Assembly: GCF_024320785.1 (NCBI RefSeq)
Contig: NZ_JANDBC010000001.1
Location: 1,370,001-1,434,000, forward strand
DNA length: 64,000 bases
Direction of reading: 5' to 3'
Source of the DNA: Gracilimonas sediminicola
Lineage (GTDB): Bacteria; Bacteroidota; Rhodothermia; Balneolales; Balneolaceae
Position numbers and translations under genes: made by a program. This document shows positions 1-64,000 of this stretch, in pieces. A model generated the notes under the pieces. It worked only from the letters and a program-made list of their open reading frames with translations, searched no databases and was not told the DNA's origin. The stretch's first letter is position 1, and each line of letters starts with the position of its first letter.

Positions 1-2
1 AA

Positions 3-656
3 AGAATAATAACTGTTTTTGGTACTGATGGATTCGTGCAGGGAGTAACAGAAGATTTTCATTTTCGCCCTTTCACCGAACAGATTGAACCCATCGCTTT
101 AATACTGCTGCCAGAGGCTTTCAGCTTTATATCTTTGAAATTAAACGCCCAATTTAATGCGGAGACTATAGATGGACTGGAAAAAATCTGGAATAAGTTT
201 GCCCCGGGTCACGACTTTAATTATTTCTTTTTAGAGGACAAACTTAGCCAAAACTACACTTCTCAGTCTAAGCTCAGACAAGTAATTTTTGCTTTCTCTT
301 TTTTAGCCATACTTATTTCTTGTTTGGGATTACTGGGACTTACCAGTTTTACCGCAAAGCAGAAATCAAGCGAAATTGCAGTACGAAAGGTGTTGGGAGC
401 CCGTTATTTTGAAATTATCCAATTGATTTGGAAAGAATTACTCCTTCTCATTTTGTTGGCTTCTGTTTTCGCTATTCCCGTTTCCTGGATCTTTTTAACA
501 GAGTGGTTAGGTAATTTTGCATACAAAGTGGAACCTGGAGTGGCCCCATATGTATTCGGTGTATTGGTGATTTTAATACTGTCTGTATTAGTAACCAGCT
601 ATCATTCCCTTAAAGCAGCAATGGTTAACCCAACAGATTATTTAAGGTCGGAATGA
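3..656 (+). CDS. FtsX-like ABC transporter permease, C-terminal part
   Basis: The reading frame is open from the left edge, so the gene begins upstream and only the last ~217 residues are present. The first visible residues (TVFGTDGFVQGVTEDFHFRP) match the end of the periplasmic MacB-type domain. Three membrane helices follow, at about residues 90-112, 130-155 and 172-192 counted from the GTG at 36. The stretch KQKSSEIAVRKVLGAR between the first and second helix is the conserved cytoplasmic loop of the FtsX fold. The protein ends in NPTDYLRSE, a common tail of the long duplicated FtsX permeases of the FCB group. These permeases work with a MacB-type ATPase in lipoprotein or peptide export or cell-envelope signalling; that ATPase is not in the window. 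The 3' end overlaps the convergent next gene by 19 bp. Confidence 0.9.
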   Translation, partial: RIITVFGTDGFVQGVTEDFHFRPFTEQIEPIALILLPEAFSFISLKLNAQFNAETIDGLEKIWNKFAPGHDFNYFFLEDKLSQNYTSQSKLRQVIFAFSFLAILISCLGLLGLTSFTAKQKSSEIAVRKVLGARYFEIIQLIWKELLLLILLASVFAIPVSWIFLTEWLGNFAYKVEPGVAPYVFGVLVILILSVLVTSYHSLKAAMVNPTDYLRSE

Positions 657-1408
657 CCTTTCACTTTTTGGCTCCCTTTAAAACCATCTTTTAACGCGTC
701 CCAAAAAGTGCCTTTATCTTCCTTGATGTCTTCCGGTTTGAGGATCTCCAACTTCAATGCACCGCGGTAGAAAAAATACATGCTGATCGCCATCACGGTA
801 TGGGCTACATCCAAATGATTGAACCATTTATGAATACCGATTTCGCTGGTATAAAAGAAAGCGGCCAGCGTGGCAAAAATAACAGTGAGGAAGAATATGC
901 GGCTGCCTTCATTGCGGGTACGCCAGTACACCAGAAAATGAAGTGGGAGCACCACCAGTCCCAAACCATAAGCCGAATGCACCTGTATGAAAAAGAAGTT
1001 TAAGGTGGTAAAAGTGATCACCGCAAATGTGAGCAACTCCACTAAGTTTGCAACCTCCAGAAACTTGCCGAATTTATCATTAATCACGGGCTGAGCATGC
1101 ATAATGGAGGCCCGCTCAATGGCCATCACCGCCAGCATACTGATCAGCCAGCCCGGAAGCTTCCACGACAATCCCACCGCATATTGAAAAGCATGTCCCA
1201 GAATTCCTCCAAGAAACGTAGCAATGGCCATAATCAGGAAGTACCAACGAATGTACTGATGAACTTTTCCTTTTTTATCCAGCTTCGCCAGTTTGTAGAA
1301 TGCATACACACAAACGGAAGTAATCCAAAGATCGGTGAAGGTAACCATCGGCTCCATGATGGTGATATCAAATACTTCAATCGATGGCTGTCCTGAGTCT
1401 GACTGCAT
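638..1408 (-). CDS. Conserved multi-pass membrane protein, unknown function
   Basis: A 256-residue protein with about seven hydrophobic segments and a charged C-terminal tail (about residues 220-256, rich in Lys, Asp and Glu). I see no catalytic motif I can name. Scattered polar residues inside the membrane part (H72, H109, H202 region) could bind a ligand or metal, but this is a guess. The ATG at 1408 gives a first helix at about residue 22-40. It is convergent with the upstream permease and divergent from the phosphonate operon, with a 191-bp gap that must hold promoters for both directions. Function unassigned; the gene itself looks real because the whole frame has membrane-protein composition. 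Confidence 0.75.
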   Translation of the reverse strand: MQSDSGQPSIEVFDITIMEPMVTFTDLWITSVCVYAFYKLAKLDKKGKVHQYIRWYFLIMAIATFLGGILGHAFQYAVGLSWKLPGWLISMLAVMAIERASIMHAQPVINDKFGKFLEVANLVELLTFAVITFTTLNFFFIQVHSAYGLGLVVLPLHFLVYWRTRNEGSRIFFLTVIFATLAAFFYTSEIGIHKWFNHLDVAHTVMAISMYFFYRGALKLEILKPEDIKEDKGTFWDALKDGFKGSQKVKGHSDLK

Positions 1409-1599
1409 GTCTCCCTGTTTTGAATTCGGTTAATCAATCCACTAAAAATAACAGAAATGGAATAATTCCCGAATCTTTAAAAAACTGAAGTCATTTCTGC
1501 CTTTAAATTATCCCGATATTATTCCAAAAGGGACTGCGATTTGATTCATTCTTGCCTTATTTTGGCTTGATCGAATTTTAAATACCAAATCAGCTGTAA

Positions 1600-2892
1600 A
1601 TGAAGCAAGTATATGTAGGGATGGGTACAGATATTATCCATCACGGCCACATAAACATTATTGAAAAGGCAAGAGAGTTAGGGGAAGTGACCGTAGGATT
1701 ATTGTCGGACGAAGCCGTTACCAAATTCAGCCGCATTCCTTTCCTGGAGTATGAAGAACGAAAGCGTATTCTGGAAAATATCAAAGGCGTCAGCAAGGTT
1801 GTTCTCCAAAAAACACTGGACTATGAAGAAAACCTACGAAAGTTAAAGCCTGATTATGTGGTTCATGGAACTGATTGGAAAGTGGGCCCCCAGAAGCACG
1901 TCCGCCAGAAAGTTATCAGCATATTGGACGAGTGGGGAGGCAGGCTGGTGGAGCCGGATTATACCGAGGGGATATCATCATCCGGGCTTCGGGAGGCCTT
2001 ACGTGAAATTGGCACCACCCCCGATATCCGCAGAAAAATGCTGCGACGTCTTTTGTCGGCAAAGCCTATCGTACGGGTAATGGAAGCTCACAACGGCATC
2101 TCAAGCCTTATTGTTGAAGAAACTAAAGTAGAAGCCGAGGGTGAACTGAGAGAGTTTGATGCCATCTGGGTTAGCAGCCTCACCGACTCTACCGCAAAAG
2201 GAAAACCAGACACGGAATACGTGGACCGGACATCCCGAATTCAAACCATCAGCGATATTCTCGATGTAACCACTAAACCCATCATTCTGGATGGGGACAC
2301 CGGTGGACCCATTGAACACTTCGAGCTGATGGTAAAGAACATGGAGCGACTGGGAGTTTCTGCCGTCATTATTGAAGATAAATCCGGCTTGAAAAGAAAC
2401 TCGTTATTCGGAACTGAAGTGAAGCAGGAGTTGGAAGATATTGATGTATTCTGCGAGAAAATTTCCAACGCCAAGAAAGCTCAGGTAACTTCTGACTTCA
2501 TGATTATTTCCCGAATCGAGAGCCTGATTGCAAATGCAGGTATGGATGAAGCCCTGAAACGCGCGAAGGCTTACATTGAGGCTGGCACCGATGGAATCAT
2601 GATTCACAGTCGTAAAAAAGATGGCGAAGAAATCTTCGAGTTCATGAAGGAGTATCAAAAGTTTGATTATAAAGTGCCGGCCATTTCGGTGCCCTCTTCC
2701 TATAATCAGTTTACCGAGCAGGAGCTGATTGATGCCGGATTTAACATTGTGATTTATGCCAACCACCTGCTGCGGAGTGCATTCCCGGCGATGAAGAAAA
2801 CGGCTGAATCTATTCTTACTCACAAACGCTCACTTGAAGCGGACCAATACTGTATGTCGATCAAAGAAATTCTGGATATCCTTCCAAACTGA
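1600..2892 (+). CDS. aepX: Phosphoenolpyruvate mutase with N-terminal cytidylyltransferase-like domain
   Basis: First committed enzyme of phosphonate synthesis: rearranges phosphoenolpyruvate to phosphonopyruvate, making the C-P bond. Two domains are visible. Residues 1-140 are a nucleotidyltransferase of the glycerol-3-phosphate cytidylyltransferase type, with HHGH at 14-17 and ISSSGLR at 125-131. Residues ~150-430 are the mutase of the isocitrate-lyase superfamily, with DGDTGG at 231-236 and the PEP-mutase hallmark EDKSGLKRNS at 259-268, which separates mutases from the related lyases. The 430-residue length matches the fused AepX form known from some Bacteroidota. It heads a tight operon: 5 bp to the decarboxylase, then the transaminase. 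The N-terminal domain may activate a phosphonate or sugar with CTP; this is inferred. The mutase call is nearly certain. Confidence 0.96.
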   Translation: MKQVYVGMGTDIIHHGHINIIEKARELGEVTVGLLSDEAVTKFSRIPFLEYEERKRILENIKGVSKVVLQKTLDYEENLRKLKPDYVVHGTDWKVGPQKHVRQKVISILDEWGGRLVEPDYTEGISSSGLREALREIGTTPDIRRKMLRRLLSAKPIVRVMEAHNGISSLIVEETKVEAEGELREFDAIWVSSLTDSTAKGKPDTEYVDRTSRIQTISDILDVTTKPIILDGDTGGPIEHFELMVKNMERLGVSAVIIEDKSGLKRNSLFGTEVKQELEDIDVFCEKISNAKKAQVTSDFMIISRIESLIANAGMDEALKRAKAYIEAGTDGIMIHSRKKDGEEIFEFMKEYQKFDYKVPAISVPSSYNQFTEQELIDAGFNIVIYANHLLRSAFPAMKKTAESILTHKRSLEADQYCMSIKEILDILPN

Positions 2893-2897
2893 TACCT

Positions 2898-4022
2898 ATG
2901 CTAAAACCCGCTTTTTTATATGAACAGCTGGAGAAAAAGGGCGTCGAGTTTATGCTGGGCGTACCCGATTCCCTGCTAAAGCACTTTGGCTCTTACGCTT
3001 TTGATAAGGGTAATACCTTAATTGCTGCCAACGAAGGCGGGGCATTAGCAATTGCCTCCGGGTATCATCTTGCAACAGGAAAAATTCCGCTGGTTTACCT
3101 CCAGAATTCAGGCTTTGGCAACATTGTAAACCCACTTACTTCACTAACCGACGAGGAGGTTTACTCCATCCCCGCTTTGATTATGGTTGGCTGGAGAGGG
3201 AAGCCGGGAACCAATGATGAACCCCAGCACCTCAAACCCGGGAGAACTCAGGAAGAGCAATTGAAAGCTCTGGATCTACCCTACTCGATCTTGAGCAGCG
3301 ATGAACAGCAGGTAGAGAAACAGCTCGGTACGGCCTTTGATACCATGAGGAAGAAATCCTCTCCGTACGTGCTTCTGGTTCCCCCTGATACTTTTGAGAA
3401 GTATGCATTTCAGGGCGACTCCAAAACCCATTCATATTCATTGAAACGGGAGGAAGTGCTCGAGCAGCTCGTTCAGAAGTTTGGGGAGAAGGACATTATT
3501 GTATCGACCACCGGCAAAACTTCGCGGGAGCTTTTTGAACTGAGGAAAAAACACGGGCTCGGACACCACCGCGATTTCCTTACGGTAGGCAGTATGGGGC
3601 ACGCATCCCAGATAGCGCTGGGTATCGCTATGGAAAAGAAAAACCGGCGGGTATTTTGCATAGATGGTGACGGAGCTATGATCATGCATATGGGAGCTCT
3701 GGCGATTATCGGGGAGCAACAGCCTTCTAACTACTATCATATTCTGATCAACAATGGAGCACATGAGTCGGTTGGCGGCCAGCCCACTGCCGGATTCCAT
3801 ATAGACTTTGGAAAAATTGCAGAAGGCTGCGGATACAAACAAACATTCCGGGTAAGCGATCTCTCTTCTTTGAACGACAAGTTTGATGAGTTTGTGAATG
3901 CTGAAGGACCCGTTTTGTTGGAGATCATGACACAAACCGGAGCCCGCTCAGATTTAGGCCGCCCCACGCTTTCGCCCACAGAAAACAAGGAAAATTTCAT
4001 GCAATTTCTTTCAGAGGATTGA
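2898..4022 (+). CDS. aepY: Phosphonopyruvate decarboxylase
   Basis: A thiamine-diphosphate-dependent enzyme that decarboxylates phosphonopyruvate to phosphonoacetaldehyde, pulling the unfavourable mutase reaction forward. At 374 residues it has the short two-domain form of this family (PYR and PP domains without the central domain of larger ThDP enzymes). The probable catalytic Glu is E46 in AANEGGA. The ThDP/Mg signature runs from GDGA (257-260) to NN (285-286). HESVGGQPT (289-297) is typical of phosphonopyruvate decarboxylases and the related sulfopyruvate decarboxylases. The neighbours decide for the phosphonate substrate: PEP mutase lies 5 bp upstream and AEP transaminase 3 bp downstream. 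Cytoplasmic. Confidence 0.95.
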   Translation: MLKPAFLYEQLEKKGVEFMLGVPDSLLKHFGSYAFDKGNTLIAANEGGALAIASGYHLATGKIPLVYLQNSGFGNIVNPLTSLTDEEVYSIPALIMVGWRGKPGTNDEPQHLKPGRTQEEQLKALDLPYSILSSDEQQVEKQLGTAFDTMRKKSSPYVLLVPPDTFEKYAFQGDSKTHSYSLKREEVLEQLVQKFGEKDIIVSTTGKTSRELFELRKKHGLGHHRDFLTVGSMGHASQIALGIAMEKKNRRVFCIDGDGAMIMHMGALAIIGEQQPSNYYHILINNGAHESVGGQPTAGFHIDFGKIAEGCGYKQTFRVSDLSSLNDKFDEFVNAEGPVLLEIMTQTGARSDLGRPTLSPTENKENFMQFLSED

Positions 4023-4025
4023 CAC

Positions 4026-5114
4026 ATGCAGGATCTTGAACGAAAAATTTTACTAAACCCCGGCCCCGGAACCACCTCCCAAAATACAAAGGAAGCTCTG
4101 GTAGTGAATGACATCTGTCCCCGTGAAGGAGAATTCGGGGCGATCATGAATGAGATTGTGGACGGCCTGTTAGCAATCGGTAATGGGCAGGATGATTACG
4201 AAGCCTGCCTATTTGCAGCCAGTGGCACAGGAGCTGTTGAAGCCATATTGACTTCCGCCCTGGATGCTTCAAAAAAAGTGCTCATTGTTACCAATGGTGC
4301 GTATGGCATCAGAATGAGACAGATTTGTGAATCTTATCAGCTACCTCATGAAACCATTCATGAGTTTGGCGATTATCCTGACGTAAAAGCTATCCGACAA
4401 CGATTACAAGAAGGCGACTTTACGCACCTGGCTGTTATCCATCACGAAACTTCTACCGGCATGATGAATCCGCTGGAAGAATTCTGTGAACTTTGTGATG
4501 AACTGGATATCACCCTGATCGTGGATGCCATGAGTTCATACGGGGCCTATCCAATGGACCTGAAAAAGCTGAACATTGATTACCTCGCGGCTTCCTCCAA
4601 TAAATGCATTCATGGAGTCGCGGGACTTTCGTTCGTGATTTTCAACAAAGAACAGATACAATCTCTCAAGAAAAGCTCCGGCAGCTTCTATTTTGACTTA
4701 TACAAACAGTGGAAGTATCTGAAGGAGAGCAATCAACTGCGCTTTACACCTCCGGTTCAGGTGTGCTATGCCTTTAAGCAAGCCATTGAAGAAACGCTGA
4801 AAGAAACAACGGAAAAGCGATGGGAGCGCTATCAAAGGAATTGGCAGATTTTATACGATGGGTTAAAGGAGCTCGGATTCGAATTTTACCTTCCTGATGA
4901 GCAGCAATCAAAAATTCTGATCGCTGTAAAACGTACCGGGATTCTTCCGAAGGGTTTTGACCATTTTCATGACGCATTGTATGAAAGAAACATCACCGTT
5001 TATCCGGGCGTTATACCGGAAACGGATACCTTTCGCATGGCAGTGATTGGAGATTTATTCGAAGAGGATCTGAAGTATGTAATTGCTGAGATTCGATCAT
5101 ACCTGAAAAAATGA
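4026..5114 (+). CDS. 2-Aminoethylphosphonate aminotransferase (PhnW-like)
   Basis: A class V PLP-dependent aminotransferase that should run in the biosynthetic direction here, converting phosphonoacetaldehyde to 2-aminoethylphosphonate (AEP). Family marks are LLNPGPGTTS at 9-18, ICPREGEFG at 30-38, and the PLP lysine K193 in SSNKCIHGVAG (190-200). D167 (IVDAMSSYG) should pair with the pyridine nitrogen. The 362-residue length is normal for PhnW. In catabolic operons this enzyme sits next to a phosphonatase; none is present here, and the gene directly follows the mutase and decarboxylase, so biosynthesis is the better reading (often called AepZ). The stop overlaps the start of the next gene (ATGA at 5111-5114), implying translational coupling. 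Confidence 0.94.
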   Translation: MQDLERKILLNPGPGTTSQNTKEALVVNDICPREGEFGAIMNEIVDGLLAIGNGQDDYEACLFAASGTGAVEAILTSALDASKKVLIVTNGAYGIRMRQICESYQLPHETIHEFGDYPDVKAIRQRLQEGDFTHLAVIHHETSTGMMNPLEEFCELCDELDITLIVDAMSSYGAYPMDLKKLNIDYLAASSNKCIHGVAGLSFVIFNKEQIQSLKKSSGSFYFDLYKQWKYLKESNQLRFTPPVQVCYAFKQAIEETLKETTEKRWERYQRNWQILYDGLKELGFEFYLPDEQQSKILIAVKRTGILPKGFDHFHDALYERNITVYPGVIPETDTFRMAVIGDLFEEDLKYVIAEIRSYLKK

Positions 5115-7522
5115 TGAGCTCTGTGAAGACGCGAAACATACTGTTCGTTCTTGTTATCGGTTACCTCCTATCTTTTGGGTTCTTATCGTACAGGGCATTG
5201 AACCTTCAGTTCAACGGCGAACTGATTGCCCTGCTTCCCGATGACAACAACCACCTTTCCACCTACAAAAAGCTCGAGCAGCTCAATTCAACCGAGGGAG
5301 GCTTTTCGCTCGTCATTCACTCGGATAATGGCGAACCGGTAATTGAGCCGGCCCATGCCATTCGCGATACCCTTTTGAAGCTTACAGCTAATGGAAAACG
5401 GATTTTCCGTGGAGCTGAATTAGAGAATGACCTATACGATATCCGGGAATCGGCTTTATTTTTAATGACGGAAAATGAGCTTGACCGGCTTTATGAAGAG
5501 GTGGATGAGTACGTTACGCAAAAGAAGCTGGAGGCCAATCCTCTGTACGTGGATTTTGAGAAAGATGGAGCTGAAGAACAACCCAATTTAGAATTAGGAG
5601 CCCTTTCTTCGGTTTTGCTTGAGGAAGTAGCCAATACCCGCCGCTACAAAATGAATGAAGATAGCTCGGTCATAAGCATGCTGTTTTTGCCGGACTTTCC
5701 GAAAAGTGATTATACAAATGTGGAGCAAACCTACCAGCTGCTGCTGCAAAAGAAATCCGAGATCCAGCAGAATTACAACGGGTTGGAGCTGTTTTGGGGC
5801 GGCTCCTACGTAGATCACTACCACAAAATTAATGACATTCAGGCTTCCATCACCAAAGCGCTTATCATTGGCATCCTCAGCCTGATCGGCTTTCTTGTGG
5901 CGTACATGATACTTATTAACCGAAAGTCGGCATATAAAGCCGGGTATATCTTGCTGGATCTCGGGCTGATGTTTTTTGTGTTATTCTCCGGTTTCATCAT
6001 TTCCATTGGCCTGTCTTCATTTTTGTTTAATGAAATCAATGTATTTACGGGCATTATTTTCAGCATTCTGTTCGGCATTAACCTGGACTATATTCTGCAC
6101 CTGTATTCAGCGAATAAGCAGCACCCACCGAGTCTGACCTCCATTCGCAGGTTGTTATCGTCCTACCTCTTTTCAACCCGCCCCATTCTTTTAAGCTGCC
6201 TTACGACCGGACTCGCAATTATGAGCCTGATTTTTGCAGAGTTCAACGGGTTCATCCAATTCGGCATCATATTTTTTATCAATATTTTGGTGAACCTCTT
6301 TTCTACCTACCTGTTTTTGCTCTTTTCTCCTTCTGTTTCAAAACGCACGGCCGGCAATCAGGAGTCAGTGAGTTTACTGGATGGGTCTTTACCCGGCCTC
6401 AGCAGACGAACCCGATCTGTGGCACTTCCTTTACTGTTGACTGTAATTTCCATAGGTGCTTTTTTCGGGGCCCGGTCGCTTAGTTTCAACTTTAATTTTT
6501 CTGATCTGGAGCCCGATTCCGGCCCTTCCGCCTTCGATTCATTCAACTCAGAGACCGAAGAAGGAGGTGGCTACCATGAGCCCTCCTACTTTATCACCGA
6601 TAACATTCAGCAGTCAAAAGACTTGTTTTTTGAAATCAGCGAAGGTATTGGGAATGAATACAAAGATATTGAACGAGTGGAATCTTTCTCAACCCGCTAC
6701 CCGGTAAGTGAGCAAGAGTTAAGTATGAAATCCCGGAAAGTAGCAGGCATTCAGCAGCTTTTAACGAATAATGAAGAGTTTCTCGCAAATCTTGATCCCG
6801 AAGAAAAGGAAGTGATCGAGATCGCAGAGAATACGGTTCCCCCCACTATTGAGACCCTTCCCAATTATATAAAAAACCGATTCTTCTTTAAGGATGGCTC
6901 CATTGCCCCTCTTGTGATTATCTACCCTGCCATGAGTTTGTCGAACGGAGAAACTTCCATTCAGTTTAGAAAAAGCTCCGGCTCTATCCGTATTGATTCC
7001 GGGAAAACATTTTATGCCGCCAGTACTTCTATTATTGCATCCAGCATTTTAGAGCTGTTGATCCGCGAATCCACCTTTCTGTTTGTAGCTCCTCTTCTTA
7101 CAATTTTTGGAATCCTTTTGGTTTACTACCGTTCGTTATTGCAGGCTTTGATGGCAGTCGCTCCACTACTGATTACGATAGGTATGCTGCTCACCATCCG
7201 GTCTGTTTTTCCTTTCGATATCAACCTGTACAATGTCATCGTTTTCCCCATCATCATCGGGGTGGGCGCTGATAATGGAATTCACCTGGTGGATTCCTGG
7301 ATCAAAAATAATTCAGGGTTCTTGTCCTATTTTCTGTCGGAGCGTTTTCCCGTATTAGCAGCCTGCTCAGTAACGACCATCTTAGGTTTTATAGGGCTCA
7401 TGTTTATAGATCATCCCGGGATGGAATCGGTAGGCATACTTGCCATAGCGGGGATTACCACCACGTTACTGGCCACTTATTTTACTGCACTTCTGCTGCA
7501 GACGTACGTTCTAAAGAAGTAA
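5111..7522 (+). CDS. RND-superfamily exporter, MMPL/HpnN-like
   Basis: An 803-residue transporter with the duplicated RND layout: one helix near residues 8-28, a large extracytoplasmic loop to about 245, five helices to about 405, then a second half with a helix near 437-452, a second soluble loop, and five helices from about 650 to the end. It belongs with the MMPL and HpnN type exporters (COG1033), which move lipids and lipid-linked molecules to the outer envelope, rather than with drug pumps that need a separate adaptor protein. It is the fourth gene of the AEP operon and overlaps the transaminase by 4 bp, so its cargo is plausibly an AEP-containing lipid; this is inference from position. 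Two adjacent ATGs (5111, 5114) could start it. Its 3' end overlaps the convergent CDP-alcohol phosphotransferase by 41 bp. Confidence 0.88.
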   Translation: MMSSVKTRNILFVLVIGYLLSFGFLSYRALNLQFNGELIALLPDDNNHLSTYKKLEQLNSTEGGFSLVIHSDNGEPVIEPAHAIRDTLLKLTANGKRIFRGAELENDLYDIRESALFLMTENELDRLYEEVDEYVTQKKLEANPLYVDFEKDGAEEQPNLELGALSSVLLEEVANTRRYKMNEDSSVISMLFLPDFPKSDYTNVEQTYQLLLQKKSEIQQNYNGLELFWGGSYVDHYHKINDIQASITKALIIGILSLIGFLVAYMILINRKSAYKAGYILLDLGLMFFVLFSGFIISIGLSSFLFNEINVFTGIIFSILFGINLDYILHLYSANKQHPPSLTSIRRLLSSYLFSTRPILLSCLTTGLAIMSLIFAEFNGFIQFGIIFFINILVNLFSTYLFLLFSPSVSKRTAGNQESVSLLDGSLPGLSRRTRSVALPLLLTVISIGAFFGARSLSFNFNFSDLEPDSGPSAFDSFNSETEEGGGYHEPSYFITDNIQQSKDLFFEISEGIGNEYKDIERVESFSTRYPVSEQELSMKSRKVAGIQQLLTNNEEFLANLDPEEKEVIEIAENTVPPTIETLPNYIKNRFFFKDGSIAPLVIIYPAMSLSNGETSIQFRKSSGSIRIDSGKTFYAASTSIIASSILELLIRESTFLFVAPLLTIFGILLVYYRSLLQALMAVAPLLITIGMLLTIRSVFPFDINLYNVIVFPIIIGVGADNGIHLVDSWIKNNSGFLSYFLSERFPVLAACSVTTILGFIGLMFIDHPGMESVGILAIAGITTTLLATYFTALLLQTYVLKK

Positions 7523-8432
7523 GATCCCAGTCTTCAATCTCATTCAGAATTCGCCGATCTACCTGATTTTGCTTCTTCCCAACTAAAAGATATAGCCCGT
7601 AAGAGGCGATATTCGCAATTACATAGATGTCGATGCGCCCAAACAAACTGGATACCAGGATTCCATTCCGCATTACATTAGAACCACACACCCAAGCCCA
7701 TCCTGCCAGCATTTTTCGACTATTGCGCTCGTAGATTTCTTTGAATTTTTGAGGATCCTGCTCCCTCGCTTCTTCAAAGATTCGGGTTGTTTCATCGCTT
7801 CTGAATTTGATCTTGTTTTGTCGCTTCACATAATCAATCAAGACGGGATAGGTAACCTTTCGAAGCAGAGAAGATGTTCTGTCAAAATTTTCTTTGATGT
7901 GATCAACGGGCGGATTCCGGTGTTTGGAATCTGTCAGGCTAAAGTGAAGGAACTCCCCTTTATAATATTCATACAAGTTCGATTTGATACTGTGTACATA
8001 ACCGGAAGTAAGCCCCAAAGCTAATATACCGGCAAGGGTGTATGTATCCGTAAAATAGAGCAACCCGAACAGATAGCAACTGATAAAAACCAGCATATCA
8101 TTAAAGAAATCGAGGTACTTCCCCATTTCCGATCGCTGATCATAAATACGGGCCGCTTGTCCGTCTGCACTGTCCATCAATCCTGCAAAAGTAACCAGCA
8201 CAAACCCGATGGAAGTGTACAACAGAACATCCTGCCAATACAGTAAAACCCCTCCGGTTACCCCGATCAGCATCCCCAAAACAGAAATATTGGTGGGAGT
8301 AAATTTTAGCTTATGAAAAAACTTGGCAAGCACATACCCACAAGGGCGACTGAAATAAAGATCATAACCTTCCTCAACAATTCTATTCTTAATCGACTTG
8401 TCGTACTCGCTGAAAAAACCCTTCGAAGACAT
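7482..8432 (-). CDS. CDP-alcohol phosphotransferase family enzyme
   Basis: An integral membrane enzyme that displaces CMP from a CDP- or CMP-linked donor. The full family signature D-x2-DG-x2-AR-x8-G-x3-D-x3-D is present: D87, D90, G91, A94, R95, G104, D108, D112. The N-terminal 45 residues and a long soluble insert (about residues 160-245, with many charged residues) make it larger (316 residues) than PgsA or Pss types; a separate PgsA-like gene is at 31416-32009. Next to an AEP operon and not far from a PntC-like gene, a likely role is moving AEP from CMP-AEP to a lipid alcohol such as diacylglycerol, giving a phosphonolipid. Inositol- or glycerol-type acceptors remain possible. It follows the PLD-family gene by 6 bp on the same strand. 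Confidence 0.9.
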   Translation of the reverse strand: MSSKGFFSEYDKSIKNRIVEEGYDLYFSRPCGYVLAKFFHKLKFTPTNISVLGMLIGVTGGVLLYWQDVLLYTSIGFVLVTFAGLMDSADGQAARIYDQRSEMGKYLDFFNDMLVFISCYLFGLLYFTDTYTLAGILALGLTSGYVHSIKSNLYEYYKGEFLHFSLTDSKHRNPPVDHIKENFDRTSSLLRKVTYPVLIDYVKRQNKIKFRSDETTRIFEEAREQDPQKFKEIYERNSRKMLAGWAWVCGSNVMRNGILVSSLFGRIDIYVIANIASYGLYLLVGKKQNQVDRRILNEIEDWDLTSLERTSAAEVQ

Positions 8433-8438
8433 CTATGG

Positions 8439-9431
8439 TTATTTATTTATTAACTGTGAGGTAAATGAAGTTAGCTGTTTTATCAGTTCAGGATTTTTAT
8501 TCACTATTACCACTTCCTTTTCAAAAAAGTAACTGATGACATCAAAATTTGAAGACCCGTACACAGCTACTTCGTCATCTAAAATAAGCATTTTTGCATG
8601 AACCATTTTCCCTGATACGTATTTAAAATTTATTTCAGAATACCGCTTAAGGTTATGTATATAATGCATTAGCGGTTTGTTATTCGCCTTCGGAAGGATC
8701 ACCTGATTATCCGGAACAGAGGCAATCGCATCCAGCATGGGGTAAGAGATATAGGGTGAGAGCGCAACCACCTTACTACTGGAAGTAACGCGCTCCAATA
8801 AATTTGTATAAGCTTCCTTTGTCTTCCACCCGTTTAACAGGTAGAGCACTGTCTTCGGGTTAATTTCTGTAATTGGTGGGGGCGTTGTCTCATTCAGGTC
8901 TGCCTGAAATGATACCTTGAGCGCAGCTGCGATATCGGGGTTGGTATGGCGAACCATGGTATCACTCCACTCAAAATTATGTTCCGTAAAATTCATCCCA
9001 CCCAGATAGGATATCTCCTCATCGACCAGCACCATTTTTTTATGATTCCTGGCCGGATACCGGTGCATCAAAAACCCCATGGGATTGGTGAATTTTACCC
9101 GAATTCCGGACTGTCTTGCCTGCTTCAATAATCCGTCTAAAGCCTGCCGCTCTTTGCGGGCATTGTTTTTATTCATCCACCCCTGAGGTGCATTCAGAAA
9201 TGTATCATTCACAACAAACCGCGAATAATCGTCAATCAACAAAGTTCGTTCGAGGGTTGGCTTGCTGCCGAGCAATTCAATAAGTTTGGTGCCAACCTGA
9301 TCGGCCTCAAAACTCATGCATTGGATGGAAACTGAATGCCTGGCATTTTGAACATCAGCGGTTAGCTGCTCAAAAAAATGATCGCTATCCATAAAAACAC
9401 GGATTTCACTGGCAGCGTAATTTTTACACAT
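8439..9431 (-). CDS. Phospholipase D-family transferase (cardiolipin-synthase-like)
   Basis: Both HKD motifs of the PLD superfamily are present: H130-K132-D137 (NHKKMVLVD) and H278-K280-D285 (VHAKMLILD), each followed by the usual small-residue turn (GGMN and GSSN). The two-motif, 330-residue layout without long N-terminal membrane helices fits ClsB/ClsC-like cardiolipin synthases or a phosphatidyl/phosphonyl transferase. Cytoplasmic or membrane-peripheral. It is the first gene of a two-gene minus-strand operon with the CDP-alcohol phosphotransferase, so both probably act on the same polar lipid. The ATG at 9431 lies only 22 bp from the divergent glycosyltransferase start; an internal ATG at residue 14 (MDSDHFF, position 9392) would leave more room for a promoter and may be the true start. 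Confidence 0.88.
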   Translation of the reverse strand: MCKNYAASEIRVFMDSDHFFEQLTADVQNARHSVSIQCMSFEADQVGTKLIELLGSKPTLERTLLIDDYSRFVVNDTFLNAPQGWMNKNNARKERQALDGLLKQARQSGIRVKFTNPMGFLMHRYPARNHKKMVLVDEEISYLGGMNFTEHNFEWSDTMVRHTNPDIAAALKVSFQADLNETTPPPITEINPKTVLYLLNGWKTKEAYTNLLERVTSSSKVVALSPYISYPMLDAIASVPDNQVILPKANNKPLMHYIHNLKRYSEINFKYVSGKMVHAKMLILDDEVAVYGSSNFDVISYFFEKEVVIVNKNPELIKQLTSFTSQLINK

Positions 9432-9453
9432 ATACTATCGACGCGGTTTTAAT

Positions 9454-10596
9454 ATGAATATCATTCAGGTGTGCCCTTACGATTTATCGATTCCCGGAGG
9501 GGTTCAGACCCATGTTACGCAATTAAGTAACGAATTAGTGAGGAAAAATAACAAGGTGGTGATTTTTGCGCCACGGCCAACCAATCCCAACTCAGAAAGA
9601 GAGGCAGACTGCGAGGTAAAGCATATAACAAGCAGTACTCGTATTCCCTGGTGGGGAACCTCCATTGATGTATCGGTGCTGAAACCGAATGAAAAAAGCC
9701 AGATCCGCCAATTTTTTGATGAATTTAAGCCGGATGTCATCCACTTTCACACTATCTGGAATCCGGTGATGCAAACCCAGCTACTTTGGATGTTACCGGA
9801 CTCGATAAAGAAAGTTGGCACCTTTCATGATACCCCACCTGATCGTGGGCTGGGTAAACATATCGGTGCAAACCTGATGAAAGTGGGAGCCAAATACTAC
9901 CTCCCCAAAATGGATGAAATCATTTCTGTATCCGAAACTCAGGCGAAAGCCATGGGTGGTGACCCAGAGAACCTTCCCCAAAACTTTAGAATTCTGCCCA
10001 ACGGGATTGATGCTGAAGCCGGCCAAAATATGGAAAAGAAATCAACCCCTGACGATGACTTCAGGATCATTTTCATTGGTCGTTTTGAAAACAGAAAGGG
10101 TGTCTTTGAGTTGCTGGAAATCTACCGGAGATTACAAAGTGAATCGCTAAATCAAAAAATTTCACTCACTTTAGTAGGGAATGGTCCTCAGCTATCGGAG
10201 ATGAAGAATTTTGTAAATGAGCATCAGTTGAAAGAAGTGACTTTCCATAACGATGTAGATGATCAGGATAAAAACCGGCTGTTACTGAATTCCGACCTTA
10301 TGATTGCTCCTGCATTGTATGGAGAAAGCTTCGGAATTGTACTGCTGGAAGCGATGGCACTTGGTGTACGAGTGATCGGGTATGGAAATGAAGGATACCT
10401 GAACATTGGAAAGAAATATGGTGTTGAAAACTTTCCGTCACCCGGAGACACTGAGGCCCTTTTCGAGTTGGCAAAACAGCACCTGAAGATGCCTGCCGAA
10501 GAGCAAAGCATTCTCATAAAAAAAGGATTGGAAATAGCTTCTAAACACGACTGGAAACTGATTGCCCAACAAATTGAACACATTTATTCACGATGA
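9454..10596 (+). CDS. Glycosyltransferase family 4 (PimA-like)
   Basis: A GT-B fold retaining glycosyltransferase. The N-terminal acceptor half begins with NIIQVCPYDLSIPGGVQTHV, the layout seen in GT4 enzymes of the phosphatidylinositol-mannosyltransferase type. The junction has LPNGID (181-186). The nucleotide-sugar site carries the E-x7-E pair E291/E299 (ESFGIVLLE). At 380 residues it is full length. It likely adds a sugar to a membrane lipid or lipid-linked glycan at the inner face of the membrane; the donor and acceptor cannot be read from sequence. It is followed with a 1-bp gap by the LicC/PntC-like nucleotidyltransferase, tying it to the AEP-decoration pathway. Confidence 0.92.
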   Translation: MNIIQVCPYDLSIPGGVQTHVTQLSNELVRKNNKVVIFAPRPTNPNSEREADCEVKHITSSTRIPWWGTSIDVSVLKPNEKSQIRQFFDEFKPDVIHFHTIWNPVMQTQLLWMLPDSIKKVGTFHDTPPDRGLGKHIGANLMKVGAKYYLPKMDEIISVSETQAKAMGGDPENLPQNFRILPNGIDAEAGQNMEKKSTPDDDFRIIFIGRFENRKGVFELLEIYRRLQSESLNQKISLTLVGNGPQLSEMKNFVNEHQLKEVTFHNDVDDQDKNRLLLNSDLMIAPALYGESFGIVLLEAMALGVRVIGYGNEGYLNIGKKYGVENFPSPGDTEALFELAKQHLKMPAEEQSILIKKGLEIASKHDWKLIAQQIEHIYSR

Positions 10597-10597
10597 A

Positions 10598-11326
10598 ATG
10601 GAGATAAAAACAGCAATTATATTAGCTGCAGGTAAAGGCACAAGGCTGAGAAGCGTAACCGGTGACGAAATCCCGAAGCCTTTAACCCCGCTAAAAGAAC
10701 AACCCCTAATTGAGTACTCTATACAAGCATTGAGAAGTGCGGGGGTTCAAAAGATTTTGATCGGTTGTGGTCATTTGCTGCCAGAATTCAACTACCTGGA
10801 GAAAAAGTATAGTGAAGTCGAGATCGTTGAGAATCCATTTTACGATACCCGGGCCAGCATTTACACGTTGCTGATGTTTGAGTCGCTAGTGGACGAGCCA
10901 TTCTATTTACTGGAAGCCGATATTTTGTTCGAACCCACCATTTTTGAACGGTTCACCCCGACAGATGACAATCAAAACCTGATTCTCACCTCTGCCCCCC
11001 TGAATCTGGACGACAATGTGTATTTCAGTTCCGAGGCGGGCCGGCTGACCAAGCTCACAAAAAATGCTGAGAAAATAGTGGATCCGGAAGGAGTAATGAC
11101 TGGAATATGGGCTTTTTCCGCTGGGTTTATGAAGCGATTTACCACATTCTGTAAACAGATTAACATCGATTACAGTGAGGATTACGAAGTGTTATTGGCA
11201 CAGTACTCATCAGAGCAGGAGGCTATTAGTATTGCTCATTTCCCGGAACTGAACTGGTGCGAAATAGATAATGAAGATCACCTTGAGTTTGCCCTGACTG
11301 ATGTGTTGCCAAAAATCATACAATGA
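10598..11326 (+). CDS. LicC/PntC-like cytidylyltransferase (candidate CTP:AEP)
   Basis: A 242-residue NTP-transferase fold protein. The nucleotide loop is LAAGKGTRLR (9-18), followed by PKPL at 26-29. An acidic metal position is D108 (LEADIL), and the C-terminal signature W-x-EID-x2-DHL (W220 to L229) is shared by LicC, PntC and related phosphocholine, phosphoethanolamine or AEP cytidylyltransferases. Known PntC makes CMP-AEP from CTP and AEP. With an AEP operon 5 kb away, CMP-AEP is the most economical product, though phosphocholine or a sugar phosphate cannot be excluded. I start it at the ATG at 10598, 1 bp after the upstream stop; a longer frame from the TTG at 10562 would only add residues overlapping that gene. 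A LicD-family transferase faces it downstream. Confidence 0.85.
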   Translation: MEIKTAIILAAGKGTRLRSVTGDEIPKPLTPLKEQPLIEYSIQALRSAGVQKILIGCGHLLPEFNYLEKKYSEVEIVENPFYDTRASIYTLLMFESLVDEPFYLLEADILFEPTIFERFTPTDDNQNLILTSAPLNLDDNVYFSSEAGRLTKLTKNAEKIVDPEGVMTGIWAFSAGFMKRFTTFCKQINIDYSEDYEVLLAQYSSEQEAISIAHFPELNWCEIDNEDHLEFALTDVLPKIIQ

Positions 11327-11363
11327 TTTTCCGGTTGAAGTTCTGCAGAGGGCTCAACTAACC

Positions 11364-11963
11364 CTAAGGCTTTTCCCAGTAGCCTGTTTCAGGGTTTCGA
11401 ACTGCATCCTTATCCAAACAGCCATAAATAGTTTTCAGGTACGCTTCGGTTTTGTCAGGTATGCGTGTTTGCAGCCCCCGAATCTCGAAGTCTTTGGTCG
11501 GAAACACCAAGTCCTTCAGGCTTGGAGAATTATAGTTTTCCCAGTCCGTTTTTTCCGTACTGAATAATTGATCTCCTTCCTCTCTGTAAAAATAGATGTC
11601 AGCATCAAAACCCTTATAACTCATATACAGTTTAGGGCCGTTATGCCGGTTAGAGGTATCATGCATAGTAAGTTCCGCAGGCAGCTTATCCAGATTATCC
11701 AAAATATAGGGATAGTGTTTCTCATGGCAACCATAATCGATATCGATATCGTGGGCAATGATATCATTCTCCCTGTAAAAGCCCAGCAAAGTGCCGAAAT
11801 CAACCCAATAATCTACCTTTATATCCTGTAAAAACCGGTTGGAAGACTCGAACAGCTCCCAAAGTATTTGTTGCCTTAAGTCTCCGTTATTCATTCTCGT
11901 ATGAACTAATCTTTGAGTATATTCCTGCAGTCGTCTGAAATGGTAACTTATGGGGTTTAACAA
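11364..11963 (-). CDS. LicD-family phosphotransferase (candidate AEP transferase)
   Basis: A small nucleotidyltransferase-fold protein of the LicD/fukutin family. The core is VDFGTLLGFYR (54-64) followed by the acidic metal motif HDIDID (71-76: D72, D74, D76). LicD enzymes move phosphocholine, phosphoethanolamine or similar groups from a CDP/CMP donor to a sugar of a surface glycan. Convergent with the candidate CMP-AEP synthase and within a polysaccharide locus, it may attach AEP to the glycan; that substrate is inferred. The start is TTG at 11963, supported by a perfect Shine-Dalgarno (AAGGAGG) 5 bases upstream. At 199 residues it is shorter than classical LicD (~265), close to the minimal domain. 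Confidence 0.85.
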   Translation of the reverse strand: MLNPISYHFRRLQEYTQRLVHTRMNNGDLRQQILWELFESSNRFLQDIKVDYWVDFGTLLGFYRENDIIAHDIDIDYGCHEKHYPYILDNLDKLPAELTMHDTSNRHNGPKLYMSYKGFDADIYFYREEGDQLFSTEKTDWENYNSPSLKDLVFPTKDFEIRGLQTRIPDKTEAYLKTIYGCLDKDAVRNPETGYWEKP

Positions 11964-11968
11964 AAAGT

Positions 11969-11975
11969 CCTCCTT
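11969..11975 (-). promoter_or_regulatory. Strong Shine-Dalgarno that fixes a TTG start
   Basis: On the minus strand AAGGAGG lies 5 bases before the TTG at 11963. No ATG or GTG is better placed, so this ribosome binding site decides the start of the LicD-family gene. It also sits inside the 23-bp divergent gap to the Stealth gene, so any promoter for each gene must overlap its neighbour's leader. Confidence 0.8.
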
Positions 11976-11986
11976 ATAATCACTGA

Positions 11987-12883
11987 ATGAATTTTGATGT
12001 AGTTTACACGTGGGTCAACGGATCAGATCAAGAGTATGCAAAAATCCGTGATGCCTATGCATCCAAAAAAAAAGACACCAATCCTGAGCGCTATCGTGAC
12101 ACCTTCCAAATGATCCGTTATAGCCTGCGTTCACTCGAAAAGTACTTTAACAGATTTAACAAGATATACATTTTAACAGCAAGACCACAGGTGCCCGAAT
12201 GGCTTGATGTAAGTAATGAACGAATTGAGCTAGTGCATCACGACCAGGTAATTCCGGATAAATATCTTCCCACGTTTAACTCAAATGTTATTGAAAGTTT
12301 TCTTCATAATATTCCCGGATTAAGCGAGAATTTTCTCTACATGAATGACGATTTTTTGTTTGGTGCCCCTGTTAGCCTGCAATCATTTTATAAGGATCAT
12401 AAGTATCGAGTGTACAATACCTTTTTTGGTGAAAATCTGAAATGGAGAATCCATGACGGATACAGAGATATTGTCGGATTGGGCATCATTGAACATCAGC
12501 CTATTATGATAAATAAGAAATACTGGAAAGAAGCCTTCTCGGTATTTCCCGACAAAACCGAGAACACCCGTCAGCATAAATTTCGGAATGACCGCGATTT
12601 ATTTCCTTTGAAGTTATATCGGTACCACATGCTGAAACATCACCGTAATGAATCGGACCCTGTATGGATTACCGAACTAATTAAAATCTTCAGATTTCAT
12701 AAATTGACCAATAATTTCAGCAAACAACAATCTTTCTTTGATAAAATGAAAAGGAACAGCCCGGAATTTTATTGCTTGAATGATGACCTCCGCGGCAATC
12801 CGAACCCAAGGGTTGTGGAGCTGGTGAAAGAGTTTTTGGAGCAGAAGTATCCGGCACCTTCTTCATTTGAATTAACTGATTAG
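11987..12883 (+). CDS. Stealth-family sugar-phosphate transferase
   Basis: Matches the Stealth family (capsule hexose-1-phosphate transferases such as SacB and CpsY). Conserved region 1 is DVVYTWVNGSD at 4-14. Region 2 runs from about 37 to 74, with RYSLRSLEKY and KIYILTARPQVPEWL. Region 3 spans about 99-128, with TFNSNVIESFLHNIPGL and the acidic NDDFLFG. The C-terminal part (about 190-298) is rich in His and Arg. These enzymes build phosphodiester-linked polymers by moving sugar-1-phosphate from UDP-sugars. It begins a five-gene plus-strand run ending in a Wzi-type protein, which supports a capsule or exopolysaccharide role. At 298 residues it is a compact member. Confidence 0.9.
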   Translation: MNFDVVYTWVNGSDQEYAKIRDAYASKKKDTNPERYRDTFQMIRYSLRSLEKYFNRFNKIYILTARPQVPEWLDVSNERIELVHHDQVIPDKYLPTFNSNVIESFLHNIPGLSENFLYMNDDFLFGAPVSLQSFYKDHKYRVYNTFFGENLKWRIHDGYRDIVGLGIIEHQPIMINKKYWKEAFSVFPDKTENTRQHKFRNDRDLFPLKLYRYHMLKHHRNESDPVWITELIKIFRFHKLTNNFSKQQSFFDKMKRNSPEFYCLNDDLRGNPNPRVVELVKEFLEQKYPAPSSFELTD

Positions 12884-12897
12884 TACACGCACCACTT

Positions 12898-14529
12898 ATG
12901 CGGTTTATCGCTTTACTTATAAAATCCTCAATGCCCATATTTCTGATATCCAGTATATCCAGTGCATTGACGGGACTGTGTTCAACTTTCTTAATAAAAA
13001 CAATACATCAGGCGGTTACATCTGCTGAATTTACCTTAGATCAGTTCCTGTGGAATTTCGGTTTATTTGCTTTGGGGTATATGATTTTTGCCTTCATAGC
13101 TTCTTACTCGGTATCAAAGCTCATCCAATCGATTGTCCATAAACTTCGTGAAGATCTCTCCCGCAAAATCCTGAAAGCTTCTTTTGAATCGGTTGAAAAA
13201 AAGCAGCCGAAGCTTCTGGCAATCCTTACGGAAGACATCAAAACAATTGCCTACTCGCTTGACCGACTCCCCGGTGTAACAACCGGCATCGCTACTGTTT
13301 TGGGGATTGTGGCCTATCTTGTGTTTTATTCTCCAATCCTAACCGTTGCAACAATTGTACTATTTGCCCTGGTCTTTCTATTTACGAAAGTCACCTTACC
13401 GTTCGTTAAAAAATATTCTGACCTGGCCCGTGAACAACTCAACGATTTGTACCAGCATTTTGAAGGCTTAGTGTTTGGAATAAAAGAACTCACATTAAAT
13501 AAAGATTTCAAAGAGTCTTACTTGAATAAGGAGATTATCCCTACGAGCAGGATACAGAACCTGCATGCCCTGAAAGAGAATGTTATTGCTTCTTTTTCCA
13601 ATCGCATGACGGATATCGTATTGCTTATGGGTTTGGGGGGAATGATAATCGCTATTTATAAAACCGGTTTTGTTGATTTGGAGTTTTTTGGGCAATACCT
13701 GACACTCGTTTTATTTACGCTGGCCCCTCTATCCACAGCAAGTGGCTTTTTAAGCAATTTGAAGCGTATCGAAACCGCCCTGGAGCAAATAGAATCGATT
13801 GGCCTTACAATGGATAACACCGATGGCTCTATAAATGAAATTACATTAGATGACACAAAAACCGGGCTGCCCCAAATTGAGTTAGAAGCAGTAGTACATC
13901 AGTATCTCAATGATGATGGAGGGAAAGTATTTGAGCTTGGGCCGATTGACTTAAAAATTAATCAAGGTGAAGTAATCTTTCTTGTAGGGGGAAACGGTTC
14001 CGGTAAAACCACCCTTGCAAAAATTATTACAGGCTTATATAAACCGGTGGGTGGCAATCTTAAGTATTACGGTCAGCCTGTTAACGACCGAAACCTGAAG
14101 CACTACCGTTCACATTTCGCCACCGTTTTTTCGGATTCGTATGTATTTGATCACCTTCATCATATCTCTGTAGGAAAAGTTGACAGAGAAGGTGATTATT
14201 TGATTGAATTGCTGGAACTAACTGATAAAGTTTCTATCGTTGAAAACAGATTCACCACAAAAAAGCTTTCGGATGGCCAACGAAAAAGGCTCTCATTAAT
14301 TCAGGCTATACTCGAGGATAAGGATATATATTTGCTGGATGAATGGGCTGCTCATCAGGATCCACACTTCAAGACTATCTTCTATAACAAGATTATTCCC
14401 TTCCTTACCGAAAAAAGGAAAACAGTTATCGTAATAACACATGATGACCGGTATTTTGATACCGCGAATCGCGTGGTAAAAATGCAAGATGGGAACATTG
14501 CAGCAAAAGACTCACTCGTTACTAAATAG
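12898..14529 (+). CDS. ABC transporter, fused permease-ATPase, cyclic-peptide-export type
   Basis: A half-size exporter: six-helix membrane domain over about residues 5-290, then an ATPase. Walker A is GGNGSGKTT (364-372), Walker B ends in LLDEW (D481, E482), the signature is KLSDGQRKR, and the switch histidine is in ITHDD. The tail LDEWAAHQDPHFK is characteristic of the PvdE/SyrD branch (cyclic peptide export ABC transporter), not of MsbA or of Wzm/Wzt capsule exporters. Here it lies inside a polysaccharide run: 14 bp after the Stealth gene and 10 bp before a glycosyltransferase-like gene. It may flip a lipid-linked glycan unit or export a small modified molecule. Cargo unknown. Confidence 0.9.
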   Translation: MRFIALLIKSSMPIFLISSISSALTGLCSTFLIKTIHQAVTSAEFTLDQFLWNFGLFALGYMIFAFIASYSVSKLIQSIVHKLREDLSRKILKASFESVEKKQPKLLAILTEDIKTIAYSLDRLPGVTTGIATVLGIVAYLVFYSPILTVATIVLFALVFLFTKVTLPFVKKYSDLAREQLNDLYQHFEGLVFGIKELTLNKDFKESYLNKEIIPTSRIQNLHALKENVIASFSNRMTDIVLLMGLGGMIIAIYKTGFVDLEFFGQYLTLVLFTLAPLSTASGFLSNLKRIETALEQIESIGLTMDNTDGSINEITLDDTKTGLPQIELEAVVHQYLNDDGGKVFELGPIDLKINQGEVIFLVGGNGSGKTTLAKIITGLYKPVGGNLKYYGQPVNDRNLKHYRSHFATVFSDSYVFDHLHHISVGKVDREGDYLIELLELTDKVSIVENRFTTKKLSDGQRKRLSLIQAILEDKDIYLLDEWAAHQDPHFKTIFYNKIIPFLTEKRKTVIVITHDDRYFDTANRVVKMQDGNIAAKDSLVTK

Positions 14530-14539
14530 AGCATAAACC

Positions 14540-15373
14540 TTGGGGACTAAAGCCAATTATATTATTTCCGCAGCGGATGAAAGGTACTTCCGGAGTTTCC
14601 TTCAGCTCTATCATTCTTACATTCAAACAGAAGAGTTTAATAACAGTGGATTTATATTTTATGACATAGGTTTGAATGAAGAACAAAGAGTCTATCTAAA
14701 AGAACTACAATCAAAAAATGGTCATAATTTTACCTCTCATAAGTTTGATTTTGAGAACTATCCTGAGTTCGTGAAACTGAAATACAAAACCTATTCATGG
14801 AAGCCAATCATTATTCACGAAGTCATTAATCAGAGAGAAGCAAATATCCTGTGGCTTGACAGTGCCAATATTATCCTCAAGAACCTGAAGCCGATATGGA
14901 ATGTGATATCTGAAACCGGCAGTTATGCCCCGTTTAGCGGTTCGGGCACGCTTGACGAGTGGACGGTTCAGGAGACCTTAGATTACATGAACGTTCCACA
15001 GCGTTGGTACGGGAAACGTAACCGGGCTGGTAATACCTGTGGATTTTCATATTCCAATAAAGTGATTAAAGAGGTTATTGAAAAGTGGAGAGAGTTGGCA
15101 TTAATTAAAGAGTGCATTAAGCCGGAAGGCGCTAATCGAAGCAATCATCGTGATGATCAATCCCTGCTTTCCATTTTACTTATGGAAGCTGCTGAAAAAG
15201 ATAACCTCACCCTAACAGATGACGAAGTTGACATCAGTTCGTGGAATCCAACTTCATTCATTAGTGTCAGAAATTTCGTTTCACCAAGTATTCCCGAAAG
15301 CCTGAACGTACTAACCATTCCTTACTTCAAAGTAGTCCGCCAAATTGATATGCTCATTAACCGCCTTTTCTGA
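14540..15373 (+). CDS. Glycosyltransferase-like (GT-A fold) protein
   Basis: A 277-residue protein whose ILWLDSANII stretch (W105, D107) is the acidic metal site of a GT-A glycosyltransferase, close to families that carry a D-x-D or D-S-D variant on a similar strand (DUF1647-like). NTCGFSYSN and RDDQSLLSILL are further features of such enzymes, the latter helping position the acceptor. No membrane helix or signal peptide. The start is TTG at 14540; an in-frame TAA at 14534-14536 prevents any earlier start and there is no ATG near the N-terminus. It lies 10 bp after the ABC transporter and 1 bp before the next glycosyltransferase. Sugar and acceptor unknown. Confidence 0.75.
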   Translation: MGTKANYIISAADERYFRSFLQLYHSYIQTEEFNNSGFIFYDIGLNEEQRVYLKELQSKNGHNFTSHKFDFENYPEFVKLKYKTYSWKPIIIHEVINQREANILWLDSANIILKNLKPIWNVISETGSYAPFSGSGTLDEWTVQETLDYMNVPQRWYGKRNRAGNTCGFSYSNKVIKEVIEKWRELALIKECIKPEGANRSNHRDDQSLLSILLMEAAEKDNLTLTDDEVDISSWNPTSFISVRNFVSPSIPESLNVLTIPYFKVVRQIDMLINRLF

Positions 15374-15374
15374 T

Positions 15375-16352
15375 ATGGATGGCATGATATACATACCGAT
15401 TTTAGTGGTTTTTGCCTTGATGGGATTATCAGTATGGATCTACAACTATCTGTCAGGAAAAAACCTGATAAAAGACTTTGTGCATTTCATCAGATTGAGC
15501 TCAAAGTCACTACAGGTATGGGACCGCTATCACTCCGATCTTTCCAAAAGTAATGACATCGTAATTTCCTTTACTACCATTCCGGAAAGAATTGATAAGC
15601 TGGATCTTACTCTGAAAAGTTTGTTGTATCAAAACACGAAACCGGCAAGCATTAATATTTATCTCCCATATCGGAGTTTCAGAAATAATAAGCCTTATAA
15701 CGTTCCTACTCATTTAAATGAGTTGAGTAACATTCACATTCACCGGGTTGAAGTGGATTACGGGCCGGCCACAAAATTTATTCACGCATTGGCTCAGTTT
15801 CCGGAAAAACAGCATATTTTAGTAGTGGATGATGACAACATCTATCCGCCCAATTATGTAGAACAATTTGAACAGGCTTCCTGCAGTCATCCTGACAAGA
15901 TATTAGCAGCCAGTGGCTGGAGGGTACCCGATGATCTCATCGACAAACCTACCACCCTGAAGTCAAATATCTTTAAAATTCCACCCACTCCAATACCCGG
16001 AACTCGAGTAAATAAGCCATATCCCATAGATGTTATACAAGGGTATTCTGGTTATCTTTTAAAACCCGATTTTTTCAACATAAAAGAACTCCAGGATTAT
16101 TCCTCAGCTCCCAAAGCGTTAAGGTTTGTGGATGATGTTTGGATAAGTGCACACGCTTCGGTCCCTAAAATTGTATTCCCAATGCATAGATTTTGTTATT
16201 CACCTTTTTTTAGGCGCCAGGATTTCAGTTCCAGCAGCCTTGCTAAAATCAATAACTGGAACAAACCTAAAAACGAAGACCGTAATAACACCATTGGCAT
16301 TAAATACTTTGAAGAGAGATGGTTAAACTTCCAAGACAACAAATCAGGGTAA
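15375..16352 (+). CDS. Membrane-anchored glycosyltransferase (GT2-like)
   Basis: A 325-residue protein with one N-terminal membrane helix (about residues 5-25) and a GT-A domain. IVISFTTIPERIDKLDLTL is the usual first strand and helix of such transferases, and D152-D153-D154 in VVDDDN is the metal/nucleotide-sugar site. RFVDDVWIS in the C-terminal half could hold the catalytic base. I start it at the ATG at 15375, 1 bp after the preceding stop; a longer frame from 15345 would run through the end of the upstream gene. Presumably works on the inner face of the membrane in assembling the same surface glycan as its neighbours. Specific sugar unknown. Confidence 0.8.
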   Translation: MDGMIYIPILVVFALMGLSVWIYNYLSGKNLIKDFVHFIRLSSKSLQVWDRYHSDLSKSNDIVISFTTIPERIDKLDLTLKSLLYQNTKPASINIYLPYRSFRNNKPYNVPTHLNELSNIHIHRVEVDYGPATKFIHALAQFPEKQHILVVDDDNIYPPNYVEQFEQASCSHPDKILAASGWRVPDDLIDKPTTLKSNIFKIPPTPIPGTRVNKPYPIDVIQGYSGYLLKPDFFNIKELQDYSSAPKALRFVDDVWISAHASVPKIVFPMHRFCYSPFFRRQDFSSSSLAKINNWNKPKNEDRNNTIGIKYFEERWLNFQDNKSG

Positions 16353-16419
16353 CTACTCTTTAATATTGATATAAACGGGCTATCATTCTAACCTGACTTA
16401 AACATTTTTTGAAACTCAT

Positions 16420-17988
16420 ATGTCAAACAACTATTCAACCAAAAATCGAGTGCTAAAAACTACTACATACCTATTCACGATATTTTTGTCCCTTACATTA
16501 AGTTCCGGTGTTTTAGCGCAGACTATTATTCTTGACCAACAAGACCTGCTCGATAATTACGAAAACTCCTGCTACGATGACCACATAAGCTTTTTCCCTT
16601 CTATCGCTTGTACTGACGATATTAAAGGCTATTTCAATGTTTTGCCATTTTACACAAACACCGTTTATAATTCTGAATATGCCAGAGGCTTGAATGATGG
16701 TCCTGCCTGGCAAGGTAAAGGAGTGAATTTTACTACAGCTTTTGGTTTTTCCGGAAGGTGGGGTAATCTCACTTACGTTTTTAACCCTATCATTCAATAC
16801 AACCAGAACCTCCCATTTAATACCGGTGTGCAATACACTAGTCGTAATAATCCATACCAGTATCCTTTTGATGACATTGATTATGTAATTAGATACGGAG
16901 AAAGTTCAGATGTAAAACTCTATCCTGGTCAAAGCGAAGTTGCACTGTCTCTCAATAAAATAAAGTTTTCACTGTCCACCCAAAATATGCGCTGGGGTCC
17001 TGCTATTTATAACCCCATTCTTATGAGCACTAACGCAGGTGGCTTTCCTCACTTCAGGATTGGAACCAATGAAGTTTTGGAAACCTCTATAGGTGACATT
17101 GATGGCCAAATTATTTGGGGGTTAATTGATGAGTCTGAATACTATAATGACAACCCTGGAGATGACCAACGATATTTAACGGGGATTACTTTAGGATACA
17201 GCCCTCATTTCTTTAAAGAATTTTCTGTAACCGTTCACCGTGTATTATATACTCAAACCCGATACCTCACTGGTTTCTTTGATAATGGGTTAGCCGTTTT
17301 TTCGGGCATAATTGCCCCTGACAAGGGTAAAACAATTAAAGGTCGGTATTTCCCAAATGATGTCTACGATCAAATGATGACCCTTTCTATGAAATATAAA
17401 AATATAGATGACCGATTCGGTTTATATTGGGAATGGGGTTGGGGTGATTTTGCTGCCGGAATTTCAAATTTTCTCGAGCATCCTGATGATGCCGGTGGAT
17501 ATACCATTGGGTTGTGGAAAGAATTTACCCTGTCTAATGCTAATAGATTCCGTCTACTATTTGAACATAATGATCTTGCAACCTGGGATATACGATATAC
17601 TGCCGGATATGGCCCCCCTTCTTTTTACATCCATCGTATAAATAGGCAAGGGTACACTAATAACGGTCAAATTATTGGGGCGTCGATAGGGCCCGGTGGG
17701 AATTCAGATGAAATCCGACTCACCTATTTTTGGGATGAATCTTCTTTATCTCTGGAATACCAGCGCACCCGATTTAACGATGACTACTTTTTTACTCAAG
17801 TCGCCGGGAATCAAAAAAGGCCATTTGACCTGGAACATCACGTAGGCTTTCAATACACCAGCAAACAATTCAACAAGCTTACATTTAATGCTGCCTTTTT
17901 TACCGGGATTAGAAATAACTACCTGTATCAAGACCCTATTTTAAAAGTAAATATACACTCGAAGGTCGCATTTAGATATCATTTCTAA
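16420..17988 (+). CDS. Capsule assembly outer-membrane protein, Wzi family
   Basis: A 522-residue secreted protein with a signal peptide (about residues 1-34, cut near VLAQ) and a mature part of alternating short strands typical of an outer-membrane barrel, ending in the aromatic KVAFRYHF. QNMRWGPAIYNPILMS and GGFPHFRIG are the core of the Wzi/CapsuleAssembly family. Wzi anchors capsular polysaccharide to the outer surface. It ends the plus-strand glycan run (67 bp after the last glycosyltransferase) and is convergent with metK. Its presence argues that the product of this locus is displayed on the cell surface. Confidence 0.88.
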   Translation: MSNNYSTKNRVLKTTTYLFTIFLSLTLSSGVLAQTIILDQQDLLDNYENSCYDDHISFFPSIACTDDIKGYFNVLPFYTNTVYNSEYARGLNDGPAWQGKGVNFTTAFGFSGRWGNLTYVFNPIIQYNQNLPFNTGVQYTSRNNPYQYPFDDIDYVIRYGESSDVKLYPGQSEVALSLNKIKFSLSTQNMRWGPAIYNPILMSTNAGGFPHFRIGTNEVLETSIGDIDGQIIWGLIDESEYYNDNPGDDQRYLTGITLGYSPHFFKEFSVTVHRVLYTQTRYLTGFFDNGLAVFSGIIAPDKGKTIKGRYFPNDVYDQMMTLSMKYKNIDDRFGLYWEWGWGDFAAGISNFLEHPDDAGGYTIGLWKEFTLSNANRFRLLFEHNDLATWDIRYTAGYGPPSFYIHRINRQGYTNNGQIIGASIGPGGNSDEIRLTYFWDESSLSLEYQRTRFNDDYFFTQVAGNQKRPFDLEHHVGFQYTSKQFNKLTFNAAFFTGIRNNYLYQDPILKVNIHSKVAFRYHF

Positions 17989-18031
17989 ATAGTGAATGAC
18001 CTGAAAGCAACGTATAAAATAAGATTTTTAA

Positions 18032-19156
18032 TCACCCCAGCCTATCCACAAAATCCAGCTTCTCCCAGGGGAATTCTTCTCTTCCAAAGTGTCCATAGGC
18101 AGCGGTTTTACGGTAAATAGGGCTTTTTAGGTTGAAGCGTTTGATGATGCCTTGTGGAGTGCAGTCAAAGGTTTTGGCTACCTTGTCGGCCAGTTCAACA
18201 TCGCTCATTTTACCGGTTCCGTAAGTGTGTACATTTATGGATACCGGCTCAACCACACCAATTGCATAGGCAAGCTGAACCAAGCATTCTTCAGCCAGAC
18301 CTGCAGCCACAATGTTTTTAGCAATATGCCGGGAAGCATAGGCTGCACTACGATCCACCTTCGATGGGTCTTTCCCGGAAAAAGCACCGCCGCCGTGAGC
18401 TCCTCGTCCGCCATAGGTATCCACGATGATTTTTCGGCCGGTAAGCCCGGTATCACCGTGCGGGCCTCCGATTACAAACTTCCCGGTTGGGTTTACATGA
18501 TAAATCGTTTCGTCATCCACCAACTCGCCAGGTATTACATTCCCAATCAGGTGTTTTTTTATGTCGGACTGAATCTGAGCTTGCTCAACCCCCGCATCAT
18601 GCTGGGTTGAAAGAACAATCGTATGAATGCGGGCCGGTTTTCCGTTTTCGTCATACTCAATGGTAACCTGACTTTTACTGTCCGGTCCCAGGTAATTCAT
18701 GTTATCCGTTTGTTTACGGATTTTGGCCAGTTCCTTCAGCAAGCTGTGTGAGTACTGAAGAGGCATCGGCATAAACTCCGGGGTTTCTTTGGTCGCATAG
18801 CCAAACATCATGCCCTGATCACCGGCTCCGTCTCTATCTACCCCCTGGGCGATATCAGGACTTTGATTATGGATGGTGGAAAGCACACCACAACTTTCTG
18901 AATCAAATCGGTAGGAAGCTTTGGTGTACCCAATTTCACGTATTACCTCCCTTACAATTTCCTGCACGTCAATGTATGATTCGGTTGTCACCTCACCGGA
19001 AACCACAGCCAAGCCGGTGGTCACGAGGGTTTCAACAGCAACACGGGATTCAGGGTCATCAGCGAGGAGAGCATCTAAAATGGCGTCTGAAATTTGATCG
19101 GCTACTTTATCCGGATGTCCTTCGGATACAGACTCAGAGGTAAAAAGATTTTTCAT
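18032..19156 (-). CDS. metK: S-adenosylmethionine synthetase
   Basis: Makes S-adenosylmethionine from methionine and ATP in the cytoplasm. The N-terminus has SEGHPDK (11-17, with H14 in the ATP site). The family signature GAGDQG is present in the first half, and the glycine-rich loop [15 protein letters not shown], which binds ATP phosphates, is in the second half. At 374 residues it is about 10 shorter than the E. coli enzyme but complete. The ATG at 19156 gives the canonical start. Possible promoter at 19242-19249; no known SAM riboswitch is recognisable in the leader. Confidence 0.98.
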
Positions 19157-19241
19157 GCGTAAACTAAATTCTTTGAAATAATAAGGTGCTTTCGGTTAGG
19201 AAAATGTGATGTTTGGGAATCTCCCCGCTTCACAAAGGCTG

Positions 19242-19249
19242 CAAAGTTA
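19242..19249 (-). promoter_or_regulatory. Possible -7 element (TAnnTTTG) upstream of metK
   Basis: The minus strand reads TAACTTTG about 86 bases before the metK ATG, matching the Bacteroidota housekeeping -7 element TAnnTTTG. No clear TTG -33 element is found at the right spacing, and whether this lineage uses the same consensus is not known from the window, so this is tentative. Confidence 0.3.
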
Positions 19250-19299
19250 AAAAGATTTGACGAGAAAAAAGCTATGTATATCGACTTTCATTCCTTTTT

Positions 19300-19593
19300 C
19301 TACTCAAGCCTCTCGGATATTATGTCAGGGTCTCTTCTACAATCAAGTATGGCGTGAACATAAACTACATCCTCCTTCATTATATAGTAAATCGCAAATG
19401 GGAACCGGTTAGCAAACATGCAATGGTAACTTCCAAACTTTTTGGAATGTACCCCGGCATATAACATTAGTGAATCTATGTCAGAATAAAGGGCATCAAG
19501 AAAGTAGTCTCCCAGGCCCTGTTCCTGACTTTCATAGAAGTAAAACCCATTTACTAAGTCTGATTTGGCTGAATCCAGAATCAGAATCTTCAT
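19300..19593 (-). CDS. RelE/ParE-family toxin
   Basis: A 97-residue protein of the RelE/ParE superfamily. Visible family traits are the N-terminal helix with FYESQEQGLGDYFLDAL (18-34), the central strand with RFPFAIYYI, and the C-terminal strand ending in HAILDCRRDPD (80-90). Such toxins cleave ribosome-bound mRNA or inhibit gyrase; the sequence does not decide which. It overlaps the upstream antitoxin by 4 bp (19590-19593), the typical antitoxin-first order. Placed between metK and ruvB, a common landing spot for small modules between housekeeping genes. Confidence 0.88.
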   Translation of the reverse strand: MKILILDSAKSDLVNGFYFYESQEQGLGDYFLDALYSDIDSLMLYAGVHSKKFGSYHCMFANRFPFAIYYIMKEDVVYVHAILDCRRDPDIISERLE

Positions 19594-19805
19594 GATATCT
19601 GTCTTCTAATGTCCTCTTTGGCTTTCTTCCAATCTGTAAATGAATCTTTTCCCTCTTTAAGCGCCTGCTCTCTATTATCCAACACATTCTTATGCCAAAC
19701 AGGAGGAGTATAATCAGCTTCTTTACTAATATCCTTCCATAGATCTTCCATTAGCTGAAGCTTTTCTTTCTGTGTAAGGTGTTCTATAACGATTTGATTA
19801 TCCAT
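19590..19805 (-). CDS. Antitoxin, addiction-module component family
   Basis: A 71-residue antitoxin of the family that pairs with RelE/ParE toxins. Traits: LTQKEKLQLMEDLWKDIS (10-27) at the N-terminus, PPVWHKNVLDNREQAL in the middle and a C-terminal basic helix ending WKKAKEDIRRQI, which would wrap the toxin. It precedes and overlaps the toxin gene, so both are co-translated and the antitoxin probably represses its own promoter. The start at 19805 is 24 bp downstream of the ruvB stop codon. Confidence 0.88.
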   Translation of the reverse strand: MDNQIVIEHLTQKEKLQLMEDLWKDISKEADYTPPVWHKNVLDNREQALKEGKDSFTDWKKAKEDIRRQIS

Positions 19806-19829
19806 GATGCAAGAATTTAACAGAATGCA

Positions 19830-20843
19830 CTAATTAAACAAATCACGGTCAGTCTTAGACGGGTCAACATTCAAATACTGATACGCTTTCTTCGTGCCAA
19901 TCCGGCCTTTCGGCGTTCGCTGCAAAAAACCTTCTTTAATAAGGAAAGGTTCATATACCTCTTCAATCGTGCCTTTATCTTCTCCCACAGCAACACCCAG
20001 TGTACTTAAGCCCACCGGACCTCCATCGTAATTTTCGATGATTGCTTTCAGAATCCGGATGTCCATTTCATCCAGTCCGTTGTTATCTACATCCAACGCA
20101 TTGAGGGCCTTATCCGCAATCTTGTCGTCTATGGTATCCAAACTTTCCACCTGCGCAAAATCACGGGTGCGGCGAAGTAGCTTATTGACGATACGTGGAG
20201 TTCCGCGGCTTCTTCGGGCAATTTCATGAGCGCCGGCTTCGGTTATTCCCATCCCCATGATGTCTGCCGTTCGGAGGGCAATTCGCTGAAGCAATTCTAC
20301 ATCGTAATAATCCAGCCGCATATCGATACCGAAACGTGCGCGAAGTGGGGCCGTCAACAGTCCTTTACGGGTTGTTGCCCCAACCAGTGTAAAATGGTTT
20401 AGCTCAATCTGAATACTGCGTGCGTTAGGCCCGGAGTCAATCACAATATCCAGCTTATAGTCTTCCATAGCTGAATACAAATATTCTTCGATCACCGGGT
20501 TTAGCCGGTGAATTTCATCAATAAAAAGCACATCCCCTTCATCCAGGTTTGTGAGCATACCTGCCAGATCTCCCGGCTTTTCGAGTACAGGTCCTGTAGT
20601 GGGGCGAATTTTGACGCCCATTTCATTCGCAATAATATAGGAAAGGGTAGTTTTTCCCAGCCCCGGAGGACCAGAAAGAATAACGTGATCCAGTGCGTCG
20701 CCCCGCTGCTTGGCTGCCTTTATAAAAACCGAAAGATTAGAAATGGCCTTTTTCTGGCCAATAAACTCCTGAAGCGATCCCGGACGAACCGTCTGTTCAA
20801 ATGCTTCTTCTTTTTCTTCAGGATTTAATAGTGGATTATTCAC
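19830..20843 (-). CDS. ruvB: Holliday junction branch migration ATPase
   Basis: The hexameric motor that works with RuvA on Holliday junctions. AAA+ motifs: Walker A GPPGLGKTT (58-66), Walker B LFIDEIH with D109-E110, sensor region GATTRKGLL, and the RuvB-specific RARFGIDMRLDYY. The C-terminal winged helix carries QRTPKGRIGTKKAYQYL, which contacts DNA. Length 337 is standard. No ruvA or ruvC nearby. Start ATG at 20843 gives a typical short N-terminal extension before the conserved RPGSLQEFIGQ. Confidence 0.98.
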   Translation of the reverse strand: MNNPLLNPEEKEEAFEQTVRPGSLQEFIGQKKAISNLSVFIKAAKQRGDALDHVILSGPPGLGKTTLSYIIANEMGVKIRPTTGPVLEKPGDLAGMLTNLDEGDVLFIDEIHRLNPVIEEYLYSAMEDYKLDIVIDSGPNARSIQIELNHFTLVGATTRKGLLTAPLRARFGIDMRLDYYDVELLQRIALRTADIMGMGITEAGAHEIARRSRGTPRIVNKLLRRTRDFAQVESLDTIDDKIADKALNALDVDNNGLDEMDIRILKAIIENYDGGPVGLSTLGVAVGEDKGTIEEVYEPFLIKEGFLQRTPKGRIGTKKAYQYLNVDPSKTDRDLFN

Positions 20844-20926
20844 GTTATAGAGATAGTCTAATTGTTAACGCTAAGTTTACAGAATTATACTTAGTTTTAT
20901 AGCGAATTGCGCATGCTAATTAATGA

Positions 20927-23182
20927 ATGCCCTTTATGAAAAAGACGTCCTTATCGCCCGATGAAGTTAACTTCGACCCATCGGTTACAGAAAAATCGAA
21001 GATTGCCAAGAAAAGGGCCAATCCCAAAAAGAACGAAATCCTTAAACAGAAAGGTATGCATAAGGATTTGCGATCCAGCAACCTGAAGATTTTCGGGAGC
21101 GATTACTTTTTCAATTACGAGTTGAGCTGGCTAAAATTCAACGAGCGTGTGCTGGCCGAAGCCCAAAATGAGAAGAATAAAATCCTGGAGCGGGTAAAGT
21201 TTCTTTCCATCGTCTGCTCTAACCTCGATGAGTTTTTCCAAAAGCGGGTAGGTGGACTCAAACGACAGTTGCTGGCCGGAGTCAAAGAATTATCAGTTGA
21301 TGGCATGACCCCTTCCGATCAGCTTAAATCGGTTCGGCATGAAGTACAGAATATGATTGAAGCTTATCGAAGCTGTTTTTTTGAAGATCTCGTTCCCAAA
21401 CTTTCCCAGAAAGGAATTCAGATAAAATCTTATTCCGACCTCACCGATTATCAGAAAAGCGTAAGCGACCGGTATTTTCAAAAACAGGTTTACCCAATCG
21501 TTACCCCGCTGGCGGTTGATGAATCCCACCCTTTTCCATTTATCTCTAACAAGAGCCTCTCTTTTGCCATCGAGCTGGTAAACCCCAGAACCAAAGAAAA
21601 ATCGTTTGCCCGACTTAAGATTCCTGCCAATCGGAATCGTTTTGTTCAGGTGCACCGAAAAGGAAACAAGGTAATTCTTGTGCCTATCGAGGATATTATC
21701 CGCGAGAAAATGGATCATTTTTTTCCGGGAATGAAGGTGCTTTCTGCCCATATGTTTCGGGTAACCCGGAATGCCTCTGTTGACCGCAATGAGGAAGAAG
21801 CCGAAGATCTGCTTGAGACCATTGAGGATGAGCTGAGAGAACGAAAGTTTGCCGAAATTGTGCGGCTCGAAATTGATGCCGAGATGCCCAAACATCTGAA
21901 AAAATATCTCATCAAAAACCTGAACATCAACTGGCAGGATGTGTATGAGATGAAAGGCACGATTGGGCTGGCTGATTCTATGGAGATAGCTAAGCTAAGC
22001 GGGTTTAACCGGCTCAAAGAGCGGGTATGGACTCCGGTTTTACATCCCTCGCTCAAACATAACCCCGAAGAAGAGATTCCCAGTATTTTTGAGGTCATCA
22101 AGAAAGGTGATTTCATGGTGCACCATCCCTACCACAGTTTTGAGCTTTCAACGCAGCGGTTTGTGGAAGAGGCAGCACGAGACCCAAAAGTACTTGCCAT
22201 AAAACAGACTTTGTACAGAACCTCGAAAGACTCCCCATTAATGCACTCCCTGATGAATGCCGCGGAGGAGGGAAAACAGGTTGCTGTGTTGGTTGAAATT
22301 AAAGCCCGGTTTGATGAAGAACGAAACATTAATTGGGCGCAGAAGCTGGAGAACTTTGGCGTGCATGTGGCCTATGGTATTCCCGGATTAAAAATCCATA
22401 CCAAGCTTACCATGGTAGTTCGTGAAGAAAGCGACGGCCTCAGAACCTATTGCCACATCGGAACCGGAAACTACCACCCGGATACAGCACAGCTCTATGA
22501 AGACCTGGCTCTTTTCACCTGTGATGAAAAACTCTGTTCCGATGTTACCGATATCTTCAACCTGCTTACAGGCTACGCTCCCGAACAAACTTTTGAAAAG
22601 TTATTGGTTGCTCCCAACCATATGCGTAAGCAGATGAATGAACTGATTGAAAAAGAGGTGAAAGAAGCCCGGAAAGGGAACCCTGCCCGTATCATCGCCA
22701 AAATGAACAGCCTGGAAGACCCGATGATTATCCAAAAGCTGTATGAAGCCTCTCAGATTGGGGTTAAAATAGACCTGATTGTCCGGGGAGTCTGCCGACT
22801 TGTTCCGGGTAAAGAAGGAATGAGCGAGAACATAACCGTTCACTCCATTATTGGGCGGTACCTGGAGCATTCCCGCGTCTACTACTTCCATCATGGTGGG
22901 GAGCATAAGTACTTTATCGGTTCAGCTGACTGGATGCACCGCAACCTGGATGCACGCGTTGAGGCCATTACCCCTATCGAGAAAACCGAGTTAAAGAAAT
23001 ACCTGCAGTTTGTTATCAATATTTATTTTAATGATAACAAGCAGCGATGGCTATTGATGGAAGACGGAAGCTACCAGCGGGCTCAAAAAGAAAAAGGCGA
23101 TTCCAAACTAAGTGCTCATGACTTCCTGATGAATCATATGAAGGAAGGCGCCGAACCTATCCCTCAGGTACACAGTGAATAA
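20927..23182 (+). CDS. ppk1: Polyphosphate kinase 1
   Basis: Reversibly builds inorganic polyphosphate from ATP. The core starts near residue 57 (FFNYELSWLKFNERVLAEA). The autophosphorylated histidine is H491 in KIHTK, and the second active-site histidine is H671 in SADWMHRNLDARVE (666-679); both sit in PLD-like half domains. At 751 residues it is about 60 longer than E. coli Ppk because of a Lys-rich, probably disordered N-terminal extension (residues 1-55). A second ATG at codon 4 (20936) is an alternative start. It is divergent from ruvB and convergent with the TPR gene, leaving only 10 bp between the stops. Confidence 0.97.
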   Translation: MPFMKKTSLSPDEVNFDPSVTEKSKIAKKRANPKKNEILKQKGMHKDLRSSNLKIFGSDYFFNYELSWLKFNERVLAEAQNEKNKILERVKFLSIVCSNLDEFFQKRVGGLKRQLLAGVKELSVDGMTPSDQLKSVRHEVQNMIEAYRSCFFEDLVPKLSQKGIQIKSYSDLTDYQKSVSDRYFQKQVYPIVTPLAVDESHPFPFISNKSLSFAIELVNPRTKEKSFARLKIPANRNRFVQVHRKGNKVILVPIEDIIREKMDHFFPGMKVLSAHMFRVTRNASVDRNEEEAEDLLETIEDELRERKFAEIVRLEIDAEMPKHLKKYLIKNLNINWQDVYEMKGTIGLADSMEIAKLSGFNRLKERVWTPVLHPSLKHNPEEEIPSIFEVIKKGDFMVHHPYHSFELSTQRFVEEAARDPKVLAIKQTLYRTSKDSPLMHSLMNAAEEGKQVAVLVEIKARFDEERNINWAQKLENFGVHVAYGIPGLKIHTKLTMVVREESDGLRTYCHIGTGNYHPDTAQLYEDLALFTCDEKLCSDVTDIFNLLTGYAPEQTFEKLLVAPNHMRKQMNELIEKEVKEARKGNPARIIAKMNSLEDPMIIQKLYEASQIGVKIDLIVRGVCRLVPGKEGMSENITVHSIIGRYLEHSRVYYFHHGGEHKYFIGSADWMHRNLDARVEAITPIEKTELKKYLQFVINIYFNDNKQRWLLMEDGSYQRAQKEKGDSKLSAHDFLMNHMKEGAEPIPQVHSE

Positions 23183-23192
23183 TTAGTGGAAA

Positions 23193-23999
23193 TTATTCTA
23201 ACTGCTGGGCATCAAAGCCTTCGTAGTCTGAACTTCCAAGGTCATCGCTAAGCTTCTTCAACAAACGGAAAGCCGGCTTACGAAACATGCCATCCAGTTG
23301 ATAGGCTTCGAATACTGCTTTTTGAGCTTCCTCGAGTTCTCCTACATTTACGAGGGCATTGCCCATATACCAATACGCTTTTTCGAGAATCATGCGGCTG
23401 TCTTCAACCCGTTCTGCCGCTTCCCGGAATGCCGAAATTGCCTCTTCGTAATTAGATTCGTTGTAAAGGATAATCCCCTTATTGAGAAATGCTTTCGATC
23501 CATAGGGCTCTTCATCAAATCGGTTTATGACTTCATCAAACAGCTCAAGTGCGCGGTCTTCGTTTCCGGAGACGATGGCCTCAAAGCCGAGGTTCAGGAG
23601 AGAATCTGCGGTGGTAATGCGCATGTCTTTAGCCCGAACACCATCTGACGTTTCCACCTGATCGGGTCCGATTTGATTAATTACAAACTGATCGATCTGA
23701 GTTGGAGTTTCTATCCTGAATATTTGCACCAAAGCAATGATCACAAAAACGGCCGCTGCCGCTACATGCCAAGTGTAGGAAGGAAGTTTCGTGATGGTAG
23801 CCGACCCTGAATCCGGTTTTGAGTTCAATGCTTCACGTTCAATCAGTTCTTTTACGTTTACCTCAACTTCAAGAACATCCAACAGTTCCGGGTTTTTCGC
23901 GAACTCATTCCACAGAGCCTGAATCTCTTCCTCCGAAAGTTGCCCTTTTATGTAGGCATCTATCTGCTGTCTAATTTCTGTTTCTCTCGAATTTTCCAT
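23193..23999 (-). CDS. Membrane-anchored TPR protein, putative anti-sigma partner
   Basis: A 268-residue protein with a cytoplasmic N-terminal part (1-75) containing QIDAYIKGQLSEEEIQALW, like the zinc-less anti-sigma helices of FCB ECF systems. One membrane helix (about 76-92) follows, then a periplasmic region with TPR-like repeats (about 130-250), including EDRALELFDEVI and NYEEAISAFREAAE. It lies 89 bp downstream of an ECF-like sigma gene on the same strand. The likely role is to hold that sigma factor and sense an envelope condition through the TPRs. The partner assignment rests on position and layout only. Confidence 0.7.
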   Translation of the reverse strand: MENSRETEIRQQIDAYIKGQLSEEEIQALWNEFAKNPELLDVLEVEVNVKELIEREALNSKPDSGSATITKLPSYTWHVAAAAVFVIIALVQIFRIETPTQIDQFVINQIGPDQVETSDGVRAKDMRITTADSLLNLGFEAIVSGNEDRALELFDEVINRFDEEPYGSKAFLNKGIILYNESNYEEAISAFREAAERVEDSRMILEKAYWYMGNALVNVGELEEAQKAVFEAYQLDGMFRKPAFRLLKKLSDDLGSSDYEGFDAQQLE

Positions 24000-24020
24000 A
24001 CTAAAGCTTTTCTATTACTT

Positions 24021-24047
24021 CAGAATGTATTCTATAAATACATTCTG
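24021..24047. repeat. Perfect 10-bp inverted repeat between sigma and TPR genes
   Basis: CAGAATGTAT (24021-24030) and ATACATTCTG (24038-24047) form a perfect 10-bp stem with a 7-base loop. It lies between the sigma gene and its TPR partner, just upstream of the partner's start. There is no U-run, so it is more likely an operator or RNA-processing/attenuation site than a terminator. Confidence 0.55.
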
Positions 24048-24088
24048 ATCTCACATAGTTAGAGCGATGAAAAAGCAATTCCTTACAG

Positions 24089-24634
24089 TTAAAGTTTAAT
24101 TTTTTTTTCGAAGCATTCTTTGAGCACATTTATCACCCGGTGTTTCTTGGTCCAGGCGTTGTTCACAGAGATATTAAAATGATCGGCAACCACCGAAGTT
24201 TCGTAGTCAGGATTCTGAAACCAATATTCAATGTATTTTTTATAATCAGCCTTCAACGACTCCATACAGCGTTTCAGGATGTTCATTTTCTCATTATCGA
24301 GCAATCGGTTAAGCTGATCGGCCTTGTCTGAATGGTGCTCGGGAAGGTCCTCATAATTGACCTCACGGTCTTTGGAAAGCTGCTTAAAATACTCGTGTTT
24401 GGCCGTGGTAAACAGGTAGTTTATTACCGCATCCGGGTTCGAAATCTTGTCTTCACGAATTTTTTCTATGGCAATCAGGAGCGTATTTTGTGCGCAGTCT
24501 TGGGCATCATGAACTGTGGCATCCAGGCGTACCATCAAAAACTTAATAAGCACCGGAGTGATTACATTCACCTGCTCGGTGATTGCAGCCTCATTTTTTT
24601 CCAGTACGGCATCCACAAATTTCGAATAATCCAT
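24089..24634 (-). CDS. RNA polymerase sigma factor, ECF-like (sigma-70 family)
   Basis: A 181-residue protein with a region-2 helix pair (about 25-85), including AQDCAQNTLLIAIEKI where region 2.2 binds core RNA polymerase. The C-terminal region 4 has CMESLKADYKKYIEYWF and the recognition helix TSVVADHFNISVNNAWTKKH (about 146-165). The normal ECF AxxxG-x-SxxT motif is altered (VADHFNISVNNA), so it is a divergent sigma. It precedes the TPR membrane protein as the first gene of a two-gene operon. It probably controls an envelope-related regulon and its own promoter; an inverted repeat lies just upstream. Confidence 0.8.
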   Translation of the reverse strand: MDYSKFVDAVLEKNEAAITEQVNVITPVLIKFLMVRLDATVHDAQDCAQNTLLIAIEKIREDKISNPDAVINYLFTTAKHEYFKQLSKDREVNYEDLPEHHSDKADQLNRLLDNEKMNILKRCMESLKADYKKYIEYWFQNPDYETSVVADHFNISVNNAWTKKHRVINVLKECFEKKIKL

Positions 24635-24657
24635 GCCCTTATTTTTGCCTAAATTAA

Positions 24658-24680
24658 GTGAATGCTAAAATAACATTCAC
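24658..24680. repeat. 7-bp inverted repeat upstream of the sigma gene
   Basis: GTGAATG (24658-24664) and CATTCAC (24674-24680) with a 9-base spacer, 24 bp upstream of the sigma-factor start and in the divergent gap to scpA. It shares the GAATG...CATTC half-sites of the repeat at 24021-24047, hinting at a common binding protein, perhaps autoregulation. Confidence 0.4.
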
Positions 24681-24731
24681 CAACCAAAAGAAAATAAAGA
24701 AATTTAGTTTCTAACAGTGTAGTTTTAAGGT

Positions 24732-25475
24732 ATGTATCGCGTACAGCTCAACAACTTTGAAGGCCCGCTCGACCTGCTCCTTTTCTTTATCAAAAAGGAC
24801 GAACTCGATATTTACAATATCCCTATCTCCTACATCACCAAGCAGTTCCTGGATTACATACATATGCTGGAAGAACTGGACCTGGATGTAGCCAGTGAAT
24901 TTATTTTGATGGCCAGTATGCTGATGTCCATCAAAGCCAAAATGATGCTCCCTCGGGAAGACTCTGACGATGAAGAAATGGATGAGTCTGATCCCCGATA
25001 TGAACTGGTGCAACGACTGCTGGAATACAAACGATACAAGGAAATGTCGGAAAAAATGGCCGACATGGACGAAGAAGTCCGTAAACAGTTTATGCGCGGA
25101 TACCCGGAAGCCGACGATGTGGAACAACAGGCCACCGGAGAAGCCTTGCAGGACGTAACTATGTTTGACCTGATCGCCGCCTTCAAGAAAGTGCTGCAGG
25201 ATATTGAGCGAAAGAACATTGTTCACCACGTTGAGAAGGTGAGCACTACTGTTGAAGAACAAGCCGAATTTGTGCTGAACCGCTTGCAAGATCACGGCCG
25301 GCAAACCTTTATGGAGGTTTGTTCAACCCTGAAGAACAAAATCTATGTGGTTGTGACCTTCCTGGCAGTTCTGGAAATGATTAAGGAGCAACAAATCAAT
25401 CTTTTTCTCGAAGAAGACCCTACGAAATTTTATATCGACCTAAAGCCGGTGGATGAAATCATCGGCGCTAACTAA
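24732..25475 (+). CDS. scpA: Segregation and condensation protein A
   Basis: The kleisin subunit of the bacterial SMC condensin. The N-terminal part YRVQLNNFEGPLDLLLFFI (2-20) is diagnostic, as are EFILMASMLMSIKAKMML (about 56-73) and a C-terminal winged-helix segment TFLAVLEMIKEQQINL (about 213-228). The middle (about 75-140) is acidic and variable. At 247 residues it is standard. ScpB is not adjacent. The ATG at 24732 matches the conserved N-terminus. Confidence 0.95.
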   Translation: MYRVQLNNFEGPLDLLLFFIKKDELDIYNIPISYITKQFLDYIHMLEELDLDVASEFILMASMLMSIKAKMMLPREDSDDEEMDESDPRYELVQRLLEYKRYKEMSEKMADMDEEVRKQFMRGYPEADDVEQQATGEALQDVTMFDLIAAFKKVLQDIERKNIVHHVEKVSTTVEEQAEFVLNRLQDHGRQTFMEVCSTLKNKIYVVVTFLAVLEMIKEQQINLFLEEDPTKFYIDLKPVDEIIGAN

Positions 25476-25489
25476 ACCTGATTACCTTA

Positions 25490-27121
25490 ATGACTAATAA
25501 AGCACTACTCTTTTTACTCGCACTATCCCTTTCTGCATGCAGTATTTTCAAGAAAGGACCTGAAACCCCTCCCCCAACCATTTATTCGTTTTCTGAAGAA
25601 ATCACCAAAGATCGCTTATACAGCGACCTGGCCGTATTGGCCCACGACTCTCTTCAGGGAAGGGAAACCGGAACCATATATGAAGAAAAAGCTGCACGAT
25701 ATCTGTCCAAACGATATGCGGAAATAGGACTGAAAGCTGTAGGTGACGATAACTCCTATTTTCAACACTACGAACTTACCCAACCAGCCGTTGAACAGGT
25801 TACCTACCGACTTGCTGATGGTGACGAAGTAGTTGATAATTCCACCCATAACGCCCAACAAATCGGAAATTTTGTTACCCTTTTTGGCGGTAGTGATACC
25901 GTAAGCGGGCCTGTTGTTTTCGCCGGTGCCGGCATGTATAACGAAGCGGAAGGCATCAATCACTTTCCGGAAGATGTGTCCGGCAAATGGTTGCTTGTGA
26001 TGTATGAGCGTTCTAACACCAACATGCAATATCTGCAAAGAGCACTTACCTCTGGTGGCGCCGTGGGTACCATCCTGATTGTAGGAACCGATACTACCGA
26101 CTTTCTTCAGGAAGCAAAAACACGCCAGGATTATTTTGGCCGTGGACAAGGACTGAACCTCAAGTATTTGCAGGAAGATGATGGCAGTACAGCTCCGGCA
26201 TTCAACCGTGTTCACCCTGAACTGGGAGCCCGGATGCTTGGACTTGAAAACCTGGAGGCGTTAGCCGAAACACAAAGTAAAATCCTCGAAGAGCCTGCCT
26301 CTTTCCAGGCCAAGCCTTTAGAAGGACAAACTTTGTATCACAATCCCGTTGTGAACGAGAATACAGTTCATACCAAAAACGTGGTTGCTTTACTGGAAGG
26401 AAGCGACCCGGAGCTGAAGAATGAAGTGGTAGTACTAAGCGCACACTACGATCACGTTGGTGTTGGTCAGCCCGATTCAACCGGAGATAACATTTACAAC
26501 GGCGCCGATGACGACGGAAGTGGAACCGTAGCTACGCTGCATACCGCACAAGCCATGGCTGAAGCAAAAGCCGCCGGTGTTGGGCCAAAAAGGAGTGTTT
26601 TATTCCTAAGTGTATCCGGTGAGGAAAAAGGACTTTTAGGTTCCCGCTATTATTCCGACCACCCCATTTTCTCCATCGAGAATACGGTAGCTAACATTAA
26701 CATTGATATGATTGGTCGGGTTGATCCTGAGCACCAAAATAGCGACAGCAGCTATGTGTACATCATTGGTGGAAAAATTATTTCCTCACAGATGGACAGC
26801 CTTACTCAAATGGCGAATGTGATGGGACCAAATCTGGTACTTAGCGACCGATACAATGATCTTGAAGATCCAAACCAGTTTTACCGCAGAAGTGATCACT
26901 GGAACTTTGGGCGACTTGGTGTACCTTTTGTGTTTTTCTTCAACGGAACGCACGAAGATTATCACCGCCCGCAGGATCACATCGAAAAGATTACTTTCGA
27001 GCCTTACCTGAAGCGAACAAAGCTTGTGTACAACCTCACAGCTCTTTTAGCAAACTCCCCCGATCGTCCTCTTGTTGATAATCAGGAGTTTATTGAAAAG
27101 ACACAGGTTGATCCTCGGTAG
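25490..27121 (+). CDS. Secreted lipoprotein, M28-family zinc aminopeptidase
   Basis: Begins with a lipoprotein signal peptide (LALSLSAC, lipidated Cys17). Residues ~110-240 form a PA-like insert, followed by the di-zinc peptidase domain. Zinc and catalytic residues are visible in SAHYDHVG (H319, probable ligand), GADDDGSGT (D340), SGEEKGLLGS (catalytic and ligand Glu pair), NIDMIGRVD and the last His in HEDYHRP. It releases N-terminal amino acids or dipeptides from peptides in the periplasm or on the cell surface. The gene starts 14 bp after scpA, probably fortuitous co-transcription. Ends 120 bp before a bidirectional terminator. Confidence 0.92.
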   Translation: MTNKALLFLLALSLSACSIFKKGPETPPPTIYSFSEEITKDRLYSDLAVLAHDSLQGRETGTIYEEKAARYLSKRYAEIGLKAVGDDNSYFQHYELTQPAVEQVTYRLADGDEVVDNSTHNAQQIGNFVTLFGGSDTVSGPVVFAGAGMYNEAEGINHFPEDVSGKWLLVMYERSNTNMQYLQRALTSGGAVGTILIVGTDTTDFLQEAKTRQDYFGRGQGLNLKYLQEDDGSTAPAFNRVHPELGARMLGLENLEALAETQSKILEEPASFQAKPLEGQTLYHNPVVNENTVHTKNVVALLEGSDPELKNEVVVLSAHYDHVGVGQPDSTGDNIYNGADDDGSGTVATLHTAQAMAEAKAAGVGPKRSVLFLSVSGEEKGLLGSRYYSDHPIFSIENTVANINIDMIGRVDPEHQNSDSSYVYIIGGKIISSQMDSLTQMANVMGPNLVLSDRYNDLEDPNQFYRRSDHWNFGRLGVPFVFFFNGTHEDYHRPQDHIEKITFEPYLKRTKLVYNLTALLANSPDRPLVDNQEFIEKTQVDPR

Positions 27122-27157
27122 AACAAAGAACATCCAACACCAAACCTCGACCTTTTC

Positions 27158-27183
27158 TGCTCCAACGCAGAGCGATTGGAGCA
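27158..27183 (+). other. 8-bp hairpin downstream of the M28 gene
   Basis: TGCTCCAA (27158-27165) pairs perfectly with TTGGAGCA (27176-27183) across a 10-base loop. No T-run follows, so it is not a rho-independent terminator by itself; it may protect the 3' end of the peptidase mRNA. Weak evidence beyond pairing. Confidence 0.35.
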
Positions 27184-27240
27184 AGGTAAGAGAACTTCAA
27201 ACTTGAGCCTTCTTTGTTCGAAGTTAGATATTGAGTTTAA

Positions 27241-27277
27241 AAAAACGCTCCGGCAGCTCTGCGTCGGAGCGTTTTTT
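27241..27277. terminator. Bidirectional rho-independent terminator
   Basis: ACGCTCCG (27245-27252) pairs with CGGAGCGT (27265-27272), flanked by A5 before and T6 after. Both strands therefore have a GC stem followed by a U-run. It serves the plus-strand M28 peptidase gene and the minus-strand TPR-CHAT gene, whose stop codon is at its right edge. Confidence 0.9.
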
Positions 27278-30200
27278 ATTTACCGATCAAAATAAACGGA
27301 GCCCAATACACCGGGTGGTTGTAATAAGGGTGATCGATCATCGCCAGTTTGGCGTCACGAATTGCTTTGGTTTTGTAATCTATCATAGGATGTTCATACA
27401 TGCCAAACCAATCCAGCGTTTGATTCCACATGCCGTAATCCTCTTGCTGGTGAGCTAACATGCTGCTGTAAAAGTTCGACATAAACACCGAGGTACTTCG
27501 GTCAAAAACGGACCACAAGCTTACCATTACCGAAGAAGCTCCGGCGGAAAGAAATGAGCGCTGTAAGCCCAGCAGTCCCTCGCCCGTCACCAGTTTACCC
27601 ATTCCTGTATTACAGGCGCTTAGCGTTACCAGGTCGGCATTCAGTTTCAGGCTGGAAATTTCGCGGCTATTCAGGTGGCCGTCTTCCCCAAATAAAGACT
27701 CCACTTCTGCTTTTTTGGAAAGTATGAGTCCGCTTCGGAATGGATTGGTTTCATCCACATTGGCGTGAGTAGCAAAATGCAGGATTCGGTAATTCCCCAA
27801 ATCATGAGACTTAAGTGTGGCTTCGGTAACATCATCATTCTTCAGAATTTTGACCTTACTGAAATTCACCGATATGGAATCCACCTCCAGCAAAGTTGAA
27901 GGCAACGAAGCAAATGAGGCCTGCGAACGCGCCGGGTAAGCTGCGTTTTCTTCACTTTCAAAACCGGAGCCTGCCAGAGCCAATAAGTCATATTCCGTTT
28001 CCCGATGAGGAGGTTGTATAAAAGAATAAATGGATGCAGAGGGCAGGTATTTAACCTGAAAATCCTGGATCAGGAACCGCGAGTCCCTGCTTAGAGCTTC
28101 AAAGGGCAGGAAGCTCAACGGTCCGTCCGGAATAATGACAAGGTTTGCTGTTTTCGGGCCTTCGACTTCTTCAAAAGCCGGAATCAAATAATCATACAAG
28201 TTCGCGCCCTGGTCATAAATCGTGCTTTTCTCTTCTGATTCGATTATGGATTGACGGAAACTGCGAACGTTCTCTGTAAAAAATGACCGGGCATTCGTTG
28301 AGCTCACTGAGTCTCTATAGGAAGCAGAAATATCATCATGTTGTACCACCAACCTGATCATGCCGGTCTGGGTAAATGCATACTCTATAACGGCTGTTTC
28401 CTCGTTCAGCAATTCCTGCACTTTGCTGAGGGTTACCGGTTCCGGATAATCAAAATTCTTTAACTCTCTGCTGTTTGTATGAAGTTCGTTCAGGAAGGAT
28501 TGGTACTCGAATTCCAGGTCTTTAAGTTCTTCCCTGATTTCCGCAGCCCCCTCTTTTGAATCTGCTTGTTCAAGCTGGGTGTATAACCGATCTATTTGTT
28601 TCGCTTTTTGCTGTTTTTTGATCAGGGTAGCTTCGTCAAGCGTTTCGTACACTTTTTTACGGGCCTCGGCTAACTCATCCATCAACACACGAGCTTTTGC
28701 AGCCTCAACCAGGTCAAAGGCTTTCTCCGGATCATTCTTTTGAATGATATACCAGGAAGCCACCTCATTATAAAACCCGGCATAATCCCGGAAAAAACCA
28801 GATCTGAAAGTTAGTCCTGCCACATTGGTTCGGACAGAATCGATTAGAAAAAAAGCTTCATCCGCTAATATAAAAGCACTATCCGACTCCATTTTACTGT
28901 AAGCACCGGCAAGCTCTATAGTCGGTTCTATTTGAGAAGAGATACTTTGATTGGCGAACATGGCATGAGCTCTTCTGAATTGACCAACGCTTTTTCGGAA
29001 TTCACCTTCTGCCTCGTAAATCTCGCCAAGCACCATATGGGCCTGCGATAGCTGCGAAGCAAAATTTTCGCTCGAAATGCTTTTTGCTTCCGTTACATAT
29101 TCTTTCGCTTCATCAAATTCATCTTGCTTTAATTTCAATTCGGCAATTTTGAGATAAAGCCCTGCCAGCTCTTGCGGCGAGTCGGCTTTTTTTATCCAGT
29201 TTAACGCTTCCCGGTAAAAGCTTTCGGCATTATTGAGGTCATTATTCAAAACAGCCACCTCTGCAAGCTCTTTCAGGTTGTTGGCGATAGAAACCGGCCG
29301 TTCCGTCTGATAGTTAGTTTCCAGGGCTTCATTGAAATAGGCAAGGGCGTTTTCGTAATCTCCCGAGCGCTTATAAAGCTGGCCGATGTTGATAAGCGTC
29401 TGCGTAATGTCGTACGGGTTTTCCAGCATCCGGGAGAGCTCCAGCGACTTCCCATAGTAGATAATAGCGCTATCCTTTTGCCCCATATCATTAAAACTGA
29501 CGGCCATATTATGGTAGGCAATATCCATTAGGTTGGGGTTCCCTGTTTCTTCTCTTAAATCTAAGCTCTGCCGAATGTACTTATTGGCCTGCTTGTGCAG
29601 CCCTAAATTTCGGAGCGTGATAAACATGCCATTCAGCACAAACGACAAACGATAGTTTTCGCCAATCGATTCATATATTTCTTTGGCTTTCTTCTGATGG
29701 GAAAAGGCTCGTTCATAATCTCCGGAGTATAAATAGGGGTAGGAAATATTATTATTTAGTTGAGCCATAAATGCTGAAGCTCCCTCAACTGCGGCAAGTT
29801 CCAACCCTTTCTCATAAAACCGTATTGACTTCTCATATTGCTCTAACTCGCGGTATACCCTTCCCAGGTTTTTTTGTATTTCCGCTTTTAATATAGCCCC
29901 CGCGTTTTTAGGCTGATGTTCATTTACGAATATAAAAAGCTCTTCTCCTTTCCGAACTTCACCCAGACTAAGTAAAGCATCACCCTGCCGTAAAATTGAT
30001 CGTACCCAATCTACCGAGTCCCCAACAGAAAGGTAATACTCTGATGCCTCTTTAAAAATCTCTGCCGCCTGCTCATACTTGGCCTGCCGGTACAAATCAT
30101 GGGCCTGATTGTACAACGAATCTGAAGCGACATTTTGGGCCTGTAACCCGAGAAAAAAACCGGCTCCAACAATAAGTATAACTGACGCAAATACTTTCAT
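27276..30200 (-). CDS. Exported TPR-CHAT protease (caspase-like)
   Basis: A 974-residue protein with a signal peptide (residues 1-21, cut near LQAQ). About ten TPR repeats cover residues ~28-450, and a charged helical linker (about 490-570, many Lys/Glu/Gln) precedes the C-terminal CHAT domain (about 670-974). The caspase-type dyad is intact: H812 in HFATHA and C863 in LSACNTG, followed by GLQRSFLSAGA and SLWSVFDRST, which are hallmark CHAT segments. CHAT proteases cleave partner proteins when their TPR part senses a signal. The signal peptide implies periplasmic action. It is divergent from a 41-residue Gly/Asp-rich gene 75 bp away, a possible substrate or partner. Confidence 0.92.
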   Translation of the reverse strand: MKVFASVILIVGAGFFLGLQAQNVASDSLYNQAHDLYRQAKYEQAAEIFKEASEYYLSVGDSVDWVRSILRQGDALLSLGEVRKGEELFIFVNEHQPKNAGAILKAEIQKNLGRVYRELEQYEKSIRFYEKGLELAAVEGASAFMAQLNNNISYPYLYSGDYERAFSHQKKAKEIYESIGENYRLSFVLNGMFITLRNLGLHKQANKYIRQSLDLREETGNPNLMDIAYHNMAVSFNDMGQKDSAIIYYGKSLELSRMLENPYDITQTLINIGQLYKRSGDYENALAYFNEALETNYQTERPVSIANNLKELAEVAVLNNDLNNAESFYREALNWIKKADSPQELAGLYLKIAELKLKQDEFDEAKEYVTEAKSISSENFASQLSQAHMVLGEIYEAEGEFRKSVGQFRRAHAMFANQSISSQIEPTIELAGAYSKMESDSAFILADEAFFLIDSVRTNVAGLTFRSGFFRDYAGFYNEVASWYIIQKNDPEKAFDLVEAAKARVLMDELAEARKKVYETLDEATLIKKQQKAKQIDRLYTQLEQADSKEGAAEIREELKDLEFEYQSFLNELHTNSRELKNFDYPEPVTLSKVQELLNEETAVIEYAFTQTGMIRLVVQHDDISASYRDSVSSTNARSFFTENVRSFRQSIIESEEKSTIYDQGANLYDYLIPAFEEVEGPKTANLVIIPDGPLSFLPFEALSRDSRFLIQDFQVKYLPSASIYSFIQPPHRETEYDLLALAGSGFESEENAAYPARSQASFASLPSTLLEVDSISVNFSKVKILKNDDVTEATLKSHDLGNYRILHFATHANVDETNPFRSGLILSKKAEVESLFGEDGHLNSREISSLKLNADLVTLSACNTGMGKLVTGEGLLGLQRSFLSAGASSVMVSLWSVFDRSTSVFMSNFYSSMLAHQQEDYGMWNQTLDWFGMYEHPMIDYKTKAIRDAKLAMIDHPYYNHPVYWAPFILIGK

Positions 30201-30275
30201 ATACTCTTATCTGATTATTGCATGTAAAAGTATAATATTGTTTTTTGCTCAGAACAACGAATTAATCAGGTACAA

Positions 30276-30401
30276 ATGAAAGATACATTGGCTTATAAAA
30301 ATTACTTTTCGATAAAAGCATATAATCAATCAGACGACCCCGTTAAAGAAGACGGCACCGGAGGTGACGATGACGACGGCGGTAAAACAGGCGGAGGCTA
30401 A
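30276..30401 (+). CDS. Micropeptide, Gly/Asp-rich tail, next to the CHAT gene
   Basis: A 41-codon frame starting at ATG 30276, with a weak Shine-Dalgarno (CAGG) 6 bases upstream, and ending at TAA 30399-30401, 23 bp before a terminator. The N-terminal half (about residues 1-20, with Lys, Tyr and Phe) looks like a leader. The C-terminal half is low-complexity: DGTGGDDDDGGKTGGG at residues 26-41. No signal peptide. The layout leader plus Gly-rich core resembles a peptide precursor or processing substrate. It is divergent from the TPR-CHAT protease. Too short for homology by eye; coding status is supported by its own promoter-sized gap, its start, and a terminator placed just after it. Confidence 0.5.
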   Translation: MKDTLAYKNYFSIKAYNQSDDPVKEDGTGGDDDDGGKTGGG

Positions 30402-30424
30402 AAACTCTTTTTAGATAAAGATAT

Positions 30425-30452
30425 AGCCACGTGATAAACGTGGCTTTTTTTT
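30425..30452. terminator. Rho-independent terminator after the micropeptide gene
   Basis: AGCCACG (30425-30431) pairs with CGTGGCT (30439-30445) across a 7-base loop, followed by a run of eight T. The ftsY stop lies at its right edge, so it might also end ftsY transcription, but its A-rich left side is weaker. Confidence 0.85.
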
Positions 30453-31404
30453 ATTCCCCAAACAACGCATTCACAAAGTTGGCCCGGTCAAATACCTGAA
30501 GGTCTTCTATTTTCTCACCCAGCCCGATATATTTTACGGGAACGCTAAGCTCATGCGATACTCCGATTACGATTCCTCCTTTAGCCGTTCCATCTAATTT
30601 AGTGAGAGCCAGCCCGGTGATATCTACCGTTTCGGTGAACGCTTTTGCCTGCTGCATGGCATTCTGTCCGGTGGAAGCATCCAGTACTAAAATCACTTCA
30701 TGTGGAGCTCCTTCCACCACCTTACCCATTACCCGCTTTATTTTGGCAAGTTCTTCCATCAGTGCTTTTTTGTTGTGAAGCCGACCGGCTGTGTCGATCA
30801 AAGCTACATCGCTGCCGCGAGCTTTAGCTGCTGCAACCGTATCGTAGGCAACGGAAGCCGGGTCTGCATTTTGGCCCTGTTGGATGATGGGAACATCCGC
30901 TCGTTCACTCCAGATTTTTAGCTGATTGACCGCTGCCGCACGGAAGGTATCTGCAGCTCCTAAAATCACTTTTTTGCCTGCTTTTTTATATAGGTGAGCC
31001 AGCTTTCCGATGGTGGTCGTTTTCCCGACTCCATTCACCCCAACCACTAAAATAACGTGTGGGTTGATGGGGAATTCGGCTTCAAATTCTGCGGGTTTAT
31101 CAGGGGCATTGTCTTCCAGAAGGTGTACAATTTCTTCCCGGAGCATTGCTTGTAGCTCATCCTGCGTTACGTACTTATCTTTGGCAACCCGGGCTTCAAT
31201 TTTCTTAATAATCTCGATGGTGGTGTTAACCCCCACATCCGAAGTAATCAGGATTTCTTCGAGGTCATCCAGGATGGCATCATCAACTTTATCTTTCCCT
31301 ACAAAGGCCTTCCCGATTTTATTAAGCAGGCCATCGCGACTTTTCTCAACACCTTCGTCAAGCTTTTCTTTTTTCTTCAGTCCTAATTTTTCAAGAAATC
31401 CCAT
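30451..31404 (-). CDS. ftsY: Signal recognition particle receptor FtsY
   Basis: The SRP GTPase that docks ribosome-SRP complexes at the membrane. Layout: short charged N-terminal region (1-30), four-helix N domain (about 30-110), G domain with GVNGVGKTT (122-130), DTAGRLHNK and TKLDGTAKGG. The C-terminal GLGEKIEDLQVFD is specific to the FtsY/Ffh pair and marks FtsY. At 317 residues it is a minimal form without the long acidic A domain of E. coli FtsY. It is followed 11 bp downstream by nothing else on this strand; pgsA-like lies upstream. Confidence 0.97.
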   Translation of the reverse strand: MGFLEKLGLKKKEKLDEGVEKSRDGLLNKIGKAFVGKDKVDDAILDDLEEILITSDVGVNTTIEIIKKIEARVAKDKYVTQDELQAMLREEIVHLLEDNAPDKPAEFEAEFPINPHVILVVGVNGVGKTTTIGKLAHLYKKAGKKVILGAADTFRAAAVNQLKIWSERADVPIIQQGQNADPASVAYDTVAAAKARGSDVALIDTAGRLHNKKALMEELAKIKRVMGKVVEGAPHEVILVLDASTGQNAMQQAKAFTETVDITGLALTKLDGTAKGGIVIGVSHELSVPVKYIGLGEKIEDLQVFDRANFVNALFGE

Positions 31405-31415
31405 ATAAATAATAG

Positions 31416-32009
31416 CTAATTGAATTCTGCTCCGCTCATAATCAGGCGGTAGCGATTAAAGTAATCGATCCAGGAGATAATCATTAATGTGAGTGAACAT
31501 GCCATCAAAAACATATGGACGCCTCCGGCATCCGGAAAGAAAAACACCGCGATCCAGTACAAGGCTAACACGTTCACAGAAATTTTTCCGGACATGATAG
31601 CCATGGCCACCTTATCGTATTTCTTTTTGATATAGTACGAGCCCAGCATAATCATACTGTCCCGGATTACCGCAAATATCAAAAACCAAAGGGGAATCCA
31701 TCCTATCCACACGGTGTACACGAAAAGAACGAGAGCACACAGCTTATCGGCAATCGGGTCAATCATCTTGCCCAGTTCTGAGATGGTGTCGGTCTTTCGG
31801 GCAATAAAACCATCCAGATAATCGGATATCACTCCATATACAATTAATACCATAATAGCGGTATTCACCTGTAAATCGTTCAGGTAATGTAAATAGACCA
31901 CCGGAAAGGCCACTAAAATACGGCTGAACGAAATGGTATTGGACCAGGTAAATACCCGTCCTGTAACCTCCACTTTCTTTCCGTCTATATTTTTGGTTGT
32001 ATTAGCCAA
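31416..32009 (-). CDS. CDP-alcohol phosphatidyltransferase, PgsA-like
   Basis: A 197-residue membrane protein with the full signature D63-x2-D66-G67-x2-A70-R71-x8-G80-x3-D84-x3-D88. Length and the DYLDGFIAR form fit phosphatidylglycerophosphate synthase (PgsA), which joins CDP-diacylglycerol and glycerol 3-phosphate. About five membrane helices are visible. It is 11 bp upstream of ftsY on the same strand, so both may be co-transcribed. Its presence suggests that the larger enzyme at 7482-8432 is not needed for ordinary phosphatidylglycerol synthesis. Confidence 0.88.
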   Translation of the reverse strand: MANTTKNIDGKKVEVTGRVFTWSNTISFSRILVAFPVVYLHYLNDLQVNTAIMVLIVYGVISDYLDGFIARKTDTISELGKMIDPIADKLCALVLFVYTVWIGWIPLWFLIFAVIRDSMIMLGSYYIKKKYDKVAMAIMSGKISVNVLALYWIAVFFFPDAGGVHMFLMACSLTLMIISWIDYFNRYRLIMSGAEFN

Positions 32010-32072
32010 ACCTTGTTTTTAATTGCGATATTGCCTGTCCAAATTTACAGTCCTTAAGTCTCTAAAACCACC

Positions 32073-32642
32073 ATGAACGAGCACAAATTACTGGTAGAGA
32101 AAACCCTGACATCGAAAGAAGTTTTCAACGGAAAGCTGTTGCACGTTTTCTATGATGAAGTCCGGCTGCCTGATGGCTCAACTTCTACCCGGGAATGGAT
32201 TAAACATCCCGGTGCCTGTGCTGTGGTTCCTGTTTTTGATAACGGAGACCTGATGATGATTCGGCAGTTTCGATATCCCATGAAACAGATTTTCTGGGAA
32301 GTCCCTGCCGGTAAAATTGATGCCGGAGAGCTGCAAGACACCACTGCTATGCGGGAACTTGAGGAGGAAGCCGGCGTTTCTACAACTGATTTCGCCTACG
32401 TCGGGCATTTTTACCCCGGCATCGGATATTCCGATGAAGTCATCCATATCTATGTGGCCTGGAACCTGAAGTCGGTTCCGCAGAAAGCAGATGAGGATGA
32501 GTTTGTTACCCGCCAGCGTATTCCTTTCAAAGAAGCAGTCAATATGGTTCACTCCGGAGAAATCAACGATGGGAAAACCGTGATCTGTTTACTCAGGGCA
32601 TGGCAGTGGTGGCAGAATAATGAGCCTTTCGAGTTAGCTTAA
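32073..32642 (+). CDS. NUDIX hydrolase, ADP-sugar pyrophosphatase-like
   Basis: A 189-residue protein with a Nudix box from G80 to about residue 102: the GE pair at 85-86, then RELEEEAG at 94-101. The upstream half FDNGDLMMIRQFRYPM (55-70) and FYPGIGYSDEVIHIY after the box are typical of the ADP-ribose pyrophosphatase branch (NudF), where the second stretch closes over the substrate. Cleaves ADP-ribose or related nucleotide sugars to AMP and sugar phosphate. Divergent from the pgsA-like gene, 63 bp apart. No operon partner. Confidence 0.9.
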   Translation: MNEHKLLVEKTLTSKEVFNGKLLHVFYDEVRLPDGSTSTREWIKHPGACAVVPVFDNGDLMMIRQFRYPMKQIFWEVPAGKIDAGELQDTTAMRELEEEAGVSTTDFAYVGHFYPGIGYSDEVIHIYVAWNLKSVPQKADEDEFVTRQRIPFKEAVNMVHSGEINDGKTVICLLRAWQWWQNNEPFELA

Positions 32643-32660
32643 AAACTAAAACAGGTAGCT

Positions 32661-32948
32661 TTACTGAATAATCCCTTCATCCTTAGCCAGCTCATACATA
32701 CTTTCGTGCAGGTTTTCATTGTCCAGCTCACCGCGCATGCATAATTCAGTAACCTCCACCCCATTCAGCATCAGCACACACCCCATATCAGAGAGTACCT
32801 GATCAAATTTCCGGGGGTCGGTCTTGCTTAGTTTGTCCACATCTATTCCATCGGGACTGATCTTCTTGTTCACTAAAATATAGAATTGATCATCGGGTCC
32901 GTCTCCAAATGAAAATTCCTCTAATCCGGTGTCTTTCAGTTTAAGCAT
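32661..32948 (-). CDS. Small conserved protein, unknown function
   Basis: A 95-residue acidic protein, no membrane helix. I recognise no family. It overlaps the upstream DNA-binding gene by 8 bp (32941-32948), so the two are translationally coupled and probably act together. The segment DDQFYILVNKKISPDG suggests a small alpha-beta fold. Real by its coupling and by being on the only open frame here. Confidence 0.65.
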   Translation of the reverse strand: MLKLKDTGLEEFSFGDGPDDQFYILVNKKISPDGIDVDKLSKTDPRKFDQVLSDMGCVLMLNGVEVTELCMRGELDNENLHESMYELAKDEGIIQ

Positions 32949-33354
32949 GGCGTTCTAAAAATTCTCTGGCTTTAATAATTTCTGTGATTTCATCTGATTT
33001 TTTATCCACGATCCGAACCTGGAATAAGCTTATGATCGCCTGTTCCTTCAGTGTGGATATTACTTCATCAATAGTTTCGCATTCTTCGGTTTCACTCACA
33101 AGGTCGTTAATGCCTTGCACAATATACCGGTACTGCTTATCACTTTTCTTTTTTGATGTTTGGGGTGATGGCTCCTGAGGCTCATTAAAATACTCGCGGA
33201 TGGCTTCTTCCGTAACATACCAGCTAACCCCCAGCTTTCGCCCCCGGATTCGTCCTTCCCGAAGGTAGGTTCGCAAAGTCATCTTTGAAATTCCGAGCTG
33301 CTCATGCAGGTCATCGACCGAATACAGCGTTAAATCTCCTACTGTCTTGGGCAT
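32941..33354 (-). CDS. Helix-turn-helix DNA-binding protein (excisionase/MerR-like)
   Basis: A 137-residue protein whose N-terminal 55 residues form a winged helix-turn-helix of the excisionase/MerR type: YSVDDLHEQLGISKMTLRTY (12-31), then LREGRIRGRKLGVSWYVTEE, as in helix_turn_helix domain-17 proteins. A Pro/Lys linker (about 57-72) and a C-terminal helical part (75-137) follow. It is first of a two-gene operon with the small acidic protein. Such proteins regulate local genes or serve as DNA adaptors; its targets are unknown. It is divergent from the candidate small RNA at 33461. Confidence 0.8.
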   Translation of the reverse strand: MPKTVGDLTLYSVDDLHEQLGISKMTLRTYLREGRIRGRKLGVSWYVTEEAIREYFNEPQEPSPQTSKKKSDKQYRYIVQGINDLVSETEECETIDEVISTLKEQAIISLFQVRIVDKKSDEITEIIKAREFLERHA

Positions 33355-33447
33355 TATGCTTCTTAATTATCAAATTTTGATTACTGTTTATCACCTTTAA
33401 ACTACAAATAATTTATTATTAGTTACTATTAGTTATATAAAAGAAAT

Positions 33448-33538
33448 TAGATTTGGTCGAGGCAGCAGTTCCGTCGTATATTGGAAGCAGTTATTCAAAA
33501 AAACAAGCCCGGCAGCTAAAACCTGTGCGGGATTTTTT
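33448..33538 (+). ncRNA. Candidate small RNA with promoter-like element and terminator
   Basis: In a 277-bp gap, TAGATTTG (33448-33455) matches the FCB -7 element TAnnTTTG. About 55 bases on, a GC-rich hairpin with T6 ends at 33538. No ORF of note fits between them. The transcript would be about 75-80 nt from near 33461. Family unknown; the promoter lacks a clear -33 element, so confidence is low. Confidence 0.35.
33508..33538 (+). terminator. Rho-independent terminator in the gap
   Basis: CCCGGCAG (33508-33515) pairs with CTGTGCGGG (33523-33531) with one wobble and one bulge, followed by ATTTTTT. It is upstream of the large lipoprotein gene and not downstream of any plus-strand CDS, so it ends an unannotated transcript or works as an attenuator for the gene at 33632. 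Confidence 0.7.
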
Positions 33539-33631
33539 ATGCCTGCCTCTCACTAATCCCTGCTTCTAATCCGGTTACATTCCTTTTCATTCCCGGTTTT
33601 TTGTTAGGATGCGGTTCCCTAATTTATCCCG

Positions 33632-36600
33632 ATGATTAATAAGTGTTACGCCCTCTTACTTCTTCTCCTTCTTCTTTCTTCTTGTTCGGCCAGCCAAACA
33701 TATATTAACCGGGAAGACGGTGATCCCTTTTCTCTTTCTCCCCCCAACAGTAATGACTTAGTCTATCGGGTATTCCTGATCGGTGACGCCGGCGCTCCCT
33801 CCTTGGATGTTCAGGAACCAAGCCTGAAGTTCCTTCAGCAACAACTTGAAGAATCCGGCGAGCGAAGTGCCGCTATTTTTCTTGGGGATAATATTTACAT
33901 GAATGGACTCCCTGACTCTGCTCATCACCGTCGATCTTTTTATGAGCAGCGATTAATGGAGCAGCTCAAAACCGTTGACAACTTTAAAGGACGTGTGGTT
34001 TTTATACCGGGTAACCACGACTGGGATGATGGTGGACCTGATGGTGTAGAGGCCGTAAAGCGACAAGAACGTTTTGTGGAATCGTACCTGAATCGTGGCA
34101 ATACTTTTTTGCCCGACAATGGCTTCCCAGGACCTGTATCCGTTAAACTGCTGGACGACAATGACGACCCCCGGCTTCGTGAAGACATTCGGCTTATTGT
34201 TTTAGATACGCAGTGGTGGCTTCACAAATACGACAAACCATATGGCGATACCGGAGAGTATGAACTTTTTGATGCCGGCGATATCCTTATCGAACTGGAT
34301 GACATTCTGAAAAAGCAACGAAATGATTATTTGTTGATTGCTGCCCACCATCCTTTAAAAACCAATGGGAATCATGGCGGGTATCTTCCTCCATCCACCC
34401 ACCTGAAACCACCCGTTTTTGGGAGTTTATATGCGTTGTACCGCAGAGTATTTGGCAACCCACAGGATGTTCACCATCATCAATATGCAAAAATGGTGGA
34501 CGCACTGGAAAACTTATTTCACACCTACGAACTGGAGGATTTGATATATGCTTCCGGTCATGCACACAGCCTTCAATATCACCGCGAGGAAGGCACCCGC
34601 ATCAATCATCATTACCTGATCAGCGGTTCCGGCACAAAAGAGAATTATGTAGCCTCCGGGCGGGGAGCTGAGTTTATCCACTCCGGAAACGGATTTTTGA
34701 CTATTCAATATTATGGAGATGGATCTGTCTGGCTGGAAGCGTGGACTCCCCAAGGAGATGGGTCTACCGGAAAATTACTGTATCGAAACCAACTTAAGCC
34801 CCCTTTTGAGGAGGCCTTTCCTGATCAGGATTCCATAGAGGATGTGGCTGACATTGATTACACCGACAGCACAAAAGTGGCTGCTGCCAACCATGATTAT
34901 GATGGCAAGAACAGCCTGTTCGAGTTTTTTATTGGGGCACATAACCGAAAATACTGGTCGGTTGAGCATGAGTTTCCGGTGTTTGACATCACCGAAGTTG
35001 AAGGTGGGTTGACGCCCGTACGAACCGGGGGGAAAGGACAATCTACCACCATTCACCTGGAACGCGAAGACGGCCGGGATTTTGTGCTCCGCTCCGTTGA
35101 CAAAGAGGCCGGCCGGATCTGGGATGAGGAGCTCAAGAAAACCATTGCCCGGGATTTAGCCCAGGATCAGTTTTCCATTATCAATCCCTATTCCGCATTG
35201 CTGATCCCAACACTGGCAGATGCCATCGGCACCTATCATACCAACCCCGCGATCTATTATGTACCGGATGACCCCAAGCTTGGCGTCTATGCTGATGAAA
35301 TAAGCGGGCAACTTGCTCTGTTTGAAGAACGCCCCAACGGCGACATGAGTGATGTTGCCAGCGTTGGGTTTACTGAAGAGGTGCTCAGCAGCACGGAACT
35401 GCTACGAGAACTCGACAATGATATAGATCATCGTGTGGACCAACAAGCTTTTGCCAAAAACCGGCTCTTTGATATGCTGTTGGCCGACTGGGATCGGCAT
35501 GAAGACCAATGGCGATGGGCTTCTTTTGAACCGGAAGACGAGAAAGGCAAGATCTACAAACCCATTCCACGCGACCGGGATATTGCACTGATGAACATGA
35601 CCGGGGTTATCCCTTCTCTGGCTAAAGTTCTGGGGCCTTTTTCCCAGTATCAAAATTTTTCTGACGACTATGGATATCTCAAAGGGCTAAACAACAACTC
35701 GCTGGCTATGACGCGCCGGTTCACAAATCAGCTTACCAAAAAGGAATGGCTGGACATTGCGGAAGACATCAAAAACTCCCTTACGGATGACGTTATAGAG
35801 GAAGCTGTCCGAAACTACCCGGCTCCGGTTTTTGAGAAGTTTGGAGATGAAACCATCCGAACGTTTAAAATCCGCAGAGACAAAATAATTGATGTTGCTG
35901 TCGACTACTATGAACTGATTTCCGGTGTGGTTTCTATACAAGGAAGCAACAAGCGGGAGCTATTTGAGGTGCAGGTGCTTAGCGCTGATGAAGTACAGGT
36001 AAAAGTGTTTAAGCTATCGGGTAAAGGAGAGGTTCGGGAGCAATATTATGAGCGTGTTTTCTCACGAAACGAAACCCATGAACTGCGCCTGTATGGAATG
36101 GGCGATGACGATATTTTCCGATTGAATGGAGAGGGAAAGAATAATACCAAAATCAGGATTATCGGCGGTTCGGGAAATGATGTGTACTCGGATTCAACCT
36201 CCCGTAAAGGCTTGTTCCGCCAGGTTGAAATTTATGATACAAGGAATGGCAACTCCGTATCGAAAGGCTCTAACACAGATGTAAACCTCTACGACAAAGC
36301 CGAAAACATTCATTACAATTACAGCAAGGATTTCCGCTGGAATACCATCCGTGCCAGCCTCTTTTTTGAATACAATAACGATGACGGTTTGTTCCTGGGC
36401 GGCGGGCCGAACATCATTCAAAATGGCTTCAGAAAACAACCGGCGTCTGTTCATTATCCACGGGCCAATTACGCCCCGCTTACCGGAGCTGCAAACGTAC
36501 GCTATAACGGAACCTGGTATGATGTGATCCAAAAGTGGGATGCCAAACTGGAAGGTGAGTTTTTGTTTCCCAAGAGTTATAAGAATTTTTTCGGCTTTGG

Positions 36601-37372
36601 AAATGAAACGACATTGCAAGACCGCTCTTTGAATTATTACCGAGCCCGCCTGTATCAATATACCATTGAACCGGGAATGACCATCCAAAAAAACATCCTG
36701 GAGCTTTATGCCGGCATTAACTTGCGCGGTACCAATGTGGAGAAAGACCCGAACAACATTGTCACCGACCCAACACAGGGAATCCCCCGTGGTGATTTTG
36801 ACGAACAGTGGTTTACCGGCCTGGTAACTTCCCTTCACTTTTCTGATTTAGATAATGGCCTTAATCCAAAACAAGGATATCGACTTATTCTGGATGGGGA
36901 GCTAAATGTGGGAGTTCTGAATACGGACGAAACCTTCAGCCGGCTTCAGTCTGAACTGGAGCTGTACTTCTCACCCCGGCTTGACCCGCAAATTACCCTC
37001 GCCAACAGAGTCGGCTCGGCCCATAACATTGGAGACTTTCCATTTTACGAGGCCAATACCCTTGGAGGCACCACCAACTTAAGAGGATACAACGGGCGTC
37101 GTTTTTCGGGGAGAACCAGCTTTTTCAATAACACCGAGCTACGCGTGGAGCTCTTCGATTTCTACAACTACCTGTTAGGCGGAAAGGTGGGAATCAGTGG
37201 CTTTTTTGATGTGGGCCGCGTTTGGTTTGAGGGAGAGAATTCCGAGCTTTGGCATACCGGCTACGGCGGTGGCGTTTGGTTTAATGTGTTTGAATCTTTT
37301 TTAATCAATTCGAGTATTGGTGTGTCGGAAGAAGGAACCTTGTTTTCAGTGAAAGCAGGATTTTTATTCTGA
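33632..37372 (+). CDS. Giant lipoprotein: metallophosphoesterase, kinase-like middle, outer-membrane barrel
   Basis: A 1246-residue protein. A lipoprotein signal (LLSSC, Cys17) is followed by a calcineurin-like phosphoesterase (about 44-370) with all metal motifs: IGDAG (D51), GDN (84-86), GNHD (126-129), AAHHP and SGHAH. The middle part (about 440-850) contains LLADWDRHEDQW (616-627), with D621-R622-H623, and PIPRDRDIAL (644-653), which resemble the catalytic and metal-binding loops of HipA/Fam20-type kinases. The last ~350 residues are strand-rich and aromatic-ended (FSVKAGFLF), as in the BamA/TamA surface-antigen family, with LGGTTNLRGYNGRRF near the end of the barrel. It would sit in the outer membrane, processing phosphorylated molecules. 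The phosphoesterase and barrel calls are solid; the kinase-like reading is inferred. Confidence 0.88.
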   Translation: MINKCYALLLLLLLLSSCSASQTYINREDGDPFSLSPPNSNDLVYRVFLIGDAGAPSLDVQEPSLKFLQQQLEESGERSAAIFLGDNIYMNGLPDSAHHRRSFYEQRLMEQLKTVDNFKGRVVFIPGNHDWDDGGPDGVEAVKRQERFVESYLNRGNTFLPDNGFPGPVSVKLLDDNDDPRLREDIRLIVLDTQWWLHKYDKPYGDTGEYELFDAGDILIELDDILKKQRNDYLLIAAHHPLKTNGNHGGYLPPSTHLKPPVFGSLYALYRRVFGNPQDVHHHQYAKMVDALENLFHTYELEDLIYASGHAHSLQYHREEGTRINHHYLISGSGTKENYVASGRGAEFIHSGNGFLTIQYYGDGSVWLEAWTPQGDGSTGKLLYRNQLKPPFEEAFPDQDSIEDVADIDYTDSTKVAAANHDYDGKNSLFEFFIGAHNRKYWSVEHEFPVFDITEVEGGLTPVRTGGKGQSTTIHLEREDGRDFVLRSVDKEAGRIWDEELKKTIARDLAQDQFSIINPYSALLIPTLADAIGTYHTNPAIYYVPDDPKLGVYADEISGQLALFEERPNGDMSDVASVGFTEEVLSSTELLRELDNDIDHRVDQQAFAKNRLFDMLLADWDRHEDQWRWASFEPEDEKGKIYKPIPRDRDIALMNMTGVIPSLAKVLGPFSQYQNFSDDYGYLKGLNNNSLAMTRRFTNQLTKKEWLDIAEDIKNSLTDDVIEEAVRNYPAPVFEKFGDETIRTFKIRRDKIIDVAVDYYELISGVVSIQGSNKRELFEVQVLSADEVQVKVFKLSGKGEVREQYYERVFSRNETHELRLYGMGDDDIFRLNGEGKNNTKIRIIGGSGNDVYSDSTSRKGLFRQVEIYDTRNGNSVSKGSNTDVNLYDKAENIHYNYSKDFRWNTIRASLFFEYNNDDGLFLGGGPNIIQNGFRKQPASVHYPRANYAPLTGAANVRYNGTWYDVIQKWDAKLEGEFLFPKSYKNFFGFGNETTLQDRSLNYYRARLYQYTIEPGMTIQKNILELYAGINLRGTNVEKDPNNIVTDPTQGIPRGDFDEQWFTGLVTSLHFSDLDNGLNPKQGYRLILDGELNVGVLNTDETFSRLQSELELYFSPRLDPQITLANRVGSAHNIGDFPFYEANTLGGTTNLRGYNGRRFSGRTSFFNNTELRVELFDFYNYLLGGKVGISGFFDVGRVWFEGENSELWHTGYGGGVWFNVFESFLINSSIGVSEEGTLFSVKAGFLF

Positions 37373-37457
37373 TGTTCATATTCTTTAAGGCTTTATTATT
37401 GAGTATATTTATCCAGGTCAAACCTATCTAAAACACCAATTCAGGATGCCATAACAG

Positions 37458-39425
37458 ATGGCCAAAACTAATAACATACGATTGCTCGCTGCCATCATGT
37501 TTGCCGATATTGTCGGTTATTCAAAAATGATGCAAGATAATGAGACGAACGCAAAAGCGCTTAGAGACCGTCAGCGATCTGTAATCGAGAAGTTTTTGCT
37601 GAAGTATCATGGGCAGGTGATGCAGTATTATGGGGATGGCACGCTCATCATGTTTGGCAGTGCGCTGGATGCCGTAAACTGCGCCAAAGAAATTCAGGCA
37701 GAACTGCGAAGCGAACCGACTGTTCCATTACGCATTGGCATTCATATCGGAGATGTGGTGTACGATGATGAGGGCATTTACGGAGACGCTGTAAATGTAG
37801 CCGCGCGCGTTCAGGCGCTTGGAATTACAGGCTCGGTTATGATTTCAGGGAAGGTGTTTGATGAAATCAAAAATCACCCCGGTATTCGCGTAGAGGCTTT
37901 CGGTGAACATGAGCTTAAAAACATCTACATCCCTATAAGCATCTATGCCCTGGCCGATCGCGGCCTTGAAGTCCCCAAACAAAGCTACATCGAAGAACTG
38001 ACCGGAAGTTCTCAAAAGAGCATAGCTGTTTTACCATTTACCAATTTCAGCTCCGAAGCAGATAACGAATACTTTAGCGACGGCATCACCGAGGAGATCA
38101 TCAATACCCTCACAAAAGTAAAAGACCTCCGCGTTGCCTCCCGAACCTCCGTATTCGCCTACAAGAGCGTGACCAAAGACGTCCGCGATATTGGAAAGGA
38201 ATTGAATGTATCTACTCTTCTGGAGGGCAGTGTGCGCAAGGCCGGAAATCGAATCAGAGTTACAGCGCAGCTTATCAATGCTGATGATGGGTTTCATATT
38301 TGGTCCGAAAACTTTGACGGGGAAATGAAGGATATTTTTTCGGTGCAGGATGAAATCGCCCTCAAAATCGTGACCCGATTGGAAGACAGTTTCACTGAAC
38401 AGGAAAAAGACCGGCTCTATGAATCTTCCACCCAAAATGTTGATGCCTATAATTATTATTTACAGGGGCTTTTTTACTGGAACAAGCGGTCTCCGGAAGC
38501 TGTCAAAAAAGCCATTACCTTTTTTGAAAAAGCCATCCATGAATGCAACACCTACACTAACGCCTACTCTTATCTGGCAAATTGCTATACCTACCTCGGA
38601 ACCATTGGACATATGCAAGGCGAAAAAGCGTTTACCAAGGCAGAAAAGAATGCGCTGAAGGCTATTGAGATTAACAATTCCCGGGCCGACTCTTACATTG
38701 CCCTGGGTTTCGTGAACCTGTTTTTTAAGTGGGATTTTTACACCGCCGAATCCAATTTCCGGAAGGCAATTACCATGGAGCCTAACAGCAGCGAAGCACG
38801 ACAAGCTCTTTCATTTTATAATCGGATTGTTGGCCGGTTTGACAGGATGATTCGGCAAGCAGAAGCAGCTGCTAAAATTGACCCCCTTTCGTTGCCGGCA
38901 CTGCTGGAATTAGGCCGATCACATTGGGTAGTTGGCAATTATGAAAAGGCCCTGAACTCGTTCAATGAAGCGCTCGATTTAGATCCTCTTTTCCGCGCTG
39001 CACTGGAAGGAAAAGCGCTGGTTTATATGAGCCAAAAGAAATATGACAAAGCCTTGCGGGCCGCCAAGAAGTACATCGACCTCATCGACTCTAAGTACAA
39101 GGGTGGCTCTCAGCTTGCCTGTATTTACGCTTTAATGGGAGATAAAAAACGGACGGAAGAAAGTATCGAACTCATCAAAAAAAGAGAAAAAGACCAGCCA
39201 AACCAAAACCTGACGCTGGATTATGCCATGGTATATGCTGCTCTTGGCGATAAAGACCGGGCCTTCAAGTACCTGAATAAGGCGTATAAACAGAAACTCG
39301 GCTCGCTCCTTTTAATACAAACGCTGCCCGTCATAAAAAACCTAAAAGGCGATCCGCGGTTTGAAGAGCTGGTTCATAAGATCGGACTTCCTAAAGAATC
39401 AAAAGTGAGCCTCAACGCTCATTAA
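37458..39425 (+). CDS. Class III nucleotide cyclase with TolB-like and TPR domains
   Basis: A 655-residue soluble protein. Residues ~8-170 are a class III cyclase domain: metal aspartates D17 (MFADIVGYS) and D60 (YYGDGTLIMF), and transition-state residues N113 and R117 in DAVNVAARV. The usual substrate-specifying Lys of adenylate cyclases, four residues before the GDG Asp, is Gln here (Q56), and the second specificity position three residues before the next Gly is Gly (G106), not Asp, Thr or Cys. A TolB N-domain-like part (about 188-310, SIAVLPFTNFSSEADNEYFS) and TPR repeats (about 325-640) follow. The product could be a non-purine cyclic nucleotide. The PycTM-family gene lies 45 bp downstream. 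Confidence 0.9.
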   Translation: MAKTNNIRLLAAIMFADIVGYSKMMQDNETNAKALRDRQRSVIEKFLLKYHGQVMQYYGDGTLIMFGSALDAVNCAKEIQAELRSEPTVPLRIGIHIGDVVYDDEGIYGDAVNVAARVQALGITGSVMISGKVFDEIKNHPGIRVEAFGEHELKNIYIPISIYALADRGLEVPKQSYIEELTGSSQKSIAVLPFTNFSSEADNEYFSDGITEEIINTLTKVKDLRVASRTSVFAYKSVTKDVRDIGKELNVSTLLEGSVRKAGNRIRVTAQLINADDGFHIWSENFDGEMKDIFSVQDEIALKIVTRLEDSFTEQEKDRLYESSTQNVDAYNYYLQGLFYWNKRSPEAVKKAITFFEKAIHECNTYTNAYSYLANCYTYLGTIGHMQGEKAFTKAEKNALKAIEINNSRADSYIALGFVNLFFKWDFYTAESNFRKAITMEPNSSEARQALSFYNRIVGRFDRMIRQAEAAAKIDPLSLPALLELGRSHWVVGNYEKALNSFNEALDLDPLFRAALEGKALVYMSQKKYDKALRAAKKYIDLIDSKYKGGSQLACIYALMGDKKRTEESIELIKKREKDQPNQNLTLDYAMVYAALGDKDRAFKYLNKAYKQKLGSLLLIQTLPVIKNLKGDPRFEELVHKIGLPKESKVSLNAH

Positions 39426-39470
39426 TTCATTGCCTTTTCGTATCTTAGCGACTCACAACTCGGGAAAACC

Positions 39471-40070
39471 ATGTCAGACACACAACAAGAAAACCCTCAA
39501 CCGGAAGAGGAAAAGAAAGATCTCGGCTCACGCAAGCGGGGTGTTTCAGATATGTTTCGGACTTCGTACCGCACTCACATTGAGCTGAGTGCCATTGCAG
39601 ATAACAAGTCCAACATCATGATCAGCATCAACGGGATTATTATATCCATTATCCTTGCGTCCATCTCTCCCAAAATTGATTCCAACCCGTGGCTGCTCAT
39701 CCCGACTTCTATTTTACTGGTAACCTGTATGGTTGCCCTGGTGTATTCGGTTTTGGCAGCCCGCCCGAGGGTTAGCAAAGAAGAAGTGTCGCTAGAAGAT
39801 GTGCGTTCAAACCGGTCAAACATTTTGTTTTTCGGAAATTTTAATAAGCTGAACCGCGAAGATTATGTAACCGGCATGGAAGAGCTGATGACGGACAGCG
39901 AACGACTGTATGATACCATGGCCCGTGATTTATATGGATTGGGATCTGTTCTTTCTGAAAAATACCGGCTGATCAGGATTGCCTACAACGTATTTATGGT
40001 TGGGCTGGTGCTATCGGTAAGCAGCTTTATTTTGGTTTACCTGATAATTTCGGGAGGCTCCGGTTTTTAA
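39471..40070 (+). CDS. Pycsar-type effector, DUF5706/PycTM membrane protein
   Basis: A 199-residue protein. The soluble N-terminal part (1-45) has MFRTSYRTHIELSAIADNKS, followed by membrane helices at about 47-65 and 75-97, a cytoplasmic stretch with SNILFFGNF (116-124), and a third helix at 171-193. This is the pattern of the PycTM family (DUF5706), membrane effectors of Pycsar antiphage systems that are activated by cyclic pyrimidine nucleotides and damage the membrane. Many Bacteroidota members carry an added N-terminal HD domain; this one does not. It is downstream of a class III cyclase on the same strand. The family call is strong; the pairing is inferred. The 3' end overlaps a small convergent gene by 4 bp. 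Confidence 0.88.
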   Translation: MSDTQQENPQPEEEKKDLGSRKRGVSDMFRTSYRTHIELSAIADNKSNIMISINGIIISIILASISPKIDSNPWLLIPTSILLVTCMVALVYSVLAARPRVSKEEVSLEDVRSNRSNILFFGNFNKLNREDYVTGMEELMTDSERLYDTMARDLYGLGSVLSEKYRLIRIAYNVFMVGLVLSVSSFILVYLIISGGSGF

Positions 40071-40276
40071 CCTTCCTCTTCTCCATCTATGTTTTTGTAT
40101 GCCTGAGTGATGCGCTGGTTCATCAGGCGACGGTAGTTTTTAAACTCATATTCACTCACCGTAAACTCAGAGCGATACTCCCCGTCAAAACATTCTACTT
40201 TTAGTTTATTGGGCTTGTCCGTCTCCGAGATGGTAACCTGAACATTTCCCAGCCTGTATGAATCTCTTTCTTCCAT
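40067..40276 (-). CDS. Small hypothetical protein
   Basis: A 69-residue polar protein with alternating hydrophobic residues in NVQVTISETDKPNKLKVECF (11-30), suggesting a small beta sheet, and a helical tail (FKNYRRLMNQRITQAYKN). No family recognised. It overlaps the PycTM gene by 4 bp at their 3' ends. The frame is open with acceptable codon use, so it is probably real, but evidence is limited. Confidence 0.55.
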   Translation of the reverse strand: MEERDSYRLGNVQVTISETDKPNKLKVECFDGEYRSEFTVSEYEFKNYRRLMNQRITQAYKNIDGEEEG

Positions 40277-40407
40277 GAATTAGTTTTTTCAGGAAGGTAA
40301 AAAAATCTGCTTTCAGCTGTTGAACTTTAACCGCTTTTAAATTGGTTTCATGCATAACAAATGCCTCAGATTTACTATTTTTCATCTTTAACCAATTTAT
40401 TTCGTTA

Positions 40408-40866
40408 ATGAAGAAGAAAGTTGCCATTACCATCGTGGTTTGTGCGTTCCTTGGGATTTTTATGTACAACTCCCTTTCCAAGGTTCAACCCAATGTAATA
40501 GAAAACGCCCCTGAATGGATTCCGATTAATGAAGCCCAGGAAGTAGCCGCATCTACCGATAAGCTCATTTTTGTGGATGTGTATGAAATCGGCTGCAAAT
40601 ACTGCCGGGCCATGGATCGGGAAGTATTCCCGGACTCTACCGTTCGACAGGTGCTGGATGCCAACTATATCCCCGTTCGTATCGATGGCAACTCCACGGA
40701 ACCTATTCAGTTCAACGGACAGGAAATCCCCTCCAAAAAATTCGCCCAAAGCAAAGGGGCCTATGTATTTCCTACTTCCCTGATACTGGATGCACAGGGA
40801 AACGTTGTCAAGAAAAAAACAGGTTATATGGGCGTAGATGAATTCCGACAGTTCTTATACCAATAA
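40408..40866 (+). CDS. Membrane-anchored thioredoxin-fold protein
   Basis: A 152-residue protein with an N-terminal membrane anchor or signal (about residues 4-22) and a thioredoxin-fold domain with C63-KY-C66 (GCKYCRAMDREVF), as in the DUF255/SoxW-like group (thiol:disulfide interchange proteins). It would act in the periplasm as a reductase or metal-handling thiol protein. PTSLILD (about 123-129) contains the expected cis-Pro loop. I start it at the ATG at 40408; the longer frame from 40342 adds a hydrophobic stretch before the true anchor. It is 23 bp upstream of the sugar dehydrogenase gene, so co-transcription is possible. Confidence 0.85.
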   Translation: MKKKVAITIVVCAFLGIFMYNSLSKVQPNVIENAPEWIPINEAQEVAASTDKLIFVDVYEIGCKYCRAMDREVFPDSTVRQVLDANYIPVRIDGNSTEPIQFNGQEIPSKKFAQSKGAYVFPTSLILDAQGNVVKKKTGYMGVDEFRQFLYQ

Positions 40867-40889
40867 TCAGGATTAACCAAAGACTTATT

Positions 40890-42035
40890 ATGATTTTCAA
40901 AAAACTGACCCAACACTTACTGCCCTTTGTTGCGCTGCTTGTATTTTCTACCGGATGCAACAGCCAAACCAACGACACCAAAACTCCTCCGGCTTCTGAC
41001 CTCAGCGTTGAAGCCCAATTAGTTGTAGAAGGAATCCGTATTGGCTGGGGAATCGGCTTTCTCCCCAATGGAGATATGCTGGTAACCGAGAAAGCTGGAA
41101 CCTTGTACCATATCAGTGAAGGTGAAATTGTTGCTGAAATTACCGAAGGCATTCCTTCTGATCTTGACGTGAACGGACAGGGAGGTTTCCTTGACGTAGA
41201 AACCCATCCGGATTACGAAGAAAACGGTTGGATTTACTTTTCCTATGCTTCCAGCCAAGGAGAAGGCTCAGGCAGTAACACAAAAATTATACGTGCCAAA
41301 CTGGATGGAAGCAGCCTGACTTCCGTTGAAGAAATTTATAAAGGAACTCCCAACTCCCGCCGAGGGCAGCATTACGGAAGCCGCATTGTTTTTGATGAAA
41401 ACGGATACCTGTTTTTCTCCATCGGTGACCGTGGAAATCGCGATGTTTATCCCCAGGACATCAATCGTGACGGCGGTAAGATTTACCGGTTGAATGCCGA
41501 CGGCTCTATTCCGGCTGACAATCCTTTTGTAGGCAAAGATGGCCTTGATGCTATGTACACATACGGCCATAGAAATCCCCAGGGAATGGCTGTTCATCCT
41601 GAAAGCGGACTGGTTTGGTCGCACGAACACGGCCCGCGTGGTGGTGATGAAGTCAACATCATTGAACCGGGTAATAACTACGGATGGCCGGTTATCAGTT
41701 ATGGTATTAATTACGATGGAACCGAGTTTGCCGAAGACACCGCCCGCGAAGGCATGGAGCAGCCCATCACTTATTGGGATCCATCAATTGCACCATCCGG
41801 AATGGCATTCATCACCAGTGATAAATACCCGGGCTGGGAGGGAGATCTTCTGGTCGGTTCTTTGAAATTCGCCTATATCGCCCACTTAGATTTGGATGGC
41901 GATGAAGTTGTAGGGGAACAAAAACTGGTTGAAGGTACCGGAAGAATCCGCGCAGTTGAACAAGGTCCTGACGGCTACATTTATTTTTCTGCAGAAGGCG
42001 ACGGAATTTACCGATTAGTGCCCACTGAAGACTAA
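40890..42035 (+). CDS. PQQ-dependent sugar dehydrogenase-like lipoprotein
   Basis: A 381-residue lipoprotein (VFSTGC lipobox, Cys23) with the six-bladed beta-propeller of the soluble glucose/sorbosone dehydrogenase (YliI/Asd) family. Typical stretches are GGFLDVETHPDYEENGWIYF, RGQHYGSRIVFDENGYLFFS, YTYGHRNPQGMAVHP (H-R-N-P binds near PQQ) and EHGPRGGDEVNII. It probably oxidises aldose sugars in the periplasm and passes electrons to quinone. PQQ dependence is assumed from family; no PQQ synthesis genes are in the window. Ends 27 bp before a terminator. Confidence 0.92.
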   Translation: MIFKKLTQHLLPFVALLVFSTGCNSQTNDTKTPPASDLSVEAQLVVEGIRIGWGIGFLPNGDMLVTEKAGTLYHISEGEIVAEITEGIPSDLDVNGQGGFLDVETHPDYEENGWIYFSYASSQGEGSGSNTKIIRAKLDGSSLTSVEEIYKGTPNSRRGQHYGSRIVFDENGYLFFSIGDRGNRDVYPQDINRDGGKIYRLNADGSIPADNPFVGKDGLDAMYTYGHRNPQGMAVHPESGLVWSHEHGPRGGDEVNIIEPGNNYGWPVISYGINYDGTEFAEDTAREGMEQPITYWDPSIAPSGMAFITSDKYPGWEGDLLVGSLKFAYIAHLDLDGDEVVGEQKLVEGTGRIRAVEQGPDGYIYFSAEGDGIYRLVPTED

Positions 42036-42061
42036 AACTCATCTTCTGATATTGTTTTCTG

Positions 42062-42088
42062 AAAGCCTGATCGTTTGGTCAGGCTTTT
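42062..42088 (+). terminator. Rho-independent terminator
   Basis: AAAGCCTGA (42062-42070) pairs with TCAGGCTTT (42079-42087), 8-base loop, and T-rich sequence follows. It ends the thioredoxin-like/sugar dehydrogenase transcript and lies 73 bp before comEC. Confidence 0.85.
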
Positions 42089-42160
42089 CTATTAGCCACC
42101 CATTTCTCATTTGCGATAAAATTTTTTGTAAGGAATGGGTGATTTATCGCTCTTACTTAC

Positions 42161-44563
42161 ATGGGAGCCCGAACAACATACCAATTCCCCTTTAGCCGCT
42201 ACCCGGCCGTCAGAATTGTTTTGCTGATGATTGCCGGCATTCTGCTTCATGAGTACTACAAGCCTGCTCTGCACTTCTCCCTCATACTTTTTACCCTGCT
42301 TTGTCTGATTTTTGGGTGGGTTGAGTGGAAGGTTCAGCAGTCATCTACCTCTGCTTTTCCAAAACTGGGCACCTCCCTTTTTCTCTTGTTAATGGTCTCA
42401 TTTGGGATTTTTCGAAGTGCCCTTCATTCCGCACAGGATTCCCCACTTATTATAAAACTGATTCAAGTTTCTGATTGGGAGTCGGTCAATGTAACCGGAT
42501 CGATCGCCTCTATTTCAACAACCTCCTCCGGTAAAGAACGCTGGGATGTTGCCATTTCTGAAACAAAAATAAACCACCTGAATTCTGATCTGAACTATAA
42601 AGCACGGATATTGGCAGACGAAGCGGCGCGAGCAGCTACATTGGGAGATAAGGTGAGCTTTTCAGGAACTATAATCCCCATTTCCGAAAAGCGTAATCCG
42701 CTGGACTTTGACTACAAAGCGTACCTGCATTCACAAGGCATTTCTGCTCAATTCAAGCTTGACAGCCTTCACCATATACAGCCAAACAACAACCCGACGG
42801 AGTGGGTGTGGTGGAGAGAACGTGCCTTAGAACTCGTCGACAAAAACTTTGACGCTCAAACCTCACCAATAGCCAAGGCCTTACTGGTTGGATACAAGCA
42901 AGAATTAGACAGCGAATCAAAAACAGCTTTCGCCCGCGCCGGACTCTCTCACATTATGGCGGTTTCGGGTTTACACGTTGGGTTTATCATTGCTCCCTTC
43001 TGGATCATCATTCCCTATTTCTGGACCAAAAAGCATGGAAGCAAAATCGGGTTGATTCTTTTGATCCTGATCCTATTCAGTTATGCGGGCATCACCGGGT
43101 TTTCTCCATCTGTGATGAGGGCATCTGTAATGGCCGGTTTTCTGACCTACGGTAAACTTTTCCATAAGATTAACGACTCCATTAACCTCACGGCAGCGGC
43201 CGCTCTTGTTCTCTTAATTATCAACCCATCGCAGCTATTTAATATCGGGTTTCAGCTTTCCTTTTCGGCAGTACTGATTATACTGCTCATTCTGCCGGTC
43301 ATCCAAAATCTGCTGCCGTATTGGGTTCGGGTTCGATGGTACAGCAAACCCCTGATGGTCGTCATTGTTTCACTGGTGGTTCAATTTGGATTATATCCCT
43401 TACAGGTGCATTACTTTGGGGAAATTTCTTTGGTAAGTCCTATTGCCAATGCCCTGTTCGTCCCCTTCCTTGGGATCGTAGTTCCGCTATCGCTCGTCGC
43501 TCTGTTTATCACAGCCATTATTCCTGCTGCCGGATTCGTGCTCAATTATCCTTCTTACATTTTTCTTGGGTGGATGAGCGACTTTGTGAATATGGGCGCA
43601 GGGTGGGACTGGGCCTGGACCACCGCTTCCCTAAACAATAACCTGATTTTTATCCTCTGGCTTTTTCTGATTTTGGGAATCGCCGCCTGGCACACCTCTG
43701 CTTTACGGTGGAAACTAACGGCTTCTTTCCTGGCTACCGCTTGTCTGATGGCATCCCTTAGTGCAATCCACAGCTTAAAACCGGCCACATTGCGCGTCAC
43801 TTTCTTTGATGTGGGCCAGGGTGATGCCGCCCTCCTCCACACCCCAAACGATAAATACATTCTGATTGATGCCGGAGTTTGGTCGCCGGGGTACAATAGT
43901 GGAAAGTCCGTTATTATCCCGCACCTTAAATCAGCCGGAATCCAAAAGCTGGATGCCGTCATTCTCAGTCATCCCCATGCCGATCATATCGGAGGCATTC
44001 TTGAGCTGATGAACTCTATACCCATCGATGTAATTTATAATTCCGGTTATGAATATGATTCCAACCTCTATCAAACCTACCTGAAATCAGCCACTGAAAA
44101 ATCTATTCCTGTACAGCCATTGGTATCCGGAGATACACTCGCGCTGGATCCATCCATGCTGTTTCTCGTACTTGGCCCGGATGGCAACATGTATAACTCT
44201 GACCCGAACGAACATTCCATAGTACTGAATGTGATTTATGGGGAGTCGGAGTTTCTATTTACCGGCGATGCGGGCGAAGATCAGGAAGAACGCCTGGTGC
44301 ATGCTTACAATCACTTATTGGATACTGATCTTCTGAAAGTAGGTCACCATGGAAGCCGAACCAGCTCGGGTTCAGCTTTCCTGAGTTCTGTGACTCCCGA
44401 AATTGCTGTGGTGTCACTGGCTGAGCGAAACCGATTCCGGCATCCACATCGCGAAGCCCTGAACCGACTCTATCGCACAGACGCCCAATTACTCTTTACC
44501 AGCCGGGAGAGAGCCATCATTTTTGAATCAGACGGCAAATCCATTCAACGCATCCACTGGTGA
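42161..44563 (+). CDS. comEC: ComEC/Rec2-family DNA uptake channel
   Basis: An 800-residue inner-membrane protein. The N-terminal part (about 15-210) has helices and a small soluble OB-like (DUF4131) domain, the competence membrane domain spans about 240-540, and the C-terminal metallo-beta-lactamase-like domain (about 550-800) contains FFDVGQGDAAL and SHPHADHIGG. ComEC passes single-stranded DNA across the inner membrane, and the hydrolase-like domain may degrade the second strand. Other competence genes are not in the window. The gene ends just before an inverted-repeat element. Confidence 0.94.
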   Translation: MGARTTYQFPFSRYPAVRIVLLMIAGILLHEYYKPALHFSLILFTLLCLIFGWVEWKVQQSSTSAFPKLGTSLFLLLMVSFGIFRSALHSAQDSPLIIKLIQVSDWESVNVTGSIASISTTSSGKERWDVAISETKINHLNSDLNYKARILADEAARAATLGDKVSFSGTIIPISEKRNPLDFDYKAYLHSQGISAQFKLDSLHHIQPNNNPTEWVWWRERALELVDKNFDAQTSPIAKALLVGYKQELDSESKTAFARAGLSHIMAVSGLHVGFIIAPFWIIIPYFWTKKHGSKIGLILLILILFSYAGITGFSPSVMRASVMAGFLTYGKLFHKINDSINLTAAAALVLLIINPSQLFNIGFQLSFSAVLIILLILPVIQNLLPYWVRVRWYSKPLMVVIVSLVVQFGLYPLQVHYFGEISLVSPIANALFVPFLGIVVPLSLVALFITAIIPAAGFVLNYPSYIFLGWMSDFVNMGAGWDWAWTTASLNNNLIFILWLFLILGIAAWHTSALRWKLTASFLATACLMASLSAIHSLKPATLRVTFFDVGQGDAALLHTPNDKYILIDAGVWSPGYNSGKSVIIPHLKSAGIQKLDAVILSHPHADHIGGILELMNSIPIDVIYNSGYEYDSNLYQTYLKSATEKSIPVQPLVSGDTLALDPSMLFLVLGPDGNMYNSDPNEHSIVLNVIYGESEFLFTGDAGEDQEERLVHAYNHLLDTDLLKVGHHGSRTSSGSAFLSSVTPEIAVVSLAERNRFRHPHREALNRLYRTDAQLLFTSRERAIIFESDGKSIQRIHW

Positions 44564-44577
44564 CTGTGATCGGTGAG

Positions 44578-44800
44578 ATAAATAGCCCCGTCCTTTAGGG
44601 CGGGTTGAAAAAGGAGCGAACAAAAAAGCTTCGCCCCACAAGCAGAAATGAAAATTTTCTGGTATCCGAAGCTTTGGCTAAGTAGCCGACTAACGTGTAT
44701 GTGCCCAACCCTGCGAAAACCATATCTTCCGCATACTCTTATGATGCTTGGGTTTTGTGTTACTCTCAATGCCCCCGCCCTAAAGGACGGGGCTATTTAT
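44578..44800. repeat. Perfect 27-bp inverted-repeat element (MITE/REP-like)
   Basis: Positions 44578-44604 and 44774-44800 are perfect inverted copies, 27 of 27 bases, separated by 169 bp. Each arm itself contains an imperfect hairpin (CCCGTCC-TTTA-GGGCGGG). It lies between comEC and xseB. Such palindromic GC-rich ends flank IS200/IS605-type or RAYT-mobilised REP elements; no transposase is inside, so it would be non-autonomous. The interior codes for nothing recognisable and also folds into shorter stems (GGAGCGAA with TTCGCCCC near 44613-44637). Confidence 0.75.
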
Positions 44801-44905
44801 TCATAATCATCACATCCATCACAGTAAACTGTGCCTTTTTCCTAAAAAACCGGTATCCTTCAGGGCTAAACTGTATTCAAAAATCACCGTACCAAAAAAA
44901 TCTTA

Positions 44906-45109
44906 ATGGCAGAAAAGGAACGACTTAGCTTTGAAGAGGCTTTAAAGAAATTGGAATCGATAGTGGAACAACTTGAGGACGAAGAGATTACACTGGAAGA
45001 TTCCGTTAAGCTGTATGAAGAAGGCGTTCAACTATCTAAGTTTTGTACTGAAATCTTAGAACAAGCTGAACTTCGTATAGAACAAGTAAACGAAGCGAAT
45101 ACGCAGTAA
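44906..45109 (+). CDS. xseB: Exodeoxyribonuclease VII small subunit
   Basis: A 67-residue protein with the whole XseB family pattern: LSFEEALKKLESIVEQLEDE (7-26), then a second helix with LEDSVKLYEEGVQLSKFC (31-48). It assembles in several copies on XseA to make the single-strand exonuclease VII. xseA is not adjacent in the window. It lies 14 bp before dxs, an arrangement seen in many bacteria, and they are probably co-transcribed. Confidence 0.94.
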   Translation: MAEKERLSFEEALKKLESIVEQLEDEEITLEDSVKLYEEGVQLSKFCTEILEQAELRIEQVNEANTQ

Positions 45110-45123
45110 ATTTTTATAAACCT

Positions 45124-47040
45124 ATGGAACAGAAACAGCCAAAACCGGGAAAGTTACTCGCTCAGATTAATTCCCCTTCCGATTTAAAAAAGCTTGAGGC
45201 CGATCAGCTTCAGGAAGTTTGCGATGAACTTCGCCAGTACATCATTGACATAGTTTCTGTTCATGGTGGTCATTTTGGTGCCAGCCTTGGGGTAGTGGAA
45301 CTAACTACCGCACTTCACTATGTGTATGACACTCCTAAAGACCTGCTGGTTTGGGATGTTGGGCATCAGGCCTATGGGCACAAAATACTAACCGGCCGAA
45401 GAGAACAGTTTCATACTAATCGCGTTTATGGCGGACTATCTGGATTTCCAAAAAGATCTGAAAGCGAATATGACACTTTTGGTGTAGGTCATTCCAGTAC
45501 CTCAATTTCTGCTGCTTTGGGCATGGCAGTTGCCCGCGATTTAGACCAATCTGACAAAAAAGTTGTAGCCGTAATCGGGGATGGTGCCATGACAGCCGGC
45601 CTCGCTTTTGAAGCCATGAATAACGCCGGCGCAATGAACAGCGATATTCTGGTGATCCTCAACGACAATAACATGTCGATTGACCCGAATGTTGGTGCCC
45701 TGAAAGAATATTTGGCTGACATCACCACCAGTAAGACCTTTAATAAAATGAGGGACGAAGTGTACGACATGCTCGGGCACTTTAAATCTGCCGGCGAGAA
45801 GATGCGCAAGGTAGCCTCTCGCCTGGAAAAAGCCATGACGGCTGCCCTTACCCCGGGTTCCCTCTTTCGCTCCTTAGGATTTAAATATTACGGCCCGGTG
45901 GACGGACATGACGTTGACGGGCTCCGCAGAATACTGGAAGACCTCAAAGACGTGAAGGGACCAAAATTGCTTCACGCCGTTACTGTTAAAGGCAAAGGAT
46001 TTGCACCGGCTGAGAGGGAGCAAACCAAGTGGCATGCCTCCAGCAGTCCTTTTGATAAAATTACCGGTAAGTCACTTTCCGCTCCATCTAAGCCAAACCC
46101 GATTCCAAAATATCAGGATGTGTTTGGGGATGCTTTGGTTGAGCTGGCCGAAAAAGACGAACGTATTGTAAGTATGACTCCGGCCATGCCCAGCGGTTCA
46201 AGCTTATGGCCAATGATGAATACCTTCCCCGAGCGGGCTTTTGATGTTGGTATCGCTGAACAGCATGCCGTTACCTTTGCAGCCGGATTAGCTGCCGAAG
46301 GGAAGAAAGCCTTTTGTGCTATCTACTCATCTTTCTTGCAACGCGGTTATGACCAGCTGGTTCACGATGTAGCCATCCAAAACTTACCGGTTGTATTTTG
46401 TATTGACCGCGCCGGACTTGTTGGAGCCGATGGTCCTACACACCACGGAGCTTATGACACCGCCTACATGCGGGCAATCCCCAATATGATTATTTCTTCT
46501 CCGCTGAACGAGCAGGATTTACGGGACATGATGTACACAGCCTCCAAGTATGATGATGCCGCCTGGGCTATCCGTTATCCTCGTGGAAGAGCGACCGGAA
46601 TGGATGTTAGGGAGAACTTTGAAATGATGGACATCGGTAAAGGGGTAGAACTCAGAGAAGGTGAAGACATTGCGATCCTCAGCTTTGGTCCGATTGGAAA
46701 ATATGTGTTTGAAGCCGCCGATCAACTTTCTAAAGAAGGGATTGAGATCGGGCATTATGACATGCGCTTCGCCAAGCCCCTCGATACGGAATTAATCGAT
46801 CAGGTTTGTGACAACTACAGCCACATCATCACGCTGGAAGATGGTTCTAAGATGGGTGGATTCGGAAGTGCTGTTGCTGAGTACATCGCTGAGAAAGAAG
46901 AAAGGCCCACTCTTAAAATAATGGGCATTCCTGATCGTATAGTAGAGCACGGCACCCAGGAAGAACTTCATGATGAAATCGGAATTGGCGTTGCCGGTAT
47001 TATTGAGAATGTTAAGCAAAAAGCAAAGGTAAAGGTTTAG
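45124..47040 (+). CDS. dxs: 1-Deoxy-D-xylulose-5-phosphate synthase
   Basis: Condenses pyruvate and glyceraldehyde 3-phosphate, the first step of the MEP isoprenoid pathway. ThDP motifs: H50 in VHGGHFGASLG, GDGAMTAG (152-159) and the metal/ThDP site LNDNNMSID. DVGIAEQHAVTFAAG is the transketolase-like second domain's catalytic region, and YPRGRATG binds near the glyceraldehyde phosphate. At 638 residues it is full length. xseB lies upstream by 14 bp and a lipoprotein 2 bp downstream. Confidence 0.97.
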   Translation: MEQKQPKPGKLLAQINSPSDLKKLEADQLQEVCDELRQYIIDIVSVHGGHFGASLGVVELTTALHYVYDTPKDLLVWDVGHQAYGHKILTGRREQFHTNRVYGGLSGFPKRSESEYDTFGVGHSSTSISAALGMAVARDLDQSDKKVVAVIGDGAMTAGLAFEAMNNAGAMNSDILVILNDNNMSIDPNVGALKEYLADITTSKTFNKMRDEVYDMLGHFKSAGEKMRKVASRLEKAMTAALTPGSLFRSLGFKYYGPVDGHDVDGLRRILEDLKDVKGPKLLHAVTVKGKGFAPAEREQTKWHASSSPFDKITGKSLSAPSKPNPIPKYQDVFGDALVELAEKDERIVSMTPAMPSGSSLWPMMNTFPERAFDVGIAEQHAVTFAAGLAAEGKKAFCAIYSSFLQRGYDQLVHDVAIQNLPVVFCIDRAGLVGADGPTHHGAYDTAYMRAIPNMIISSPLNEQDLRDMMYTASKYDDAAWAIRYPRGRATGMDVRENFEMMDIGKGVELREGEDIAILSFGPIGKYVFEAADQLSKEGIEIGHYDMRFAKPLDTELIDQVCDNYSHIITLEDGSKMGGFGSAVAEYIAEKEERPTLKIMGIPDRIVEHGTQEELHDEIGIGVAGIIENVKQKAKVKV

Positions 47041-47042
47041 TT

Positions 47043-47696
47043 TTGAGATACACATCCCTACTACTGTTAGTCATTTCATCCTTAACTCTGACGGGCTGTT
47101 TTTTTAATAATGACAGCACGCCGGTATACCGGGAAGCAGAAGGTGTAGTGTTGGAGAATGGTGAAGCCGTTGCCAATGCTGACATTCATATCCGTAATAA
47201 ATTTGATCCGGGCGGCTTTTCACAACAGCCTGCAGCTCCCAATTACATGATTAATTTCAGTGTACAGGTCGAAGCTTTGTATTCTCTTTCGTTATTCCGT
47301 CATGGGTCCGATAGTGTTTACAATACATTTTTTGAAGACACACTGGCTGCCGGTGAGCATGCGATTCAGGTACCAGACTCTTTACTGACTAACGGAATTC
47401 TCGGCTATGAAGTCAGGTCTAATCAGGATTTGCTGACTACAAGCCTCTTTTTGGTGAATAAGCCAGACAGCGCGCTCCCCGGTTCTTTGCCTTTTACACA
47501 AACCAATGCCAGCGGCGAGTTCACGCTAAACCCCGAATATCTTGCATTGGGCAAGTCGTTTACATCACAGACGGGAAGCTTCGAAATCACCGACAGCCTG
47601 AAAATTTATGTTGTGCAAGACAGCTCTATTCAGGTTATATCCGGAGTGAAGTATAAGCCCGACCAGGATAATTTCTTTGAGATTATTGTTGATTAA
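47043..47696 (+). CDS. Hypothetical lipoprotein
   Basis: A 217-residue secreted protein with a clear lipobox (LTGC, Cys19). The mature part is strand-rich. EGVVLENGEAVANADIHI (about 34-51) looks like the first strand pair of a carboxypeptidase-regulatory or T9SS-associated beta sandwich. No catalytic motif. The start is TTG at 47043, 2 bp after the dxs stop, and the lipoprotein signal begins right at it. Queued between dxs and queA, likely in the same transcript; function unknown. Confidence 0.75.
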   Translation: MRYTSLLLLVISSLTLTGCFFNNDSTPVYREAEGVVLENGEAVANADIHIRNKFDPGGFSQQPAAPNYMINFSVQVEALYSLSLFRHGSDSVYNTFFEDTLAAGEHAIQVPDSLLTNGILGYEVRSNQDLLTTSLFLVNKPDSALPGSLPFTQTNASGEFTLNPEYLALGKSFTSQTGSFEITDSLKIYVVQDSSIQVISGVKYKPDQDNFFEIIVD

Positions 47697-47711
47697 CCTG
47701 ATTTTTGGGGC

Positions 47712-48713
47712 ATGAAGTTTACCCTTTCTGATTTCGACTACAATCTTCCTGAAGAACTCATCGCCCAGTCACCGGCTCAGCCCAGAGACCATGCCCGCTT
47801 GCTGGTTTATAACCGGGCCGACAAAACCATCACCGATGACCATTTCTACAATATCGGGGATTACCTGCCAGATGATACCACCATGGTGGTTAATAACAGC
47901 AAAGTTGAGAAATGCCGGCTGCTATTTGATGACGGAAAGAAGGAGCTTTTTGTAACCTCTGTAAGTAACAATAACACCATTGAAGCAATGGTACGGCCCG
48001 GTAAGAAATTTAAGCAGGGCAAAGAACTTCAATTGGCTGAAGGCATCTCTGCGAAAGTAATCAATATTGCCGAAGACGGGTTACGAACCCTGGTGCTGTC
48101 TTGTGATATAGACAACCCAAAGCTGGAACCTTATAAACACACGCCCTTTCCTCCTTACATCGAGCAGGATGAATCTCTTTCCGAGGAGTATCAAACCGTT
48201 TATGCAAAGGATTTGGGAAGTAAGGCAGCCCCTACGGCCGGACTTCATTTCACTGATGAACTGCTTGCCAAACTGAAAGATGTCGGGATTAAGAAAACGG
48301 AAGTCACCCTGCATGTGGGACTGGGCACCTTCGCCCCGGTAAAAACGGAAAACCTGGACGAACACAACATGCACAGCGAGTGGTTTCAGCTAACCGAGTC
48401 AACCTGTGAAGAGCTGAATGCAGCCCGTCATATAACCGCGGTTGGGACCACCAGCATCCGCGTACTGGAGACTGCCTCCAACTCCGAACGAGAATTCACC
48501 CCTGAAAGCAGGGAAACTGATATTTTTATCACTCCGGGCTACTCCTTTAAAGCGGTGGATGCTTTGATCACCAATTTTCACCTTCCCAAAAGCACCCTCC
48601 TGATGCTGGTCGCTGCTTTTATGGGATTCGATGAAATGAAACGGGTTTACGAACACGCCATCAGCGAGGAATACAGCTTCTATTCCTTCGGCGATGCCAT
48701 GCTGATTCTTTAA
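47712..48713 (+). CDS. queA: S-adenosylmethionine:tRNA ribosyltransferase-isomerase
   Basis: Makes epoxyqueuosine in tRNA by adding the ribosyl part of SAM. FDYNLPEELIAQSPAQPRDH (8-27) starts the conserved N-terminus. GSKAAPTAGLHFT and VTLHVGLGTFAPV in the middle are family hallmarks, as is NFHLPKSTLLMLVAAFMG near the end. 333 residues, normal. 15 bp after the lipoprotein gene. Other queuosine genes are not present in the window. Confidence 0.97.
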   Translation: MKFTLSDFDYNLPEELIAQSPAQPRDHARLLVYNRADKTITDDHFYNIGDYLPDDTTMVVNNSKVEKCRLLFDDGKKELFVTSVSNNNTIEAMVRPGKKFKQGKELQLAEGISAKVINIAEDGLRTLVLSCDIDNPKLEPYKHTPFPPYIEQDESLSEEYQTVYAKDLGSKAAPTAGLHFTDELLAKLKDVGIKKTEVTLHVGLGTFAPVKTENLDEHNMHSEWFQLTESTCEELNAARHITAVGTTSIRVLETASNSEREFTPESRETDIFITPGYSFKAVDALITNFHLPKSTLLMLVAAFMGFDEMKRVYEHAISEEYSFYSFGDAMLIL

Positions 48714-48827
48714 TAAATTCAGACTTGTTTTTTGCTGTTTCTGAACCCTACTCTTCTTATATTTGATGCCCTTTTGAAAATATCACTCGATGTTCACCCT
48801 TCGGTGTTCCTTGTTCGATATTCAAAT

Positions 48828-48901
48828 GCGCCCGTAGCTCAACCGGATAGAGCGTCTGACTTCGGATCAGAAGGCTGAGGGTTCGAATCCTTCCGGGCGT
48901 A
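48828..48901 (+). tRNA. tRNA-Arg (anticodon TCG)
   Basis: A 74-base cloverleaf: acceptor GCGCCCG pairs with CGGGCGT (one G-U), U8 and A9, D stem GCTC/GAGC, anticodon stem TCTGA/TCAGA with loop CTTCGGA giving anticodon TCG (reads CGA and possibly other CGN codons), T arm GAGGG-TTCGAAT-CCTTC with one G-U, and A73 discriminator. CCA is not encoded. An AT-rich orphan gene follows, a usual integration spot. Confidence 0.93.
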
Positions 48902-48910
48902 CTTAAATAA

Positions 48911-48955
48911 AAAAGCGACTTATAGCCTCAATTTAATCAGTTATAAGTCGCTTTT
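48911..48955 (+). terminator. Terminator downstream of tRNA-Arg
   Basis: AAAAGCGACTTATA (48911-48924) pairs perfectly with TATAAGTCGCTTTT (48942-48955), 14-bp stem with a 17-base loop, then further T's. It ends the tRNA transcript. The symmetry also allows it to work for the minus-strand gene ending at 49003. Confidence 0.85.
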
Positions 48956-49002
48956 TTGTTTAATGCTGTTCATGTAAATTCTGGTTAGACTTTATTAACC
49001 CA

Positions 49003-49815
49003 CTAAGACTCACCAAAATCATCTTCCCAAGAATCCAATAGGTCCGGATCACCTATTTCATCTCTATCAAATTCCGTTGTATTATGAGACTTATTTCCAT
49101 AAGTAATATTGAAATAATGCTCATTTTCACGGCTAGCTTTCTTTGCTCGCTCTAAATCCAATTCTCTTTGCATGGAAATGATGTTTATAAAATGAGACTT
49201 AAGTTGTTTTGGCTTGGTATATTTGTTGGGCTTAATAAGTACATTGAGTACTTGAATAATTAGAACTACCTGGTTTTCCGAAAACCCAGCAAACCTCAAT
49301 TCATGCTCTACATTTTCAATTCCACATTCTAAAAAGTTAGAAGAAAGATTTTTAAAACTTACTTCTTGCCAATTCCCATTTATTTTTCTTTTCACAAAAA
49401 TATCAGGAAAAGTATCTGCGTTTGCTAACTCCAGGTTGGAGTTAATCTTCACGCCCTTACCAATTTCATTAAATCCTTTTTCATCAAGCTTGTCTCTGTC
49501 TGCTTGATCAAAAATGTTTCTGCTTTTTTTCCAGTAAATAAAACCATCTTTGTCAATTACTGGTATTAATCCGAAATAGCTAAATGCTTTCAATGCCTCA
49601 CTATATCCTCTATCAATAAATTCGAGTATCACATTTTGTTGGTTATATGTAAACCCACTAAAATATATTCTATCAAATTTTTCTTTATTAAATCTCTCTT
49701 TGTCAATCGGTTCTAGTTTAATTGAATTTGTAGAACCAAAAACTATTACAGCTCTAATATCAATATCATTTTCGACAAAGGTTGGGGTAACTTTTGAGAT
49801 TAATCCCATAGTCAT
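49003..49815 (-). CDS. Orphan hypothetical protein beside tRNA-Arg
   Basis: A 270-residue soluble protein, clearly more AT-rich than its neighbours. No family recognised. The N-terminal part (about 1-130) alternates strands and helices (EKFDRIYFSGFTYNQQNVIL); the C-terminal part (about 200-270) has a basic helix and an acidic tail (DRDEIGDPDLLDSWEDDF). The composition and the place directly after a tRNA gene suggest acquired DNA, perhaps the remains of an integrated element. It could be a phage or plasmid accessory gene. No integrase or second tRNA-end copy seen. Confidence 0.6.
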   Translation of the reverse strand: MTMGLISKVTPTFVENDIDIRAVIVFGSTNSIKLEPIDKERFNKEKFDRIYFSGFTYNQQNVILEFIDRGYSEALKAFSYFGLIPVIDKDGFIYWKKSRNIFDQADRDKLDEKGFNEIGKGVKINSNLELANADTFPDIFVKRKINGNWQEVSFKNLSSNFLECGIENVEHELRFAGFSENQVVLIIQVLNVLIKPNKYTKPKQLKSHFINIISMQRELDLERAKKASRENEHYFNITYGNKSHNTTEFDRDEIGDPDLLDSWEDDFGES

Positions 49816-50222
49816 TCTTTTGTTGTATTCAACTCAGTTATACCAATAGTTCAATAATTAAAGAGGATTCAGCATTTATATTCTATAGATATGCTAATAC
49901 CAAGTGACCATTTAGTTTAAATAAAGCATGATCAATATTGGAAAACAAGTTTACACTTATTTAACCTCGTTCCTAACCACTCGGTTCGGAATGTCTTTTT
50001 GGACCTCCCGGTCCAAATTCTATCAGACACAACCGTCACTTCAGTAGGTGAAAAGCCCGTCAAACAAATCATTCATTACCTTCTACAATTTTCCCACTCC
50101 TATTATTAAAGGTTTCTAATATTATTATATTACTTAAAGTGTAATAACCCTCTTTAGGTTTTATAAAAGCTTTAACACCCTAATCCACATCAACTTTGTG
50201 TGATTAATTAACCCTGTAAATA
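49816..50222. other. 407-bp AT-rich gap with one hairpin
   Basis: No gene seen. It contains a perfect 8-bp hairpin, TTTGGACC (49998-50005) and GGTCCAAA (50010-50017), with a TCCC loop. It is strongly AT-rich otherwise, as in horizontally acquired or promoter DNA. It must hold the start signals of the histidine kinase at 50223. Confidence 0.5.
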
Positions 50223-52010
50223 ATGGGAAGTAACTTTACGGAACTTGAGCGTTCAGAGAATTCAACGTTGAATCTCGCGATGAAATTAATTCACGAGATC
50301 ACCCGGCTCAATGATAATGAGCTCTCAGTTTCTGAACTGATTCGCAACGCTTCTCATCTTATATCTAAATTCTGGCCTGAACAGGCAGGCGTTTTAGTTA
50401 GCCTAAGTTTTGATGACATTTCTCATCATTCAGGGCATGAATCCTCAAATACTGAATTCTATACATCCGGTTATGAAGCAGGCGGGCTTCCTGTTGAGAT
50501 TTCAGTTTCTGCGGAGAGCGACCGTCACTTCAGTGAAGATGATACTTATTTCATTGAAACTGCTTGCATGCTTGTGGCATCAAAAATAGAACGTATTCTA
50601 TCGAAACAGAGAATACAGGAAGAGCAGGAGCTCATTGATAAGGCTTACCAACTCGCTCACATTGGTACCTGGGAATATGATATGATTAACCATGAGCTAC
50701 ACTGGTCCGATATCACCAAACAAGTTCATGGTTTTGAAGCGGATTACAACCCCGATGTAGAAAGTACGATTCAATTGTTTAAGGAAGGTTACCATCGCGA
50801 AACCTTTGCCAAAGCCGCCTATGACGCTATTGAACATGAGATCCCATTTGATGTTGAATTAAAAATTATAAGCGGCAAAGGTGATGAACGATGGATAAGA
50901 GCTACCGGTGAGCCTGAATACGCTGACGGACAGTGTATCAGGTTTTATGGTATCAGCCAGAATGTAACGGAGCGCAGAAAGGCCGAGGAAGATCTTGAAC
51001 TTAATGAGAGAAGGTTCAAAGCTTTAGTACAAAACGGGATGGATATGATTGCCATCCTTGATGAAGAAGGTAACTATACGTACGCCAGTCCGGCATCAAA
51101 GAACGTACTTAATCTTCCTCCGGAATACTTCATGGATAAAAATGCATTCGACCTTATCCATCAAGATGATAAAGACAGACTCTACACATTATTTACTTCT
51201 CTATCTAACAACGAAACAGTTCAGATTAACCCTTTTCGTTTTTTGAATAATGAGAAACAATGGAGGTGGCTGGAAGGCACGATCACAAACCTTAGCAATG
51301 ACCCTGCTGTTAAGGGATACGTTGTGAATACCCGGGATATAACGGAACGGCAGATTAAACACGAGCAAATTCTGGATTCGCTCAGGGAAAAGGAAACCCT
51401 GCTTTCAGAAATCCACCATCGTATTAAGAACAACCTTTCCGTCTTAGTCACCATGCTTCATTTACAAGCTTCTGATGAACAGAATGAAGCTGTTTTAGAC
51501 CGGTTACTTGACAGCATAGCCAGAATTCATACCATGGCCAGCATTCATGAACAACTTTACCAAACCAAAAACTATGCGGCCTTAGATTTTAGTGAACGCC
51601 TTAAGCTTCTGGCTCAAACAATTAAGAAGACATTACAGACAGATGTTGAGGTTGAATTAGTGTTTAATTGTAAACCTCTCACCATCCCCGTTGACTATGC
51701 TTTAACTTGTTCGTTAGTTGTTAATGAGGTACTGACCAATGTATTTAAACATGCATTCAGAGGCATGCAGAAGGGCCTTGTGACTTTAGATTTGAACCCT
51801 GATTCATGTGGAGATAAAGCTCACCTTAAAATTTCAGATAATGGTGTCGGGTTACCCAGTAATTTCAATCCCAGTGAAAGTGACTCATTAGGACTGTCAC
51901 TAATCGATATGTTATCTGAACAAATAGCCGAAGACTATTCTTTTAGCTCTTCAGATAAAGGCACCGTTTTTACTCTTACCTTTAGTAAAGAGGTGCTGGA
52001 GTCGGCTTAA
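50223..52010 (+). CDS. PAS-domain sensor histidine kinase, HisKA_2 type
   Basis: A 595-residue soluble protein: an N-terminal GAF-like part (about 1-130), two PAS domains (about 140-255 and 265-382) with the typical ERRKAEEDLELNERRFKAL linker, then the HisKA_2 dimerisation and phosphoacceptor region (LSEIHHRIKNNLSVL, H398/H399) and a HATPase domain (about 480-590; N-box NEVLTNVFKHAF, G-boxes DNGVGLP and SLGLSLI). This subfamily (like EL_PAS or LuxQ-like HWE relatives) signals to a response regulator in trans; none is adjacent. No membrane helix, so it senses a cytoplasmic cue. Confidence 0.9.
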   Translation: MGSNFTELERSENSTLNLAMKLIHEITRLNDNELSVSELIRNASHLISKFWPEQAGVLVSLSFDDISHHSGHESSNTEFYTSGYEAGGLPVEISVSAESDRHFSEDDTYFIETACMLVASKIERILSKQRIQEEQELIDKAYQLAHIGTWEYDMINHELHWSDITKQVHGFEADYNPDVESTIQLFKEGYHRETFAKAAYDAIEHEIPFDVELKIISGKGDERWIRATGEPEYADGQCIRFYGISQNVTERRKAEEDLELNERRFKALVQNGMDMIAILDEEGNYTYASPASKNVLNLPPEYFMDKNAFDLIHQDDKDRLYTLFTSLSNNETVQINPFRFLNNEKQWRWLEGTITNLSNDPAVKGYVVNTRDITERQIKHEQILDSLREKETLLSEIHHRIKNNLSVLVTMLHLQASDEQNEAVLDRLLDSIARIHTMASIHEQLYQTKNYAALDFSERLKLLAQTIKKTLQTDVEVELVFNCKPLTIPVDYALTCSLVVNEVLTNVFKHAFRGMQKGLVTLDLNPDSCGDKAHLKISDNGVGLPSNFNPSESDSLGLSLIDMLSEQIAEDYSFSSSDKGTVFTLTFSKEVLESA

Positions 52011-52033
52011 TTATTTTCGCTTAAAGCATTCAC

Positions 52034-53269
52034 TTACAATCTCGGGTTCACCACATTGTTGTAAATAGAACCAAAGCTTAGTTCCAGGCCAAAGCTGAGT
52101 TCATAAGAATAGGAGGTTGCCCGTTCTCTCAGGTTCAGCAGCTGCTCCTGCTCGGTGATACCACCGGCAGGGATGGAAAGTTGATTGTTAATCCAGTCAT
52201 ATTCTCCCCTGAAATAGACCGACAAACCACGAAAAATCCTGAAGTCCAGCTGCAGGTCGGTTCCTATCCTGTTTTTGGTAAAGTCATGCAGAAATGCGGA
52301 GCCAACAATCCGGGCCTCAAATTCACCCCAGGGTTGCGTAAACCTGATTTGGGAACTTAGCTGCTGCTGTAATAATTTCTCGGAAGTTTTGCCATAAACG
52401 GTTTCTTCATTGTATTCATAAAGCCCCACGGTAAATCTATACAGAAAGGTAATTTCCCGCTTAGTGAATTCGCGGTACGGGAATACGCTGTACTCTATCG
52501 CCGGACTTCCTTCCAGCAATAAATCATAGTTACTTCTTGTAGAGTGGCGAGCTTCTGATGAAATACCGGCCGACCAATGATCTCCCAGGCTTTTAACTAA
52601 CAGTGCTTCTGCCGATCTGCTTTCGCGGGTAAACGTGTCGGTTTCGCCATCATCTTCAAAAGTCTGTTTCTCGTAGTACTGCTGCACTTCAAACTCAAAC
52701 TTCCATTCCGGAGTTACCCTTTCTGCACTTAGCCGACCGTTTAGCGAAAATTCATTTTCAGACTTCTCTCCTTCCAAATCCGTATCGGCATTTATATCAA
52801 ACACCCAAAAGTTCCAGTCATCTCTTTGCTCTTGTTGTTTCCCTTCGTTTGCCGCGTCAAAATCAATAATTAACCGTTGGGCTACCGGCCTATCTTTTAA
52901 GTAAGGAAACAAACCCAGTTTTATGTACTGGTTTAATCCATTTCTCCTTTCATCCTCGGTATCCGATTCCGGAGAATAGAATATCATTACATCGTTTACC
53001 CCTGAAAAATCATTTTCTCCAATAAACTCAAGCGTATATTCCTGCCCCTCGCTTCCGGTTTGTTGACGGGTGATCAGCAAATGCACATCCGCATCTTCAT
53101 TTGTACGGACGTAATTAACGAACTGAATTTCATCACGGACAAAACTCTCATCACATGTTCTTCGGCAATCTAAAAATACATTAATCGTGGATGATGAATC
53201 CTGAGCTGTTGCAGATCCGGGATATGTAAAACAGGCCATCAGCAACAGATACGTTAGTTTCTTTTTCAT
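52034..53269 (-). CDS. Outer-membrane beta-barrel protein, unknown function
   Basis: A 411-residue exported protein with a signal peptide (about 1-22, cut near ATAQ). The first half (about 25-150) is a soluble domain with two cysteines in FLDCRRTCDES (32-42). The second half (about 170-411) has regular alternating strands with aromatic girdles and ends NVVNPRL, like a small outer-membrane barrel. The acidic soluble domain may bind a ligand. I cannot name a family. It is convergent with the histidine kinase, 24 bp away. Confidence 0.7.
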   Translation of the reverse strand: MKKKLTYLLLMACFTYPGSATAQDSSSTINVFLDCRRTCDESFVRDEIQFVNYVRTNEDADVHLLITRQQTGSEGQEYTLEFIGENDFSGVNDVMIFYSPESDTEDERRNGLNQYIKLGLFPYLKDRPVAQRLIIDFDAANEGKQQEQRDDWNFWVFDINADTDLEGEKSENEFSLNGRLSAERVTPEWKFEFEVQQYYEKQTFEDDGETDTFTRESRSAEALLVKSLGDHWSAGISSEARHSTRSNYDLLLEGSPAIEYSVFPYREFTKREITFLYRFTVGLYEYNEETVYGKTSEKLLQQQLSSQIRFTQPWGEFEARIVGSAFLHDFTKNRIGTDLQLDFRIFRGLSVYFRGEYDWINNQLSIPAGGITEQEQLLNLRERATSYSYELSFGLELSFGSIYNNVVNPRL

Positions 53270-53529
53270 TTGGGGGAATAAATTAACGTTGATTTTAGTC
53301 TTGGAAGCATGATTAAGGTAAACAGAGGGCGCTGCCTTTTCTGTAATTCTTTATTAAAAAGGGCCTTGTCATCTTCATCGCAATGGACTAACCCTGTTGC
53401 CGGTCGGTTCATTCAGTCTATGGAAGCTAAAATCAGGGCAATAGGAACTTTCTATTGTCGGGTTGAGTTATCTGTGCATACATTTAGTTCAACATTAAAC
53501 TATTTAATACTAACCTAACTTATATTATT

Positions 53530-54069
53530 ATGGCAACCTGGAATATCGACCCAACTCATTCAGAGATACAGTTTAAAGTGAAGCACCTGGTTATTTCGAC
53601 CGTAACCGGCAATTTCAAAAGCTTTAACGGTGTGTTAGAGACAGAAGACGACTCTTTCGAGAATGCATCTGTTACCTTTGAAGCTGACATCGACAGCATT
53701 ACCACCAACAATGAAGACAGAGATGCTCACCTCAAGTCTGACGACTTCTTCAACGCCAAAAAATTTCCCAAACTCAATTTTGAGTCCACTTCATTCAAAA
53801 AAACCGGTGGGGATACCTACGAATTGACCGGAAACTTAACCATCCGCGACATCACCAAAGAAGTGACCCTGAACGCTGAGCATGGCGGAACCGTAAGCGA
53901 TCCATACGGACAAACCAAAGCCGGATTTGAAATTAATGGCTCCATCAACCGAAAGGAATTCGGGCTTAAATGGAGTGCGGTAACCGAAGCCGGCAGCGTG
54001 GTTGTAGCTGATGAAGTTAAATTACACCTGAATGTACAGGTCGTAGAAAGTGAACCCGTGGAAGCATAG
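53530..54069 (+). CDS. YceI-family lipid-binding protein
   Basis: A 179-residue beta-barrel protein of the YceI (polyisoprenoid-binding) family: WNIDPTHSEIQFKVKHLVIS (4-23), NRDAHLKS-like stretch DRDAHLKSDDFFNA and FEINGSINRKEFGLKW (136-151). The gene lacks an obvious signal peptide, unlike E. coli YceI, so it may act in the cytoplasm. Binds isoprenoid or other hydrophobic molecules. Stand-alone, followed by a terminator at 54104-54132. Confidence 0.93.
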   Translation: MATWNIDPTHSEIQFKVKHLVISTVTGNFKSFNGVLETEDDSFENASVTFEADIDSITTNNEDRDAHLKSDDFFNAKKFPKLNFESTSFKKTGGDTYELTGNLTIRDITKEVTLNAEHGGTVSDPYGQTKAGFEINGSINRKEFGLKWSAVTEAGSVVVADEVKLHLNVQVVESEPVEA

Positions 54070-54103
54070 GTTCGTGTAGTTATTATTTATTTACGTATAG
54101 AGG

Positions 54104-54132
54104 GGCGGTCTTTGCTGAGGCCGCCTTTTTTT
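54104..54132. terminator. Rho-independent terminator between yceI and the LytTR gene
   Basis: GGCGG (54104-54108) pairs with CCGCC (54121-54125) around a 12-base loop, then T7 on the plus strand. It ends the YceI transcript. On the minus strand the U-run is not so clear. Confidence 0.8.
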
Positions 54133-54138
54133 ATGCAA

Positions 54139-54816
54139 TCACGCGGTGTACTTCTCCAGAAAGGCTTCTTTGTATGCCTTCCCAACCGGCAGGGAGTGAT
54201 TTCCCAATTTGATGAGATTTCCTTCCAAATAGTCAATTTTGGCAAGGGCAACCACATAGGATTTATGAACACGACTGAACAGTGATTCAGGCAGCTGGCT
54301 GTAAAAGTCTTTCAGTGTTTGATTGAAGGTCAGTTTCTTTTCTTTAGTGTGAACCGTGATGTAATCGCCCTGGCTTTCTGCAAACATAATATCATTCACC
54401 CCAACCCTGTATAACTTACCATCCGCTTTGATGGTGATGACCTGATCGGCCGCTTGACTTGCTTCCGTTTTATCCCACGCTTTATCCACTGCTTTCAAAA
54501 ACCTCTCAAATGAGAACGGTTTAAGCAGGTAATCCACTACATCCAGTTCATACCCTTCCAACGCATATTCTGAGTAAGCGGTGGTTAAAATTACCCGAGG
54601 TGCATTATTCAGCGTTTTAAGAAACTCGATGCCGGACAAGCGCGGCATGTTGACGTCCAGAAACAGTAAGTCAACATCCTTTTCCTTTACCACTTTCCGG
54701 GCCTCTAAGGCATTTTTACACGATTCTGTCAGCTGCAGTTCAGGAGTGTCGGCAATGTATTGTTCCAGAACGGATCGAGCGGCCGGTTCATCATCGATTA
54801 TTACACAACGCATCAT
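54139..54816 (-). CDS. LytTR response regulator
   Basis: A 225-residue regulator: receiver domain with acidic D8-D9, phosphoacceptor D54 (LFLDVNMP) and K99 (LLKPF), then a LytTR DNA-binding domain (about 125-220) with ITIKADGKLYRVGVNDIMFA and SFVRVHKSYVV-like RVHKSYVVALA. It binds direct repeats near target promoters. It overlaps the upstream histidine kinase by 4 bp and forms a two-component pair with it. Start ATG at 54816; a second ATG follows at once. Confidence 0.93.
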   Translation of the reverse strand: MMRCVIIDDEPAARSVLEQYIADTPELQLTESCKNALEARKVVKEKDVDLLFLDVNMPRLSGIEFLKTLNNAPRVILTTAYSEYALEGYELDVVDYLLKPFSFERFLKAVDKAWDKTEASQAADQVITIKADGKLYRVGVNDIMFAESQGDYITVHTKEKKLTFNQTLKDFYSQLPESLFSRVHKSYVVALAKIDYLEGNLIKLGNHSLPVGKAYKEAFLEKYTA

Positions 54817-55844
54817 CCTGTCCCCAGTTTTAATGTAAGTTCATACAGGTTTTCCTGTTGGTTAATGTCGAGGCTGTAGCTTCCACCGTAGGCGAGATCT
54901 AATCTTCTTTTGGCATTCTGAAGGCCGGTTCCTGAAGTCTTTTCCTCCTTATTTCCCTTTTCATAAACGGTGTTTTTACAGTGCAGAATTAATCCCTTTG
55001 CTTCCTGTTTTATCTGGATGGATATCAGAGCTTCCTCATCCGTCAGGTCTGCATGCTTGAAACAGTTTTCTACAAAAATGATTAACAGCAGCGGGGCAAT
55101 TTTCCTTCCTGAAAAATCACCCTCTGTGCTAAAGTGAACTTTATCAGGCTCATTCAACCGCTCTTTATGTAAATCTACAAAGTGAGTAAGGTATTCTATC
55201 TCTTCTTCCAGCAAAACCTGCTCCTGATCCATCTTATCAACCACATAGCGTAGCATATCCGATAATTTCAGAATCAGCGCCGGCGCTTTATCACTTTTCT
55301 TGAGGGCTTCACTGTAAATCGTATTCAGCGAGTTAAATAAAAAGTGCGGATTTACTTGTGCCCTCAGGGCTTTCAATTCTGATACCCGTTTCTCGGATTC
55401 CAGCTCAGCAATTTTATTTCTGCTCCTCAATACCTCAAACCAACTTCTTCCGAACTCAAGCGTTGAACTTAAAATCAAATAAAGGACAGCGAAACCTGTT
55501 ACCTCGATAAAGCCATAAACCCCGACCAAATAGTATCCGGGAAACAGCCAATCAGAAAGCAGCAAAAAAGAGAAATTATAAGCGGGGTATGCCATCCCTA
55601 ATAATACTATAAGGGTTAGCCCGTACAACCAAAAGCGAGACTTAGCCAGGTAGTTCGGAATTAGAAGAAAGGCATGCAATGAAACGATGATAACAAAGGG
55701 AACATGGAACAGAAAGGTGTAAATAACATCGATGGTCCGAATGTCGCCTGTACGACTGAACACTTCCAATCCGGCATAAAAAGAAACTGCCCAGAACACC
55801 ACGTACATAAGCAGTTTCTTATTAAACAGTTTACTGAACCGCAT
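54813..55844 (-). CDS. LytS/YehU-type sensor histidine kinase
   Basis: A 343-residue membrane kinase. Four helices at about 10-25, 45-63, 72-96 and 105-127 form the sensor part, then a coiled linker and the His_kinase domain with H167 in QVNPHFLFNSLN, followed by a HATPase (about 240-343; ENCFKHA, then GTGLQNAKRRL). It phosphorylates the LytTR regulator encoded just downstream (4-bp overlap). No extracellular domain, so it senses a membrane or small-molecule signal. It overlaps the lipoprotein gene upstream by 14 bp. Confidence 0.93.
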   Translation of the reverse strand: MRFSKLFNKKLLMYVVFWAVSFYAGLEVFSRTGDIRTIDVIYTFLFHVPFVIIVSLHAFLLIPNYLAKSRFWLYGLTLIVLLGMAYPAYNFSFLLLSDWLFPGYYLVGVYGFIEVTGFAVLYLILSSTLEFGRSWFEVLRSRNKIAELESEKRVSELKALRAQVNPHFLFNSLNTIYSEALKKSDKAPALILKLSDMLRYVVDKMDQEQVLLEEEIEYLTHFVDLHKERLNEPDKVHFSTEGDFSGRKIAPLLLIIFVENCFKHADLTDEEALISIQIKQEAKGLILHCKNTVYEKGNKEEKTSGTGLQNAKRRLDLAYGGSYSLDINQQENLYELTLKLGTG

Positions 55845-56520
55845 CTGGCACCCTTTTCAGTGTTAACGGATCCTGGTAAGCATCTTCTTCATCCCCATAT
55901 TTCTCAACAAACTGTTGCAGTTCGGGGGTTGAAGCGGTGATTAATATCTCCGTAGAATCATCATAATCGGCTTGTACCACTTCGTGCTTTATACGAACAC
56001 GATTATTCAGAATTTGATCTTTGATCCAGCTGCTTTCAAGGTGCTCCATCACCAGTTTCGAGTCCTGAACATCAATCCTCGAGAAAGTATTAATGTTAAA
56101 CCTGTGAGTAATAACCGGGGAAGCAGACATTCCCAAATCAACATCAAAAAGCTTAAGATTAAGATAATATTGACCATTCAGCTTGCCCACCTTTCCTAAA
56201 AATAACACCGGTGTAATGTTAGGTTCATCGGTCTCCTCAAATAAAATCAGGTATGCGTTCATTTTTAGCGAGTCTTCTTCTCCGGGATCAAAACTTATAT
56301 CTTCATCAGGATATTTCCGAATCAACTCCGCGAGCATTTTCGGGTTATTATCTGAAGCGAATGTCCACCGCTGATCTCCATTTTCAAAAGTACCATCCAA
56401 TCCTTCTAACAGGATGGCTTCTTCAGCTGTAAATAAGGGGTGAACCGATTTCAGAAAACATCCGGACAGGCTGAGCACCAACAGCGGAAGGATCAAAACT
56501 TTAGTTATCGTCTTTTTCAT
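55831..56520 (-). CDS. Lipoprotein cotranscribed with a LytS/LytTR system
   Basis: A 229-residue lipoprotein (LSLSGC, Cys21). The mature domain is about 205 residues, all beta-rich, with no recognisable enzyme motif; KSVHPLFTAEEAILLEGLDG follows the lipid anchor. It overlaps the kinase gene by 14 bp and is first in a three-gene operon, which suggests it is the sensor input or feedback partner of the two-component pair. Function by position only. Confidence 0.75.
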   Translation of the reverse strand: MKKTITKVLILPLLVLSLSGCFLKSVHPLFTAEEAILLEGLDGTFENGDQRWTFASDNNPKMLAELIRKYPDEDISFDPGEEDSLKMNAYLILFEETDEPNITPVLFLGKVGKLNGQYYLNLKLFDVDLGMSASPVITHRFNINTFSRIDVQDSKLVMEHLESSWIKDQILNNRVRIKHEVVQADYDDSTEILITASTPELQQFVEKYGDEEDAYQDPLTLKRVPDAVQ

Positions 56521-56729
56521 AATTTCAGTGATTAATTAAGATTGCACACCAAAGAAATAAAGCTTTAAGCCGTCATTTAAATTTATTCGATAAACGCACC
56601 TGATATCTCGATGAACGTTTTGTTTGCTGTGGTTTTTTATCTGCTAAAATAGGTAAATGAAACAAACGGCACTTTATAATGGACTTTATGTGAGTTATAA
56701 TCCCTCTTAAATCTAACTAACTACCTGTT

Positions 56730-57740
56730 ATGAAAAACATTTTCTTTGCTCTTCTTTCACTATTAGTACTTAGCAGCTGTACACAACCTCAAAACGATAA
56801 TGCTCCTCAACCTGAACAAAAAGAGTGGGCTATCGCTTTACATGGCGGGGCGGGATATGTTTCTAAAGACATGCCTGAAGACCGCAAACAAGCTTACATG
56901 GAATCCCTGGAGGAGGCGCTGAACATCGGTGCCGAAATTTTGGAGAATGGCGGTTCCGCCCTCGATGCCATTGAGAAAACGGTGAACTACCTGGAAGACA
57001 ACGAACTGTATAATGCCGGAAAAGGTGCCGTTTTCACCTCTGAAGGAAAGAATGAGCTGGATGCCGCCATCATGGACGGCGCAACACTGAATGCCGGAGC
57101 CATCACGGGTGTAACTACGGTTAAAAACCCGGTTTCACTGGCTCGCAAAGTCATGACTGATTCCAAGCACGTATTCTTTTCTGCAGATGGAGCAGAAACC
57201 TTTGCTGACCAAACAGATGTAGAACGGGTAGATCCCGAATATTTCTATACCGAAAGCCGGTTTCAATCTTTAAAAAGAGCACAGGCTGCAGAGCAGGAAT
57301 CCGGTCTCATTGAAACGAACCAACAAAAAGCCTGGAAATATGGTACTGTAGGCGCCGTTGCTCTCGACAAAAACGGTAAACTGGCAGCGGCTACCTCCAC
57401 CGGCGGCATGACTAATAAAAAGTATGGGCGTGTAGGTGATGTTCCCATCATCGGGTCCGGAACCTATGCAAACGACCTTGTTGCCGTTTCTGCTACCGGA
57501 TGGGGAGAAAAGATTATGCTGAATGTATCGGCACACACATTGGCGGCTTACATGGAGTTTAAAAATGCCACACTGCAACAATCTATGGATTACCTGGTGG
57601 ATGATGTACTTGAACCGGGCGATGCGGGCTTCATTGCCGTTGACAAGTATGGGAATTTCTCCATGAAAACGAATACCGGGTCTATGTTCCGCGCGGCAAC
57701 CGATTCAGATGGAAATAAAGAGGTAGGAATCTGGGAATAA
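56730..57740 (+). CDS. Isoaspartyl peptidase/L-asparaginase lipoprotein (Ntn hydrolase)
   Basis: A 336-residue secreted lipoprotein (VLSSC, Cys17) with the type III asparaginase fold: ALHGGAG (36-42) at the start of the domain, and the autocleavage Thr T206 after G205 in KYGTVGAVALD. STGGMTNKKYGRVGDVPIIG and GSGTYAND follow, forming the active site of the mature enzyme. It would process itself in two chains and hydrolyse isoaspartyl dipeptides or asparagine. The full signature is intact, so it is active. It stands alone and ends at an unusual long hairpin. Confidence 0.93.
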   Translation: MKNIFFALLSLLVLSSCTQPQNDNAPQPEQKEWAIALHGGAGYVSKDMPEDRKQAYMESLEEALNIGAEILENGGSALDAIEKTVNYLEDNELYNAGKGAVFTSEGKNELDAAIMDGATLNAGAITGVTTVKNPVSLARKVMTDSKHVFFSADGAETFADQTDVERVDPEYFYTESRFQSLKRAQAAEQESGLIETNQQKAWKYGTVGAVALDKNGKLAAATSTGGMTNKKYGRVGDVPIIGSGTYANDLVAVSATGWGEKIMLNVSAHTLAAYMEFKNATLQQSMDYLVDDVLEPGDAGFIAVDKYGNFSMKTNTGSMFRAATDSDGNKEVGIWE

Positions 57741-57749
57741 CGTCTATAC

Positions 57750-57803
57750 GTGTTAATGTGTTTACGTCTTCTGTTTCTCGTTTACACGTAAACACATTAA
57801 CAC
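57750..57803. terminator. Perfect 18-bp inverted repeat between convergent genes
   Basis: Positions 57750-57767 and 57786-57803 are perfect 18-bp inverted copies (GTGTTAATGTGTTTACGT and its complement) with an 18-base loop. It lies between two convergent genes, 10 bp from one stop and 5 bp from the other, so it works as a bidirectional terminator or 3'-end stabiliser. It has no long T-run. Confidence 0.6.
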
Positions 57804-57807
57804 TTTC

Positions 57808-58590
57808 TCACTCTAACCCGAGGCGAAATTGGTCGCGCAGCTCCTGAATATAGATTCCGATATCATTTCTCAGTTCAAACAATACGGAATGAAATTCCAA
57901 GTACTCTTTTTTCACGAAGAGTGATTTCTTTTTAAGAGACTGTAGCAGTTCAAGGGCGTGATTCGCACTGGCCAGCGCCTTTTTGGAGTATGCGATATTG
58001 GCCCCAATGTATTCCGGTTCAAACCCAAAAGAATGTCCGCCGGCAAGCTTGGCGCCAATCTTCAGGCTTTCATCCACAAATTCCTGGAAATCTTTAGACT
58101 GCTGTTTTACAGGAACTGTTTCTGCCCACTTAAGGATGTCAACAGCAAACTCTTTAGCTTCATAGAAAGCATCCAGGTCTTCGAGTGAGCCGTAATCGGT
58201 GTACATGTACTGGTCGCTCAGACTTTTCCATTCTTCACCTTCGTCAAATTCATCGAAATCTTCATCGGCTTGATCCATGAAGCCATCTTCGTTCAGACCA
58301 AACAAGAAGTCTTCGTCATCCCAGTCATCATCCTCATCGTCCCAATCATCTTCGTCTTCCGGGAAATAGGCTTCGTCCATAAGCAACTCTTCTTCAACAT
58401 ACGCTTCGAAAGCATCGTCTTCATTCTGGCTTTCCTGAAGCAAGGTCAGCCATCTTGGTATATTCCCTTTGGGGTCAGAGGCGATAAACTTGCGTAGCTG
58501 TTCGCTCTTTTTCTCTACTTCATTTAAGTGAGCTTCCCACTTGAATTCGTCCCACTGTTCGTCATCGAATCCATCAAAATGCTGGTGCAT
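57808..58590 (-). CDS. Very acidic hypothetical protein
   Basis: A 260-residue soluble protein with a long acidic segment (about 72-125) made mostly of Asp, Glu, Trp and Phe, as in EDEDDWDDEDDDWDDED. The rest is helical, with the C-terminal region (about 150-260) predicted as a helical bundle. No family recognised. Acidic low-complexity parts often bind basic proteins or ions. It stands alone, convergent with the asparaginase gene. Confidence 0.65.
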   Translation of the reverse strand: MHQHFDGFDDEQWDEFKWEAHLNEVEKKSEQLRKFIASDPKGNIPRWLTLLQESQNEDDAFEAYVEEELLMDEAYFPEDEDDWDDEDDDWDDEDFLFGLNEDGFMDQADEDFDEFDEGEEWKSLSDQYMYTDYGSLEDLDAFYEAKEFAVDILKWAETVPVKQQSKDFQEFVDESLKIGAKLAGGHSFGFEPEYIGANIAYSKKALASANHALELLQSLKKKSLFVKKEYLEFHSVLFELRNDIGIYIQELRDQFRLGLE

Positions 58591-58689
58591 ATAGGTAGGC
58601 TATTGGTTGCTGTTTATTATAAAAAAGGAATTGTCGGTAGTAATGCAATACTTTGTGGAAAAGTAACGCTTTTTGTGGATAAAAAGTTG

Positions 58690-59526
58690 TTATAACCGCT
58701 CCAAAACATTAATAATTACCTGGGTCATTTTAGGCTCCGCCATTGCTGCTGCAGCCAGTACATCTTCAATATCCACCGGCTCTAAGGCATCCGGGAAGCA
58801 CTCGTCGGTAATTACAGAAATACCAAGTACATCCATTCCCATGTGAACCGCAGAAATCACTTCGGGCACGGTACTCATTCCCACTACATCTGCACCCAGC
58901 TGGCGCATATAGCGGTACTCAGCTTTGGTTTCCAGCATAGGTCCCGTCACGGCAAGGTACACTCCCTGGTGCATCTTGGTGGAGTTTTCGAGGGCTACAT
59001 TCTCCGCCAGTTCCAGCAGACGTTCGGTATAAGGCTCGCTCATATCCGGAAAGCGTGGACCGAGTTCATCATCGTTGGGGCCGATAAGAGGATTATCCCC
59101 CAAGAAGTTGATATGATCCTTAATCAGCATGATATCACCACGACTGAAATTTGGATTCAGTCCCCCGCAGGCATTGCTTACAAAAAGCGACTGAGCTCCG
59201 ATGGCTTTTGCTACCCGTACAGGGAAAGCAATCTGCTGCATGGTGTAACCTTCGTAATAGTGAAAGCGCCCCTGCATAGCTACCACATCTTTTCCGCCAA
59301 GGCGTCCAAAAATCAGCTTACCGGCATGGCTTTCAACGGTTGAAACCGGGAAGTGAGGGATGTCGGCATAACTGATTACATGCTCGGTATCTATTTCATC
59401 GGCAAGTTGACCGAGGCCGGTTCCCAGAATAAGCAAATACTCCGGCTGGAATTCTGTTTCTCCCTTAATAAACTGAACTGCTTCGTCTCTTTTCTTGCGA
59501 AATTCCTCAACCGTATCGTATTTCAT
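58690..59526 (-). CDS. Purine-nucleoside phosphorylase, class I trimeric
   Basis: Splits inosine and guanosine with phosphate to base and ribose 1-phosphate. Class I traits: LGTGLGQLADEI (34-45) is the phosphate loop, HFPVSTVESHAGKL (58-71) binds phosphate, QGRFHYYEGY follows, and the late NACGGLNP and TGPMLETKAEYR form the base site. GMSTVPEVISA is also conserved. 278 residues, standard. It ends the minus-strand run containing divIVA. A cytoplasmic salvage enzyme. Confidence 0.95.
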   Translation of the reverse strand: MKYDTVEEFRKKRDEAVQFIKGETEFQPEYLLILGTGLGQLADEIDTEHVISYADIPHFPVSTVESHAGKLIFGRLGGKDVVAMQGRFHYYEGYTMQQIAFPVRVAKAIGAQSLFVSNACGGLNPNFSRGDIMLIKDHINFLGDNPLIGPNDDELGPRFPDMSEPYTERLLELAENVALENSTKMHQGVYLAVTGPMLETKAEYRYMRQLGADVVGMSTVPEVISAVHMGMDVLGISVITDECFPDALEPVDIEDVLAAAAMAEPKMTQVIINVLERL

Positions 59527-59584
59527 AGAATGTAATTAGAAGGTGCTGTTGATTAAATACAGAAGTGCAAAAATACGACAACCA

Positions 59585-60247
59585 CTAATCTATTTCATCA
59601 AGAATATCGTCAAGACGGTCGCTGCCGGGAGGGAATGCGTGATCCTCTTCGTCCTCATCTTCATCGCCTTTGCCGGCTGAATCTAAACCATCCGTTTCAT
59701 TTTCCTCATCAAGCATAAACTTGGTAGGCCGCGTCGGGTTTTCCAGCGATTCTTCTAACCGCTCTTCTTTGGGAAGCTGAAACACTTCCATTTCATCTTT
59801 ACTGAATTGCTCCACCGACTTCTTGGCGTTTTCAAGATAAGAAGTAATTCCATTGATGATTTCTTCCCGGCGATCCAGCAGCCTTAAAATGCTTTGGCGA
59901 ATTTGCTGCCGGTTGTGGTTGGCTTCTTTGATGATGGCATCGGCTTCCATCTCGGCTTTTTCCAGGGTATTCTTAGCTTCTTGCTTAGCACCGGATACCT
60001 TTTGCTCCATTGACTCTTTGGCGGTCTGCAGCGTTTCGTGAAGAGCATCTTCCACCCGTTCGTAGTGTTTTACCCTTTCCGTCAGCTTGTCAATTTGCTG
60101 CTCAAGCTCTTTGTTCTTATTAATCAGGTGTTCAAATTCATTAGATACCAGCGTTAGAAAAGCCTGCACATCTGCCGTGTCGTACCCGCGAAGTCCCTTT
60201 TCAAAAGTTTGTTGTTTTATTTCAAGCGGAGTGAGTTTCATAACCAA
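59585..60247 (-). CDS. DivIVA-family polar/septal organiser
   Basis: A 220-residue protein. The N-terminal 35 residues (TPLEIKQQTFEKGLRGYDTA, about 5-24) are the DivIVA lipid-binding domain, with ADVQAFLTLV following. A long coiled coil covers about 45-165 and an acidic tail (about 190-220) ends the protein. DivIVA binds curved membrane at poles and septa and recruits partners. An ATG at codon 3 (60241) may be the true start, since MKLTPLE is the family N-terminus. Its neighbours (two membrane anchors and YggS) resemble the yggS-divIVA groups of Gram-positive bacteria. Confidence 0.9.
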   Translation of the reverse strand: MVMKLTPLEIKQQTFEKGLRGYDTADVQAFLTLVSNEFEHLINKNKELEQQIDKLTERVKHYERVEDALHETLQTAKESMEQKVSGAKQEAKNTLEKAEMEADAIIKEANHNRQQIRQSILRLLDRREEIINGITSYLENAKKSVEQFSKDEMEVFQLPKEERLEESLENPTRPTKFMLDEENETDGLDSAGKGDEDEDEEDHAFPPGSDRLDDILDEID

Positions 60248-60286
60248 ATGTTTTTCGTGGACCTTAAAGCTTAATAAAAATACTAT

Positions 60287-60643
60287 TTATTCATTTAACA
60301 TGTTCCGCAGATTTCCGTCGTCGTCTTTTTCTTTTTTTGATGATGAACGCACTTCCTCTTCTTCTATTTCAATTTCCGGCATCGACTTTTCACTGTCGTC
60401 TACCAGGTATCGCTCCTCTTCAATATCCGAAACTATTTCTTCGAGGTTAGACAGCCGGCGCTCCGTATTCTTTTTAAACTCTCCCAATGCCTTAAAAAAC
60501 TGAGGATTAATCTCACTTCTTCCACCACTGCCCTGATCAATTTTTGCTTTAATGAGCTTATAAATCCCCGTCAAAACCAAACTCACGAGTCCGGTTCCAA
60601 ATATAATAGCAATAATAGATAACAATACTATTTCATTAGGCAT
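60287..60643 (-). CDS. PspB-like membrane-anchored coiled-coil protein 1
   Basis: A 118-residue protein with one N-terminal helix (about 4-29) and a cytoplasmic helix containing RRLSNLEEIVSDIEEER, close in pattern to PspB/PspC-type phage-shock proteins (a helix followed by R-x-NLE-x-IV-x-D-E). The C-terminal tail is acidic and Lys-rich. It sits between divIVA and a similar gene, which suggests a local duplication. Function inferred from the motif only. Confidence 0.65.
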   Translation of the reverse strand: MPNEIVLLSIIAIIFGTGLVSLVLTGIYKLIKAKIDQGSGGRSEINPQFFKALGEFKKNTERRLSNLEEIVSDIEEERYLVDDSEKSMPEIEIEEEEVRSSSKKEKDDDGNLRNMLNE

Positions 60644-60657
60644 AACAGCTCCTTCTA

Positions 60658-60969
60658 TTAAGCTCTTGTCTTCCGTTTTGATCCGGTATTATCGGAATTT
60701 TGCCCCTCAACTTCATCATCAATTTCAATATCCCTTAACGAGTTTGCTGGTTCTCCGGACGACTTTCTTTCTTCTTCAGTGACAATCGCTTCCAGGTTTT
60801 CAATTCTGGATTTCAGGTTATGGACGATCTTCCTCATCTCGTTCAGCTCGCGGGAGCTGCCCATCCTCTTTTCTTCCATTTCCAGTTCTTTCTCTTTGTA
60901 AGCATACACCAGACCGCCAATTATAGCGATCATAGGAATCAATGCGTACCACGGTAATCCAAATAACAT
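60658..60969 (-). CDS. PspB-like membrane-anchored coiled-coil protein 2
   Basis: A 103-residue protein. N-terminal helix (about 5-24) and a charged coiled-coil stretch including KSRIENLEAIVTEEE, the same core as its downstream neighbour. The length and layout match PspB more closely than that of the longer paralogue. It lies 14 bp upstream of it and 59 bp after yggS on the same strand. Probably interacts with its paralogue or with DivIVA at the membrane; function inferred. Confidence 0.65.
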   Translation of the reverse strand: MLFGLPWYALIPMIAIIGGLVYAYKEKELEMEEKRMGSSRELNEMRKIVHNLKSRIENLEAIVTEEERKSSGEPANSLRDIEIDDEVEGQNSDNTGSKRKTRA

Positions 60970-61028
60970 AATGCCCTCAATGTTTTGTTTAATAGTTCAA
61001 ATATAGCTGAAAATTACTACGGAGCAAG

Positions 61029-61733
61029 CTAATCATAGTTGCGCTCGCCGAAGATGGCACTACCGATTCTGACCATGGTTGCCCCTTCCTGAATAGCCAC
61101 CTCCATATCGTTGGTCATACCCATAGACAGGTGCTCCAGGTTCACACTTCCTTCGTTGTATTTCTGGTGGGAATCGAACAGTTCTTTCAGCAGCTTAAAC
61201 TCTGAGCGAACGTCTTCCGGGTCATCCACAAAAGTTGCCATCCCCATCAGTCCCCGTACTATTACATGGTCGTAATTCTGGGCAGACTCTAAAATATTAG
61301 CCAGGTCTTCCGGTTCGCACCCGCCTTTTTGTTTCTCCCCGCTGATGTTTACCTGAATCAAGGCGTTTACTACCCGGTTGGCTTTGCCGGCTCTCTTCTC
61401 AATTTCTTTCAAGTACTTTGCCTTCTCAACAGAATGAATCCAGTTTACCCGGTCTGCGATATATTTGATTTTATTGGTCTGAATGTTTCCGATGAAATGC
61501 CAAACCACGTCCGTGAGCTCAATTTCAGCCATCTTGTCCTCGAGCTCTTTCATCCGGTTTTCCCCGAACTGCAGGTGCCCGGCGGTAACGGCTTCTAAAA
61601 TATCCTCATTGGGCTTGGTTTTACTTACCGCAACAAGGGTAATCTCTTTCGGGTCTCTGCCGGCGTCTGTTGCAACCTTTTCAATTTTTTGTTGAATTGA
61701 TTTAAGATTTCGGGCGATATCTTGGTCACTCAT
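61029..61733 (-). CDS. yggS: YggS-family PLP homeostasis protein
   Basis: A 234-residue single-domain TIM-barrel PLP-binding protein. LVAVSKTKP with K38 is the Schiff base, FGENRMKEL (76-84) and HFIGNIQTNKIKYI (about 98-111) are family hallmarks, and GCEPEDLANI and LSMGMTNDME contact the cofactor phosphate. YggS stores and delivers PLP and affects amino-acid balance. It heads the divIVA group, as in many bacteria where yggS is near division genes. Confidence 0.96.
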   Translation of the reverse strand: MSDQDIARNLKSIQQKIEKVATDAGRDPKEITLVAVSKTKPNEDILEAVTAGHLQFGENRMKELEDKMAEIELTDVVWHFIGNIQTNKIKYIADRVNWIHSVEKAKYLKEIEKRAGKANRVVNALIQVNISGEKQKGGCEPEDLANILESAQNYDHVIVRGLMGMATFVDDPEDVRSEFKLLKELFDSHQKYNEGSVNLEHLSMGMTNDMEVAIQEGATMVRIGSAIFGERNYD

Positions 61734-61937
61734 TGCAAAAAATGTTCTTTTTTAGCTCTTCAGTGTAATTAACCATAAGATAAGCTTTTATCATTCATCA
61801 ATAAGCCTTATTTTTGGAAGCTCTAAGGTTATCGTAATTAATGGTTACTGATTTATTGAACGTATTCAAACTCATACTTTTCATACATCATCCGTCCAGA
61901 AGGTCGTCGGGTTTCAAAGTGCAAGGAGATAGATAGC

Positions 61938-62999
61938 ATGTCAACCCGAATCCGGCAAATATCTACTTTCCTCAATCAGTGGGCTCCTCCCAAAGTAAAA
62001 ATGGATTATGATAATGTCGGATTACTCGTAGGAGACCCGAATGCGCAGGTAACCTCTATTCTCACCTGCCTTGATGTAACCGACAGCGTGGTAGCTGAAG
62101 CCATTGAAACCGGATGCGAACTTATTGTAGCTCATCACCCGCTTATTTTTAGCAAGATTGGAAGTATTAATCCCACCGATGAGCAGGGTCGTATAATTTA
62201 CAAGCTCATTAAAAACGACATTGGCTTGCTTGTCGCTCACACCAACTTAGATGCCGCGCTCGATGGCGTCTCTTTTGTGCTCGCCAATATGCTGGGGCTG
62301 GATAACCTTAAGTTTCTTGACAAGAATTATTCCATAAGCCGAAAGATCCGCCTTATCACCTCTCATAAAGACAGTGACGCTGTACTGAAGTTGCTGAATT
62401 ATCACTCTGCGGAAGAGGCTCACCACTTTGATGTAAACAGCCGTGAAGACGGGCTGAAGTGTTTTGAAGCAATCATTGACCAACATAACGTGTCTGTCCT
62501 GAAAAAAGCCCTCAACAAAGAGGGGATGCTTAAAGAGGGAAGTTTTCAGGTGATAGATCTTGCTTCAACCTCTCAGAATTTTGGGATGGGAGTTTTAGGA
62601 GAATATCCCGAAGAAGGAATTGGTAAAAATGAATTTTTGCACCTGGTATCGAAAGCATTGAATGTAAAGGCCATACGATATTCCGGAGATGTAGACCGAA
62701 TTAAAAGCGTGGCCGTATGTGGCGGGGCCGGCGTGTTTTTGAAGAACAAAGCCATTGCAGCCGGAGCCCAGGCTCTGGTAACCGCCGATATTAAGTACCA
62801 TGATTATTTCACTGAAGCCGATGACTTCCTTCTACTGGACGTCGGCCACTATGAAAGTGAATTCCCTGTTGCCGAAGCCCTGAAAAACGAGCTATCCGAA
62901 GCCTTTGAAGAACTTACTGTTTCTGTAACGCGAACCGTAACGAACCCGATGCAGGTATATGTATCGGAGCCTGAACCGAAAACTATTCAACCAAGCTGA
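61938..62999 (+). CDS. NIF3-family dinuclear metal protein
   Basis: A 353-residue protein of the YbgI/NIF3 family: DNVGLLVGD (25-33), the metal motif VAHHPLIF with H66-H67, VAHTNLD, and a C-terminal DVGHYESE that completes the di-metal site. The middle (about 120-235) is a CutA-like insert found in longer members. The molecular function is not settled; proposals include a GTP cyclohydrolase-like activity. The stop is 10 bp before the coiled-coil gene and the two often sit together. Confidence 0.93.
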   Translation: MSTRIRQISTFLNQWAPPKVKMDYDNVGLLVGDPNAQVTSILTCLDVTDSVVAEAIETGCELIVAHHPLIFSKIGSINPTDEQGRIIYKLIKNDIGLLVAHTNLDAALDGVSFVLANMLGLDNLKFLDKNYSISRKIRLITSHKDSDAVLKLLNYHSAEEAHHFDVNSREDGLKCFEAIIDQHNVSVLKKALNKEGMLKEGSFQVIDLASTSQNFGMGVLGEYPEEGIGKNEFLHLVSKALNVKAIRYSGDVDRIKSVAVCGGAGVFLKNKAIAAGAQALVTADIKYHDYFTEADDFLLLDVGHYESEFPVAEALKNELSEAFEELTVSVTRTVTNPMQVYVSEPEPKTIQPS

Positions 63000-63009
63000 A
63001 ACTCACTCC

Positions 63010-63744
63010 ATGAACGAAGTATTACAAAAATTAGCCAACCTCCAATACATAGACAGTCGCATTGACGAGCTGAAACAGCTTCGGGGAGATCTTCCGGAAG
63101 AAGTGCTGGATCTGGAGACAGACATCGCCCGAAAGCAAGCAAAGCTCAATAACCTCGAAGAGGAAGATCAAAACCTCACGGTCGAGTACGATAATCTTAA
63201 GCTTGATCTGCAAAGTTCTGAAGAAAAAATTCAGAAGTACGAAGATCAGCAGTTGAGCGTACGCAATAATCGCGAATACGATGCTCTGACCAAAGAGATC
63301 GAAGCTCAAAAGCAAGTGATTGAAAATGCGGAGTCCCGACTTAAAGAAATCGAGAAGCGTAAAGAGGAAATTGGCCCTGAAATTGACAAAGCCAAGGAAG
63401 AACTCGACGCTGCTCAAAAGCTTTACGACGAAAAAAGCGAAAGCCTTGATGATGTAGTCAAATCTACTGAAGAGGAAGAGAAGCAACTTCTTAAAAAGCG
63501 TGAAGAGGTAGAAAAGGAAATTGACGATCGTTACATGCGCAGCTACAATCGCTTACGCGACGGGCTGAACAACGGAATGGCTGTTGTTGCCATGGACCGT
63601 GGTGCCGCTCTTGGAATGGCGCTGCCTCCACAAACCCAGGTTGAAGTCCGCAGAAAAAATAAAATCATCATCGATGAAAACAGCGGGCGTATAGTGGTAG
63701 ATCAGTCTTTCTTTGACAACGCTAAAGAAGAACTCTCTATCTGA
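63010..63744 (+). CDS. Coiled-coil protein of the C4-zinc-ribbon family, cysteines lost
   Basis: A 244-residue protein. A long coiled coil covers about 25-175 (charged heptads), with RNNREYDALTKEIEAQKQ (about 84-101) being the family core. The C-terminal domain retains ALPPQTQVEVRRKNKIIID and GRIVVD, which in relatives carry CxxC...CxxC of a zinc ribbon. Here no cysteine remains (AALGMALPPQ and DENSGRIVV). It starts at the ATG at 63010; a longer frame from 62959 overlaps the NIF3 gene. Pairs with NIF3 in many genomes; may work in RNA or protein quality control. Confidence 0.88.
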   Translation: MNEVLQKLANLQYIDSRIDELKQLRGDLPEEVLDLETDIARKQAKLNNLEEEDQNLTVEYDNLKLDLQSSEEKIQKYEDQQLSVRNNREYDALTKEIEAQKQVIENAESRLKEIEKRKEEIGPEIDKAKEELDAAQKLYDEKSESLDDVVKSTEEEEKQLLKKREEVEKEIDDRYMRSYNRLRDGLNNGMAVVAMDRGAALGMALPPQTQVEVRRKNKIIIDENSGRIVVDQSFFDNAKEELSI

Positions 63745-63775
63745 TAAGAATAGTTTTCGGATCAGCACATTGTTT

Positions 63776-63806
63776 AAAAAAGGGAAGTCGAGCACTTCCC
63801 TTTTTT
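63776..63806 (+). terminator. Rho-independent terminator
   Basis: AAAAAAGGGAAGT (63776-63788) pairs with ACTTCCCTTTTTT (63794-63806) across a 5-base loop. It ends the NIF3/coiled-coil transcript before rnpB. Confidence 0.92.
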
Positions 63807-63834
63807 GTTTCTGCTTGCCTGAACAATCTAACCG

Positions 63835-63874
63835 ATTATCGTAGGGGCAATTCATGAATTGTCCCTACGATAAT
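63835..63874. repeat. 40-bp near-perfect palindrome (REP-like)
   Basis: Left half ATTATCGTAGGGGCAATTCA and right half TGAATTGTCCCTACGATAAT are inverse copies except for one G/A, with no loop. Sequences of this form, with GTAGGGGCAATTCATGAATTG at the centre, are widely scattered REP-like palindromes in bacteria. It sits between a terminator and rnpB. Confidence 0.75.
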
Positions 63875-63927
63875 GGCTGAACAACCTTGGTTAGTTCATA
63901 CAAAAAAAAAGCCTATCTTTAGTTCAC

Positions 63928-64000
63928 AGGAAAGCCGGGTAATCGCTTGGTACAATTATGTGCCGGGAGGAAAGTCCGGACACCAACAAGTACCGCGCTC
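63928..64000 (+). ncRNA. rnpB: RNase P RNA, 5' part (runs off the window)
   Basis: The conserved P4-region sequence GAGGAAAGTCCGG is at 63967-63979, preceded by the P1-P3 segment GGGTAATCGCTTGG and followed by ACACC, as in bacterial type A RNase P RNA. The 5' end is placed near 63928 from the AAGCCGGG stretch and is uncertain by several bases. The 3' end lies outside the window. It cleaves 5' leaders from pre-tRNA. Confidence 0.9.

Follow-up and report, generated by a model that had tools for sequence, protein, structure and literature searches.

Does the rare compound aminoethylphosphonate (AEP) made by one operon of Gracilimonas sediminicola become the headgroup of a lipid, or is it attached elsewhere, to the sugar part of a lipid or to a separate glycan? 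The question arises from a window of 64,000 nucleotides, the whole stretch of DNA analysed, in which the AEP genes adjoin enzymes of lipid type and a candidate exporter. An earlier note had read this arrangement as a phosphonolipid module in which a CDP-alcohol phosphotransferase moves AEP onto a lipid. ORF and Pfam analysis found the exporter, phosphotransferase and PLD genes where the note had placed them, with the latter two facing the exporter gene, and the second PgsA-like gene that it mentioned is real. The relevant features are the following (window positions, strand).

1600-2892, +: PEP mutase (PepM) with an N-terminal cytidylyltransferase-like domain; TIGR02320 404.9 bits (cut-off 319.55), PF01467 57.9 bits
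2898-4022, +: phosphonopyruvate decarboxylase (Ppd); TIGR03297 472.6 bits (cut-off 312.5)
4026-5114, +: AEP aminotransferase (AEPT); TIGR03301 372.3 bits (cut-off 360.8)
5111-7522, +: RND/MMPL lipid exporter candidate, 803 aa; PF03176 22.5 bits (cut-off 20.5)
7482-8432, -: CDP-alcohol phosphotransferase (CDP-AP), 316 aa, proposed CDP-inositol:lipid phosphoinositol transferase; CDP-OH_P_transf PF01066 41.4 bits (cut-off 22)
8439-9431, -: PLD-superfamily protein, 330 aa; PLDc_2 PF13091 80.2 bits (cut-off 27), PF00614
9454-10596, +: PimA-like GT4 glycosyltransferase; PDB profile search, PimA (4n9w/2gej) 190 bits, next 90 bits
10562-11326, +: PntC-like CTP:AEP cytidylyltransferase; best PDB match 6pd1, E 7.5e-31
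11364-11963, -: LicD-like transferase; PF04991 34.6 bits (cut-off 22.6)
11987-12883, +: Stealth-family protein; PF11380, PF17101, PF17102 and PF17103, all over cut-off
12898-14529, +: ABC exporter-type protein in the same strand block; PF00005, PF00664
16420-17988, +: Wzi-like capsule assembly protein, downstream; PF14052 52.9 bits (cut-off 30.1)
31416-32009, -: separate PgsA-like enzyme outside the module, for comparison; PF01066 89.6 bits, TIGR00560 73.7 bits (cut-off 109.1, not reached)

AEP genes and the exporter candidate

PepM, Ppd and AEPT all pass curated equivalog cut-offs, and the PepM translation shows the EDKSGLKRNS motif. The closest relative of the PntC-like protein is T. denticola PntC (6pd1, a nucleotidyl transferase/aminotransferase), whose two amine-contacting glutamates, E104 and E196, align with E118 and E209 of the window protein and are thus kept; homologues of the gene begin near 10598. 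Judged from its sequence, this enzyme should produce CMP-AEP. The LicD-like protein is a candidate transferase of AEP from CMP-AEP, and LicD matches coincide exactly with the PepM-bearing genomes in the eight of eight genomes checked. In one genome (G021) no LicD lies beside PntC. We read this as pointing to CMP-AEP as the substrate of CDP-AP, but dropped the idea once LicD turned up elsewhere in that genome. The enzyme types for AEP synthesis, activation and transfer are well supported; the target of the transfer we infer.

The ATG of the MMPL gene (5111) overlaps the AEPT stop codon (5112-5114) as ATGA. This overlap bears out the structural part of the claim that the exporter is translationally coupled to the AEP operon and suggests the coupling itself. 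The description of the protein as MMPL/HpnN-like holds for MMPL, with PF03176 over its cut-off, whereas the HpnN label is loose: the protein belongs to the RND family, as do the HpnN/MMPL lipid transporters, but resembles HpnN only distantly and scores far below the HpnN cut-offs (TIGR03480 100.7 versus 751.85 bits; NF052374 52.2 versus 1100). Family profiles also place it far from BstA and HAE3. Matches above 1000 bits occur in only 5 of 57 genomes, all five with CDP-AP, and the next best match reaches 330 bits. In the stretch read, none of the eight Cytophagales loci carries an MMPL gene.

The conserved lipid-type core

CDP-AP and PLD, separated by 6 bp, converge on the MMPL gene, whose 3' end CDP-AP overlaps by 41 bp. 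The CDP-AP catalytic motif is complete (D87-x2-DG-x2-AR-x8-G-x3-D-x3-D112), and none of its residues varies across the 11 rows aligned. PF01066 has four matches in this genome in all. An AlphaFold2 model of CDP-AP resembles AF2299 (Z 17.1), IPCT-DIPPS (Z 15.0) and PIP synthases (Z about 13-14); Foldseek ranked PIP synthases first by E-value, with no match at E<=0.001. Fold similarity of the model does not give the substrate. The Foldseek ranking and the alignment with PIP synthases would fit an enzyme that joins CDP-diacylglycerol and inositol phosphate into phosphatidylinositol phosphate, CDP-inositol being used elsewhere, and the CTP:inositol-phosphate cytidylyltransferase (IPCT) gene of this genome indeed lies near a PF04464 gene and not beside CDP-AP. 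We nevertheless regard a PIP synthase as highly improbable, given the higher Z-scores to AF2299 and IPCT-DIPPS, the low score against the PIPS family profile (31.5 bits, cut-off 170) and the finding that IPCT adjoins CDP-AP in two other genomes and lies on one stretch with it in five of the eight Cytophagales loci (see below).

The PLD protein has two HKD motifs, kept in all six aligned rows, and stays below the cardiolipin synthase cut-off (TIGR04265 80.1 versus 290 bits); its profile found no match among PDB sequences at E<=1e-10. The PLD gene accompanies CDP-AP in 15 of 15 window-clade loci of the tree described below (L043 and L100 apparently represent one genome), and the protein is part of the conserved core. 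For the GT4 protein, PimA is the best relative of known structure, over the full length, and a single-sequence search of the PDB returned PimA alone at E<=1e-10. PimA is a phosphatidylinositol mannosyltransferase with GDP-mannose as donor. This similarity makes the GT4 protein a candidate phosphatidylinositol glycosyltransferase.

Distribution of CDP-AP, inositol genes and PepM

Among 57 genomes, including that of G. sediminicola, seven carry CDP-AP orthologues. IPCT, sought with the Ekhidna protein as query at E<=1e-10, was present in all seven versus 9 of the 50 genomes without CDP-AP (Fisher 4e-5, uncorrected for kinship), and PepM in 4/7 versus 8/50 (Fisher 0.03). Nine of the 16 IPCT-bearing genomes thus have no CDP-AP of the window type; three of these nine are weak partial matches. 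The CDP-AP genomes without a PepM match are G040, G048 (82% complete) and G004. In G040 and G048, which are order relatives, the GT4-PLD-CDP-AP core adjoins IPCT (best PDB match 2xme) and myo-inositol-phosphate synthase (MIPS; TIGR03450 401 and 371 bits, cut-off 638), and no AEP genes lie beside it in the stretch read. In G004 the cluster is cut, with AEPT missing its first 22 residues and GT4 ending at residue 68. What is left of AEPT still forms an open frame, so the loss of PepM may be recent, and dN/dS was uninformative as most synonymous distances are saturated; G004 is therefore only weak evidence.

For the phylum, separate searches for CDP-AP, MIPS and PepM were taken as one draw of 395 genomes, with counts uncorrected for phylogeny. 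The CDP-AP family occurs in 36 of them; MIPS was found in 29/36 versus 34/359 others, and PepM in 6/36 versus 4/359 (Fisher 6e-5). A contig scan with a single CDP-AP sequence found nothing, and one with a CDP-AP alignment yielded 13 loci. In the CDP-AP tree (45 rows), the window clade of 15 stands beside a clade of 21, and the resulting 36 | 9 split has support 100/98. The tree omits L102, L104 and L123 (in which no frame was labelled CDP-AP), L038 from G048 (unknown bases interrupt the sequence), L055 (fewer than 200 residues), L045, L046, L048 and L054; L044, whose stretch holds no GT4, entered as a partial row. MIPS is held by 16 of the 21 sister-clade loci, and the two that were scanned (L105, L113) contain HAD hydrolase, LPG_synthase, NTP transferase and MIPS.

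These distributions bear on the model of the earlier note, in which CDP-AP transfers AEP from CMP-AEP to a lipid and the resulting phosphonolipid, with AEP as headgroup, is exported by the RND protein. The proximity of the predicted CMP-AEP maker PntC (about 2 kb), the AEPT-MMPL overlap and the enrichment of PepM with the CDP-AP family would all fit, as would a distant branch, L130, the only case found of a CDP-AP gene lying right inside an AEP operon that has no MIPS, in a genome without a MIPS match. However, L130 falls on the far side of the 100/98 split, and its grouping with the window clade was rejected (p-AU 0.002). IPCT accompanies CDP-AP more consistently than PepM does, G040 and G048 carry the core without a PepM match, the sister clade is mostly linked to MIPS, the glycosyltransferase is PimA-like, and LicD, which tracks PepM, is at hand as AEP transferase. 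We consider AEP transfer by CDP-AP improbable. What stands of the phosphonolipid module is an AEP operon with an RND exporter and an adjoining set of lipid-type enzymes, a grouping that relatives within the family also retain; an inositol lipid enzyme, the case named in the note as speaking against its own model, is what the comparison predicts.

A single stretch mixes AEP genes with the core, IPCT, MIPS and the ceramide-synthesis gene SPT in 5 of the 8 Cytophagales loci; the contigs of the remaining three end before that region. The Ekhidna lutea DSM 19307 locus (L050) has a near-complete gene set for ceramide, inositol, PimA-like glycosyl transfer and AEP, its SPT falling short of the NF047600 cut-off (607 versus 640 bits). 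A pure donor swap, with AEP replacing inositol, was dropped because the Cytophagales loci show both and the G. sediminicola genome has MIPS-IPCT. At L055, about 10 kb upstream of CDP-AP shows neither PepM nor a clear core GT4.

A proposed glycosylinositol phospholipid and related systems

We propose, with a probability of roughly one half, that the core is an inositol-glycolipid machine and that AEP is an accessory decoration on a glycosylinositol phospholipid, not its headgroup. MIPS and IPCT, whose genes lie far from the module, would supply CDP-inositol, from which the membrane enzyme CDP-AP would move phosphoinositol onto the hydroxyl of a lipid, probably ceramide and possibly diacylglycerol, so that an inositol phospholipid would arise without CDP-diacylglycerol. 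The GT4 protein would add a sugar to the inositol, and the PLD protein may act on the same lipid in a putative role. AEP formed by PepM, Ppd and AEPT and activated by PntC to CMP-AEP would be placed on the glycan by the LicD-like protein; with activation and transfer genes of its own, the phosphonate would thus be carried by the glycosylinositol phospholipid. The MMPL/RND protein would finally carry the finished lipid outward from the inner membrane. Lipid synthesis and export by this gene set are plausible; the substrates, the shared end product and its export we infer. A more specific version, possible but on balance doubtful, is that an AEP-decorated glycosylinositol phosphoceramide is made by a CDP-inositol (Kennedy-type) route in some Balneolaceae and some Cytophagales, and exported by an RND protein in Balneolaceae. 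Such a lipid would be a bacterial counterpart, built with different genes, of the GPI-type lipids of Trypanosoma cruzi that bear phosphonate.

G. sediminicola itself encodes MIPS, IPCT (2xme, E 1.8e-24) and, at an SPT-GNAT-epimerase locus, an SPT whose best family, serine palmitoyltransferase NF047600, has a cut-off that it does not reach (499.6 versus 640 bits). MIPS-IPCT lies 1.18 Mb from CDP-AP, so that MIPS and NTP transferase do not adjoin CDP-AP here; its own surroundings include a PF04464 glycerophosphotransferase-like gene, two sulfotransferases and a gene of flippase type. CDP-inositol could therefore feed a polysaccharide, and AEP on a separate glycan becomes a serious rival. CDP-AP, GT4, PLD and MMPL would then make an inositol glycolipid, and the neighbouring AEP, CMP-AEP, LicD and Stealth functions would decorate a capsule-like polysaccharide. 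PntC indeed adjoins Stealth, LicD, ABC and Wzi genes, of which the last two are compatible with a capsule by their families; in the available portion of Rice et al. (2019, PMC6697681), clusters with PntC and LicD-like transferases are connected with cell-wall glycans; and G040 and G048 carry the core apart from AEP genes. We hold two separate products to be somewhat unlikely, since the AEP and inositol genes are intermixed in the Cytophagales loci and AEPT and MMPL overlap in the window.

For the inositol-glycolipid reading speak IPCT in 7/7 genomes, the mostly MIPS-linked sister clade, the PimA-like GT4 and the mixed Cytophagales loci. Against it count the distant MIPS-IPCT, the PepM enrichment in the phylum draw, the IPCT genomes without CDP-AP, the possibly recent PepM loss in G004, the Wzi and ABC genes nearby, the SPT score, the Cytophagales loci without MMPL, the gap at L055 and a Pfam scan of 15 window genes (638 to 17985) that showed no HAD hydrolase.

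In mycobacteria, phosphatidylinositol mannoside synthesis starts with PIP synthase and PimA. The proposed pathway likewise proceeds from an inositol phospholipid made by a CDP-AP to a PimA-like GT4 (structures matched), but would use CDP-inositol instead of CDP-diacylglycerol and involve AEP and probably ceramide. The accessible part of Heaver et al. (2022, PMC9246714) describes a putative alternative inositol-lipid cluster in Prevotella and Bacteroides vulgatus, for which a CDP-inositol lipid route is predicted only, with a layout of HAD hydrolase, LPG_synthase, NTP transferase, MIPS and CDP-AP. The combination of MIPS, NTP transferase and CDP-AP is shared, and L105 and L113 have that layout; the CDP-AP proteins may share a lineage, the window clade standing beside the clade in which 16 of 21 loci have MIPS. 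Unlike that cluster, the window clade also has a PimA-like GT4, PLD and, in many cases, AEP genes, and the window has no HAD hydrolase and an unlinked MIPS-IPCT. The same part of PMC9246714 mentions hyperthermophiles, whose dialkylether glycerophosphoinositol lipids derive from CDP-inositol, so the route as such already has a precedent in nature.

The phosphonyl tailoring (Pnt) clusters, as covered in the available portion of PMC6697681, have PepM-Ppd-AEPT, PntC and a LicD-like transferase in common with the window, whose acceptor appears linked to an inositol-lipid core and not to glycan alone. In T. cruzi GPI, according to the accessible text of PMC8591177, AEP sits on the core glucosamine and inositolphosphoceramide is the GPI lipid in some stages, an analogy of product type only. 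Among the matches listed in open-access PMC, we recognised no description of a bacterial lipid that contains AEP as well as inositol, nor one of this cluster. If the proposal is true, it would show what some of the surface-phosphonate capacity predicted for Bacteroidota is used for, and an AEP-bearing glycosylinositol lipid would arise outside eukaryotes. The E. lutea locus offers a testable set in which genes for ceramide, inositol and a C-P bond group occur together with a PimA-like glycosyltransferase.

Gene layout of the module

A CDP-alcohol phosphotransferase (CDP-AP), a PLD-family protein and an HpnN-like RND exporter had been proposed in the earlier note to synthesize and export an aminoethylphosphonate (AEP) lipid. 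All genes that it named were found where it had placed them. The layout is:

1600..2892 (+), PepM
2898..4022 (+), Ppd
4026..5114 (+), AEPT
5111..7522 (+), MMPL/RND exporter
7482..8432 (-), CDP-AP
8439..9431 (-), PLD
9454..10596 (+), GT4, outside the interval of that note

PepM, which carries a fused PF01467 domain, Ppd and AEPT each score above their curated cut-offs, and the end of AEPT overlaps the MMPL start in an ATGA. CDP-AP, with a complete superfamily motif, and PLD form a minus-strand pair separated by 6 bp and convergent with MMPL, which CDP-AP overlaps by 41 bp; GT4 starts divergently from PLD at a distance of 22 bp. Further genes around the module encode PntC-like, LicD-like, Stealth and Wzi-like proteins and an ABC exporter. 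As that note held, the AEP operon is accompanied by lipid-type and exporter genes. The exporter does belong to the RND/MMPL proteins, but "HpnN-like" is a loose description, its score being far under the HpnN cut-off. A DUF6962 protein (638-1408) is divergent from PepM and has the same position in two other genomes (G007 and G005).

The group handled by CDP-AP

That CDP-AP itself handles AEP was not borne out. Our sequence comparison favours inositol and points to it as the group handled by CDP-AP, with AEP as a decoration that would be added via PntC and LicD. Among 57 genomes, the window's own included, a CDP-AP orthologue (>140 bits) occurs in seven, one copy (G048) being broken in the assembly. 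A homologue of CTP:inositol-phosphate cytidylyltransferase (IPCT; E<=1e-10) is present in 7/7 of these versus 9/50 others, where three matches are weak and partial, and PepM in 4/7 versus 8/50 (Fisher 4e-5 and 0.03, respectively, uncorrected for kinship). In two relatives from the same order, G040 and G048, GT4-PLD-CDP-AP adjoins a myo-inositol-phosphate synthase (MIPS; TIGR03450, 401 and 371 bits, both below the 638-bit cut-off) and a gene that resembles IPCT, with 2xme as top PDB match; neither genome gave a PepM match, G048 being 82% complete. The G040 locus also contains an HpnN-like MMPL gene. A congener (G004) retains MMPL, CDP-AP and PLD; PepM and LicD are unmatched genome-wide, and Ppd and PntC within the stretch read. 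Its cluster (L035, 8402-13968) is cut on both sides, AEPT lacking the first 22 residues and GT4 everything after residue 68, and the MMPL, CDP-AP and PLD frames are open.

In a draw of 395 genomes from the phylum, 36 encode the CDP-AP family (profile E<=1e-25). MIPS occurs in 29/36 of these versus 34/359 others (Fisher 4e-20) and PepM in 6/36 versus 4/359 (Fisher 6e-5), showing that the family is accompanied by inositol as well as AEP genes, and more completely by the former. The genomes of the seven closest CDP-APs (E<=1e-150) contain MIPS in 7/7 and PepM in 5/7 cases.

A profile of eight GT4 proteins matched PimA, a phosphatidylinositol mannosyltransferase, over its full length in the PDB (190 bits; nothing else above 90), and PimA was the sole match at E<=1e-10 for the window GT4 as single query. 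The CDP-AP model (pLDDT 83.8, pTM 0.77) resembles AF2299 (Z 17.1, rmsd 3.0, 208 residues), IPCT-DIPPS (Z 15.0, rmsd 3.1, 187 residues), PIP synthases (Z about 13-14) and choline/ethanolamine phosphotransferases (Z 9.8-11.1). This likeness of the predicted fold fits an inositol substrate and does not fix it.

The CDP-AP tree (45 rows) splits 36 | 9 with support 100/98. The 36 comprise the window clade (15 rows, of which L043 and L100 apparently come from the same genome) and a clade of 21, where MIPS lies within the stretch read in 16/21 loci. PLD stands alongside CDP-AP in 15/15 window-clade loci and is unlabelled in all 21 sister-clade stretches read. Both loci scanned from the clade of 21 encode a HAD hydrolase, LPG_synthase and NTP transferase, the layout that the paper by Heaver et al. 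(PMC9246714) proposes, unconfirmed by its authors, as an alternative CDP-inositol route.

For a lipid with a direct AEP headgroup, locus L130, among the nine rows across the split, is a better candidate than the window. Its compact operon (4525-10129) encodes a PEP mutase with a fused NTP-transferase domain, Ppd, an AEPT fused to an NTP transferase, and the adjoining CDP-AP, and MIPS has no match in its genome (G341). Grouping L130, a long branch, with the window clade was rejected (p-AU 0.002). In locus L111 (7998-10653), a gene of about 345 aa precedes CDP-AP and a LicC/PntC-like NTP transferase comes directly after it, an arrangement also seen in L116, L117, L119 and L126; the L111 copy of the 345-aa gene, the one scanned, belongs to the class I/II aminotransferase family. 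Such loci perhaps represent a decarboxylase-fed phosphoethanolamine route.

AEP activation and joint loci

The 10562-11326 gene has as top PDB match 6pd1 (E 7.5e-31), presumably the PntC-AEPT structure from T. denticola (PntC, CTP:AEP cytidylyltransferase). Glu118 and Glu209 of its product align with Glu104 and Glu196, which contact the AEP amine according to the report on that structure (PMC6697681). Both are kept in 4/4 Cytophagales PntC rows and not in the three IPCT rows of the alignment. Given the 6pd1 match and the conserved pair, CMP-AEP is likely the activated form, and the LicD-like protein would be its natural user. Across eight genomes, LicD-like was matched in exactly 5/5 with PepM and 0/3 without; in G021 it lies at a separate locus.

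A profile search with the CDP-AP alignment gave 13 loci. PepM lies within the stretch in 6/8 from Cytophagales, and five of the eight (L047, L049, L050, L051, L053) unite PepM-Ppd-AEPT, GT4, PLD, CDP-AP, IPCT, MIPS and serine palmitoyltransferase (SPT). From these joint stretches we infer that AEP and inositol may be carried on one molecule. The L048, L052 and L055 stretches stop short of the inositol region; PepM was not found in the 10 kb upstream of CDP-AP in L055, nor a PntC match in the L047 stretch. Ekhidna lutea (L050) adds a PF08557 sphingolipid desaturase, a ketoacyl synthase and FabZ, together with a GNAT protein and an NAD-dependent epimerase that are presumably a ceramide synthase and a ceramide reductase, respectively.

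Inositol and ceramide genes elsewhere in the genome

The window's own genome contains an SPT-GNAT-epimerase locus matching the Ekhidna proteins at 46, 29 and 27%, respectively, the SPT being under its curated cut-off. IPCT (2xme, E 1.8e-24) and MIPS are adjacent on contig 1 (198.8-200.8 kb), near a second MMPL gene; an MMPL gene lies <=3 kb from IPCT on the same contig in 9/9 genomes of the same family whose IPCT match reaches E<=1e-22. Their locus, L060, also has a flippase-type gene, two sulfotransferases and, near MIPS-IPCT:

18422-19597 of L060, PF04464 CDP-glycerol glycerophosphotransferase-like protein

Because of these neighbours, and because CDP-AP is absent from 9/16 IPCT genomes, CDP-inositol probably has another use at this locus, where it may also supply a polysaccharide. 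The interval from the second MMPL gene to IPCT (L060, 10614-12779) encodes two proteins of 346-349 aa that have signal-like N-termini and match no Pfam family; in G021 (L068) and G004 (L069) a single gene of about this size occupies the matching place.
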